Below are positions 1-64,000 of a stretch of DNA of 64,000 nt, piece by piece. A model generated the notes under the pieces. The model saw nothing but the letters and a program-made list of their open reading frames with translations. It searched no databases and was not told the DNA's origin. A program made the position numbers and the translations under genes. Positions within the stretch are counted from its first letter, which is position 1. The number at the start of each line of letters is the position of its first letter. This DNA comes from Cymodocea nodosa (Eukaryota; Streptophyta; Magnoliopsida; Alismatales; Cymodoceaceae), in assembly GCA_036874045.1 (NCBI GenBank), contig CM072339.1:17429501-17493500 (forward strand), written 5' to 3'.

Positions 1-2800
1 AAGCAATATTTATGAGCATCTTTGAATAGTGTTGGCCAATAAAACCCATATTGTAGAATTTTTGCAGTAGTTTTCCCTAAACCAAAATGCCCTCCACAAG
101 CTTGGTCATGACAGAAAGACAATATGCTCAGATATTCAGTTTTTGGAACACACCTCCTTAAAACCAGATCAGGACATTTCTTAAATAAGTATGGGTCTTC
201 CAAATAGTAATATTTTACTCTTGAGAAAAACAATTTCTTATCCTGTCTATTCCAATCCTTAGGTGTTAAACCAGTTACTAAGTAATTAATTAACTATGTC
301 TGCATACCAAGGCATTGTGTTGATGGTCATTAATTGTTCATCAGGAAAATTATCCTTAATTTCAATATTTGATTTTTCTATTTGTAATCTTGATAAATGA
401 TCTCCTACTACATTCTCACAACCTTTTTTATCTTTAATTTCTAGATCAAATTCTTGTAATAATAATATCCATCCGATCAATCTAGGTTTAGTCTCTTTTT
501 TCTTTATTAGATGTATTAAACCTGAATGATCCATGTATACTATCACTTTAGCTCCAATCAGATATGATCTAAACTTTTCTAAGGCAAACACAACAGTTAA
601 TAGTTCTTTTTTAGTAGTTGTGTAATTAACTTAAGCATCATTTAAGGTTTTTCTTGCATAATCAATCACTCTAGGAGATTTTTCTATCTTCTGTCCCAAC
701 ACTGCTCCTACAGCAAAATCAGATGCATCACACATTAATTCAAATGGATGGTTCCAATCAGGTGCTTGAATTATAGGAGTTGAAATTAAGCTAGTTTTAA
801 GTCTGAAAAATGCTTCCTTGCAATTTTTATCAAAGTTAAATGGAACATCTTTTAATAGATTAGTTAAAGGTCTAGCTATCTTACTAAAGTCTTTAATAAA
901 TCTTCTATAAAAACCAGCATGTCCTAGAAATGATCTAATATCTTTTATTGATTTAGGTCCTGGTAGATTAGAAATTACTTCTATTTTAGCTTTATCTACT
1001 TCCAACCCTTTCTTAGAAACAACATGCCCTAAGACTATTCCTTGTTTAACCATGAAGTGACATTTTTCCCAATTTAAAACCAGATTTTTTTCCACACATT
1101 GTTTTAATATTTGGTCTAAATTGCTTAAACAAACTTCATATGAGTTGCCATATACAGTAAAATCATTCATAAATATTTCCAAGAAATCTTCAGTCATTCA
1201 AGTAAATATGCCCTGCATACACCTTTGAAAGGTAGCTAGCACATTGCATAATCCAAATGGCATTCTCTTAAAAGCATAAGTTCCATTAGGATAGGTGAAA
1301 GTTGTTTTCTCTTGTTCCTCTAATGCTACTGGAATTTGATTATAACCAGAATACCCGTCTAGGAAACAAAAATATTCTTGCCCTGCTAATCTTTCCACTA
1401 TAGTGGTAAGTATTCTCGCCTGTCACGTGGGTGACCCAGGTTCGATCCTCGGCAACGGCGCCATAAAACTTGTTTGGTTTTTCCCAGCATTTGATCTATA
1501 AAAGGTCAGGGAAAATGATCTTTCCTAGTCACAGCATTCAACTTTCTATAGTCTATGCATACTCTCCAGCCTGATTGAATTCTAGTAGGTATCAAGTCTT
1601 GACTTTCATTCCTAATAACTGTTAATCTTGATTTCTTGGGAACTACAAGGATTGGACTAACCCACAAGCTATCAAAAATCGGATAAATTATGTCATTATC
1701 TAACCATTTCACTATTTCCTTCTTGACTACTTCTTTAAGGTTTGGATTTAATCTCCTCTCAAGAATTCTAACAGGTTTAGCATTCTCTTCTAAATATATG
1801 TGGTGACAACATAAAGTTGAACTTAACCTTTTTATATCAAACATAGTCCATCCTATTGCTTCTTTATAACTTTTTACTACATCTTTTAATTTAGCTATTT
1901 AATCCTCTTTTAAATCTGAAGCAATAATGATTGGACAGATTCGTTTCTCTTCCAGAAATATATAGGTTAATTCAAGAGGTAAATATTTCAATTCTAAATG
2001 TTGCCCATCAGAAGCTAAAGCTCCTAATTGAACATCATCATTTTCTAAATTAATTTCTTCCTGATCTCCTTCTATATTTATGCTTTCACTTTTCTCTAAA
2101 GTTTCAGAATTGATTTGCCTATTTAATTCTTCTTGAATCACATCTTCTAACATATCTCCTTCATCCTCTAAAAAGTCTATGGTATGTAAGGACATTTCTA
2201 ACTCCTCAAACCTTTCTGGTTTGAAAATATTTAATTGAGTATCCTCATTACCATATGCTAACTTCATTACTCTAGTTTTACAATTTATAACAGCCCCTGA
2301 TGTTGCTAAAAATGGTCTTCCCAAAATTAAAGATGTATCACTATTTTTATGCTTAATTTGTTGGGAATCCAAAATTACAGTATCAATAGGATATATAAAA
2401 TTTTTGATTTTAATTAAGACATCCTCTATTTTTCCTCTAAGGTATCTTATACTTCTACCAGCTAATTAAATAACCGTACTAGTAGGAGTTAAACCTTCTA
2501 ATCCTAAGGATGCAAATATATCACTTCGCATAACATTTATACCTGCACCTAAGTCTATTAAGGTTCTTTCTAGAATGGTATTTCCTATGGTGCATGATAT
2601 AAAAGGGATTCCAGGATCAGATAACTTTTTAGGAATTTGTGGCAGAAATAGGGAACTACTTTGCTCAACTAAAAAGACATTTCTAAGAACTTTTCGCTCT
2701 CTTTTCCTAGTACACCAATCCTTCAGAAATTTAGCACAAGGTGGCATTTTCTGCAATAGATCTAACAAAGGAATGTTAACTTGTACTTTTTCAAAAATTT
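1..2800 (-). pseudogene. Gypsy copy A: decayed pol (PR-RT-RNase H-IN start)
   Basis: This is the pol polyprotein of a Ty3/gypsy element of the Athila type, read right to left. The protease lies near 2,770-1,900, with the DLGA active-site variant usual in Athila and a later ILGRPFLAT motif. Reverse transcriptase covers about 1,845-630 (WRVCIDYRKLN, then MPFGLCN) and RNase H about 620-290 ([16 protein letters not shown], then DHLSRL). The integrase zinc-binding start ([13 protein letters not shown]) runs off the left edge. It is broken by stops, by frame breaks and by a foreign insertion at 1,398-1,485. The RT catalytic box reads FMND where sibling copies read FMDD, so a catalytic aspartate is lost. 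Family assignment rests on motif order and on the tRNA-Asp primer site at its 5' end. It cannot make a working enzyme as it stands. Confidence 0.93.
1398..1485 (+). pseudogene. tRNA-Asp(GTC) fragment fused to retroelement U5 cDNA
   Basis: Positions 1,399-1,460 match nucleotides 11-72 of plant tRNA-Asp: most of the D arm, the complete anticodon arm with anticodon GTC, the variable loop and T arm, and the 3' acceptor strand. Positions 1,461-1,463 are CCA, which plant tRNA genes do not encode. The next bases (1,464 to about 1,487) match the sequence beside the primer-binding site of gypsy copies A and D. The block interrupts the RT gene of copy A; sibling copies run through this place without it. 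Differences from the tRNA consensus as I recall it are transitions (for example GCGGG to GTGGG). The 5' acceptor strand is missing, so it cannot fold as a working tRNA. It looks like a primer tRNA plus its first cDNA bases, captured by template switching. Confidence 0.88.
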
Positions 2801-3790
2801 CTCTGATTTTTTCTTATTTTTCAGGTATTGTTTGTTGTAATCTTTCAGGATAGGGTGCTAAAGATTGTGATTTAAAAGATTCTTTTTCTTTCGTTTGATT
2901 TATTTGATCATTTTTAGCTTCATTAGCAGATTCAGATTATTCTTCAGTGATTTCTAGATTTTCAACTATTACATTTTCCTTATCATTTTGATTTTTACTC
3001 TTATCCACCTTCATATCATTTTCATTTTGAGTTCTTGGTGGTATATCAGTTCCAAATCTTAATATTACACATACATCTTCTAGATTTTCATTACTCTTAT
3101 GATGTTTTTGTATATCATTTTCATAATTATGATCTTCAATTGTTTTTAGTTTTAAAGTGCATTCTTTAAATTCTCTTGCATTAATATTTTCTGTTTGTTG
3201 TATATTTTGCAAATTATGCAGGTTTATAACATTATAATTTTCATTGTCTTGTTGCATAACTTGTATTTTCATTATATATTCATCCAATACTTTTAGTTTT
3301 CTTTCTAGATCATCTAATCTCATTGCATTCAATTTTTGATCAATTTTCATTATGGTTTTTTCAATTTCGTAAATTATATCCATTTTAGGTTCTGAATATG
3401 CTTCCTTATAGTTTAATTGGTTGACTTTTTGTTGATGACACATAAAGTATTCTAGTTTGTCCAGGTTTTGCTCTATACTACGCTCTAGTCTGTCATACCT
3501 ATCCCAAACTCCCGTGTCTCTCAACATATTACACATTCTATATTGACCATCAGCCAGTTGGGTAAACTATAGGATTCTCATACTCGGCTCTATTATATTG
3601 AGGATAATTCATTTGTTGTTCATGGGATCTAACCATCTGTAAATGTCTTAGTTTCAAACAATCAGAAATGTCATGTTCTTCAGAATTGCAGAATTCACAT
3701 ATTCTAATTACAGGTTTCAGAAATCTTTGAGCATAAGCATATGTCATATTCTCAATTACAGAAGAAAACACACAACACTCTGGCTATTAA
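2801..3790 (-). pseudogene. Gypsy copy A: gag C-terminal part with zinc knuckle
   Basis: Reading leftward from about 3,771, the first part carries a CX2CX4HX4C zinc knuckle (C-EF-C-NSEE-H-DISD-C) near 3,690-3,650. A charged helical region follows and leads into the protease. The nucleocapsid-type knuckle binds RNA in gag proteins. The usual N-terminal capsid (Retrotrans_gag) domain is absent: only about 70 bases separate the primer-binding site from the first knuckle residues. The same lack is seen in copies B2 and D, so it is a trait of the subfamily rather than a local deletion. Stops and frame breaks (for example near 3,540 and 2,937) show decay. Confidence 0.85.
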
Positions 3791-3838
3791 AACAAAACAG
3801 CTCTAACAATTGCTTATATTAATTCAATTCAATTCAAT

Positions 3839-3856
3839 TCCCCAGCAACGGCGCCA
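3839..3856 (-). other. Primer-binding site, tRNA-Asp (copy A)
   Basis: On the minus strand this 18-mer begins TGGCGCCGTTG and is complementary to the 3' end of tRNA-Asp including CCA, with one mismatch to the consensus. It marks the junction between the 5' LTR (to the right) and the internal region (to the left). Confidence 0.88.
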
Positions 3857-6098
3857 TAAAACTTATTTGCTTTTTCCCAGCATGACACCAGAATATCTAA
3901 TTAGATCTCCAATAACGTACCAGAAAAACTTGGATTTGTTACTTCTGTTTTTACTTAGTTAATTTATCTTTATGCCTATTCTTTTTCTTTAAGAAGTAAA
4001 CAAACAACCTTTAATACAATTTAGATATTAATTCCAATTTGTACTTTAACTGCAAGTGCATAGTGTCTATTGTATCAGTGTGCAAGTACAAGTCGATCCC
4101 ATAGGGAATTGTTTAAAAGTTTAGAACTGTTTGTTTGTTAATAATCAAATTTATATAGTCAATAAGCTCTCCGTTGAATTACAGTTAACTCAACAGATAA
4201 AGTTCGTTGAGTTATAGCTAACTCAATGGACTAACCTCGTGGACTTAAGTTAACTCCACGAGCCTGTCTTTTCTTTTTAATACTACTATTTACAGAAGAA
4301 TTCAACCAACCATTGGGCGATTCCATAGATTGTAAATAACATCAATTAAGCTCTTTAATGTTAATAAACACTGGATTTATCATTAAGTAATATTAACATT
4401 CAGATAATTCAAACAGTAACCATTAAAATCTTTAAGTATTTTGAACGAACCAATTTCAATAAATTGTAAAACTAAAACAAACATAAAACAATCACAACAC
4501 TGACAAAGATAACATTAATCACGATACAACACTCAAATACAACATACAATAGCAGATAAGTTGTTTTTGGTATTTTTGGTTTAATATGAATATGGAAATG
4601 GGCGAAAGGTGAAATGTAAAGTAATCTCAATCAACAGTAAATACTTCTGTCACTACATACGACACGATTACAGCACTGAAAATTAAACCACTTACAATCC
4701 TGTCTCCTCTCCCTATAGAATCGCGAGTCTAGAATTGCAAGATAATCTCCTCTTCAGCATACAGGCATCAACCCGAACTCAAGGCTAGAAGCTTTACGAT
4801 CTCTTGAAATATGAGTCGACGCTTGGTGAAAATGGCTTCCCTTCCTGCGACACGATCACTCCTCACAGTGGTTGTCAGGCACCGTGTGTTGCTCGGAATC
4901 GACCCGACATCTAGAAAGTGTTATCATAGACCTCCGTTGGTTGGCGATTAAGGTGGTGATGGTGGTGGTAACGATGGTTGGTGTGGTACTTTGGAGAATT
5001 GCCGATACTGCCTATAGAAAGTTCGGTGCTCCTCCTCTGTACACACTGGCCGTCCATCAATCACCCACACACACTTTACTTCTTTTTCTTCTTTTCTTTT
5101 ATATTTCTTCAGTAGTAACTATTTCTGCTTGAATGGTCGGTTGGATTTCCTTCATTCATATCAACGGCGATGATTTCTTCTCCTTGCGCAATACATGCAA
5201 TCGTGGTTTTTCTTCCAACTATTGTGTTTCTACAACCGCTACAGTGGCATATTAGAAAATAAATAGTCTGTGGAGTTATAGATAACTCAATGGACTTTCT
5301 TCGTTGATTTAACTATAAAACACATGCATAAATTTAACTATCCGATACTCAGGTGCATTTCGGATACTTACAAACTTAATTATTTGATGCTCAAATACAT
5401 TTCAGATAGATACAGATAACTCACTGATATATAACTTAAGTAAATCTACCAAATCTTGACACATGTTAGCAGCAGTTTAATAATAAAATACACATTTCGG
5501 AGAGTTACAGGTCTAACTATCCGATGTTTAGATGCATTTCGGATAGTTACAGCTAACTCACCGAAAGTCCACTTAAGTCACTTTACCAGAACATGACACA
5601 TGTCCTCAGCTATTTTATAAATAAAAAGAGATTTCGAAGGGTTGCACATATAACTATCTGATGCCTAGCTGCAATTTCGGATAGTTAGAGATAACTCAAC
5701 GAAAGTTCACTTAAGTCATGCATTATGGTTTTGACACGTGTACTTCAGGAAATAATAAAATATTCTTTTAAAACATAATTGTTCGGCAATTTAAACATAA
5801 CTATCCAACATGTTCGGTCTGTTAAACATAACCATCCAAAATATGTTCGGTATGTTAAACATAACTATCCGAAATATCAGAAAATTTGGATACTTAAGAA
5901 TTTCATAGCCTACAACTTACCGACAATTCAGAAATGTACTAAATTGACATTAATTCCCCAAAATTAAGCAGTAATTCTAATTAAAGCATATAATAGTGCA
6001 ATTATAACATAATGGTTTAATTCTTATATGATAAGCTAAATATTATGCAATTAACCATCATTTAATCGTTAATAATATGCACTTTTTCATTCTAAACA
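3857..6098 (-). repeat. Gypsy copy A 5' LTR
   Basis: The outer end is sharp. Reading leftward the LTR starts TGTTTAGAATGAAAAAG at 6,098, exactly where the host gag of element E breaks off; the same end closes the LTRs of B (18,828) and D (32,429). The inner end lies within about 30 bases of the primer-binding site and is not exactly fixed. The segment near 4,045-4,110 (TGCAAGTGCATAG..., then GTCGATCCCATAGGG) is typical of Athila LTRs. A TATA-like box (AATATAAAAGA on the minus strand) lies near 5,095-5,108. Many hyphenated palindromes lie at 4,171-4,262 and 5,270-5,720. The plus-strand ORF at 4,872-5,132 is an antisense shadow. Confidence 0.85.
4171..4262. repeat. Cluster of three hyphenated palindromes in LTR A
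   Basis: Three successive inverted repeats lie about 30 bases apart. The first (4,171-4,194) pairs CGTTGAATTA with TAACTCAAC. The second (4,204-4,229) pairs CGTTGAGTTA with TAACTCAATG. The third (4,236-4,262) pairs CTCGTGGA with TCCACGAG. Equivalent clusters occur in LTR D (about 31,290-31,385) and LTR B (about 16,916-16,990). Their role is unknown; they could be protein-binding sites or hairpin formers. Confidence 0.85.
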
Positions 6099-6506
6099 CT
6101 GTGTCTTTTAAAGCAAAAGGGATATATCTAAGTGTAATAGCATCTATACTCATGTTCGGCATTTTCATCATTTGACAAACTTCCTTATATTCTCTAAGGA
6201 AATAGTAGGCATCCTCTCTTTCTAATCCATGAAAATGTGGCAATTGACTAATATAATTAGATTTTAGTTCAAACCTATCTTCCTCAAAGTTTGGCAATCG
6301 AATACATGAAGGTTCATCAACTAATTCCGGATACAGAATTTCTCCTAATGGTTTTTCACTGGAGCAGTCATCTCTACGTTCTCTTTTAAAGAAAGGTTAG
6401 CTACACCCCAAAGAATTTCATTAAAGTCTAGTTCAGAAAATGTTTTAGTACGCCTTTGTGTTCTTACTAATCGTTTAGTGCTTAAAGAACGAGTCCATGT
6501 GCTCAT
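6099..6506 (-). pseudogene. Element E: gag N-terminal (capsid) fragment
   Basis: The minus-strand reading from an ATG at 6,506 (MSTWTRSLSTKRLV) runs, with stops and a frame break near 6,390-6,300, into a Retrotrans_gag-type start: LPHFHGLEREDAYYFLREY, then LRYIPFALKDTV. This matches the capsid start of Athila gag proteins (the usual pattern is LP.F.GLE.EDPY, then LF.F.LKD). The reading is cut at 6,099 by insertion of the LTR of copy A, and the rest lies beyond the left window edge. It is the only N-terminal gag domain among the gypsy sequences of the window. Whether E is a separate element or the far end of the B1/ORF3 element is not settled. Confidence 0.75.
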
Positions 6507-7468
6507 AAATAAACAGCAGAAGATTAATTACATACCAGTCTGTAGCTTTCCATTCAGTAAATATTTGTTGATGAACGAAGTCGAATCAGCTGCTTCTCCT
6601 TCTAGTTCCCCCAACGCTTTTCTCCTTACTTTTAAAAGTGCTGGTAACTCATAAATAACATTCTGTTTTATATATATAATGCACATCCATAAAGTTAATA
6701 AATCTCGTTGCAAGAACGTGTCTTGCAATGTGCATCGTGGTTCTTATTTTTATGGATACGTATACCACTATTAATTTCAAATTTTGGTAACTGCTAAGCT
6801 GACGAAGTTTCGTTCGTGGTTAAAAGAATAATTATTCTGCTTAATCCACAAACTAACCTCGTTGAGTTATAGATAACTCAACGTATAGATAACTCAACGG
6901 AACAAAGTCGATTACTATTGCTAACTCCACAGACTAACCTCGTTGAGTTACAGATAACTCAATGAAGTGACCTTATATTATATTACTGACCTCGTGGAGT
7001 TAAGTTTAACTCAACGAACTTACTTCGTTAAGTTAACACTTGGCAACTTCTAAGTTTACTCTTCGTAAGTACCTCTCTGTTTTTTTTCTCTACATTCTGC
7101 TAACTGAAATAAAGTTAAATCTATGTCATTAATGCATCATTCTAATCAAAATTCGTTTAAATCTGAACATTATATAAATATTTAACTTGCAGGTTATTTT
7201 ATGTTATGTAGAATTTACATTTTACCTTGCAACATGTAGAAATTTTCAAGCATCTATCCCGTCATTCAGTAAATTGTAAATCTGTTAAACATTCATTCAT
7301 AATGTTCCACAAATTATATAACATTCAATATATTCCATTCATTCCACATTCAAAACACACATGAAAAGTATATCCGAAAAACATATATTCATTAATATGA
7401 ATCAATTATAGTACAATCAAGTCAGATATTTTTCATACAAATATATAAAAAATAGACGAATAATACAA
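6507..7468 (-). promoter_or_regulatory. Element E leader/LTR-like region with TATA box and palindromes
   Basis: This stretch upstream of the E gag holds no convincing gene. A strong TATA-like run (plus-strand TTTTATATATATAA, about 6,666-6,680) sits some 160 bases before the gag ATG, and a GGTATGT donor-like site lies just before it. Between 6,855 and 7,040 several GTTGAGTTAxAGATAACTCAAC palindromes occur, the same type as in the gypsy LTRs. Both are consistent with a 5' LTR plus leader, but no second LTR copy or primer-binding site was found. A 66-codon ORF at 6,528-6,728 has no recognised homology. Confidence 0.45.
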
Positions 7469-9729
7469 TTAGCCTCTATTCCTAAGTTCATCTACTTCCT
7501 TCTGGAGTTTTTCTAATTGTTGCTCTAATTGATTAATTCTTTCTACAACTCCTGTAATGCCTCTAGAAGGTACAACAATCTCTGCAGCTACAAAATTTCT
7601 ATACTCTTTCACTGAAATGATTCTTGATTTGATCCTTTTTTATGCCCATTTAGTGAAATCAATACAATCCACCATCAGCAATGGAATCAAATCTCCATAA
7701 AATAATTTTTTCTTTACTGTTCTCAGCTTGGAGATAAAAACTACAGACCAATTTATTTGAATTCTATTTACAACTACAAACATGGCCCATTTGACAAATT
7801 GACTCAGTTCTATGTCATGGTCTTGTCGTTGATAGACATTCTTAATCAAAATGTTAGCTATCATGTGTGTTTTACCATTTAAATGCTTCAGTCTATTTAA
7901 TAAAGGCACACCACGATTGATAGCCAAATTGTCCTTGATTTCCTATTCTGTCCATTCAACGGTAGTTGTACTTTCCAAAATTTCTTGTCCTTCATTTTTT
8001 AACCCAAAAATGTTGTGGAGAAGCTCAGGTGTTATCTGTACATCCGCTTCCTCCATGTTGGAAATTAATTTTCCTTCCTCTTCTCTTAAATTAACATAAA
8101 AGTAGGGCACTAGATTCTCATATACTGCATGCCCTCTTTCTTGAGAAATAAAATTCAGTAGACCTTGGTATTCAAATAATTCTTTGATTTCTTGTATTCC
8201 GTCCCAATTTACTGGTCTACTGTATATAATATCATAACCCCTAATTTCTTGGTATTTATGATATGCTTCCTAACTCCAAAAATGTACTTCATTCAGAACT
8301 GTTACTTCAGTCTGCTTAGGAATGTGACTTTGTTGTTCTAGAGGGGTTTGTTCTTGATCTTCATCTTCCATATGCTGAACTTGAACATGTTCTGCAGATT
8401 GCTGAATTTTTGCTTCTGCTTCTGTCTATGGTGGACAGCCGGCAGAACTCTCCACTCTGTCTTGAATTCTTTCCATAAATTGCTGAAGAGTTTCTTGCTC
8501 TTTAGTGGAATCTATAAAGTCATTTTTGTCCAAATGGTTTCGTTCAGCTTCTTCTTCATTTTCTGTTCTTTCTTCTTCCTCCTAACTACCAATCTACTCT
8601 GTCACTATTCTTTCTGATTCTACGACAGATTGGGATGGAGTCACGAGCAATTCTATTTCTGCCCTAATTTCTGTTTCTTCTTCTTGTACATACTATAGAC
8701 TAATTTCAACTTGTTTTTCTTCTTCTCTTTGCTCTTGAATTCCAGCCTAATTTTCTTCTTTTCTTTGCTCTTGCTGCTGCTCCTCCTACTCCTCCTCAGA
8801 ATCGGATAGCAGGTTTATAAAAATTGGCTCCATAGGCCCTATTGATATTGGTACTTCAAATTTAATCTCCTTTTGACATTTAGGCACTATCTCTTCTCCT
8901 TTCCTTGTGTGATTAATTGTGTTTGGTCTTCCTCTTCTTCTTCTGAGATTAAATCTAAAAATAAAGGCTTTGCACGCCTTTGAGCCACAGGTACTAGCTC
9001 TTCCTGTTTAATTTTTTCAATAATTGCTGGTCTCGAAGGACCAGCTTCAGCTTCTTTTGTAACAAATCTGACAGCAATTCTGGCAGTAGCTTCTTGATGT
9101 TGTTCCACTTTAATTTTATATTGGGTTTGCAATTTCTCTACAACCCTCTTTTTGCGTAGTGCATCAAACACTAGATGTGCTTTGACTACTGCTAAATCTT
9201 CTTGTTCTCCTTGGTTTCTTCTAACTTGAACCAGTTCTTGAAATTCTTTTAATTCTTCTTCAGTCAAAGGCCCCATCATTTCTGCTCATGCCAATGGCTT
9301 AAATGGAGGAACTGAAGGTCCTGGCTGTTGTTCCTCAGGAACAAGTCTTTCAGGAGTTGGCTCCTCATGTTCTTCCTCTACTTGTTGCTGCTGCCTTATT
9401 GCACCCCTTGCATGACCAGCAATGCACTTTTTGAACCATAATCTGGCTTTACGCTGGATTATTTCTAGGGCTACTTCATTGTTCGACCTTATTTTTCTTT
9501 CTTTGCTTAAAGCAATTTTTGTCGCTACTTTTATTTTTGTTTCTACTATTTGGGGTATTTGTATACCAAAATCAACCAAAAATTTCCTCAAGTTGAAGAG
9601 TTCTGATTCTACCTTTTGTAGCTCTTTTTCTATTTTCGTGTTTCGAATCTTCTACCGCGTGTGCCAAAACTCTGACTCTTTCAGAAACTATACTGTGTCC
9701 ACTACATCTTCCTAGAACTCAGGTGTCAT
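7469..9729 (-). pseudogene. Third ORF next to gypsy pol (plant transposon-associated domain)
   Basis: From an ATG at 9,729 to a stop at 7,469, a single decayed reading of about 750 codons can be followed with one frame change near 8,890 and several in-frame TAG codons, each one C-to-T change from CAG. The first part is charged. The middle is very rich in E and Q. The last 270 codons form a globular domain: FW-S-x-EAYHKY near 8,270, RPVNWDGIQEIKEL, YQGLLNFIS, NLVPYFYVNL, ITPELLHNIFGLKNEG, then KWAMFVVVNRIQINW and LFYGDLIPLLM. The C-terminus is a short coiled coil (VVERINQLEQQLEKLQKEV). The domain resembles the putative plant transposon protein family often linked to plant retroelements, and the ORF inside copia K is homologous. 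Its job is unknown. The position after pol is where Athila elements carry an env-like ORF, but no membrane helices are seen. Confidence 0.7.
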
Positions 9730-10310
9730 CTTCCTTATCGTGGAGTTACACAACAGCACGGAATCGCTCTAATCTCTATTGTTCTAAATTCTAAATGGTT
9801 TGCTAGATAATGCCCCCAAAACCTTAGGTTTTAGTTTAAATAAGCCCTAAGTTTAGGCGGGTAATCGGGTCATTTCCCGAACCAACTATTGCACTCTCAT
9901 CCGCGGTCTTAACTACAATACTTCATTGAGTTACAGTTAACTCAACGGAATAAGCTTGTTGACTAACTCAAGACTCAACGAAGTAAGTTCGTTGAGTTAA
10001 GCGTAACTCAACGAACTTCCCACACAAACAGATATAATAAATAAAATAAAATAAAAATACTTAAGATAATAGTTTTTCTTTTTTTTACCGGTTTAACCAA
10101 TACTATGTTTCGGTCATACCTAATTTTTTTACCAATTGAACTGATACTATGTTTCGGTAAAACCAAAATTTTTTTTACTAAAAATTAATATAGATATTTT
10201 TATGTTTCGGTCATACCGATGGATCTGGTCGATTAAACCGCAACGAATTTTATATTTTATAAATTTTTTTTTTTTATATATGTAAACATAAAATAAAAAC
10301 TGATTTCTTA
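9730..10310. other. Spacer between third ORF and pol B1
   Basis: No gene is seen. Positions 9,920-10,020 carry another cluster of GTTGAGTTA/TAACTCAAC palindromes. Positions 10,080-10,250 hold three copies of TATGTTTCGGT separated by A/T-rich runs, together with GGTTTAACC-like words. The rest is AT-rich. Confidence 0.7.
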
Positions 10311-13172
10311 CTAAGTAAAGCTCGAGTAGTCCTCTACTCTGACTTCTTCTATAATTCCAAAAGAACTTTTTGGTATTTTCAGAATAGGTCTAAGTCTTTG
10401 TTCATTTACTTTAAATATATTCTGATTTTTAGGATTTTCAATCTCAATAGCTCCATAAGGATAAATATTTTGAACTATGTAAGGTCCTGCCCATCTAGAT
10501 CTTAATTTTCCTAAATGGTTATGGAGTCTAACCATATAAAGATATACTTCTTGTCCTATTTCAAAGCTTTTTGGAATAATTTTCCTATCAAGCTAGAATT
10601 TTATTTTCTCTTTTTCTCTTACAGTCTTCGAATAAGCTTCATTTCTAAATTCTTCTAATTCAATTAATTGCATTTTCCTATTTTTAGAAGCTTGATTTAA
10701 ATTAGTGTTCAGAGTTTTTAATGCCCAATAAGCTTTATGTTCTATTTCAACAGGTAAATGAAAACTTTTTCCATAAACTAGCCTAAAAGGTGACATACCT
10801 AAGCCTGTCTTATAAGCAGTTCTATAAGCCCAAAGTGCATCTATCAATCTATTAGCCTAATATGTTCTAGTAGGATTTACTACTTTTTCTAAGATTAACT
10901 TAATTTATTTGTTTGCACTTTCTACTTGTCCACTTGTTTGTGGATAATATGATGTTGCAATTTTGTCGTTTACTCCATATTTCTTCATTAAGGCTTTAAA
11001 ACTTCTATTACAGAAATGAGTTCCTCTATCATTGATAATAGCTTTAGGTATTCTAAATCTGGCAATTATATTGGTTCTTATAAATTGTATTACCACTTTG
11101 TTGTCATTAGTTTTTGTAAGAATAGCTTCTATCCATTTAGATACATAATCCACCCCCAACAATATGTAATTAAATTGATTAGACATAGGAAATGGACCCA
11201 TAAAATCTATTCCCCACACAACAAAGATTTCAACCTCAACAATAGGATTAAGAGGCATCATATTCCTCTTTGATATTCTTCTTATTTGTTGACATCTTAA
11301 ACAATTTAAGCAATATTTATGAGCATCTTTGAATAGTGTTGGCCAATAAAATCCACATTGTAGAATTTTTACACTAGTTTTCCCTCAACCAAAATGCCCT
11401 CCACAAGCTTGGTCATGACAGAAAGACAATTTGTTCGGATATTCAATTTCTGGAACACACCTCCTTAAAACCAGATTAGAACATTTCTTAAATAAGTATG
11501 GGTCTTCCCAATAGTAATATTTTACTCTTGAGAAAAACCATTTCTTATCCTGTCTATTCCAATCCTTAGGTGTTAGACTAGTAGCTAAGTAATTAACTAT
11601 GTCTACATACCAAGGTATTGTGTTGATGGTCATTAATTGTTCATCAGGAAAATTATCCTTAATTTCAATATTTGATTTTTCTATTTGTAATCTTGATAAA
11701 TGATCTGCTACTACATTCTCACAACCTTTTTTATCTTTAATTTCTAGATCAAATTCTTGTAATAATAATATCCATCGGATCAATCTAGACTTAGTTTCTT
11801 TTTTTGCTATTAGATGTTTTAAAGCTGAATGATCCGTGTATACTATTCTTTAGCTCAAATCAGATATGATCTAAACTTTTCTAAGGCAAACATAACAACT
11901 AATAGTTCTTTTTAGTAGTTGTGTAATTAACTTGAGCATCATTTAAGGTTTTGCTTGCATAATGAATCACTCTAGGAGATTTTTCTATCTTCTGTCCCAA
12001 CACTGCTCCTACAGTAAAATTAGATGCATCACACATTAATTCAAATGGATGACTCTAATCAGGTGCTTGAATTATAAGAGTTGAAATTAAGCTAGTTTTA
12101 AGTCTTTAATAGGAGTTGAATTATAGGAGTTAAATGGAACATCTTTTAATAGATTAGTTAAAGGTCTAGCTATTTTGCTAAAGTCTTTAATAAATCTTCT
12201 ATAAAAACTAACATGTCCTAGAAATGATCTAATATCTTTTATTGATTTAGGTTCTGGTAGATTAGAAATTACTTCTATTTTAGCTTTATCTACTTCCAAC
12301 CCTTTCTTAGAAACAACATACCCTAAGACTATTCCTTGTTTAACCATGAAGTGACATTTTTCCTAATTTAAAACCAGATTTTTTTCCACACAGCGTTTTA
12401 ATATTAGGTCTAAATTTTTTAAACAAACTTCATATGAGTTGCCATATACAGTAAAATCATCCATAAATATTTCTAAAAAATCTTTAGTCATTCTAGTAAA
12501 TATGCCTTGCATACACCTTTGAAAGGTGGCTGGTGCATTGCATAATCCGAATGGCATTCTCTTAAAAGCATAAGTTCCATTAGGACAGGTGAAAGTTGTT
12601 TTCTCTTAATCCTCTAATGCTACTGGAATTTGATTATAACTTGAATACCCGTCTAGGAAACAAAAATATTCTTGCCCTACTAATCTTTCCAGCATTTGAT
12701 CTATAAAAGGTAAGGGAAAATGATCTTTCCTAGTTACAGCATTCAGCTTTCTATAGTCTATACATACTCTCCAGCCTGATTGAATTCTAGTAGGTATCAA
12801 GTTTTGACTTTCATTCTTAATAACTGTTAATCCTAATTTCTTGGGAACTACATGGATTAGACTAACCCATGAACTATCAGAAATCAAATAAATTATGTCA
12901 TTATCTAACCATTTCACTATTTCCTTCCTAACTACTTCTTTAAGGTTTGGATTTAATCTCCTCTCAATAATTCTAACTGGTTTAGCATTCTCTTCTTGAA
13001 TCACATCATCTAACATATCTCCTTCATCCTCTAAAAAGACTATGGTATGTAAGGGCATTTCTAACTCTTCAAACCTTTCTGGTTTGTAAATATTTAATTG
13101 ATTATCCTCATTGCCAGAAGATAACTTCATTACTCCAGTTTTACAATTTATAAAAACTAGCAGTAATCTCAA
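10311..13172 (-). pseudogene. Gypsy copy B1: pol (PR end-RT-RNase H-integrase)
   Basis: This Athila-type pol copy runs from the protease C-terminus (about 13,170) to the integrase C-terminus (10,311). The integrase core at 11,261-10,905 keeps all three catalytic acids: WGIDFMG, NDRGTHF and GQVES, with 35 residues between the second aspartate and the glutamate (DD35E). The C-terminal GPY-type module (KLRSRWAGPYIV) is at about 10,535-10,311. RT keeps FMDDFTVYG (12,557-12,363). Defects include a deletion fusing protease to RT at the short shared string QEE (about 12,990), a deletion with slipped filler in the RT/RNase H link (about 12,085-12,135) and scattered stops. Its 5' neighbour is copy B2 in the same orientation, not its own gag and LTR. 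Confidence 0.9.
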
Positions 13173-13250
13173 TATTTGCTTGAGTATCCTTATTGCCTAA
13201 AGTAGCTTGTCTTAGTCAGTAATCTCAATCGAGTTGGTGGATGGGGCCAA
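13173..13250. other. Filler at B1/B2 junction
   Basis: About 75 bases here belong to neither pol copy. They hold two copies of CAGTAATCTCAAT (near 13,150 and 13,218) between the broken protease of B1 and the broken RNase H tail of B2. This looks like filler DNA from joining or template switching. Confidence 0.6.
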
Positions 13251-15560
13251 CTTAATTTCAATATTTGATTTTTCTATTTGTAACTTGATAAATGATCTAC
13301 TGCTACATTCTCACAACCTTTTTTATCTTTAATTTCTAGATTAAATTCTTGTAATAATAATATCCATCGAATCAATCTAGGTTTAGTCTATTTCTTTGCT
13401 ATTAGGTGTTTTAAAGTTGAATGATCTGTGTATACTATTACTTTAGCTCCAATCAAATATGATCTAAACTTTTCTAAGGCAAACACAACCGCTAACAACT
13501 CTTTTTCAGAAGTTGTATAATTAACTTAAGCATCATTTAATGTTTTACTTGCATAATGAATCACTCTAGGAGATTTTTTTATCTTTTGTCTTAGCACTGC
13601 TCCTACAGTAAAATCAGATGCATCACACATTAATTCAAATGGATGGCTCCAATCAGGTGCTTGTATTATAGGAGTTGAAATTAAGCTAGTGTTAAGCTTG
13701 AAAAATGCTTCTTTGCAATTTTTATCAAAGTTAAATAAGACATCTTTTAATAGATTAGTTAAAGGTCTAACTATTTTGCTAAAATCTTTAATAAATCTTA
13801 TATAAAATCTAGCATGTCCTAGAAATGATCTAATATCTTTTACTGATTTAGGTTCTAGAATATTAGAAATTACTTCTATTTTAGCTTTATCTACTTTCAA
13901 CCATTTCTTTGAAACAACATGTCCTAAGACTATTCCTTGTTTAACCATGAAGTGACATTTTTCCCAATTTAGAACTAGACATTTTTCCACACAGCGTTTT
14001 AATACTTGGTCTAAATTGTTTAAACACACTTCATATGAAGTTCCATAAATAGTAAAATCATCCATAAATATTTCTAAAAAATCTTCAATCATTCTAGTGA
14101 GTATGCCTTACATATACCTTTGAAAGGTGGCTGGTGCATTGCATAATCTGAATGGCATTCTCTTAAAAGCATAAGTTCCATTAGGACAGGTGAAAGTTGT
14201 TTTCTCTTGATCCTCTAATGCTATTAGAATTTGGTTATATCCTGAATACCCGTCTAGGAAACAAAAATATTCTTGCCCTACTAATTTCTTTAGCATTTGA
14301 TCTATAAAATGTAAGGGAAAATGATCTTTCCTAGTCACAACATTTAGCTTTCTATAATCTATACACACTCTCCAGCTTGATTGAATTCTAGTAGGTATCA
14401 AGTTTTGACTTTCATTCTTAATAACTGTTAATCCTAATTTCTTGGGAACTACATGGATTAGACTAACCCATGAGCTATCAGAAATCGAATAAATTATGTC
14501 ATTATCTAACCATTTCACTATTTCCTTCCTAACTACTTCTTTAAGGTTTGGATTTAATCTCCTCTCAAGAATTCTAACTGGTTTAGCATTCTCTTCTAAA
14601 TATATGTGGTGACAACATAAAGTTACACTTAACCCTTTTATATCAATCATAGTCCATCCTATTGACTCTTTATAAGTTTTTACTACATCTTTTAATTTAG
14701 AAATTTGATGCTCTTTTAAATCAGAAGCAATAATGATTGAACATGTTCATTTTTCTTCCAGAAATATATAGGTTAATTCAGGAAGTAAAGGTTTTAAATC
14801 TAAATGTTGACCATCAAAAGCTAGCACTCCTAATTGAACATTTTCATTTTCTATATTAATCTCTTCTTGATCTCCTTCTATATTTATGCCTTCACTTTCT
14901 TCTAAAGTTTCAGAATTGAGTTGCCTATTTAATTCTTCTTGAATCACATCATCTAGTATATCTCCTTCATCCTCTAAAAACTCTATAGTATGTAAGGACA
15001 TTTCTAACTCTTCAAACTTTTTTGGTTTGAAAATGTTTAATTGAATATCCTCATTACCATATGCTAACTTCATTACTCTAGTTTTACAATTTATAACAGC
15101 CCTTGATGTTGCTAAGAATGGTCTTCCCAAAATTAAAGACGTATCATGATTTTTATGCTTAATTTGTTGGGAATCCAAAATCACAATATCAATAGGATAT
15201 ATGAAATTTTTTATTTTAATTAAGACATCCTCTATTTTTCCTCTAGGGTATCTTATACTTCAATCAGCTAATTGAATAACAGTCCTAGTAGGGATTAAGC
15301 CTTCTAATCCTAAGGATGCAAATATATCACTCAACATAACATTTATACCTGCACCTAGGTCTATTAAGGTTCTTTCTAAAATGGTATTTCCTATGGTGCA
15401 TGGTATAACAAGGATTCTAGGATCAGATAACTTTTTAGGAATTTATGGCAAAATTAGGGAACTACTTTGCTCAGCTAAAATGACTTTCCTTAAAACTTTT
15501 TGCTCTCTTTTCTTAGTACATCAATCCTTAAGAAATTTAGCACAATGTGGCATTTTCTAC
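13251..15560 (-). pseudogene. Gypsy copy B2: pol (PR-RT-RNase H)
   Basis: This second Athila-type pol copy lies directly upstream of B1 on the same strand. The protease region is at about 15,560-14,750 (ILGRPFLATSRAVINC). RT is at 14,650-13,900, with FMDDFTIYG near 14,070. The RNase H part runs to about 13,255, where it stops within the [16 protein letters not shown] stretch. There is no integrase; the copy is cut at the B1 junction. The link after LND A has a stop where copies C and D have glutamine, the same change as in copy A. Confidence 0.9.
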
Positions 15561-16620
15561 AATAAGTCTAACAAAGGAATGTTAACTTGTAATTTTTCAA
15601 AAAAAATTTTAATTTTTTCTTGCTTTTTAGGAAATGTTTGTTGTAATCTTTCAGGATATGGTGCTAATGATTGTGATTTACAAGATTCTTTTTCTTTCAT
15701 TTCATTCGTTTGATCATTTTTAGTCTCATTTTCAGATTCAAATTTTTCTTCATTGATATCTATGTTTTTAGATATTACATTTTTATTATCATTTTGAATT
15801 TTGTTCTTATCCACCTTCATGTTACTTTCTTTTTGAATTCTTGGTGTTATATCAGTTCTAGATCTTAATGTTATACATACATCTTCCAAATTTTCATTAC
15901 TTTCATGATGTTTGTGTATTTCATTTTCATGATTATGATCTTCAACTGTTTTTAGTTTTAAATTGCATTCTTTAAATTCTATTGTATTGGTATTTTCTTT
16001 TGTTTGTATGTCTTTCAAATTATGCACTTCTATAACATTAAAATTTTCATTTGTGTTTTCTTGATGCATAACTTGTAATCTCATTGTAAATTCATCTAAT
16101 GCTTTTAGTTTTCTTTCCAAATCATCTAATCTCATTGTATTCAATTTTTGATCAATTTTCATTATGGTTTTTTCAATTTCATAAATGATATCAATTTTAG
16201 GTTCTGAATATTCTTCCCTATAGTTTAATTGGTTGACTTCCTGTTACTGACACATGTATTGTTCCAGTTTATCCATGTTTTGCTCTAAGCTACGCTCCAA
16301 TCTGTTATACCTATCCCAAACTTGCTTGTCTCTAAACATATTACACATTCTAAACTAACCATTAGTTGGGTAAACTATAGGATTCTCATACTCAACCGTA
16401 TTATATTGAATATAATTCATTTGTTGTTCATGTGATTTAACCATCTGCAACTGTCTTAGTTTCAAACAATCAGAGATGTCGTGACCTTCCAAATTGTAGA
16501 ATTCACATATGCTAACTATAAGTTTCAAAAATCTTTGAGCATAAACATATGTCATATTCTCAATTATAGAATAAAACACACAACACTCCTCCTGCTATTA
16601 AAACAAATCAACACTCACAA
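15561..16620 (-). pseudogene. Gypsy copy B2: gag C-terminal part
   Basis: The open frame at 16,162-15,557 carries the charged C-terminal gag region (MKIDQKLNTMRLDDLERKL) and runs on into the PPCAKFLKDWC-type start of the protease region. The zinc knuckle at 16,510-16,465 is damaged (C-EF-Y: the second cysteine has become tyrosine). As in copies A and D, the capsid domain is missing and the frame starts within about 80 bases of the primer site. Confidence 0.82.
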
Positions 16621-16636
16621 TTGCTTAGCTTCTCAA

Positions 16637-16654
16637 TCCTTGGCAACGGCGCTA
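16637..16654 (-). other. Primer-binding site, tRNA-Asp (copy B2)
   Basis: This matches the tRNA-Asp 3' end over 18 bases with three mismatches, all reading T for C on the plus strand. Its position just outside the gag start matches copies A and D. Confidence 0.75.
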
Positions 16655-18828
16655 GAAATACTTGTCTTAGATTTGCTTACTTTTGTTTGATAGACTTGTT
16701 TAATTTGTCTTTATGCTTATATCAATAATTACTTTTAGAATTAAATAAACAACCTTTCACACAAATTAGATATTAATTCCAATTTGTATTTTAACTACAA
16801 GTGCACAATGTATATTGTATTTGTGTGCAAGTACAGGTCGATCCTATAGAGATTGAGTAAGAATTGTGTACTGTTCTGATTTTTATATTGGAGTATAAAT
16901 GTGTTTAGTAAGTACTCCGTTGAGTTACAGTTAACACAACGAACTTAGTTTGTTGAGTTATGGCTAACTCAACGGATTGATCTCATGGACTATTTACAAT
17001 GGAATTCAGCCAACCATTGGGCGGTTCCACAGAATGTAAATAACATCAATTAAGCTCTTTAATGTTAGTTAATATTAGATTTATCATTAAGCAACACTAA
17101 CATTCAGATATTTCAAATAGTAACCATTAAAATCTTTAAGTATCTAGAACGAATCAATTTTAGTAAATAATAAAACTATTTTCTATTTTGTGAATCAAAC
17201 AAATATAAAACATTCACAATACTGACAATGATAATATTAATCACGATACAAAACAAACAATACAACACTTTAATACTAAATGTAAACATAGATAATTTGT
17301 TGTTTTTGGTATTTTTGTTTTGATATGTTCTTGAAGATGAATGAAAGGTGAAATATAAAAATCTCTATCGATAGTAAAAACTTCCGTCACTACATGTGAC
17401 GCGATTACACGACTGGAAATTTAATCACTTATAATCTTGTCTCCTCTCCCTATAAAATCGCGAATCCAAAATTGTAAGATGATCTCCTCTTCAGCATACT
17501 AGCATCAACCCAAAACTAAGGCTAAAAGCTTTACGATCTCCTAAGATATGAGTCGGTACTTGGTGAAAATGACTTCCCTTCCCACGACGCGATCACTCCT
17601 CACAATGGTTGTCAGTCATCGTGTTTGGCTCTGAATCGACCCAACATCAGGAAAGTATCCTCACAGACCTCTGATGGTTGGTAATTTTGGTGGTGGTGTG
17701 GAACTTTCGACGCTGCTTGTAGTTAGCGTAGTCCTCCACCTCGACACACACACTTTCTTCGTCTTTCTCCTCTTCTTTTATATTTCTTTCAGTAGTAACT
17801 ACTTTTGCTTAAATGATCGATTGGATTTCCTTCATTCATATCAATGATGGTGATTTCTTCTTCATTCCACAAGTGAATTCCTATGTGATACATGCAATCG
17901 TGGTTTTCCTTCGAATTTCCTATTTCTGCAACTGCTACAATGGCATATTAGTCTTCGTTTTAGTCAAATACTTATCCTTTAAGTCCTGTAAAAACTCGAA
18001 CACTTAACGTAACTCTTCGAGTTTTTTGCACCTGCAAAACACGTGATTGAACATAGAAAACTTATCTGTTCGTTAGTCATTTTATAAAACTCGAACAGTT
18101 ATCTAACTCTTTGATTTTCAGTATCAAACACACATGGAAAACACGTGACAACTTAAAACATTAAAAACACACGTGCAAATAACTTAACTATACAAGTTTT
18201 TAACATAACTCTTCGACAAAAATGAAACGTTAACTATCCAAAAGTTACTTTTCCTATTTCTACATAACATTGACACAACGCGTTACTCTAGTTTATATTC
18301 CATTAACTCAACGCGTATAGTTATGCTAACTTAACGAGTTAAACATGTGCAATTCACGTGATATACTAAAGCATTTAAATTCAACATGTGCATAATTCTA
18401 ATGTAACGAGTTCAAATATTTCAGATACTTACAAACCCAACTATTCGATGTTCAGATGCATTTTGGATTGTTACCAAATAACTTAACGAAAATCCACTTA
18501 AGTCATGCATTGATGTTTCAACACGTGTACTCCTAGAAATAATAAAATATTCTTCTATCGTTAAAAACATAACTGTCTGGTACATGCAATATAACTCTCC
18601 GAAATAATAGAAAATTTGGATACTTAGGAATTTCAAAGCTTGTAATTTACCGATAGTTCAAAAATATACTTAATTAACATTAATTTCCTGAAATTATGCA
18701 GATTCCTTCATTAAAGCATATAACAGTGCAATTATAACATAATGGCTTAATTCTCATATGATAAGCTAAATATTATGCAATTAACCATCATTTAACCCTT
18801 AATATTATGCACTTTTTCATTCTAAACA
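16655..18828 (-). repeat. Gypsy copy B 5' LTR
   Basis: Same LTR family as A and D: the Athila-like TGCACAATGTATATTG / CAGGTCGATCC region at 16,800-16,845, palindromes at 16,916-16,990, and a TATA-like run near 17,775. The outer end (18,828, ...TTCATTCTAAACA on the plus strand) abuts the gag of copia Z. Compared with A it lacks roughly 60-100 bases beside the primer site. The middle and outer parts are clearly diverged, so this is an older or different subfamily copy. Confidence 0.83.
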
Positions 18829-19541
18829 AAATGCAATTTCCTTTTTCTTCTCAACTTTCTTTTCAACAATTCCCTCCTATTTCTTCTAGCCTTTCATCTG
18901 AACCTCATGGGCTAGTAGATTGCCCAATAGTTCTTCAACAGTATAGTTGTAGAGGTCCTTAAAGTCTTATATGGAGGTGGATTTTTGTTTCCACTCAATA
19001 GTTAAACTTCTCAAAATCTTTTGTACTTGTCATGCATAGAAAATTCCTTTCCCAAGCCTCTCAAGCTGTTAATGAACTCAGTAAATCTAGAAAATATTTT
19101 AGTTATGCATTCATTTTCATTCATCTTGAATAGTTCTAATTTTCTCAACAAGATATTGATTTTTGTGTCTTTTACTTAGCTTGTATCTTCGTGTGTAACT
19201 TGAAGGATTTTCCAAACTTCATGTGCTGATTTACATGTAGAAACTTTATTATATTGTTCAGTTGTTAGTACACAGTATATAGCATTCAGCCCTCAAGCAT
19301 TCAACTAGATGATTCTCTCATCATCTTCAGTCCAATCCATAGCATTACTAGTAGGAAGTGTAATTCCAAGAACAACAATCTTCTAAAGTTTTACATCAGA
19401 ACTCCTAAGGAAACACTCTATTATATTCTTCCAATAATTATAATTGGAACCATCGAATAGTGGAGGTGTGTGGATGTTTTGCCCCTTAGCAAATTGTGCC
19501 ATAATAATCCAGATGGTTAAAACTTAGAATAGATTAACCAA
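18829..19541 (-). pseudogene. Copia element Z: gag (UBN2-type) fragment
   Basis: Reading leftward from the primer site, the decayed frame gives a SIRE/Maximus-type copia gag: DWTEDDERIIQLNA, then LNAIYCVLTTEQYNKVS, CKSAHEVWKILQVTHE, KINILLRKLELFKM, then FTEFINSLRGLGKEF. This is the UBN2 gag core. The frame is cut at 18,829 by the gypsy B LTR; the rest of Z would lie left of the gypsy block, outside what can be identified. A related copy lies at 52,364-53,745. Confidence 0.82.
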
Positions 19542-19652
19542 GCTTTGATACCAATTGTTAGGATCGTATAGCTCACTAGAGGGGGGGTGAATGGTGATCT
19601 ATTTGTAATTTTAACTTCTTTTTAAACTTAACTAGTTGATTCAATTAATCTA
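19542..19652 (-). repeat. Copia Z primer site and first part of its 5' LTR
   Basis: Positions 19,542-19,553 are the complement of TGGTATCAAAGC, the initiator tRNA-Met primer site of copia elements. The LTR starts at 19,556 (TGTTAGGATCG) and is interrupted after 19,652 by element K. The last five bases (19,648-19,652, ATCTA) are the left target duplication. The LTR resumes at 33,234. Confidence 0.88.
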
Positions 19653-21237
19653 TGTTGAGTATTTTGTTTTGATGATGTGTGCTAAACGAATGTAATCATA
19701 TTTACTCAATTACTATTGTTTGTGAAAATAAATTAAGAACATCAATTAATACAGAAAAAGTTTACTGATATAAATACTTGTCTGTAATGGATATGAGATT
19801 ATACCAAGATAAATAACTAGTCGTTAAGTTATACTAACTTTTCATTTAACTAAAATATTAAGTTAACATGTGTTTTTTATTGTAAAACATGATATGTTTT
19901 AAAGTTATATTTTTTGTATCATGTATAGTGCACGTTAAGACAACTCATTGAGTTAATGCGTTATTTGTATGAAGGTCACATGAGAACTTGTTGAGTTATA
20001 GGCTTAAAGGTTAAAATAAGTCACGTGAGAACTCATTGAGTTAGTGAACAAAAGGTTAAAATGAAGAGACGAACTCGTTAAATTAGTATTATGCACGTGG
20101 TGAAATTAAAGTTTACGAATGTTATATTGTATCACATGGGTTGCACATGTTTAACTCGTTAAGTTAACATAACTACATACATTGAGTTGCTATATTGAAC
20201 ACTAAAGCAACACGTTAGGTTAGCGTTATAAACTTAAAGTTATTATTATTGCATGTGGCAAATACGTTATTGTTTAAAACATTTATTTATTACTGGTTCG
20301 AAGAGTTATTAGTAACACAATGAAGTTAGTTTGTTGAGTTAACTGTAACACCACGAAGCTAATTTGTTGAGTTATTTGTAATACCACAAACTTAGTTTGT
20401 TGAGTTAGCTACAGTACTTATCATGTGATTTGGCACGTGATGAACTCATTGAATTAGATACATTAAGTTATAAATGTACTTGTTTTACTTGTTTAATTAA
20501 CATTAACATAACAACTTGTTATTACACTTGATGGAAAATTTTGGACGAGAAAGTTTATTTTGCAAGAAATTTTTTTAAGATCTAGGATTGATGATTAAAG
20601 AAAATTTGAATGGAAAACATGGGTCAGAACATGTATATTTCGATGAAGGAAAAAGAAAAGACGTGAATAGTGGAAAATTGATAGTGATTAAATGTGGAGG
20701 ATATGCATGAAATGAAGATACAGTATAAAAGGCATAAAATTCTCATTGATCAATTATCCATGCACAACAAACGAAATATATTTTCAAGGATAAAAAAAAA
20801 ACACCTCTCTAGGGAAAAGCTCTCAGATAAAAGAAAATTCAGTGAAGTAGAGAAAGTCAAATATATGTCACTGAAGATTTGAAGAAGAATAATAAAGTAA
20901 ATTTGGTGAAGCAAAGAAAGTCAGATATTTGTCACTAAAGAATTGCAGAAGAAGAAGAAGAAGAAAAATCTCAAACAGTGATAAATGTTCTAAATTCCAC
21001 AAATTAGTTTTCTTTATTTGTAGTTGTGAAATTGATTAAATGAAATATGGTATCATTATATAATTGCATCTACAATTTCTGAGGAGAATTGAATTGTATA
21101 TTGTAATTGAAACCTTGAATAAAATGATTTGATTAAAATAGTGTCTCAACTTGTTTTTAATATTGAAGTTTCAATTATTTTTGAAAATATTGAAAAACAC
21201 AATTCACCCCCCTCTTATATAGCCATTTGATCCTACA
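19653..21237 (+). repeat. Element K 5' LTR
   Basis: 1,585 bp, from TGTTGAGTATTTTG to ...GATCCTACA. Repeated words of the type AACTCGTTGAGTTA and CACGTG-like words occur throughout 19,920-20,460. A TATAAAAGG-like promoter box lies near 20,725. The same sequence recurs at 24,415 onward (3' LTR), inverted at 21,369-22,989 and, diverged, at 35,758-37,210. Confidence 0.9.
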
Positions 21238-21239
21238 AG

Positions 21240-21251
21240 TGGTATCAAAGC
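21240..21251 (+). other. Element K primer-binding site (tRNA-Met type)
   Basis: TGGTATCAAAGC two bases after the LTR end. It differs from the common plant copia site TGGTATCAGAGC at one base. Confidence 0.88.
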
Positions 21252-23974
21252 ATCAAACAAGCATTGAACAAGTTATTGCAGATGCACTTGAAAATATTGA
21301 GGCAATAACTAGTTTAGAAGCTAGATTGTCTAGAGTAGCAACTATTAATAAAGACAAGACTTCAAAAGTGTAGGATCGTATGGCTACACAAGAGAGGGGT
21401 GAATTGTGTTTTTCAACATTTTCGTTTATAATTGAAACTTCAATAATTAAAAACAAGTCGAGACACTATTTTCATAAAATCATTTTTATTCAAGGTTTCA
21501 ATTACAATATACAATTTAATTCTCCTCAGAAATTGTAGATGCAATTATATCTCGATACCATGTATCATCTAAACAATTTCATAACTACAAATAGAGAAAA
21601 CTAATTTGCAGAATTTAAAACATTTCTCCATATTTGAGATCTTTCTTCTTCTTTTTCTTTTTGTTCTTCAGCAATTCTTCAATGACAAATATATAGTCTT
21701 TCTCTGCTTCACTGAATTTGCTTTCTCTTAATACTTCAAATCTTTAGTGACATAAATCTTACCTTTTTATACTTCACTGAACTTTCTTCCACCTGAGAGC
21801 TTTTCGCCGAAGAGGTATTTTTGATCTTTGAAAAGATTTTTCTTTTAGTGTGCAGGGATAGTTTGATCCCTGAAAACATTTTTCGTTTGATGTGCAGGGA
21901 TAGTTTGATCAATGAGAATTCTATGCATTTTATACTGTATCTTCATTTAATGCATATCCTCCATGTTTAATCACTACTAGTTTTCCACTTCTTCACGTCT
22001 TTTCTTTTTCCTTCATCGAAATACACATGTTCTGACCCACATTTACATTTCGAATTTTGTTTAATCATCAGTCCTAGATCTTTGAAAAATTTTCTATAAA
22101 ATAAACTTTCTCATCCAAAATTTTTCATTTGTGTAATAAGTAGTCGTTACTTTAATGTTAACTAAACGAGTAACACAAGTATATATATAACTTAACATTT
22201 CTAACTTAACGAGTTCCTCATGTGCCAATTCACGTGACAAGTACTGTAGCTAACTTAACGAACTAAGTCTGTGGTGTTACGCTAACTCAACAAACCATCT
22301 CCATGGTGTTACAATAACTCAACCAACCAACTCCATTGTGTTACAAATAACTCAACGAACTAGTAATAAATAAATATTTTTATAATAAGAATTTTACCAC
22401 GTGCAAAAATAACAACTTAAGTTTATAACGCTAACCTAACGCGTTGCCTTAGTGTTCAATATAGCAACTCAATGTGTTTAGTTATGTTAACTTAACGAGT
22501 TAAACATGTGCACCTCATGTGATACAATATAACATTCGTAACTTATAATTTCACCACGTGTATAACACTAACTTAACGAGTTCGTCTCTTCTTTTACTCA
22601 CTAACTTAGCGAGTTCTCACGTAACCTATTTTAACCTTTAAGCCTCTAACTTAATGAGTTCTCACGTGATCTCTATATAAATAACACTCTAACTTAACGA
22701 GTTGTCTAAATGTGCACTATACATGATACAGAAAATATAACTTTAAAATATATCATGCTTTTCAATAAAAATACATGTTAACTTAATGTTTAGTTAAATG
22801 AGAAATTAATGCAATGAAATGACTAGCTATTAACTTAGTATAATTTCTGATCTAATACAGATAAGTATTTATATCAGTAAGCTTTTTCTGTATTAATTGA
22901 TGATTTTAATTTCTTTTCATAAGCAATAGTAATTGAGCAAATATGATTATTTTCATTTAGCACACATCATCAAAACAAAATACTCAACAAGAAGAGCTTT
23001 ATGTTGATCAACCTATTTTAGAATCTATAGAACCAAAGTCTAAGAATTCACAATATATTGAAATAAAAATATCTGTTGGAGAAAATGAAGAATTACAGAC
23101 AGATAACACAATTGTTGAATTTGTGGAAAATTTGAACTCTAAATATTCTATAAAAACTAAATGTATAGATGTAGTGAATATTGAAAATATTCCTTATACT
23201 ATTGAAGTTGAAGAATCAAGCTTACTTGAGCAGCTTCAAGAAAATATTTTGATAGAGGAACACAATCACATTCATTTTGAAGAAGAGATTCTTGAAGAAC
23301 ACTTAAATTCTGAATCAAGGCTTTAGGTATCACCTTCTTCATATACAACAATAAACATTCAAGGTAATTCAATATATTTTAGGTCTGAGGATGCATTGCA
23401 AAAATATAATAATTTGATTACTTGTCAAATTTTGCATGTTCGACCAATAAAATTTAAAAGTTTATTGGAAATAAAATCTTGATTTAAGTTTCAAGGCTTA
23501 ATGCAATTCTTACTAGTTGGAACACAATGGAAGCAATATAAAGAGCTTATTGCAACTTTTTACAGCAATCTGGTACAAAATGAAAATCTTTTGAAAACTC
23601 AAATAACTCAACAGGAGTTTACTTTATCTCCTGAATTGATTTTTGAAGTTTTGGGATTAAGGAATGAAGGTGTTGTTGTTACAAATAGATTTGACATTGT
23701 TAGATAATTAAACTTATCTGACTAGCCCTCTAAAACTAAAGGCATGAGAGCATCTAGTATCAAAGATTTGCAAAAATACTAGTCCATGCAACAACTACAG
23801 CAACAACAACCACCTGACCTTACACAACAACAACAAAACTATTTAGATCAAGCACAACAGCAACTAGATCTACCTCTTACCTTAGATGTAGTGCTAAATG
23901 AAATCAGAAATGATTTTAGGCATCTAGGAAATAAAATTTGTAATGCTATTAGTGATATCATTAGGAAGGATAGA
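21252..23974 (+). pseudogene. Element K internal ORF (extra ORF), split by an LTR insertion
   Basis: The coding region lies in two blocks, 21,252-21,368 (EQVIADALENIEAITSLEAR) and 22,990-23,974, separated by the inverted LTR. If the insertion and one copy of its target site are ignored, the frame continues across. The second block is acidic, then has a globular part: FRSEDALQKY near 23,380, RPIKFKSLLEIKS, FKFQGLMQFLL, ATFYSNLVQ, LSPELIFEVLGLRNEG near 23,630-23,680. A Q-rich stretch (23,786-23,880) and a helical tail follow. Five in-frame stops each lie one C-to-T change from CAG, CAA or CGA. The globular part aligns with the third ORF at 7,469-9,729. It is neither gag nor pol; function unknown. 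Confidence 0.75.
21369..22989 (-). repeat. Solo LTR of the K family, inverted, inside K
   Basis: 1,621 bp in minus orientation, from TGTAGGATCG on the plus strand to ...ACTCAACA. It is flanked by AAAAG (21,364-21,368) and AGAAG (22,990-22,994), a target duplication with one mismatch. With no internal sequence, it is best read as a solo LTR left by LTR-LTR recombination. Together with the K 5' LTR it forms a large, diverged inverted repeat. Confidence 0.85.
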
Positions 23975-24400
23975 TAAATGTATTGCCATTTGTTTGTTTA
24001 CTTGATTTCTGAATACAAAATGTAATGTTTGTATTTATTATTTAACTATTTAAACAATACATTTTTATGTAAATGTATCTTCATTCTTATTAATGTTTAC
24101 AGAAAGTTGAGCTGTACATACTTGTCTCTCGATTTTTATACTGTGTAATCATCTTTTTGATTAATGACAAAAAGGGGGAGATGATTATGAATTTAAATGC
24201 ATATATTATAAAGGGGGAGATGGTTATTCTGTGGTTATTAAAAAAAAATTTGAGAGATTTTTTTACACAAATAATAGATATAATCTTAAGTGAACTTAAG
24301 TCAACAAACTTGTTTATTGAATTAAAACTTAATCCAACAGAGGTGCTTCATTGAGTTAAATATATTTTATAATTGATTTAATATGATTTTTGTCATCATC

Positions 24401-24414
24401 AAAAAAGGGGAGAT
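24401..24414 (+). other. Element K polypurine tract
   Basis: AAAAAAGGGGAGAT immediately before the 3' LTR, as expected for the plus-strand primer. Two related AAGGGGGAGAT words occur at about 24,170 and 24,212. Confidence 0.85.
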
Positions 24415-24815
24415 TATTGAGTATTTTGTTTTGATGATGTGTGCTAAACGAATGTAATCATATTTACTCAATTATTATTATTTGTGAAAGTAAATTAAGA
24501 ACATCAATTAATACAGAAAAAGTTTACTGATATAAATACTTCTTTGTAATGGATTTAAGATTATACCAAGATAAATAACTAGTCGTTAAGTTATACTAAC
24601 TTTTCATTTAACTAAAACGTTAAGTTAACATGTGTTTTTTATTGTAAAACATGATATGTTTTAAAGTTATATTTTTTGTATCATATACAATGCACGTTAA
24701 GACAACTCGTTGATTTAGTGCGTTATTTGTATAAAGGTCATGTGAGAACTCGTTGAGTTATATGCTTAAAGGTTAAAATAGGTCATGTGAGAACTCGTTG
24801 TGTTAGTGAACAAAA
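24415..24815 (+). repeat. Element K 3' LTR, first part
   Basis: Matches 19,653-20,053 of the 5' LTR. The opening TG has mutated to TA. It breaks at 24,815 (...GTGAACAAAA) where gypsy C begins. The LTR resumes at 32,430, having lost the equivalent of 20,054-20,432 (about 379 bases). Confidence 0.88.
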
Positions 24816-26380
24816 TTCTATCATGCCAAAATTTTATTTTCTCTTTTTCTTTTACAGTCTTCGAATAAGCTTCATTTCTAAATTCTTCTAATTAAATTAA
24901 TTGCATTTTTCTATTTTCAGCAGCTTAATTTAAATTAGTGTTCAGAGTTTTTAATGCCCAATAAGATTTATGTTCTATTTCAGCTGGTAAATGACAACCT
25001 TTTCCATATACTAGCCTAAAAGGCGACATACCTAAGCTCATCTTTTAAGTAGTTCTATAAGCCCATAGTGCATCTATTAATCTATTAGCCTAATCTGTTC
25101 TTGTAGGATTTACTACTTTTTCTAAGATTAACTTAATTTGTTTGTTAACACTTTCTACTTGTCCACTTGTTTACGGATGATATGATGTTGCAATTTTGTG
25201 GTTTACTCCATATTTCTTCATTAAGGCTTTAAAACTTTTATTACAGAAATGAGTTCCTTTATCACTGATAATAACTTTAGGTATTCCAAATCTGGCAAAT
25301 ATATTTGTTCTTATAAATTGTATTACCACTTTGTTGTCATTAGTTTATGTAGGAATAGCTTCTATCTATTTAGATACATAATCTACTCCCAACAATATGT
25401 AATTAAATTGATTAGACATAGGAAATGGACCAATAAAATCTATTCCCCACACATCAAAGATTTCAACCTCAACAATAGGATTAAGAGGCATCATATTCCT
25501 CTTTGATATTCTTCCTATTTGTTGACATCTTAAACAACTTAAGCAATATTTATGAGCATCTTTGAATAGTGTTAGCCAATAAAACCCACATTGCAGAATT
25601 TTTGCAGTAATTTTCCCTGAACCAAAATACCCTCCATGAGCTTGGTCATGATAGAAAGACAATATGCTCGGATATTCAGTTTCTAGAATACACCTCCTTA
25701 AAACCAGATTAGGATATTTCTTAAATAAGTATGGGTCTTCCCAATAGTAATATTTTACTCTCGAGAAAAACAATTTCTTATCCTGTCTATTCCAATCCTT
25801 AGGTGTTAAACCAATTACTAAGTAATTAACTATGTCTGCATACCAAGACATTGTGTTGATGGTTATTAATTGTTCATTAGGAAAATTATCCTTAATTTCA
25901 ATATTTGATTTTTCTATTTGTAATCTTGATAAATGATCTGCTACTACATTCTCACAACCTTTTTTATCTTTAATTTCTAGATCAAATTCTTGTAATAATA
26001 ATATCCATCGGATCAATCTAGGTTTAGTCTCTTTTTTCTTTATTAGATGTTTTAAAGATGAATGATCCGTGTATACTATCACTTTAGCTCCAATCAGATA
26101 TGATCTAAACATTTCTAAGGCAAACACAACAACTAATAGTTCTTTTTCAGTAGTTGTGTAATTAACTTGAGCATCATTTAAGGTTTTGATTGCATAATGA
26201 ATCACTCTAGGAGATTTTTCTATCTTCTGTCCCAACACTACTCCTACAGCAAAATCAGATGCATCGCACATTAATTCAAATGGATGGTTCCAATCAGGTG
26301 CTTGAATTATAGGAGTTGAAATTAATCTAGTCTTAAATCTGAAAAATGCTTCCTTGCAATTTTTATCAAAGTTGAATATT
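24816..26380 (-). pseudogene. Gypsy copy C: partial tandem duplicate of pol (IN-RNase H)
   Basis: Minus-strand integrase (about 25,510-24,816) and RNase H/IN start (26,271-25,366, one open frame of 301 codons, LMCDASD... through the HHCC region to [10 protein letters not shown]). It begins and ends abruptly within genes: left in the integrase, right in the RT-RNase H link at 26,380, where the integrase C-terminus of copy D begins. It is very similar to the matching part of D, so it is a recent direct duplication. HP-stop-TSGQVES marks a glutamine-to-stop change in the integrase core, shared with D. Confidence 0.88.
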
Positions 26381-29300
26381 TCGAGCTATGTAAGGTCTTA
26401 CCCATCTAGATCTTAATTTTCCTAGATGGTTATGGAGTCTAGTCATATAAAGATATACTTTTTGTCCTATTTCAAAGCTTTTTGGAATAATTTTTCTATC
26501 ATGCCAAAATTTTATTTTCTCTTTTTCTTTTACAGTCTTCGAATAAGCTTCATTTCTAAATTCTTCTAATTAAATTAATTGTATTTTTCTATTTTCAGCA
26601 GCTTAATTTAAATTAGTGTTCAAAGTTTTTAATGCCCAATAAGATTTATGTTCTATTTCAGCTGATAAATGACAACCTTTTCCATATACTAGCCTAAAAG
26701 GCGACATACCTAAGCTCATCTTTTAAGCAGTTCTATAAGCCCATAGTGCATCTATCAATCTATTAGCCTAATCTGTACTTGTAGGATTTACTACTTTTTC
26801 TAAAATTAACTTAATTTGTTTGTTAGCACTTTCTTCTTGTCCACTTGTTTACGGATGATATGATGTTGCAATTTTGTGGTTTACTCCATATTTCTTCATT
26901 AAGGCTTCAAAACTTCTATTACAGAAATGAGTTCCTCTATCACTGATAATAACTTTAGGTATTCCAAATCTAGCAAATATATTTGTTCTTATAAATTGTA
27001 TTACCACTTTGTTGTCATTAGTTTTTGTAGGAATAGCTTCTATCTATTTAGATATATAATCCACTCCCAACAATATGTAATTAAATTGATTAGACATAGG
27101 AAATGAACCTATAAAATCTATTCCCCACACATCAAAGATTTCAACCTCAACAATAGGATTAAGAGACATCATATTCCTCTTTGATATTCTTCCTATTTGT
27201 TGACATCTTAAACAACTTAAGCAATATTTATGAGCATCTTTGAATAGTGTTAGCCAATAAAACCCACATTGCAGAATTTTTGCAGCAATTTTCCCTGAAC
27301 CAAAATACCCTCCATAAGCTTGGTCATGACAGAAAGACAATATGCTCGGATATTCAGTTTCTGGAACACACCTCCTTAAAACCAGATCAGGACATTTCTT
27401 AAATAAGTATGGGTCTTCCCAATAGTAATATTTTACTCTCGAGAAAAACAATTTCTTATCCTATCTATTCCAATCCTTAGGTGTTAAACTAGTTACTAAG
27501 TAATTAATTGTGTCTGCATACCAAGGCATTGTGTTGATGGTCATTAATTGTTCATTAGGAAAATTATCCTTAATTTCAATATTTGATTTTTCTATTTGTA
27601 ATCTTGATAAATGATCTGCTACTACATTCTCACAACCTTTTTTATCTTTAATTTCTAGATCAAATTCTTGTAATAACAATATCCATCGGATCAATCTAGG
27701 TTTAGTCTCTTTTTTCTTTAGTAGATGTTTTAAAGATGAATAATCCGTGTATACTATCACTTTAGCTCCAATCAGATATGATCTAAACTTTTCTAAGGCA
27801 AACACAACAACTAATAGTTCTTTTTCAGTAGTTGTGTAATTAACTTGAGCATCATTTAAGGTTTTGCTTGCATAATGAATCACTCTAGGAGATTTTTCTA
27901 TCTTCTGTCCCAACACTACTCCTACAGCAAAATCAGATGCATCGCACATTAATTCAAATGGATGGTTCCAATCATGTGCTTGAATTATAGGAGTTGAAAT
28001 TAAGCTAGTCTTAAATCTGAAAAATACTTCCTTGCAATTTTTATCAAAGTTGAATAGAACATCTTTTAAGAGATTAGTTAAAGGTCTAACTATCTTGCTA
28101 AAGTCTTTAATAAATCTTCTATAAAAATCAGCATGTCCTAGAAATGATCTAATATCTTTTACTGATTTAGGTTCTAGTAAATTAGAAATTACTTCTATTT
28201 TAGCTTTATCTACTTCCAACCCTTTCTTAGAAACAACATGCCCTAAGACTATTCCTTATTTAACCATGAAGTGACATTTTTCCTAATTTAAAACCAGATT
28301 TTTTTCCACACAGCGTTTTAATATTTGGTCTAAATTGCTTAAACAAATTTCATATGAGTTGCCATATACAGTAAAATCATCCATAAATATTTCTAAGAAA
28401 TCTTCAGTCATTCTAGTAAATATGCCCTGCATACACCTTTGAAAGGTAGCTAGCGCATTGCATAATCTAAATGGCATTCTCTTAAAAGCATAAGTTCCAT
28501 TAGAACAGGTGAAAGTTGTTTTCTCTTGATCCTCTAATGCTACTGGAATTTGATTATAACTTGAATACCCATCTAGGAAAAAAAAAAATTCTTGCCCTGC
28601 TAATCTTTCCAGCATTTGATCTACAAAAGGTAAGGGAAAATGATCTTTCCTAGTTACAGCATTCAGCTTTCTATAGTCTATACATACTCTCCAGCTTGAT
28701 TGAATTCTAGTAGGTATCAAGTCTTGACTTTCATTCCTAATAACTGTTAATCCTGATTTCTTGGGAATTACATGGATTGGGCTAACCCACGAGCTATTAG
28801 AAATCGAATAAATTATGTCATTATCTAACCATTTCACTATTTCCTTCTTGACTACTTCTTTAAGGTTTGGATTTAATCTCCACTCATGAATTCTAACATG
28901 TTTAGCATTCTCTTCTAAATATATGTGGTGACAGCATAAAGTTGAACTTAACCCTTTTATATTAGTCATAGTCCATCCTATTGCTTCTTTATAACTTTTT
29001 ACTACATCTTTTAATTTAGCTATTTGATCCTCTTTTAAATCTGAAGCAATAATGATTGGACAGGTTCGTTTCTCTTCCAGAAATATATTCAGGAGGTAAA
29101 GGTTTTAATTCTAAACGTTGTCCATCAGAAGCTAGAGCTCCTAATTGAACATCATTATTTTCTAAATTAATTTCTTCCTGATCTCCTTCTATATTTATGC
29201 TTTCACTTTCCTCTAAAGTTTCAGAATTGATTTTCCTATTTAATTCTTCTTGAATCACATCTTCTAACATATCTCCTTCATCCTCTAAAAAGTCTATGAT

Positions 29301-29950
29301 ATGTAAGGACATTTCTAACTCCTCAAACCTTTCTAGTTTGAAAATATTTAATTGAGTATCCTCATTACCATATGCTAACTTCATTACTCTAGTTTTACAA
29401 TTTATAACAGCCCCTAATGTTGCTAAAAATGGCATTCCCAAAATTAAAGATGTATCACTATTTTTATGCTTAATTTGTTGGGAATCTAAAATTACAATAT
29501 CAATAGGATATATAAAATTTTTGATTTTAATTAAGACATCCTCTATTTTTCCTCTAAGATATCTTATACTTCTATCAGCTAATTGAATAACCGTACTAGT
29601 AGAAGTTAAGCCTTCTAATCCTAAGGATGCAAATATATCACTTCGCATAACATTTATACCTACACCTAAGTCTATTAAGGTTCTTTCTAGAATGGTATTT
29701 CCTATGGTGCATGATATAACAAGGATTCCAAGATCAGATAACTTTTTAGGAATTTGTGGCAGAAATAGGGAACTACTTTGCTCAGCTAAAAAGACCTTTC
29801 TAAGAACTTTTCGCTCTCTTTTCCTAGTACACCAATCCTTCAGAAATTTAGCACAAGGTGGCATTTTCTGCAATAGATCTAACAAAGGAATGTTAACTTG
29901 TACTTTTTCAAAAATTTCTCTAATTTTTTCTTGTTTTTCAGGTATTGTTT
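26381..29950 (-). pseudogene. Gypsy copy D: pol (PR-RT-RNase H-IN)
   Basis: This is the best preserved Athila-type pol here. The protease (in the frame 30,131-29,016) reads IDLGVGINVM, with valine for the usual alanine. RT (28,969-28,283) keeps WRVCIDYRKLN and FMDDFTVYG. RNase H and the linker are at 28,219-27,461. The integrase zinc region and first catalytic motif (WGIDFIG) are at 27,451-27,044. The rest of the core is interrupted by a stop before TSGQVES, and the C-terminus is cut at 26,381. Its 3' end and 3' LTR are missing, lost together with about 380 bases of the host LTR. Confidence 0.92.
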
Positions 29951-30900
29951 GTTGTAATCTTTTAGGATAGGGTGCTAAAGATTGTGATTTAAAAGATTCT
30001 TTTTCTTTCGTTTGATTTGTTTGATCATTTTTAGCTTCATTAGCAGATTCAGATTGTTCTTCAGTGATTTCTAGATTTTTAGCTATTACATTTTCATTAT
30101 CATTTTGATTTTTACTCTTATCCACCTTCATATCATTTTCATTTTGAGTTCTTAGTGGTATATCAGTTCCAGATCTTAATGTTACACATACATCTTCCAG
30201 ATTTTCATTACTCTTATGATGTTTTTGTATATCATTTTCGTAATTATGATCTTCAATTGTTTTTAGTTTTAAAGTGCATTCTTTAAATTCTCTTGCATTA
30301 ATATTTTCTATTTGCTATATATTTTGCAAATTATGTAGGTTTATAACATTATAATTTTCGTTATCTTGTTGCATAACTTGTATTTTCATTGTATATTAAT
30401 CCAATACTTTTAGTTTTCTTTCCAGATCATCTAATCTCATTGCATTCAATTTTTGATCAATTTTCATTATGGTTTTTTCAATTTCGTAAATTATATCCAT
30501 TTTAGGTTCTGAATATGCTTCCTTATAGTTTAATTGGTTGACTTCTTGTTGTTGATACATAAAGTATTCTAATTTGTCTAGGTTTTGCTCTATACTACAC
30601 TCTAGCCTGTCATACCTATCCCAAACTTCCGTGTCTCTCAACATATTACACATTCTATACTAACCATCAGTTGGGTAAACTATAGGATTCTCATACTCGG
30701 CTCTATTATATTAAGGATAATTCATTTGTTGTTCATGGGATCTAACCATTTGTAAACGTCTCAGTTTCAAACAGTTAGAAATGTCATGTCCTTCAGAATT
30801 ACAGAATTCACATATGCTAATTACAGGTTTCAGAAATCTTTGAGCATAAGCATTTGTCATATTCTCAATTACAAAAGAAAACACACAACACCCTAGCTAT
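29951..30900 (-). pseudogene. Gypsy copy D: gag C-terminal part
   Basis: Charged coiled region (MKIDQKLNAMRLDDLERKL; 30,653-30,396) running into the protease frame, with a zinc-knuckle segment at about 30,830-30,770 (C-EFC-type, HDISNC-like). The capsid domain is absent as in A and B2. A stop near 30,396 and others break the frame. Confidence 0.82.
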
Positions 30901-30961
30901 TAAAACAAAATAGCTCTAACAGTTGCTTATATTAATTCAATTCAATTCTAGTCAATTCAAT

Positions 30962-30979
30962 TCCCCGGCAACGGCGCCA
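30962..30979 (-). other. Primer-binding site, tRNA-Asp (copy D), perfect
   Basis: All 18 bases (minus strand TGGCGCCGTTGCCGGGGA) are complementary to the 3' end of plant tRNA-Asp. This identifies the primer of the whole gypsy family and supports the reading of the tRNA chimera at 1,398-1,485. Confidence 0.93.
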
Positions 30980-32429
30980 TAAAACTTGTTTACTTTTTCC
31001 CAACACAACACCAGAATATCTAATTAGATCTCCAATAACGTACTAGAAAAACTTGGATTTGTTACTTCTGTTTTTACTTAGTTAATTTATCTTTATGCCT
31101 ATTCTTTTTCTTTTAGAAGTAAACAAACAACCTTTAATACAATTTAGATATTAATTCCAATTTGTACTTTAACTACAAGTGCACAGTGTCTATTGTATCA
31201 GTGTACAAGTACAAGTCGATCCCACAAGGAATTGCTTAAAAGTTTAGAATTGCTCGTTTGTTAACAATCAAATTTATATATTCAATAAGCTCTCCGTTGA
31301 ATTATAGTTAACTCAATGGATAAAGTTCGTTGAGTTATAGCTAACTCAACGGACTAACCTCGTGGACTTAAGTTAACTCCACGAGCCTGTCTTTTCTTTT
31401 TAATACTGCTATTTACAAAGGAATTCGGCCAACCATTGTGCGATTCCACAAATTGTAAATAACATCAATTAAGCTCTTTAATGTTAGTAAACATTGGATT
31501 TATCATTAAGCAATACTAACATTCAGATAATTCAAATAGTAACCATTAAAATCTTTAAGTCTTTTGAACGAACCGATTTTAGTAAACTGTAAAACTAAAA
31601 CAAACATAAAACAATCACAACACTTACAAAGATAACATTAATCACGATACAACACAAACAATACAACACTCAAATATAACATACAATAGCAGATAAGTTG
31701 TTTTTGGTATTTTTGGTTTAATATGAACATGGAAATGGGCGAAAGGTGAAATCTAAAGTAATCTCAATCAACAGTAAATACTTATGTCACTACATACAAT
31801 GTGATTACACCACTGAAAATAAAACCACTTACAATCCTGTCTCCTCTCCCTATAGAATTGCGAGTCCAGAATTGCAAGATAATCTCCTCTTTAGCATATA
31901 GGCATCAACCCGAAGTCAAGGCTAGAAGCTTTACGATCTCTTAAAATATGAGTCGACGCTTGGTGAAAATGGCTTCCCTTCCCGCGACGCGATCACTCCT
32001 CATAGTGGTTGTCAAACACCATGTTTTGCTCGGAATCGACCCGACATCAAGAAAGTATTCTCACAGACCTCCGATGGTTGGCGATTATGGTGGATATGGT
32101 GGTGGTAACGATGGTTGGTGTGGTACTTTGGAGAATTGCCGATACTGCCTGCAGAAAGCTCGGTGCTCCTCCTCTGTTCGGTATGTTAAACATAACTGTC
32201 CGAAATATCAGAAAATTTGGATACTTAAGAATTTCATAGCTTACAACTTATCGACAGTTCAAAAATGTACTAAATTGACATTAATTCCCTAAAATTAAGC
32301 AGTAATTCTAATTAAAGCATATAATAGTGCAATTATAACGTAATGGCTTAATTCTTATATGATAAGCTAAATATTATGCAATTAACCATCATTTAACAGT
32401 TAATAATATGCACTTTTTCATTCTAAACA
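30980..32429 (-). repeat. Gypsy copy D 5' LTR, internally deleted
   Basis: Closely matches LTR A, including the palindrome cluster (31,290-31,385), but lacks the equivalent of A 5,041-5,846 (about 806 bases). The join at about 32,176 falls on TGT, present at both ends of the lost segment. The outer end (32,429) abuts the K 3' LTR. Confidence 0.88.
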
Positions 32430-33233
32430 GCACATGATGAACTCATTGAGTTAGATACGTTAAGTTATAAATATAGTTGTTTTACTCGTTTAGTTAATAT
32501 TAACACAACGACTTGTTATTACACTTGATGGAAAATTTTGGACAAGAAAGTTTATTTTGCAGGAAATTTTTTTGAGATCTAAGATTGATGATTAAAGAAA
32601 ATTCGAAAGGAAAACGTAGGTCAGAATGTGTGTATTTTGATGAAGGAAAAATAGAAGACATGAAGAGTGGAAAACTGATAGTGATTAAACATAGAGGATA
32701 TGCATGAAATGAAGATACAATATAAAAGACATAGAATTCTCGTTGATCAATTATCCCTACACACAAAACAAAATATATTTTCAGGGATAAAAAAAAAACA
32801 TCTCTCTAGGGAAAAGCTCTCAGATAAAAGAAAATTCAGTGAAGTAGAAAAAGTCAAATATATGTCATTGAAGATTTGAAGAAGAATAAGAAAGTAAATT
32901 TGGTGAAGTAGAGAAAGTTAGATATTTGTCACTAAAGAATAGTAGAAGAAAAAGAAGAAGAAAAATCTCAAACAGAGAGAAATGTTCTAAATTTCGTAAA
33001 TTAGTTTTCTCTGTTTGTAGTTGTGAAATTGATTAGATGAAATATGGTATCGTTATATAATTGCATCTACAATTTCTGAGGAGAATTGAATTGTATATTG
33101 TAATTGAAACCTTGAATAAAATGATTTGATTAAAATAGTGTCTCGACTTATTTTTAATATTAAAGTTTCAATTATTTTTGAAAATGTTGAAAAACACAAT
33201 TCACCTCCTCTTGTGTAGCCATTCGATCTTACA
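32430..33233 (+). repeat. Element K 3' LTR, second part
   Basis: Matches 20,433-21,237 of the 5' LTR (GCACATGATGAACTCATTG to ...GATCTTACA). The end at 33,233 is followed by the right target duplication ATCTA. Confidence 0.9.
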
Positions 33234-34029
33234 ATCTATGAGCTTAAATATTAAATATGCATGCAAAGTAGTAAAGAATAATTAACACAAGGAGATTTTA
33301 GGTGGTTCACCAACTCGGCTGGTTCACCCCCAAGATTCACTTAGGCTTCACTAAGTATTTAACTACTTATAACATTTGCTTTCAGGTTGAAGCAAGAACC
33401 AATACTTGAGCTTTCAGGTAGAAGCTCAACAACCAACCTTTCTTGAGCTTTTAAGTCTAAGCTCTTAACCAATAGTGAGTTTTCAGGTATAAACTCACGA
33501 ACCAACAGCTTTAAGCTTTGAACTAGAGTTTGAGCATAGGGAGCTTTTGTGCTTTAGTATGCTTAAGAATATTTCTCTTCTGTATTTGCAAACTGAGTGT
33601 GTTGCTGGAATTTTTGAGTAGCTCACAATATTTGATAATCGTTGTTTATATTTATACCGAAAGGTATAACGATCAAATTAAATGACTTAAGTTATCGAAT
33701 AGTTAGTTGTCCTAACTTTCTGAAGAAATTCAAAACCTTTTAACTAAAACTCCAAAATCCTTCTTATTTTCAGATAGTTATCCTTGTAACTTTTCAAAAA
33801 ACTTTCTTGCTGTCTTTAAGTGGTCTTGCAGAAACTTAAACTAATAACTGTCCGATCTTCTTCTTCTTTTAGATACTTAAGCTTTAACCTATGTTGTAAT
33901 TATTCGAAGTTCCTGTATCTGTTTATTTACCTTTTGATCTTCAGTTCGTTGAACTGTCTTGATATTTGTGAAATATAATTTATTTCTTCACACTGATTTT
34001 TGTATTATCAAAATACAAGGGTTCTAACA
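33234..34029 (-). repeat. Copia Z 5' LTR, remaining part
   Basis: Continues the LTR begun at 19,556. It carries the serial words CTTTCAGG...AAGC...AACCAA (33,380-33,520) that also mark the LTRs at 49,700-49,980 and 53,950-54,180. It ends ...CAAAATACAAGGGTTCTAACA at 34,029, matching the end at 55,288. It is shorter than the 1,529-bp LTR of the second copy, so it has internal deletions. Confidence 0.87.
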
Positions 34030-35640
34030 GACACCCTAATAGTTTTTGTTAATTTTTCTAACTTAGTTTGACTCAAATTCCACTTATCAATTGTGGCATT
34101 TAACTCTACTTCTCTTAATTTTAATTTATCTATTTCTAAGTTTAGACCATCAATATCAATTTTTAATCTTTCATTTTCAGATTCTATTTTTAATTTCTCA
34201 ACATTAATATTATGTATTTCTTCATGCAAAATAAATTCATTAATTTGCAAGTTATACAAGTCTGTAGCAAGATTTTCATTCTCACATTTAAACTTTTCTA
34301 AAGTTGTATATAAGAAATGATTTTCTTTTTCCATAGTCGATAAAGAATTTCTAATACTCTTATTTTCCTATTTATAAACTTTAAATTTATGCAACAATGA
34401 ATTGTAAGCACATAATAATTCATTAAAATCAAAATTTGCATGAGTTTCAAGATTAGAAATTACCTAAAACTCATCTACCATGAAGTACACATTGGCAACA
34501 TTTTCTTTCACTTGTTCATCTTCTAAATGTGAAGATTTTGATGATGATTCTTCAAATTCAAACTCATCTAATATGTCATGCCAAGTGACTTTCAAGACTT
34601 TTCTCTTGTAAAGTTTTTTTTGATTTTTCTAAGCATTCTTCTTCTAATTTGTCTTACTGAATTTTTCATTTTTTCTCATAGAATAGTTTGGTGAAAGATA
34701 TCTTAGTTTCTTACAATTATAACATACATACTTTCTAAATACAAAATCCTTCTCATTCAATGATTTTGATGTTAAGGACTTGTCTTTCCTATTCTTTTGT
34801 TGTCTCCTAGCTTTCTATGCCTTGAATTTTTTAGTCAGCAAAATCAAGTTCTCATCAAAATCAGTTAATATATCAGAATCTTAACTATCTTCAAATGCAA
34901 TTTCTTTCTTCAAATTAAATTTATTTTAACTCAAGGAATCATTTAATTAAACTTCATAGGCAATTAAATTTTCTATAAGTTCATCAATAATATAAATATT
35001 TAAGTCTCGTGATTCCTTAGTAGAAATCACTTTCTAAGATCACTTTGAACTTAAGGATCTAAGAATTTTCCTTACTAAGTCCTTCTATTCAAAATCCTTT
35101 CTTAGGAATTTCAAAGAATTTATAATATCTAGGAATTTAAAAAATATCTTAGAAATTGTTTCATTATTATACATCATAAAGAGTTCATATGTATGCATAA
35201 ACATATTAATTTTGGTCTCTTTAACTTGAGAAGTTCCTTCATAAGATACTTCTAATGCATGTCACACCTCATTTGCAAATTTATAAACAAAAACTTTATT
35301 GAACTAATCATAACTCAATGCATAGAATAAAATATTTAAGGCTTTTGCATTTAGAGTTTCTTTTTCTTTTTCAATAATAGTCCAAGTAGTATAAGGTGAG
35401 GTTAATGGATAAAAAATCATAACTTGTGATCTATTAATTAAAGAAAGATTGTCATCTTAAATTTTCAGTATTCATAGTGTGTTTCATCAAATAAAGGAGA
35501 ACGATTTAAATTTTAACATTCATATAGAGTGAAATTAGAATTATCGTTAGTCATTTAACCCTAGATTTTTCAACCTATTAAGATTTAAATAAAGCTTCGA
35601 TGTCAAAATTTAGTCTTAAATCAATGAAATTAAACCTATG
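34030..35640 (-). pseudogene. Copia K2: gag fragment (UBN2, coiled C-terminus)
   Basis: Decayed SIRE-type gag read leftward: GTSQVKETKINMFMHTYELF near 35,230, IINSLKFLRKDF, VRKILRSL, DELIENLIAYEV, a zinc-knuckle relic (CYNCKK, histidine and last cysteine lost) near 34,720, then a long coiled coil (34,334-34,030; KIESENERLKIDIDGLNLEI). It breaks at 34,030 where copia Z is inserted. The sequence downstream of the break is not in the window. Confidence 0.82.
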
Positions 35641-35757
35641 TTTTGATACCACTTGTTGAATACTTAATTTGATATTAAACCGATTAACTAAGTTTTGATA
35701 CCAATTGTAGAGTTATCAATTTGATATCAAAACTACTAACCTTACTCTGATACCAAT
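35640..35757 (-). repeat. Threefold primer-site repeat of K2
   Basis: Three copies of the complementary tRNA-Met primer site (GATACCACTTGTTGA, GATACCAATTGTAGAG, GATACCAATTGTAGTA) lie about 53 bases apart. The last two repeat units share a TTTGATAT middle. Only the rightmost adjoins the real LTR end. Confidence 0.75.
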
Positions 35758-37210
35758 TGTAGTATCAAAGGCTATATAATAGGAGGGTAAATTATGTATG
35801 TCAATAATAATTTAACACTAATTGAAACTTCAATTTAAAATAATCTGTCATAATTGTTTCATTCAAACTTTTATATTCAAAGTTTCAATTACAATTTACA
35901 ATTCAATTCTCCTCTAGAATTCTAAGTACAAAGATATAATAATTAAAATACATTTAGTTTAATTCACTCTTACAAACAAAGAAAACTAAAATGTAAAATT
36001 CAAAACATATTTCTCCTTATTTGAGATATTCCCTTTATTCTTCTATTTCTACAAATCTTCAATGACAAATATTTGAAATGTTGCTCTTCACCAAAGTTGT
36101 TGAATTTTCTTCTTTCTTTCTAAAGTTCTATTTTTCTCTTAAGTATTCTTAGGGTATATACTTCTTAGGCATATTCTTTTTCTAGAGGTCTATTGATCAA
36201 CAAGAATTATGTCTTTTATAACCAATGTTCATCATATGCATATCTTCCATGTTCAAGACATGATCAACATCCACTCTTCACGTCTTCTATTTTAATTTCA
36301 AATTTAAACTACCTATTATCTCTTTTACGTTATCTTCTCGAATTCTCTTGAATCATCAATCTTAGGTCCTTTGAAAAATTTCCTACAAAATAAACTTTTT
36401 CGTCTAAAATTTTTTATCAAATGTAATAACAAGATGTTGTGTTAATACTAACTAAACGCGTAAAATAGAATAGACTTATAACTCAATACATTTAACTCAA
36501 TGAGTTCAACATATGATATGCTTATTGATAAAGTGATAACCAATAGAGAAAGTTCATTGGTTATTGGGTTAACCAATAGACTATATTGAATGTTTTAAAT
36601 AATAAATAATTTTATCACGTGCAAAAATAATAATTGTTTAAGTTTATAACGCTAACCTAACATGTTGCTTTGATATTTAATTGAGCAACTCAATGCATAT
36701 AACTATGTTAACTTAACGAGTTAATCATGTGTAACTTACATGATATAGTATAATATTTGTAAACTTAAAATTCAACACATATATAATACTAACTTAACAA
36801 GTTATGATATATAACTTAACGTTTTGTTTACTAACTTAATAAATTCTCATGTGACCTTTTTAACCTTTAAACTTATAACTCAATGAGTTCCTCACATGAC
36901 TTGTAATGTTTTGTTTCGTTAACTTAATGAGTTGTTTACGTGCACAATACATGATACATATATATGGAATTAAAACCATATCATGCTAAATAATAAAAGT
37001 ACATGTTAACTTAACAACAAGTTGTATAAAAAGTTAGTATAACTTAACGACAATTTAACATAATTCTAAATCCATTACAAATAAGTATATGACTTTAAAC
37101 TTTTTTTGTATTAATCGATGTTCTTAATTTACTTTCTAAACAACAAAATTAATTGATTAAATATGATTAATTAACATTTTACATACATCATCAAAATATA
37201 ATACTCAACA
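35758..37210 (-). repeat. Copia K2 5' LTR
   Basis: 1,453 bp, a diverged relative of the K LTR in minus orientation. It starts TGTAGTATCAAAGG and ends ...AATACTCAACA. The words AACTTAACGAGTT and the TATAACCAATG...ATGCATATC promoter-proximal block match the K family at lower identity. Confidence 0.85.
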
Positions 37211-37287
37211 AACGTGAGTTAATATTATATTTCAATGTGTTTTCTAACATTGAGATACATCACTATGTATATTTTTTTTCTTTTAGG

Positions 37288-38090
37288 ATTACATTGAAGT
37301 AGTTGATGGTACCCATGTGAAAGCTACAATTTATAACAAAGAAGAAATTATGCCTTGGAGGAATAGAAAAAGTAAATTATCCTAGAATATATTGGTAATA
37401 TATAATTTTGATATAGAAATTATTTATGTTCTTAGTAGATGGGATGGATCAATAGTTGATGCTTGTATTCTTTAAGATGTACTTTCTTGACGTAATTCTT
37501 TTAAGGTTCCATCAGGTATAATACTAATAAAAATAATTAAAATACTTGTGAATAGTAAAAATTATAGAATTAATGTTTTTAACATTATATTAAAAACTTC
37601 TGTATAAATTGTAAGTAAATATTACTTGGTAGTTGTTGGTTTTCCTAATAAGGTAGAATTTATTACATTATTTCAAGGTGTAAGATATCACTTGAGTGAC
37701 TTAATACTTATAGACTTCCAATGAATATAATTAAAAATTTCAATTATAGACATTCAAAATTAAGAATAATAATTGAACATACATTTGGAATAATCAAATT
37801 GATTCTCAACTTTACGAGGTTATATATAATTTCCTTTTGAAACACAATGAAAGATTTTTTAGTTCGTAATTTTATTTAAAAAGTAAACAAAACAAATTTA
37901 CTTAAAGACTTTGAAAAAGAATTATAAGAAATGTCAATTGATGATGTTGGACAATTTTTTTCAAAAGAAGATGCATCTTCTATTATTGGATTAAGTCAAG
38001 AATATAAAATAAGTTGTTGATACAATGTATGATAATATTATGAAATCTATGTAGGATAATAGAAATGTGTGAAATATATTTTGTATTATT
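37288..38090 (+). pseudogene. PIF/Harbinger (HARBI1-like) transposase relic
   Basis: The plus-strand reading gives a DDE_Tnp_4-type nuclease with many breaks: DYIEVVDGTHVKA (first catalytic aspartate) at about 37,291, MPWRNRKSKLS, YNFDIEIIYVLSRWDGSIVD (second acid region) at 37,400-37,465, YYLVVVGFPNK (the expected DAGY motif has become VVGF) at about 37,621, then GVRYHLSD, RHSKLRIIIEHTFGIIK (conserved glutamate in IEHTFG) at about 37,750-37,800. A gap of about 100 bases near 37,520-37,620 may be an old intron. Stops and the damaged third motif make it non-functional. Terminal inverted repeats were not found. Confidence 0.8.
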
Positions 38091-38149
38091 ACTATATTAT
38101 TCTTTTTTGTGTTATCAATTAAATTTTGTTATTTTCTATCATGTAGATA

Positions 38150-38420
38150 AATACAAAAAAAAATTTAATTTATCAATTTCATCATTTTCTATTTTGTGAA
38201 GAAACACATATATTTTACATTTTGTGATTTTTTGTTATTTTTTATTCTATGTATCAACATACATATTTTAAATTTTATCATTTTTTGTTATTTTCTCTTC
38301 ACGTACAAATATCTATATTTTTTACTGACTTTCTGTTATTTTCTATTATTTTATTTTTCATTATTTTTTGTAACTTTCTATTATTATTATTTTTCTATTT
38401 TCCAAATATACAAATACTTC
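38150..38420. repeat. T-rich degenerate tandem repeat
   Basis: About four loose copies of a 70-80 base unit built from TTTTGTTATTTTCTATT followed by an ACATATATTTTA-like part. The open frames here are low-complexity shadows. Confidence 0.6.
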
Positions 38421-40650
38421 TTAACTTTCGTTAATATTACAAAAAGCATACGAGAGGAAGAAACAGAGACTTGCTGGTGATCTTTACATGGAAGTGGAAA
38501 CTTCGTGCAAAATGACTGTAAAGACAAAGGGCTTATGCATGTGAGGTTTAGGCGTCGGTGGCATGCATTGAAGGGGCTAAAAAGAATTATATCGATTATC
38601 TATCATGACAAACACATAAATTGTCACATTATCTTGTGATAGTTAAATATGTTATTTTTTTCTTAATTTGTTGTGATTGATTTTTTCATAATAGTGATAT
38701 GTATTTTTATCTGTCACTAATATATAAACCCATAATGCTTGTATTTGAATATCTGTTATTATAAATTATGTATTATAACAAATACAAAAAAATGTCTATC
38801 ACTAGATCTCGAATTTCGGATAGTGGAAGTTGGTAAATGCATGTAGTGACTTGGTGCATATTTTCATTTATTTTGAATTACCCAACATTTTGGCCTTTTA
38901 TATTATGGTGTAGAATGTATTTTATTAGTAATTATAGCCTATTGGTGATACGACAACCATGTAGTTGAAGCATACATATAAATGTTGAACAATAAATGTG
39001 ATACTCCAATTGTAAGAGTCGCATTGTTTGATGTTGCGCATCGATTTATTGACTTGAGATATGTGATTGTGACATGTGCATAATTTGATAATTACAATAT
39101 GACTAGTGAATCCAGTTATAAAGCATTAATCTGTAATATTATGCACATAATTATAATTTTAGTCGACACTTGAGCTCAATCATAAGGTATAACCGTAACC
39201 TTGAGATTATATATTAAGTCACCTTTGATGATTGACTAACTAGATAATCTTCAAAAAAGAAGATTATATGCTAAGCTACGTTTTAAAAGATTGACTGATT
39301 AGGTAATCCTTAGGAAAAAGATTAGTGGATCCATGGATCTATGTTGTCAAGAGTAAAATACAGTCTTCGACAAAAACTATAATTATTAATACAAATACTG
39401 TTATTTATATTGTGTCATGTTATTTATTGTTACCACACTATGACTACGTACATTTGATGTAATGGTCTTTTGTACTTTCTCATGATATGCATATCTTAGT
39501 TATATATATTTTAAACTAATGGTTGAATACTTAGTTGTGACTTATAAAATCTTAGATTATATATTTTTTAGATCTAAAGTTCAGAGGGCTAGTGTTCTAG
39601 CTGCTTAAAGTAGAGCCTGAAGTTTATAGTATTTTTTTTTGTTCGATCGTAACTTGTATATAACAAACTTGTAGTTGTAAGATGAACTTATGGAAATTTT
39701 ATAAAATTTTAATTTAATTTTATGTTAAAATTGTTTAAAACTGTTTAGTAGATACTTTAGTCTCGTAATATCAGGAGATGATTTTTCATATGCTTTTTTA
39801 TAAATGTAAAATTTCTTTCTAGTAATATGCAATATATTATATCATAATATATATTTTTAATTTGCTTTGCAACATTATATTATATTTTAAGGTACAGTAC
39901 ATGAATATTATATTATATCATTATATGTTAGATTTTACCTTACCATTCAAAAAGATATTTTTGTGATTATAGGTGAATGAGATCTATGAAACTATGGGTT
40001 CAATTAGACCAAACAATATTATTTATAATATTTCTAAAAACTTAGCTTTTCACAAATGTTCAAAAAATCAGCTTTTTACTTGTCTATAACATGCTATTGA
40101 TTTTAATAAGAAGTTCCAAACGGATCATCAAAAGAAACAAATATTTTTTTGATAATAGCGATTTTTATAATTATTAATGTTTAAACTTAATGAAAATTAC
40201 GAACATCGTTATTCTAACAACCTCCAATTTTACTTGCTCTCGAAGAAACAAATGCTCGTAACCGGCCTTCGCCTCCCAAATTTACCTACCGACGCAATTT
40301 GTTACACGTTAACCCGATTGAATCTCGCCAAGAACGATTCAGGAGGTTGGATGCTGCTCCCAACAACCCACATTGATATCTCGTAATTGTTACAACGACC
40401 CACTTTGTTTGGTTACAACTACCCATATTGCGGTCGGATCAAATAATTGTTTTAATATCAGGAACCAAACAAGTTGATGGCAAAGAGTAGACACCAAACC
40501 ATCAACTTCAAGAGTTTTCTTTCGAAGATTAGGTTTTAGAATTGACTTTTTCCATGAACTAAATTTTTCCTACTGCTACATTTTTTATTTGTTAGTTGGT
40601 CCGAGTCCTTCCATTTTCTTGCGTGCATAGCGTTCTTTCTTTCCCACGTT
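38421..40650. other. AT-rich intergenic region
   Basis: No gene recognised. The ORF at 40,177-40,386 has no recognisable motif. Some short inverted words occur (for example TGTGATAG near 38,635 and CTATCACT near 38,796), too weak to call an element. Confidence 0.5.
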
Positions 40651-41145
40651 TTTTTTCCAATGTTTTTATAATGGTAGAAAGTGATTTTAAATTTAGATTA
40701 TTTCTTCTTTCTGTATTCAACACCTGAAAAAACACCACATCATTGGTGGTTACCGGTTTTTTAAAAACGATGATCTGCTTGTATTATTTCTTCATTCGGT
40801 ATTTATCAACTGAAAAAATATTATGGTGATTTTTCAAAAATGACGATCCGGTGGCGTGATCCCAGAATCGGACTTTTCTTTCCCACGTTGTATTATTTAT
40901 TATTATTTGGTTCAATCATATTCGTATCTTAAGATCACACGTTTACTCTGCTCAAGCCACGTGTAGCATCACTGGTGCGACAGAGGAAACACCAACCATC
41001 CTGGGCCAAGTTCTTCACCCCAGATTTTACACAACGCAAACACGACGGGAAAAAGATTTTCGTGTTCCGATCCATTCCTCTTCTTCTTCTTCCGTTCTCT
41101 GTAGGAAGGGGAAGGCGAAGAGAGAGATCCTTTCCACTGATTACT
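40651..41145 (+). promoter_or_regulatory. Promoter and 5' UTR of the coiled-coil membrane gene
   Basis: GC content rises here. A G-box (CACGTG at 40,958-40,963) lies about 185 bases before the ATG. A CT-rich leader (TTCTTCTTCTTCC, about 41,083) is typical of plant 5' UTRs. Two degenerate copies of an 85-base block (40,697-40,774 and 40,783-40,850; ATTATTTCTTC...CTGAAAAAA) form a direct repeat upstream. No clear TATA box was fixed. Confidence 0.5.
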
Positions 41146-44100
41146 ATGTCGGGTTCGAGCATTTCTCTTCTGCTTGTCCTTTTGTTCTTCTCCCTAGCAA
41201 TCTCCGCCACCAGAGGGGATGATGATGGTGCCGCGTTGGAGACGGAGGCGCCGGTCTCGTCTCTCCCGCCCGAGGTGGAGCACCTGAAATCCAAGATCTC
41301 CGCTCTAGGTATTGTGTAATCTTCTTTTAGAAGGAGCTAGGGTTGGTTTATAGTGTGCGTGTGTTTTAGTGCGTGCCGCGATTTGGTTAATGTGATTGTG
41401 GCACTCCGTCCGAGTTTTTGTTGGAATCTGCAGCTACTTTTTTTGTGTTGCCGGAAGATTTGGGGAGAAGATGGGAATATGAGTGGTCTTTTGTGGTGTG
41501 GTTTTTTGGATGTAGATTGCTCCCTAATTTTATTTTTTTAATATTGCTTTTTTGACTGGGTCAGTTTGTCCAACTTTGCCAAGTTCATGGCAAACCAAAA
41601 AGATTGTTTTAGTTTAGGTGGTGTAATTAGATGGGATGATGGCTATGGAATTTTGATAGTTTATGCTCTTATTCATTTTTATAAAGAACAGCTGTTTTTA
41701 ATGGGTGCTGGCTTTTAAACTCATCTATTGTGTACTTTTTCATTTTATGAATTGAAGAGTTGAGCATAGCACATCAAAACGAGGAGCTGAAAAGGAAGGA
41801 TGGAAACATTGCTGAAGTTGAGAAGCTCATCAAAAAGAAGTCGGATGCAATATTTTCCTTACAACGGGAAATTGAGACGATTCAGGTATTGCCTGCTGTT
41901 TTTATTGTTCATTATCTGATATCTTGGTTTGAAGACATTTGTCTTGTTCTAATATTTTATTGCCTTTTACGGTATGCAGAAAAAGGGGGCTGTTGATGCA
42001 GCAGAACTGGTGGAAGAGGCACATGCTCGATCGGCCACTCTAGAAAAACAGGTATTAAAAAGAATTTGATTCTTCTTCTTTGGCGGGAACTTTTAAGTGG
42101 TTTAAATATAATTATTTTGTTTATACTTTACAGATTGAGAAACTTAAAGGAGATTTACAAATGCAAAGTCATAATAAAGATACTTTGGAAGCCCGTGCTG
42201 CTGGAGCTGAGAAGAAAATCAAAGAATTAACTTCCATGTTGAGCACTGTGAGTATCTAATTTCTAGATAGAATAATTAAATTATCCATTGAAACTATCTA
42301 TGTCTGTTAATGTTGATTTCAAAACATTTGGATTTTGTACCTTATTTGAAACTGTCATGCTAACATAAATCATAAAAGTTCACTGAGTTATTACGTTTTC
42401 CATTCTGTCATATGCATGCCTGGCATAAGCCATACATTACATTTTTCTTTTTAGCTATTCAAAGAATAATTTTAATCATTCCTTTGGTTTTATTTTCCAG
42501 TATTCATTACAAGGCAATTTCTAATGTGGGATTTCTGTCTTTCTGTAAATTCCTTTCCTGTATTATCCAGTTAGAGAGAATGAGTGTTGAACAAAAACAA
42601 AGAATTCAGAAAACTGAACGTCTTCTCAAAGTTGCTGAGGTTTGTCTAGCCTACACTTCATTTTGTCTTTATTTGGGTAAAACTAAAACCTTCAATGAAA
42701 ATCTTCTCCATGTTGTGAATATTATGTTTTAATTCACAGGAGGAGTTGATGAAAGCAAAGTCTGAAGCAGCTTCAAAAAAGAGAGAATTAGCAGAGGTGA
42801 TAATTTTTTATTAAAATTATCAATACCCCCCTACTTGATAGAGTTTAAAGTTCTTGGCTACTGGAACTTCCTTGTTGATAGCACTATTGCTATCGATTAT
42901 AGATCCTAAGTATTTAAAAATTTAATATTATGAATCTTATAGCGTTCTAATCATATGCTTTCATCATTATTCCTATTTTTGTTTGAACCTACACTCCTTA
43001 CAAAATCAACATAAATGGCTCAGCATTTGGAGTGATGCAAATTTTATCTGTTAATATATTTTAAAGTAACAATGCATTACAGATTTTTCTAAATTGTTAT
43101 ATATTGCTAAAGACAGGCCAATTTAAGAATCCTAAAGTGTAATTTATTTAATCAAAATGACATAGCTCTTAGTATTTGTAGTGCAGTACTGCAGTGTTAT
43201 GTTAATAATTGTTACATATATTTGGTATATCTAGAACTTGAATTCAAAAAATTTTCTTTACAGATTCATGGAGCATGGTTGCCGACTTGGCTTGCAACAC
43301 ACTTAGAGTATTATGTGGTCAGACACTTACCAGCATGTTTAAGTTTATTTTGTAGTTGTGCATTACCTTTTAAAGTCCTGTTTTCTCTTTGCAGGGATGC
43401 ACAATAACTCAGTGGAATCATTATGGGAAACCTGCTTTGGATGATTTGTCACAGAAGGTACCTGCATGTGTCTTAAATGAGAATTAATGTTGCTTTGTGG
43501 GGATTCCTTGTATGAAATAGCTAGTAATCTAATTTTTACATTTTAAAAAGTATCATTAGTATTTCAAATGAAATGCAGTATTCTTACCAGCCTAATATAC
43601 TATTTTTCAGGCTCTTAAACTCTCAGCTCAGGCACAAAAATATGCTGAGCCTCATCTGGAATCTGCAAAAGAGGTGAGTTCCACAGTATTATGTCTACCT
43701 ATTTGTGAAGAAACATAGATTTAGCAATGGCATATTTACTTCAAGCAAGAGAGGAGGTGCTCTCAATTATTATAAAAGAAAGAAGGATTCCTCTTCTGGT
43801 TTTTATGTAATTTCAAAAATGTGTATATTTAATTTGTAATTTTATCAAAACATAAAAATACAAATATTCATAAAATGAAAAAAAAAAACTTATGTAAATT
43901 TCCAGCAATCAATGCCATCATATCTCTCTTTCTTCCCTTCTCTCCTTCTCTCTTTCCAATTTTTTTCTCCTTCCAATTTACAGCACCAGTGTACCACTAT
44001 CATCATATTTATCACACTATTAGTAACTTCACACTACCACCACTTCACCATATCTATTGCTTCAATGATAATTTGTATAATTTCTGGTTAAGTGTTTTAA

Positions 44101-47100
44101 ATCTAATACATAAAAAGGTAATATGTGCAAAGGCATGGGACCATTGTTAGTGTCATTAAATGGTTATCTTGCACATCTACAAATCTCTTGTGATCCATTG
44201 GATGTAGAGAAGTAACTTTATCAGATTATAGGCCTGTGATGCATTACAAATCAACAAAAAAAAGCTATACCCCTATGGGTTTATCAAAATACAATGACTT
44301 CGTGATAAAGTAATAAAATTTTTAGGAGATGTTTTAAGACGGTTGATCAAATCAAGGTAAAAGAGATTATTGACAGTACTATAAGGATCACCAAGAGCTG
44401 TCATTTTCTCCTACATTTGTGTGGCAAGCTATTGTGTAGTTTTGGCTAAGTAATTATTTACCATCTGTCTGACTGTTTCCTACAAATTATATTGAAATGC
44501 ATATTGTAAAGTTTCTTATATTTCCAATACATTGTGTAGAAATTATTACCGGCTATGAAAGAACAGTGGATTTCGTTTTCAACCTTTATGGAACCTCATT
44601 TGCAGCAGGTGGCTGCAAAAATTGTTGACTATTACGAGGTATCATTGACTACACTGAGACCACATGTTGTAAGGGTGCAAGAGCTGGCAAATCCTTATTA
44701 CCTGGTATGTTTACTTTATTCAGCTTTTTTCAATTAAATTGTTAGCTTTGATAGGCTGCACATACCGTGACGGCCAAAATTTTTGATTCAACATGATTTT
44801 ACACTAGGTAAATGGGTTTGAGGCTACCCTAAATTGGATTGGGTTGTCAACAAATTGGCATGCTTAACCCACCTAATAATGTGTTGTTTTTGGGTTTATA
44901 TGCATTAGTCATTGTTTTAAAAACAGAAAAAACACTCATTTAATTTCTATCGGAATATTTTTTTTGCCTTACAATTTTTTTGGGAAAAAATACTATAAAT
45001 GGTCATTTTCTCCTTTTTAATAAAAATAACCTTTTTTCCTTGTTGGCCATTTAGGCGAGAGTTTTTTTTTTTGAAGTTACTTTGTGTTGATGCTATTGAT
45101 ATAAATGTTATTTTGATACATTGTTGTTTCTTCTTATATGGTTAGTCTTGTTTTTGATTTATCTTATACATGGATAAGGGTTTTATTAAATGTATGTTTA
45201 TTTGCTATGCTTTGAAAAAGTGGAAAATGTTTTTTAAAACTTTGCATATAAATGCTCTTTTTTTTGAAAAGGCACAAATTAGAATAAATACATATATGCT
45301 TAGATATATAATAACTGTAATTTTTAAATTAATTGAATAAAATAAATTAAACATGTATGAGACTGAGAAATGTAACTAAACCATATAAAATTTATAAACC
45401 ATGTCCAGGAAAATATTATAATAAGTCTATGGTACCATTTGGATATGATTTGGGTGCCTACATTCTTCGATTTTTGAATGTTAAACAAAATCATATTCAA
45501 ATAGCACTAACATGATATTTTGGCTAAAATCAAGCCAATTCTCTTCGATTTTCGTATTATATTTTCTAGAATTGGAGAATTGGAAAAAATGTTGATTCTT
45601 GTAGAATCAACTTCATTTTAGTTGTGCAACTTTTTTTTTAATGAAAGTGTCCTTCAAAACTTATTATATTAATATTAAATAATACTAATTTTGTTAAATT
45701 TTTATTGGTTAATATTAGTCACAACAAATAGTATTTATTGTTTAACATAAATAAAATATAATACTGTTGTAATAGTATTCTATTAATATTAGTAGTATAT
45801 TGATATTGAATAATATTAATTGTATTAATTGTTTCATTGGTTAACATGTATTATAACAATTAATATTTATTTTTTAGTATTATAATATTTTAATATTATA
45901 ATCGTACTAATTAATATTTTGCACAGTTACAATTATGATATTATATTATTATTTGTTCTCACATTAATACTTATATTAAATAATATAATAAAATTTGAAT
46001 TTATTTTATATATTCAATATGAACGGGTAGAAACATTATTTAACCCTCAATTTTCATGTAAAAATCAAAATGGAGTTACTCTCTTTCAAACAAATTATTT
46101 TTAGTTATGGGTGTTAGAAATCCAAAAATTTGATTCAAATTTGCATTCAAAAATTTGGATTTTTATTTGAAGAGAATTTAATGGATCAAATTCAAATTTG
46201 AATATAAAAGTTCAAAGAAATTTGAATTCGAATTATGATGCTCGTACATCCCTTAGAAGTATCAACTCTTCTAAAATTCATTGCATCCACACCTAACTCG
46301 TGTCAGATGCAAGTAAGGATTCTCTTGGTTTCTTTTTAGACACATCGTCTGCCATTTTTAGGATATTATAGCTAAAAATAATTAGAATTCTCTTCTAATG
46401 CAACACAAACTTGTTGGGAACATAACATAGGTTTATTTAGCTATGTTAAAATTTTTTAGTTGCACATAATTAAAAAATGTAATAACATTATGATATTTTT
46501 TGTGCAAGTTTCATTATTACAGTATTATATCATGTATGACTTACATGCCTATTTTATGCCATTTGATTGCATCATTTTGGATATTTAAGTATATTATTTA
46601 TGAAATGATTTATTCAAACTTTCTTAAATTTTAGAAAATTGTTAAATCCTCAAATCTGAATTGTGTTGTATCCGAATCTGTAAATTGTATTGGTGCTTCT
46701 CAGGTACATCCAATCTGAAAATATTTGAATCCAAATTCATTAATATTAAATAATTATTTTGGTATATGATACTCATAAAGTAACATATATGATAATAATT
46801 TTTCCATATAAATAAACTTGAAAAACTAGTAAAACTACACATATGTTGCATATTATAATGAACATTAAGTTGAACTAAAATATTGTTTATTGTTATATTT
46901 TAAAAATATTTGCAATATATAGAGATTATGTTATAGTTCTAATAATTTTTAAATTTAGTTTATAATTTGCAAAGGGAAAACTCATACTTTCAATGCTTGT
47001 GATAGGGAAATGAAATGATGGCAAAACTTTGGCAATTGCAAGGGCTCCTCCCCTATTAGAGGAAGGTTGGATGGAGGTGAGAAGACATCCAAGATGGTCA

Positions 47101-50100
47101 TCAATCCCTTTGTTGATAGTGAATGGGTCTTGGTGTGAGTGGCAAAGGAAGGACACCTTGATGATGGTGGTGACTAGTGCAAACACAATGATGCTTGTTA
47201 GTGTCTTAATGAATGTGTATGTGCTTGAAGTGCTTTGGCATGGAGTATTAGATTTTGTCATGTAGAAGTGCTTGGATGTGCTAGACATGTAGAGGAATTG
47301 GGTATTGTGAAAATCTTGTGTGGTGCAACTCCAACCAAGGGCATCAGTGGTTGTGTTGTTCTCTACTTAGTCAAGGAAAACAATTGATAGGACATATAAG
47401 GATGCCTTGGTGGGGATTAATCAAGATGACAACAAGATTGGATTGTTGGATAGTGGCTATGGAAATCAAATTCTCATTAGAGAATCTTTAGAGGTGGTTT
47501 GGTTAAAGGATATGTTGGCTAATATGGTAGTTGTTTCCTAGGAGGATACATTATGTAGGAAGTATTGTACAATATTGTAAGGAGTCATTAGTGGGGTTCT
47601 TGTAACAAGCTCATCAAGATGGATGAGCTTGTTTTCCAAAAGGGATGATGGTGTTTGGGAGGAAGTTCTCTATGTTTGGGAGGAAGTTCTCTATGTTTGG
47701 GGAGACTGTCTTCTAAGTTGCAAGGTGAAATTCAATTGGTGGAGCCCTAATTTGAATGCAGAGTTGGTCCTAGAATGGTGGATGGCTTTGTCTAGTGTCC
47801 CAATCCATGCTAATAGTGAATTCACTCAAGATGTTGAGAAGTTTGGGTGGGTTTGTAGGTTTTTCTTAGGGTAAACATAGTGTGGTTGATGCAAAAGGAT
47901 GTATTAGTGTGATTCATGTAGAAGGTTGTTTTCCAAAAAGGCTTAGTTTTGTCTTTGCTTTGCTGATTACCATTTTTGTGTCTTAATCATGATGGTAGGA
48001 ACTTGAGGTATGGAGCTTGCTTTGTGGTTAATAAGATTGGTCAACAACTTGGCTTGAATAGTGGTGACTTGTGATTGATGAAGGGTGTCATGGGCCATTA
48101 TGGTTAAGTTTCATCCTTTTAAAGGTAGTGAAGTCCATTGGTGCTTGTTGAGAAGTTGAAGATGACTGGTCCAATCAATCTATTGGATTGAATCACCTAA
48201 CATTGATCCACCAAACTATTGCAAGATGAACTAGTGACTATGCAATTTGAATCTTGTCCATTAGATGATGATTGAGTGGTTGGTAGTAAGCATCCATTAG
48301 ATGTTGACTCAATTGGAAGGAAATTATGTGGAAACTTTATAAAATTATTATGCAGCTACATGAACAAAAATGAATCCTTATGATTGAAGGTATATACTCT
48401 ATAACATAGGACTCATACACACAAGCAACAAGTAACATATGAAGGCTTTGTAATATTATTTTTGATCATTAGAGTGAAATTCATTCTTACCAAACAACAA
48501 CAATTTGAGCCATAATCTCACTATGTGAAGTTGACTACATAAATTATTTTCTTTTGTGTATTTCTATCTATTATTAAATATTTGGTTAAATTACATGAAC
48601 TTAAATTTTTTCTTTCAATTCCTAACCAAATAGTTTCTCTTTTTACTTCTTTTAGATTCTTTTGCATTAATTAATTTTTCTCTTCTAACTAGTACATTCC
48701 TTGGTCTTCTAAGGATATGATCAAACTACTTAAGTTGATTTTTTTTATCTTCAATTGATGCAACTCATCTTTATTCCTAGTAAATTTATTTTCTAAATTA
48801 TCCCTTATAATATTACAATTGAGAGGTGAAATGAGGTGGGAAAAGAGAGATTAGGGTTTCCATTAGTTAAACAACATATGCATATACAAGTGTAAGGATT
48901 TATATAATTAGATCTATTTACCTATTTACACTAACATAACTCTACACTTTCCCTCAAGTTAGAGCATATAAATTGAACATTTTCAGCTTGTGATATAGTA
49001 CTCACACCTAATCTTTTAGTGAATATATTAGCAATCTATTGGAATGATCAAGTATATGGAGTGTTAATAACACTTCTTTCTAGAAACTCACAAACATAAT
49101 GACAATCAACTTTAATGTACTTTATTCCTTCATGCAATGTGTCATTGTTGGCCATATAGATTGCTACTTGATTATCATAATGCATGGTCATTGAAAGAGA
49201 AACATGAATTCCCAATTCTATCAAGAAGGATTTTAGCCAAGCTAGTTCACATGTAGTTTGTGACATCGATCTATATTTTATTTTTGTGTTTGATTAGGAA
49301 ACCACATTTTGTTTCTTATTTCTCTAAGTCACTAGATTTCCTTTAACATAAGTGCAATAGCTAGAGGTAGACTCTTTATTTATTCTATCACCTACATAGC
49401 TATAGTTTGAGTAGGCTACAACATTTAAGTGTTCATTGTTGGAATAGATTAATCCTTTCTTAGGATTATTTTTGATATATACAATAACTTTTAAGGTATC
49501 ATTCTAGTACTATTCTAGGTTTTTATATAAACTGACTCAAGAGACTAATAACAAATGAAATATTTGTTAGGATCTATGGCTCATTAGAGAGGGGGTGAAT
49601 GGTGATCTATGTGTTATTTAAAACTTTTTCTACCTTAACTAACTAATTTGACTAATCAGTTTGTTCAAGTATTAAATATATGTATAAATATGCACAATGG
49701 AAATATAAACAAGAAATACAAGGAAATTTTAGGTGGTTCACTAACTTGGCTAGTCCACCCTTAAGGATCACTTGGACTTCACTAAATGTCTCAACACTTA
49801 CTTTCAGGTCGAAGTAATAACCAACTTCTTGAGCTTTTAGGTCGTAGTTCTAACCAACACTCAGAAGTTTTCAGATATAAACTTCAATAAACCAATCTCT
49901 TGAGTTTTCAGGTCGAAACTCAAACCAACAACTTGAAACTTTTAGGTTGAAACCACGAACCAAATGATCCTTCTTGAATCAAACTTTCAGTACATGGAGA
50001 GCTTTAAGAATCCTCGTGTAAATCTAGCTTTCAATCTATTCTTTGTTGCATTTAATCTGAATTGAGCTTTCTTCTATAACAATAGTTGATCTGTAATGTA

Positions 50101-53100
50101 TACTGTATTTCTGTATGTGTAATCTCACTTCTTAACTCTATAAAATATTAAATGATCTGTTTGTATTTATGCTTATAAGTCCAATGATCATATTTTCTCT
50201 TCAACGGATTGATTTTACTGTACTTGCTGAATTTGCAGGTTCAAATATGATAACTTACCATTTAGAATAGTGTTTCTAGATAATCTTCTGATTTTCGGAT
50301 GGTTAGCTGTGTAACTCTTCGAAGGATTGCCGTAACTTACTAAAAATCCACTAGTCCTTTTGTCTGTGTTATATGAGATTTTAAGTCATACACGTTGTCT
50401 TAAGTTCAGATATTTGAAGTTGTAATTTACCAAAATGTTTTTAACTTTCGGATAGTTAGCTACAGTAAACTACCGATTTTCTCTCAAAGCTTCCGACTAT
50501 AGTTTTCCTATTTCGGCACGTATATAATAGAATGACTTAAGTTTCAGATAGTTCATTCTGTAACCTTTCGAAACATCCTATTTTTCGGATAATTAGATTT
50601 CCTAACCTTCCGAAAGTCTTTTAAACTTCCGATTGGATTTCTGCATATGAGTAATTGAATAACTTAAGTTTCGGATAGTTAGTCTTCCTAACTTTTTGAT
50701 TTCCTTAGACTTCTGGATAGTTAGCATCTTAACTTTTTGATTATTCAATCAGTTATCTTACAAACTCTCCGAATGTCTTCTATTTTCAGATAGTTATCTT
50801 TCTAACTATCTGACGGTGTTTCTGCTACAATTTTCTTACCTTTGAATTTTCTTTTGCTGCCATATTTCTCTCCTTTTTGTCAAGAATATCAATTTCCTGA
50901 TTGCCTCAATTCTGTCTTATATCAAATGTTGAAAGAATCAATTTCTTTAATTTGCATCAATCTCTTCGAATACCAATTTTAATTTTGCATCAAATATCAA
51001 TTGTCTGTGTGTTGATATCAATTGTTGAGATATTTTCATAATTGCAATTTGTTTTCTTCTCTCTTTGATGTTGTATTGCTTTTCTTCTTTTTTATTTGAG
51101 CATAGCATCAATTGAAGTATCAATTTCTTGATTGTCTTAATCATTGTCTGATACTAGTTGTTAATATATTAATTTTTGATATGTTAGTGATTTCTCTCCA
51201 GGTTTGTGATATTTTTTCCTGTCTCGTTTGTTTACTGCATCATCTATAAAACTAAAAACAGTGAAATGTCAATTGTTAATGTAGTAATTTATAAATATGT
51301 AGTTAATATTTGTAGTTGCTGCCACATACTCTCCCCCTATCTGTATAGAGATTTTCTGATTTTTAATAATAAGCTATGGGTTCTCCCTTTATATGTGTGT
51401 CTTCTTTGTAAACTTTCTTTTTGAACCAAAGAAACATTCTAAATTTCAGAGAATGGTAGGTTTTCTCTCTACTTATATGTTTTTCTTTGCAAATAGATTT
51501 ATTGCATTTGTTTTGCAAAATATCATTCATGATACCAACTGAACTAGGTATCAATTGTTAATCTCAAAAACATCATAAATGATTCTTAATCATTTACCTT
51601 CTAACTCCTAATCGTTCATCTTCTCTTAAATCTTTATTTTAAGAGGTTCTTTCAATTTTGTAGAAGATGATTTGAAGATTGTAATCTAGCTACTGCAGAT
51701 TTTATTTTTCCTTTTCTGATAAATCTGAATTCATTGCTTTTGTATTTATCCATCTTAGCTCATGCAGATTTTATTTCCTTTGAAGGACATGATTCAATCA
51801 TTGATGCTATTTTGATATTAATTGTTAATTTCAGAATATCATAACTGATTCTTAACTGATTACCTTTTGATTTCCAGCTGTTTAGCTTTTTAAATTCTCT
51901 CTTCAATAGATTCTTTCACTCATATGTAGAAAATAATTTGAGACTGTAGTCTGGTTACTGCTTTCTTCTCTATATATTTGTTTCTAACTGCTGCAGATTT
52001 TGCTCTCCTTAGATATCATAATTTTAAGTACATTTGTCACACAATCTGTATATAGCATTTAATACCAATTAATGATGTCTCCTGTAATACCAAATAGTTG
52101 TTCTCATAACTGATTTTCAAATTTTAGTCATTTGCAAATAATAATTTGAAACTATGAACTAGTTGCTCCTCCTAAATGCTATAATTCTACAATTCAAACA
52201 GAAATAGATTTTGGTATCCATATTTGGGTTCAGAAGCGTTAGTCCTGAAAACGTTTAACTTATTATCTTTTGGCAGCTACATTGATTCAGATCTTCTTTT
52301 GATGGCAAACATTGTAGTACCATCTCTATAAGATCAAATAACACCACCACAGTAGGGTATTTCCTATGAAGTAATATACCTTAGGTTAAATCTATTTGAA
52401 CTATGTCTTTGTGATCTAATGATTTTATTTAATCTATTTTGTCCATTGGTAAACTTATGCACAATATTTTTCAAATCAGTAATTTCAGATTTCAAATTTT
52501 GATTTTCATTTAACAAATCATCATTATTGCATTTTCTACTTTCAACATGTAGTTTTTCAAGTTCAGTATATGCTTCTTTTAAACATGCAATTAAATGTTT
52601 AATTTTTTTTTTATAATTTTTACATTTAACATATAAACTATCAACAGTAGACAAAAAAATATTTACATCTAAATTATCATTGTTTACATCAAAATCATTT
52701 TGAGATAAAGTGGAACATATCTCTTGTGCTGTATAGCACATGGTTACTAGTACCTCTTCATCTGAACTGGATGAAATACTATCATCCCAAGTATCCTTCA
52801 ATGTCATTTTCTTTTTGTAGCTATTCTTCTTCTTCTTCATTTCTTTTTCTTCTTTTAGTTGTAGTGGATAATCAGGTTGTATATGTCCTTGCTTTTTATA
52901 TTTAAAGCACACTGAAGCATTGTTTTTTGATGTGCTGACTTTGTTCTTTTTCTTCATCCATTTTTTGAAATTTCTAGCTAGTAGTACAACTTCATCTTCA
53001 TCTGAACTTTGAAGTTCTTAAGTTGATGGGAAGACTAGGTCTTTCTTTGTTTTTATTTTCTTTTTAGCACTTTCTTCCTCATCTTTCCATTCTTTCATTT

Positions 53101-56100
53101 GAACTTCATGAGCCAGCAGATTGTTCATCAAATCCTCTATTGAGTATTTGTTGAGGTCTTTTGAATCTTGTATTGATGTGAACTTTTGCTTTCATTCCAT
53201 AGTTAAGCTCTTAAGAATTTTCTACACCTGTTCATGGATAGAAAATTCATTTCCTAAACCTCTAAAGCTATTAATAATCTCAGTAAACCTAGAAAACATA
53301 TCAGTAATTGTTTTATCATCAAACATTTTAAATAATTCAAACTTTCTAAGTAAAATGCTGATTTTTGTCTTTTTCACTTTGGCTGGTTCTTTCAAAGGTT
53401 ATTTGAAGAGTGTTCCAAGTCTTGTGAGCAGATTTATAAACTGAAACTTTATTATATTATTCAGCAGATAAAGCACAATAAATGATGTTTAACCTTCGAG
53501 CATCCATTTAGATGATTCTCTCATCCTCCTCAGTCCAATCATCTTTATGATTGGTTGAAATAGGTGTTCTTAGAACCACTATTTTCTAGAGACTTACATC
53601 TAAGTTCCTGAGAAAACATTTCATCCTGTTTTTTAGTAATTATAATTAATTCTATCAAACAGAGGAGGATGATGGATGTTTTAACTCTCTCTGTGAAAAG
53701 ATGTTATGATCTCAGATGGTTAAATCTATAAGAAAATATCAATCAGCTCTGATACTAATTGTTAGGATCTTATGGTTCATTAGAAGGAAAGTGAATAATG
53801 ATCTGTGTTATTTAAAACTTTTTCTACCTTAACTAACTAATTTGACTAATTAGTTTGTTCAAGTATTAAATAGATGTATAAATACGCATAGTGGAAATAT
53901 AAACAAGAAACATAAGAGAATTTTAGGTGGTTCATCAATTCAGTTAGTCCACCCCTAAGGATCACTTGGGCTTCACTAAGTGTCTCAACACTTACAAACA
54001 CTTACTTACAGGTCGAAGTAAGAACCAACCTCTTGAGCTTTCAAGTCGTAATTCTAACCAACATTCAGAAGTTTTTAGGTATAAACTTCAGTAAACCAAT
54101 CTTTTGAGTTTTCAGGTCGAAACTCAAACCAACAACTTGAAGCTTTCAAGTTGAAGTCACGAACCAAATGATCCTTCTTAGATCAGACTTTCAGCACATA
54201 GAAAGTTTTAAGAATCCTCGTGTAAATCTAGTTTTCAATCTATTCTTTGTTGCATTTAATCTGAATTGAGCTTTCTTCTGTAACAATAGTTAATTTGCAA
54301 TGTATACTATATCTCTGTATGTATAATCTCACTTCTTAGCTTTATAAAATATTGAATGATCTATTTGTATTTATGCTTGTAAGTCCAACGATCATATTTT
54401 CTCTTCAACAAATTGATTTTGTTGTACTTGCTGAATTTGTAGATCCAAATATGGTAAGTTACCATTTGAAAGGGTGTTTCAAGATGATCTTCTGATTTCC
54501 TTTGATTTCTAGATGGTTAGCTGTGTAACTCTCTGAAGGATTGTTGTAACTCATCGAAAATCCACTAGTCTTTTTGTCTATGTCACATGAGATTTTAAGT
54601 CATACATGTGAAGTGTCTTAAGTTCAGATACTTGAAGCTGTAACTTATAGAAACATTTTTAACTTTTGAATAGTTAGCTACAATAAACTTTCAATTTTCC
54701 CTCAAAGTTTTCGATTATAGTTTTCTTATTTCGATACGTGCATAATAGAATGAATTAAGTTTCGGATAGTTCATTTTGTAACCTTTCGAAACATCCTGTT
54801 TTTTCGGATAGTTAGCTTTCCTAACCTTTCGAAAGTCTTTTAAGTTTCTGACTAGATTTCTGCACATGAGTAATTGAATAACTTAAGTTTTGGATAGTTA
54901 GTCTTTCTAATTTTTCGATTTCCTTGGACTTCTGGATAATTAGTGTATTAACTTTTTGATCATTTAACTAACTATCTTACAAACTCTACGAAGGTCTTCT
55001 ATTTTCAGATAGTTATCCTTTTAATTGTCTAATGGTGTTTATACTGCTATTTTACTAACTTTTCGGATACTTAAGTCTGTAACTTACCGAAGATCTATTT
55101 TTTCTGGATACTTAAGCTTGATAACCTTTTGAAAATCCTATTTTTTTTAGGCAGTAAATTTTAAATTAACTATATCTATTTATCTGTCTTATGATCTTCA
55201 GTTTGCTGAACTGTTTTGTGACACTTGTGAAATACAATTTGTTTCCTCACACATGTTTTTGCATTATCAAAATACAAGAGTTCTAACAATATTAAGTCTA
55301 GTCATTATGAGATAAATGAGTTTTCCAATTAATTGTCGATGTTGTCTAACATCTTTAAGAGTTTTAGAAGTGATGTCCCAAAAGGAGGGTTTGATTCCAC
55401 TAGAGTTTTCTTTGGTTTGCATCCCAAGAGGCTTGTTTCCTTTAGAAGATTTAGAATATATTTTCTTTGAGATGATACTATTTTTCCTTTAGAATAGGTA
55501 AATTTAATATTCAAGAAGTACCAAGGTTTTGCTCATATCTTTAATAACAAAGTGTTGTGTAAGAAATTTCTCAGTCTTATCAATACTTGCAACATTATTT
55601 TCTATCATAAATATTTTCTAAATCAATGAAAATCATATGGAAGTTATTTTTCTTGACTCCAAAATTTTTCATGAGTTATCCAAGTAAATAAATAGCTTCT
55701 ATTGTTGTCTTACTTAACATAAATCTAAATTAATTTTCTATGATTTTAGCTGCATGATTTAATATTTGTTCAATTATCCTTTTCCATAAATTCATAATAT
55801 GATTGATTAATTTAATACCATGATAATTATTGCAATTCTTTATGTTTCCTTTATTTTTAAATATAGGTATTAAAGTACTCTTTCTCCATTCATCTAACAT
55901 TTTCTTTGTCTTTAAAATTATATTAAAAAGTTTAGTTAGCCACCTAATCCTTACTTTACCTGTACACTTTTACATTTCAATAGAAATACCATCTAGTTTA
56001 ATAGCGTTTTCACATTTTATTTTCTTAATGATTTCCTCTATCTTCTGACTACTGATTCCTTTAAATTTACTATGGTTTATTTCCTTACAAGCTTCTAATA

Positions 56101-59100
56101 ATATGGTTGTGATTTGACATTACATGTGACTATTTGTACCATGGTATTTGGTATTAGTATTGTATCGAGTATCAGTCCCATGGAAAAAGAGACATTGATT
56201 ATTAGTGGAAATTTCAATAGAGACGGGACAAAATTACAAAAATGTCAAATTTTGAAGGAAAATTGTTGAATTTCAACCTGAAACTCCAAGATAAGGCACA
56301 ACAAATTACAACAGACATTTAAAACCAATTGGATTTAATTTTTATGCAATTACACTGGAATATCACATGCAATGAATTGTATGGTTAGTATGCTTTTAAA
56401 TAACCATAAAGGTAAACAACAAAATCTAAAAAAAAAAAGATATGACTGTAAATCCAACAAGAATAAAAATGATTTGAGTTGGTCGATCCAACCAATACAA
56501 GTCAACATAATTGGTGAAATTAGTTCAAAACCGATATGACATGTAGATATTGGAATGGCCAACTGAAAAATTAATCTGTATTACTGAAATTTTGGTGTTA
56601 TAGGTTGATCTTGTAATCACTGTTTGGGAGATATTCGGTTTCTTGCTATGCAATGTGACAAGATTGCTCCCAAGTTGTTAAGGTAGGCACTTTGGTGCCA
56701 CCTACGTGCTTGGGTGAATATTCAAGGTCGCTCAGATGCTAGACACCCAATAGGGGTGACTTAAGCAGACTTTTAGTGCATCTGTGTAAGGATTTGATAA
56801 AGATCTAGTTATAGTGAATCTTAAATAAATATTAAAAACCTTTATTTATGAAAATTATATATCTTATTTTTGGACAAATATTACGAAAATTTGAATGTGT
56901 TATTTATGAAAATATACTCTGGAAATATATTCTGTACATGGTAATATAATAAACACACATACATACCCAATGACATTCAGCTATGGTTAAGTGCAGTTGA
57001 ATCTTCCATGAACTTGTGGACCCCTACTGTTATGGTGGTGTTGATTGCAAATTTGTAAGACAGCAATCATTTGTAGTTAATCGCAAGCAATCAGTGCCCT
57101 ATACACGTAGACATCATTCTCAAAAACTTTTAATATGGGCACATAGGTGTCACCTAGGCACTCAGGTATCCAGGGTTCTGGGCATCTTGGCACCTTAACA
57201 AGTTTAATTACCCTTGCCTTCTGCATAGTCTGAATCTGAATACAACTCAATATGTAAGTATGTGGCCATTTCTTTTTTTAATTAATTCATTTCCAAGAGA
57301 TTTATTTACATAAGTCAACAATCTCAAGTATCCCTGTGAGTGCATAGTCCTCGGCTCATACATAAATTGATTAAGAACACAAATAATGTATGCAATATCT
57401 AGACATTTAATAGTTAGGTAGATTAACTTGTCGATCAGGAGTTTGTATCTACGTTATCCTCCAAGCGTGATAGAGACCTATCCTAAAAATGTAGGCTCAT
57501 CAATTAAAGTATTTTCTGGCTAACACATCATGAGACTTCTCTCCTACAAGAGATCTAATGCATTCTTCTTTTAAGGTAACATCATTGTGCCACTAGTATA
57601 GCCAATCTTTAGTCTCTTGAAACCTTATAGTGTCACTACTAGTCAATAATATATCATCTACATTCATTTTGAAGATAGCACATCCTTATCAGTTTGTCTC
57701 TAGAAAACAAAGTGATCAACATAATGTTGAAAACCATTAACAGTAACCATGCCATTGAATTTCTTGAAACGAACACATAAATTCTGATTGAGTCTATAGA
57801 TAGTTTTCCTAGAGAGTCAAATATGATCCTTGTCTTGAGTAATATACTCAAGAGATCGCTCTATGAATACCTACCCTCTTGATCATCATAAAGGAAAATA
57901 TTCTTTACAACTAACTAGTTAAGCTCTTAATTCTCATTTCTAGAAAGAATAATTCAACATGAGGAAGAAAGTTAATATTACGACAGTCACTTTTTTGGCA
58001 GGTTCCATTACCAAGCTAATAAGGAATTTGGAATGTCTAATATATGCTTTAACATTATACTATAATGTATATATTGACGTCCATAGATATATACTTAATA
58101 AACAAGTTAATGTATATTCATACTTATTTTAACTTATTATCTGACTTATTATCAAATCATATCTAGTGTCTAAAGATAATTTCCTATTTGTCTTATGATG
58201 ATCATATTATCTAACAGATAAAAAAATAAAAAGTATCCATCAACATGAATCACCTATGCATAACACGGGCAATTTGCTAGTTGTCATCAATGATGGCAAT
58301 TGGACATGGTTTTGGTTTTTAAATGTTATTTTCATATTTATATTACTCTTATATATTTTAGAGTTTTTTTTAGGTAATGAATAAAAATGCAAATTAATAT
58401 TGCTGGTTATTCTAGTCATGTTGACTTTTTAAGGCAAAGATGTTTAACGAGCAAGACCTTAGACATAATGCTTCGTATCAATGCATTTATAAATGTGATG
58501 TATTTTGTTTGGGGTTTTCTGTCCTGCTTCTTCATCTGTCTTTTTGTGATCGAAATTTAATCATGTTGTACTGTAAATCCGTTGACTTGTTTATGACCCT
58601 TACTATTTATTGTAAGTAGTTTGTTCTGCCAAACTGATTTTTCAAATTTTGTTCTCATTTTTAATTTATCGGTAACAGGAAGCTAAGAAATTCTCAAAAC
58701 CTTATATTGATCAAGTAGCCTCTGCCACAAAACCACATGTTGAGAAAGTACGTATAGCATTGAAGCCCTATACAAAGAAAGCTGTTCATACATATGGAAA
58801 ATTTCTTAAATCTGCAACAAGTTATCATCATCAGGTATTAATTTCCTGTCATCTTGTGTGCATGAATCCTATTCCTAAGTTGTTGCCATCAAGTTAACTT
58901 TAATTGGTCATTGAAGTAGAATTTAGAAAATTCAAGGAGACTTCAACTGCTGGAGTGGTAATCTTCGAGTGTGGGAAGTTTCAAGTTTTTGAAATCCTTA
59001 AACGACCAGATTCTGCTACATGTTGAAGTATTGTGGGCGCCCCTATTTTGGAGTCAATATCACAACCTTCGTCATGAAAGTTTTGCACAATCTATTTTGT

Positions 59101-60088
59101 TAGGATAAAAAAGATATTGCGGTGTGTGTCAAACTTGAATGCAATCAAATATAGTCTAGAATGTTGTCACAAAAATTTAATTTTAGTTATAATTTCGTGT
59201 TGAATCAGCATCCCATTGGTCTTCTCGTAGACATTCCATGAATGAAATTTGACTCAGTCATTTTACAATCTTGCAAAATTTCTTTTGTGCAGTACTTCCC
59301 TTTTCCTTTAGCTTACCAAGTATCAAATTAATAAATCATTGGAGGTGATAAAAAGAGGAGTTTCATGTTTTTGACAGGAGTACCATGATGACCCTAAAGG
59401 GTTTATATTATAGTCATAATCATTGTGCTAATCATTGTGCCATCACCTCATCTATTGGGGTTTTATTGTCTCTCCGTTCAGCATCTTAAAAGAAGTATAA
59501 AATAGGACCTTAGATACGAACATAAAGTGCCCAATCCAGAAAATCAGTTGTACGTTGTTCCTAGGCATCTTGTACAGGCATGCATAAAACATACAATTGG
59601 AAGTGTTTTTTTGCTGTAGAAGTTTATATTTGTCTTTTGGGCTTTCCATTAGTTGTGCAGTGACTAAAATTGGCCTTGCTATTTTCCTAGGTTCAAACTG
59701 TTACACGGGAGAAACTAAAAAAGTACGAGATAACAAAAGCTTTTGCAACAAAAGAGCTTGTCTGGTTTCTGGTACGTTTGTAATTGTTGTTTTGCTTTAT
59801 TTTTATTTGTGTTTGTTGGGATTACCATCAAACTCGTCTTTCATAATTACTATGCAGGCTTCAGCTTTTCTGGCATTGCCAATATATCTTCTTTATGTTA
59901 CTGTTGGGACATTTTTCTGGTGAGTCCTTCTTACCATGTATTTATCTCTATTGTTTTTTAGTTTTTTATTGTTTCTTCATCTTTCATTTTCCTAAAACTC
60001 CTGCAGCAAAAAGCCAAAGAAACAGACTCGAAACTCCCCAGAAAATGGCACACATCGCAGGCATAAGCGCAGACATGCCGAGAAATAG
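41146..60088 (+). CDS. Coiled-coil, single-pass membrane protein (AT2G24420/AT4G31340-like), 14 exons
   Basis: CDS exons: 41146-41308, 41758-41885, 41980-42051, 42134-42247, 42571-42639, 42740-42796, 43264-43317, 43395-43457, 43611-43673, 44540-44704, 58679-58834, 59691-59771, 59858-59919, 60007-60088. They total 1,329 bases (442 residues plus TAG). All introns are GT-AG and all joins are in frame. The ATG at 41,146 is the first in frame and opens a signal peptide (hydrophobic core residues 6-20). Residues about 44-205 are coiled coil. HGAWLPTWL follows at 203-211. Residues 230-350 carry proline-headed repeats (prolines 232, 254, 265, 280, 302, 313, 324, 335, 346). A membrane helix lies at about 391-414, then a basic 27-residue tail (KKPKK, RRHKRR). 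From memory the family is the plant group labelled DNA repair ATPase-related or myosin heavy chain-like; no ATPase motif is seen. Likely an endomembrane (ER) type I protein, role unknown. Confidence 0.9.
44760..46980. other. AT-rich intron sequence without genes
   Basis: Very AT-rich with simple TTAATATTA-type runs (45,650-45,960). No coding similarity seen. Confidence 0.6.
46981..48300 (+). other. Unassigned G-rich block inside intron 10
   Basis: Composition changes sharply: the plus strand is G/T rich and less AT-biased than its flanks. Several open frames (47,029-47,265; 47,623-47,874) read in this strand, rich in W, V and G, without recognised motifs. A perfect 21-base direct duplication lies at 47,653-47,694 (TTTGGGAGGAAGTTCTCTA). 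It could be the relic of an unrecognised transposon or captured gene. Confidence 0.4.
48780..48936 (-). repeat. Tork-like copia 3' LTR, start
   Basis: On the minus strand TGTTAGTGTAAATAGG begins at 48,936, right after a purine-rich TTGAGGGAAAGTG tract. It continues into ATATAAATCC and AAACCCTAATC words usual for copia LTRs. The far end was not located, so the left limit is nominal. Confidence 0.6.
48960..49559 (-). pseudogene. Tork-like copia: RT C-terminus and RNase H
   Basis: Minus-strand reading: [20 protein letters not shown] near 49,450-49,390, then [27 protein letters not shown], then the RNase H end [48 protein letters not shown] (49,266-49,048). This is the copia pol C-terminus. It is interrupted on its right by the nested element at 49,565 and continues beyond it at 55,294-55,600. 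Scattered stops. Confidence 0.85.
49565..50850 (-). repeat. 3' LTR of the nested copia (partial)
   Basis: Aligns with 53,760 to about 55,040 of the 5' LTR. It then diverges, so the last roughly 250 bases of the LTR are absent or replaced. TTTCGGATAGTTAG words recur many times (50,280-50,820). Confidence 0.8.
50851..52330. repeat. Non-coding spacer with degenerate ~270-base repeats
   Basis: AT-rich, many ATATCAATTG words. Three loose copies of a block containing GAT(A)CCAA...TTGTTAAT, CATAAxTGATTCTTAA, TTTGAAGATTGTAATCTAGCTACTGC begin near 51,540, 51,820 and 52,070. No gene recognised. Confidence 0.5.
52364..53745 (-). pseudogene. Nested copia gag (UBN2, zinc knuckle, coiled C-terminus)
   Basis: Minus-strand gag: [16 protein letters not shown] near 53,510, [20 protein letters not shown], then many stops to about 53,040. 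A clean frame at 52,957-52,364 (197 codons) holds a zinc knuckle whose second and fourth cysteines have become tyrosine ([15 protein letters not shown]), a serine/acid stretch (SISSSSDEE) and a coiled coil. The gag ends [13 protein letters not shown], the usual end of SIRE-type gag. Two cysteine-to-tyrosine changes would abolish zinc binding. Confidence 0.83.
53760..55288 (-). repeat. 5' LTR of the nested copia
   Basis: 1,529 bp from TGTTAGGATCTTATGG to ...ACAAGAGTTCTAACA. It holds repeated AGGTCGAA(GT)... words (54,000-54,150) and many TTTCGGATAGTTAG/TAACTTTTCGAAA half-palindromes (54,500-55,130). Confidence 0.88.
55294..55600 (-). pseudogene. Tork-like copia: RT fragment (upstream of the nested copia)
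   Basis: Reads [19 protein letters not shown], then [37 protein letters not shown]: the C-terminal half of a copia RT, with a frame change near 55,500. It continues on the far side of the nested element (49,559 leftward). Confidence 0.85.
55601..56110 (-). pseudogene. L1-type LINE reverse transcriptase fragment
   Basis: Minus-strand reading from about 56,110: [102 protein letters not shown]. This is the plant L1 RT core (the usual series is IPIYKNKG, NYRGIKL, FRxGRST, FIDLxKAYD). It ends at the first catalytic aspartate region, where it joins copia RT at about 55,600. 5' truncation cannot be judged. Confidence 0.85.
56111..57390. other. Intron 10 sequence without recognised genes
   Basis: No coding similarity seen. 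Two related GGTG(T/C)CACCTA-containing stretches occur near 56,690 and 57,145. Confidence 0.5.
57391..57900 (-). pseudogene. Copia RT fragment
   Basis: Heavily decayed minus-strand reading: [20 protein letters not shown] (copia K.IYGLKQ..R.W...F), [15 protein letters not shown], then [17 protein letters not shown], where VDD is the RT catalytic pair region. A second copia relic in intron 10, of uncertain relation to the Tork-like one. Confidence 0.75.
57901..58678. other. End of intron 10
   Basis: No gene recognised. A branch/pyrimidine region (TTCTCATTTTTAATTTATC) precedes the acceptor at 58,678. Confidence 0.5.
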
Positions 60089-61340
60089 ATGGAAGAAAGA
60101 CCTCTACGTCATTTTTTTGCTGTATTTATGGGTAAGGTATGATAAGATTTTTATAGTTTTTAATCTATATATATGCTACATTTGATGGGCAAATGGATTT
60201 TATTGTTTACGCTAGAAATCAATCTTTTTGAAACTAATATTGAATTTAGTTCTGTGTGCATATGAAGGATGAATGCTAGAGATAATGTAGATATTGTTAT
60301 TGTAATTCCTTGCTGCTTTCATGTAGTTCATTGTCTTGGTGATGTAGCTTAATTCCTTAAATAGATGTGCAAAACCACTGAAATGTATAAAAAGGGTATT
60401 TTTAATTCCTTTAATAATACCATTTTAGATGGATGATCTAATGCAGATAACTGCTATGGTGTGATTTCCTCGTACAAGAGAACTTAATAGTTATTATTCT
60501 GTTATGTATGAGCTGCTAAATGGGCTGAAAACCGCAGCCACTCAATGGAAACATTACTACCTATTTTGAGGTGGTTTTCTAAAATTGACTTGTAGTCACG
60601 TCTCCTGCATTTAGATGAATATGCTTCTCAGCATATGGATCTAATAATGTAGCGAATATTGTACTGTCTTATTCGTTACTGACACTGATTGTGTATCATC
60701 CCGACCAGATAGAGAATCTGAAGGTTTTAAGTTGCCATTCCACTCTGGTTTAAGGTTTTAGTTTACTGGGTATGTCATAATTTATGTTTCATAAGGGTGA
60801 AACTGCTACAGATTTAGGATTTTTTTTTTTTCAAACGGATCCCAACCTTTGCATTCTCAAATGCAATTGTTTCACCATTGAGCTCTTAGTTCAACCTTAA
60901 CTATGAACAAGTGAATCTTTCTTGTCAAGAGCTGTGTTCGAATTTGATAGTCTGAAAATTTGGGCATCTTATTTTTGAATATTAATTGGGGGCATCTTTC
61001 TGTTTGACATGGTTTAGTTGAATGCTCTTGCATGATTACGAGCTGGCTTTAATTAGTGATCTATCATTGATTTTCGTTTGCTCTCAATTCATTAATCAGT
61101 CATATGCCTCTATTTTGTCACTTTCAATTCAGGTAGATGTTTTTTTATAATGAATGAGGTAAATTGTTTTTTACTATGTAATTTCATTGCAGTTGGGATT
61201 CAGCACAGTCGTTTGACGGGCTCTCGAGGTTTTCACTATTACGGGAATCAAGAACAAGTTGTCTTTTGAACGGATCAAGAACAAGTTGTTATGCTCTAGA
61301 CTCGTGAAATAACAATAAAGGAAGTTGTCAAACCTCGACT
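60089..61340 (+). other. 3' UTR and possible 3' UTR intron of the coiled-coil gene
   Basis: After the TAG, a possible donor (TATGG|GTAAGG, about 60,131) and an acceptor (TTTCATTGCAG ending at 61,190) would place an intron in the 3' UTR. The downstream part has a 27-base direct repeat (ATCAAGAACAAGTTGT at 61,247 and 61,274) and an AATAAA signal at 61,314. Transcript data would decide; the UTR may instead end near 60,400. Confidence 0.35.
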
Positions 61341-62400
61341 TTATGCTTTTTTTTCTCGTGTCACGTAGATCTTTTTTTTTCACTGTAGCCTTGGAAAGGA
61401 ATATGGAAATATCAGTATTAGTTTTTGGCATTGTTAATTATTTTATTTATTTTCCAGTGTTCGAGTGCATGGTTATTTTTCGACTAATCGCGTTTCTGAT
61501 GATAATTTTGGTGCATGCTATTTCTCGTCAGAAAGTTCCCAGAATTTATATGTAACCAATAACTCGAATGTTGTAACTACAATGCTGCGAAAGAGTAGCT
61601 GGTGTCGGATACCAGCCTAACATCCCTGGTAAGGTCCACTCATCCTACTTGATAAATAATAGGGGGTAAATTTTTTAGTGATGATATTAGGTAACTTTTT
61701 TAACGTCAATTTTATTTCTCTTTATAAATACACAAGGAGATGAAAGTAATCATATAATATCTATTATTAGAGGCTACAAATATATGATTAAAATTTTACT
61801 TAAATTAAATAATTATTATCCTTTGGTCTAAAGATCTTAAAATTCATTAATTTTTGTTAAATTTCAACAACTGACTTTAAAATTTAAAAATAATACTGAA
61901 TATTGCTTAAATTACGCTGAGAATTTAACACATACTAGATTATAGTATGGATTAAATAAGTATATTAAATATATTTTAAAATTGAAATTAAAATATATTT
62001 AAAAACAATAGTGTTATTAGGAAAATTGTTTGGCGGCATTCGTGGGAACTATGCCAATGGCCCCAAAGACGTCCATCACCTCTACACAACTCTTACTCCG
62101 ATCCTCCACTGCGGCACTGCCCACGAATTGGTTTGCTTTCATTCTCTCCACTGTCATTCTCTTTGCATATCACAACGAGATAGATGATGGGGACAAGGTT
62201 CTCCGTGGCAAGATAAATAGTCTCGTCGAGGAGGGGCATCCATGACTTCTCCGATTCGTGCGTAAGACCCGATCAAAGTGCGGACATGACCTTATTAATG
62301 CTTGGTTGTGTCCTAGTTGTTATTTGCTTATGACCTATTTAATATCTATTGTGACCTAATTTCACACTAAACGTATCCTGATACAGATATGCCTATGACT
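61341..62400. other. Intergenic region
   Basis: No gene recognised. The 71-codon ORF at 62,030-62,245 (plus) lies in a locally less AT-rich stretch with a hydrophobic segment (WFAFILSTVILFAY), but has no recognisable homology. It could be an exon relic. Confidence 0.4.
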
Positions 62401-62720
62401 AGAATTTTATTTGTGGCCTTGTTTTTGAGTAGTTGTAACTTGATCTGTGAATACATGTGATCTGATATGTGAATACATGTAATCTGATTCGCATATAATT
62501 GTGACCTTGTTTTACAAAGACTTTGATTTCTTTATATGGATATGGCCAGATTTGGGAATATGCATGTGACCTGATTTGTAAATGCATGAAACCTGATTTG
62601 CATGCATACAGTTGCAATATTGTCGAAAAAAATTTGCGACCTAGTTTTGATGCAGTTGTGACTTGATTTGTGAATTGACTTGGCTTGCTTTGTATTCGGT
62701 TTTGACTTACATGTGAGCTA
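62400..62720. repeat. Degenerate minisatellite
   Basis: Loose tandem copies of a roughly 20-22 base unit of the form TGTGACCTGATTTGTGAATACA. The clearest copies are at 62,436-62,500 and 62,560-62,600. The minus-strand ORF across it (62,399-62,731) is a shadow of the repeat. Confidence 0.65.
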
Positions 62721-64000
62721 AAGTTAGTCAATATAAATACAGCTATTCAAAGTAGATTAAGTGAGGCATCTTTGACTCTATTTACATGAATCCAATAAGA
62801 TATACAATATTTACGATTGAATCATTTGCTATTCTTACTCTTGCTTCCTTCGGCTCTGCATGACCATCATAGTCCACTTGCTTTGTATATAGTCATAGTC
62901 AAAGGGAATTCTTTTTTCCAATACAAATGTTCTTTTCCTTCAACCATGTACACCCTACAAGCCAGCCTGATATTACAAGAAAATCACAATGTTTGGAACA
63001 TATAAAATCTATCTAAAACAATATTTGAGATGCTAATGATCTAGTAGGCTTCGTGAGAAGTCCCTATGGAAATGCATCTTGGAATCATTTGTATCTAGAG
63101 CCTTATATGTTCTTTCATTTATAGCGTATATCAAATGTTTGACCTTACAAAATAGTGGAATCATTATTATGTTAGTAACACATTTGACTCAAATGGTAAA
63201 TATCTTTATTTGAAAGGCTTGCTCCCTCGACATCAATGATCCATGGATCATGTTTTTGCAATTAATGTCCTTGCATCAAATAGTAACTTTCTTATGTGTG
63301 CTCAAGAATTTTAGACTACATTCTTATAATATATTAACTATAACACCACATTCATAGAGATGTGGCCCCCATTACAACACTTTTGATGAAGAGATGAGAA
63401 GATGTGAACTAGTATATATTTACAAATGACTCTATTTTATATTATTGAACTAGTAAGCCATAATCCCTCTTGTTGACCATGCCATAATCCCAATGTTGGC
63501 AATCTTTTGAATCGAGAATGTTTTGTAGTTCATTTTGGGTGTCAATAATAGTTTACCTATAACATCCTCGTTGCACGGTATTGTTTCATTGTTTCAATTG
63601 GTTCCTGTGATCAATTATTAGAAGTGACTTTAGAGGTGTAAAAGTTAAATTCATTCTTTACTAGAGTAATTCAAGTAAAAAGAGCTCATTGATCTAAATG
63701 GGTAATGGTGTTCGAACACTTTCCAAAAACCCCAAGAACTAATTGTATTTTCTTCAAGACAAACTAAAGTTGCAAGTGCACAAAATGTCTTTACATGAAT
63801 TAGTAAGCCATGCTAGTGGTAGCATTTCCAGATTGGGCCATGACTTTCCCATCACTCCAATCATACGAGAAGTAGCAAAATCCCTATAAAATAGAAGTCT
63901 CATTGATGTATCCCAGTGTTCTTCTTTATACTGGGAAAACAATCATATAGGTAAACCTTTACACAACCTTTCATCTCTACATCAGTGTTGTTCAAAATCT
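62721..64000. other. Unassigned right edge
   Basis: No gene recognised on either strand. The minus ORF at 63,754-63,942 (HWDTSMRLLFYRDFATSRM) could not be assigned. Confidence 0.4.

Follow-up and report, generated by a model that had tools for sequence, protein, structure and literature searches.

A tRNA-Asp, CCA and U5 insert in the reverse transcriptase gene of a Ty3/gypsy-type plant retrotransposon: a possible fossil of faulty reverse transcription

The element family and its copies

The window, the whole 64-kb stretch of DNA that was analysed, is probably from a flowering plant: of the best 120 protein matches listed for each of two of its frames, those that give an organism are to flowering plants. 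It carries an LTR retrotransposon family in the form of several decayed copies, detected on the minus strand when the window is compared with itself. The copies, together with the main features of copy A, which carries the insert described below, are as follows.

1-6098, minus strand: copy A, whose 3' end lies outside the window
about 10464-13153, minus strand: copy B2, from the window self-comparison
13251-18828, minus strand: copy C, from the window self-comparison
about 26375-32429, minus strand: copy D, from the window self-comparison
286..1898, minus strand: reverse transcriptase (RT)/RNase H region of copy A by Pfam, broken by the insert and by stops
3839..3856, minus strand: primer binding site (PBS) of copy A, 18 nt complementary to the 3' end of tRNA-Asp, with one mismatch to a presumed plant reference
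3864..6098, minus strand: 5' LTR of copy A; outer edge common with C (18828) and D (32429), inner edge putative

Copy A, like the rest of the family on the minus strand, is an LTR element of Ty3/gypsy type. Pfam matches to RVT_1 and RT_RNaseH are found in three of nine pieces from copy A and its surroundings; the piece at 1509-1898 has no match of its own, and its counterpart in copy D does match. Reverse transcriptase, RNase H and integrase domains (RVT_1, RT_RNaseH, rve and Integrase_H2C2) are also detected in pieces of B and D. The domain order is Ty3/gypsy-like, with RNase H followed by Integrase_H2C2 in a single frame at 25369-26385.

The same tRNA 3' sequence occurs at the PBS of copy A (3839-3856) and of copy D (30962-30979). 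On the plus strand, the inner LTR edge reads tRNA-Asp 3' end, CCA, TAAAACT, TGTTT..., the spacer being 7 nt. The LTR probably ends in ...AAACA, which would give 5' LTR edges of TGTTTAG...CAAACA. Use of tRNA-Asp among non-chromoviruses is described in PMC6317226 (this and the other accessions cited here stand for the parts of the papers that were available). Together with general background on these elements, it suggests a putative place in the Athila clade. In the self-comparison of the 64-kb window no 3' LTR of the family of copy A is seen; copy A runs past the window. The outer LTR edge, ...TCTAAACA on the plus strand, is common to A, C and D, and the bases beyond it differ in each, so that the three are separate insertions. 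For the same reason the possibility that they are segmental duplicates of a single insertion was rejected. An open reading frame at 6058-6396 on the minus strand was considered as the gag of copy A and discarded, since it straddles the outer LTR edge at 6098 and is mostly target DNA. It has no Pfam match and is presumably akin to the N-terminal region of a gag of Athila type. With its outer LTR edge inside this gag-like frame, copy A seems to be nested in another element.

Other rearrangements were observed in the window. For example, the RNase H/integrase part of D includes a near-tandem direct repeat of 1563 bp (24816-26378 and 26494-28056, 97.4% identical), whose halves are closer to one another than the element copies are among themselves. 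Copy B2 is without a stretch equivalent to about 1792-2127 of A, and its bases 12991-12996 (in copy B2, 12991-13153) can be aligned with either side of the gap. An LTR segment of about 800 bp (5040-5844) is present in A and partly in C, and is absent from D (32175-32177). The LTR of C (16666-17701) shares about 77-83% identity with the LTRs of A and D; for pol the figure is about 89-91%. A large inverted repeat (19649-20795 and 21862-22992, 85% identical) has partial copies at 24417-24815 and 36589-37210. A direct repeat of about 1.3 kb (49561-50843 and 53756-55063, 86% identical) has no match to the studied element in the self-comparison.

Structure of the insert

Inside the RT gene of copy A there is a net gain of 89 bp at 1398-1486, the sole indel of at least 10 nt between A and D over 1-2100 of A. 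Read on the plus strand, the region consists of CTTTCCA, C, tRNA-Asp from position 11 with CCA, TAAAACT, TGTTTGGTTTTTC, CCAGCAT and TTGATC. The parts are:

1391..1397, minus strand: RT bases that flank the insert on its left (plus-strand CTTTCCA), pairing at 6/7 with the tRNA D-loop TGGTAAG
1398..1398, no strand: junction base C, where the empty site has G and the presumed tRNA reference also has G (position 10)
1399..1463, plus strand: tRNA-Asp(GUC), whose 62 bases begin at position 11 and end with the discriminator (standard 73), followed by CCA
1464..1470, minus strand: 7-nt spacer that separates PBS from LTR (plus-strand TAAAACT)
1471..1483, minus strand: terminal LTR bases (U5 end) read as minus-strand cDNA, the LTR edge being putative
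1484..1490, minus strand: CCAGCAT, the right join, common to copy A U5 and the RT gene
28606..28615, minus strand: empty site of D (plus-strand TTTCCAGCAT)

An earlier note on this DNA had described 62 tRNA-Asp bases followed by CCA and by about 24 bases of U5, as a block lacking in the other copies. The tRNA is borne out: 1399-1463 matches plant tRNA-Asp(GUC) from T11 to CCA at 61/65 positions, where the reference is one that we take to be the plant sequence. The 24 bases do correspond to the sequence that neighbours the primer site, but seven of them are spacer and not U5; the U5 portion amounts to 13-20 nt in minus-strand cDNA order. The block has no counterpart in D, B2 or C, which are all the other copies in the window that span the site; a fourth such copy, corresponding to the B1 of the note, was not found. 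In D and B2 the uninterrupted target is CTTTCCAGCATTTGATC, and in C the site is diverged and intact.

Evidence that does not depend on this reference is weaker and agrees with it. The anticodon loop, CTGTCAC (GTC), starts at 1420. Matches in phage genomes (15 listed of 16 records, with E up to 1 and some duplicate entries) coincide in 13/15 cases with an annotated tRNA-Asp, the identities being 74-78% and the E values a weak 0.01-0.6. The Rfam tRNA family aligns to 1397-1452 from model position 9 with 15.8 bits, under its gathering score of 29 (E 0.33), and an Rfam scan of 1000-2000 gave no match up to E 1. ARAGORN finds no tRNA gene in the window. E. coli genomes contain no match to the insert, and exact-pattern scans of viral and prokaryote genome contigs, collections not expected to contain plant DNA, gave 0 matches. 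RNA folding lends no support, with 170/200 shuffles equally or more stable than the insert (z 0.88). Like the negative results of ARAGORN, of the wider Rfam scan and of the E. coli comparison, this speaks against an intact tRNA gene. The tRNA of the insert is the one called for by the PBS of the element; its identity as tRNA-Asp comes from the presumed plant reference and the annotated phage matches.

The tRNA 3' end with CCA continues directly into a copy of PBS-proximal sequence (1399-1483 compared with the PBS/U5 of A and D). Tried against the PBS/LTR regions of both copies, as had been proposed, the 41 nt leading from the tRNA 3' end into U5 are 92.7% identical to D (30962-31002) and 90.2% to A (3839-3879). 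The tRNA, CCA, spacer and U5 are contiguous and have the order and strand of a tRNA-primed cDNA, which supports the note on this point.

The right join does fall on CCAGCAT, a 7-nt microhomology of the copy A U5 with the RT gene that had already been pointed out; in D the U5 is CCCAACAC. This is one of only three 7-mers found in both the U5 side and pol (about 60 and 600 nt). The left join is a 20-bp near-palindrome, CTTTCCACTA/TAGTGGTAAG, with 9/10 pairs. Homology of 7 nt occurs in 0.08% of random joins (about 60 nt of U5 side by 600 nt of pol) and an equally good palindrome in 14/21,756 (0.064%), the regions of the palindrome null including the real empty sites of D, B2 and C, and both statistics being post hoc, picked after the joins had been seen. 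The target has lost no base, and at most CCA or CCAG (3-4 nt) is repeated. On the left the flank extends as far as CTTTCCA, and on the right it resumes within CCAGCAT, which places both joins at one point of the target. A small insertion made by integrase with target duplication was rejected: only CCA/CCAG could be a repeat, and the tRNA side is without an LTR end.

The four tRNA mismatches are all C>T or G>A, with two in each of the contexts CG and CHG; the 62 tRNA positions comprise 25 in CG/CHG, 14 in CHH and 23 that are A or T. Such changes at CG/CHG are the decay pattern of methylated cytosine in silenced plant DNA, so that at its entry the insert probably copied the tRNA faithfully. Changes private to copy A number 12/411 in the flanks, six of them C>T or G>A. 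Since the 4/62 substitutions of the insert are of the same order, it is old, though not datable.

Origin of the insert

The tRNA part runs 47 nt past the 18-nt PBS, beyond A58, and ends at position 11 (or 10). The claim that the tRNA was copied well past position 58 therefore stands as to extent, but there is no trace of copying across a methylated A58: the base (1445) is unaltered, and nothing in the sequence points to the copying of a modified base. The insert would agree equally well with an unmethylated tRNA as template, or in part with a tRNA gene. Since every PBS also contains CCA and the last 15 bases of the tRNA, only positions 11-58 must derive from the tRNA or its gene.

Known stops on primer tRNAs bear on this extent. 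In HIV, plus-strand synthesis halts mainly at m1A58; on an unmodified tRNA it proceeds to the 5' end, and A58 is passed when the m1A58 enzyme is mutated (PMC13191261). For human swab samples, a table in the same paper includes m1A9 in tRNA-Asp(GUC). If synthesis were blocked at m1A9, the copy would end at position 10, which would fit the end of the insert. A 2017 review (PMC5372732, in the part available) places eukaryotic m1A9 only in animal mitochondrial tRNAs, and the available part of PMC11301382 has mitochondrial and other cases only. For m1A9 in plants, the open-licence literature, by title and start of abstract, shows no report on the point among the matches listed. In Ty3, a gypsy element, the plus strand normally takes in 12 nt of the tRNA before synthesis stops, and the tRNA is then removed by cleavage (PMC5371799); in yeast Ty1/Ty3 the primer sequence is not inherited (PMC5371799, PMC7472051). 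Measured by these elements, the insert is unusual in the amount of primer that was kept.

A tRNA-primed intermediate is very probably the source of the insert. How it came to lie in the RT gene can be read in several ways. The preferred one, to which we give about an even chance, is that the insert is a fossil of faulty reverse transcription, left by a detour of plus-strand synthesis in the lineage of copy A before integration. The growing plus strand, within the RT gene and with ...ATGCTGG at its end, would have slipped via the 7-nt microhomology to the U5 end of minus-strand DNA still bearing its tRNA-Asp primer. It would then have copied U5, the 7-nt spacer, CCA and the tRNA to about position 11, far beyond the usual stop near A58. 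Finally it would have rejoined the RT template where it had departed, and the chimeric cDNA would have been integrated as copy A. In this detour we infer which strand and which enzyme were at work, that integration came later, and that copying stopped near positions 9-11.

The earlier note had proposed that a nascent tRNA-cDNA switched template into the RT gene. The microhomology at the right join agrees with such a switch, but a one-way jump yields the right join only. The left join lies at the same target nucleotide with nothing lost, so a second, linked event is needed, and with both joins at one point a single strand that leaves and returns is preferred over a one-way jump. The contiguous tRNA, CCA, spacer and U5 is the structure of a normal early intermediate. 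Recipient and donor are of the same element family, which fits events within one particle, and a target without loss fits departure and return. With A, C and D being separate insertions, a change in a single copy before integration is natural. There is a precedent for the first switch: in vitro, tRNA(Lys-3)-primed HIV cDNA moves unfinished from U5/R to internal gag, a transfer termed homology-independent (PMC10986323). Against the detour stand the Ty3 stop after 12 nt, the unaltered A58, the small part of the insert (tRNA positions 11-58) that must come from outside the element, and the unproven status of m1A9 in plants. Moreover, the left join requires one unexplained base or an extra fold-back step, and the sequence is compatible with an event before or after integration.

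The main rival, possible though on the unlikely side, places the event after integration: copy A would have been broken in the RT gene, and repair would have used or ligated a stray fragment of tRNA-primed cDNA. Insertion without target loss and with microhomology at the joins is typical of end-joining with filler and is found here, and the similar load of substitutions in the insert (4/62) and private changes in the flanks (12/411) also agrees with such a capture. However, the shared family of recipient and donor then becomes a coincidence, an objection weakened by how the finding was noticed, and tRNA-linked cDNA has to enter the nucleus. A route through the minus strand, which we regard as improbable, would account for every base, including C1398 and the near-palindrome, which is equalled in 0.064% of random joins. 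A minus strand on RT would pair its end CTTTCCA with the tRNA D-loop (UGGUAAG) and copy positions 15-11, use the self-complementary TATA to turn round onto a plus-strand tRNA copy that had been extended too far, copy through CCA, spacer and U5, and re-enter RT at CCAGCAT. This takes more steps and requires both an over-extended plus strand and a free tRNA template, and the palindrome that recommends it was found post hoc.

The faithfully copied A58, with only four transitions at CG/CHG relative to the presumed tRNA reference, would also be explained by two DNA donors. In that case repair or replication copied an integrated U5-PBS, and a switch within the 15 nt that PBS and tRNA gene have in common led into a nuclear tRNA-Asp gene. 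The common stretch makes the switch possible, but an extra donor and the switch itself are required and the end at tRNA position 11 has no special reason; this origin is quite improbable. An ordinary feature or an artefact is still more improbable. The sub-threshold Rfam alignment (15.8 bits) is what speaks for a tRNA gene or tRNA-derived SINE, a candidate rejected on structure: the sequence is cut at position 11, the 5' strand of the acceptor is missing, ARAGORN is negative, spacer and U5 are attached as a tail, and there is neither a clear target duplication past CCA/CCAG nor a 3' tail of another kind. An assembly or library join, which the note had named as a refuting alternative, was not borne out; divergence from D is 65/1393 to the left of the insert and 55/1386 to the right, and such like values on both flanks argue against a join.

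Meaning and comparison with known systems

The insert is real and well preserved. It is a single event with no known function, and its value is that of a record. The junction of tRNA and cDNA is a fleeting intermediate; a genomic copy would show that the enzyme of a plant element could copy a 65-nt part of its primer, and at which place a strand took the wrong course. A wider reading is doubtful: in a plant gypsy lineage the primer tRNA would sometimes stay uncut and be copied almost whole, and the over-extended product would re-enter coding sequence. The end by A9 would then record a methylation block, and such scars would form an archive of tRNA modification and failed strand transfers. If scars of this kind recur, their ends would show how far primer tRNAs are copied in vivo and where modifications stop the copying, in hosts without a retrotransposition assay. 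Tra­nsfer RNA-derived SINEs have been proposed to have begun as tRNA-linked strong-stop DNA, an origin on which such scars bear.

Among the matches listed, the open-licence PMC literature, by title and start of abstract, contains no report of a genomic tRNA-CCA-U5 fossil in an LTR retrotransposon. The closest likeness is in the order of parts: the tRNA-primed minus-strand strong-stop intermediate of LTR retroelements also has primer tRNA, CCA, spacer and U5 in succession. That intermediate is normally transient (PMC5371799), whereas the insert has 65 nt of tRNA with CCA fixed in a genome. The in vitro HIV transfers from tRNA(Lys-3) likewise join premature U5 cDNA to internal coding sequence; those cDNAs have large deletions, in contrast to the insert, which is lossless, lies in a plant genome and includes tRNA sequence (PMC10986323).

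Other associations of tRNA with retroelements have been described. A tRNA-Gly copied by reverse transcription and found next to an HIV provirus is similarly a near-full tRNA with CCA that lacks its first few 5' bases and has short homology at its ends. It is a non-primer tRNA outside the LTR in a human cell line, whereas the insert is continuous with PBS/U5 (PMC12220202). Chimeric tRNA/LINE-1 insertions, reported at 21 loci, also join a tRNA to retroelement cDNA. They differ in being LINE target-primed and mostly antisense tRNA halves, without PBS/U5 in the part of the paper available, and have duplications of 9-19 bp in the cases checked (PMC13174262). The Helenus TRIMs carry tRNA-like sequence in an LTR retroelement as well. 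Their tRNA-like LTRs are a feature of a propagating family, possibly derived from a SINE, whereas the insert is a private scar in pol (PMC10886601).
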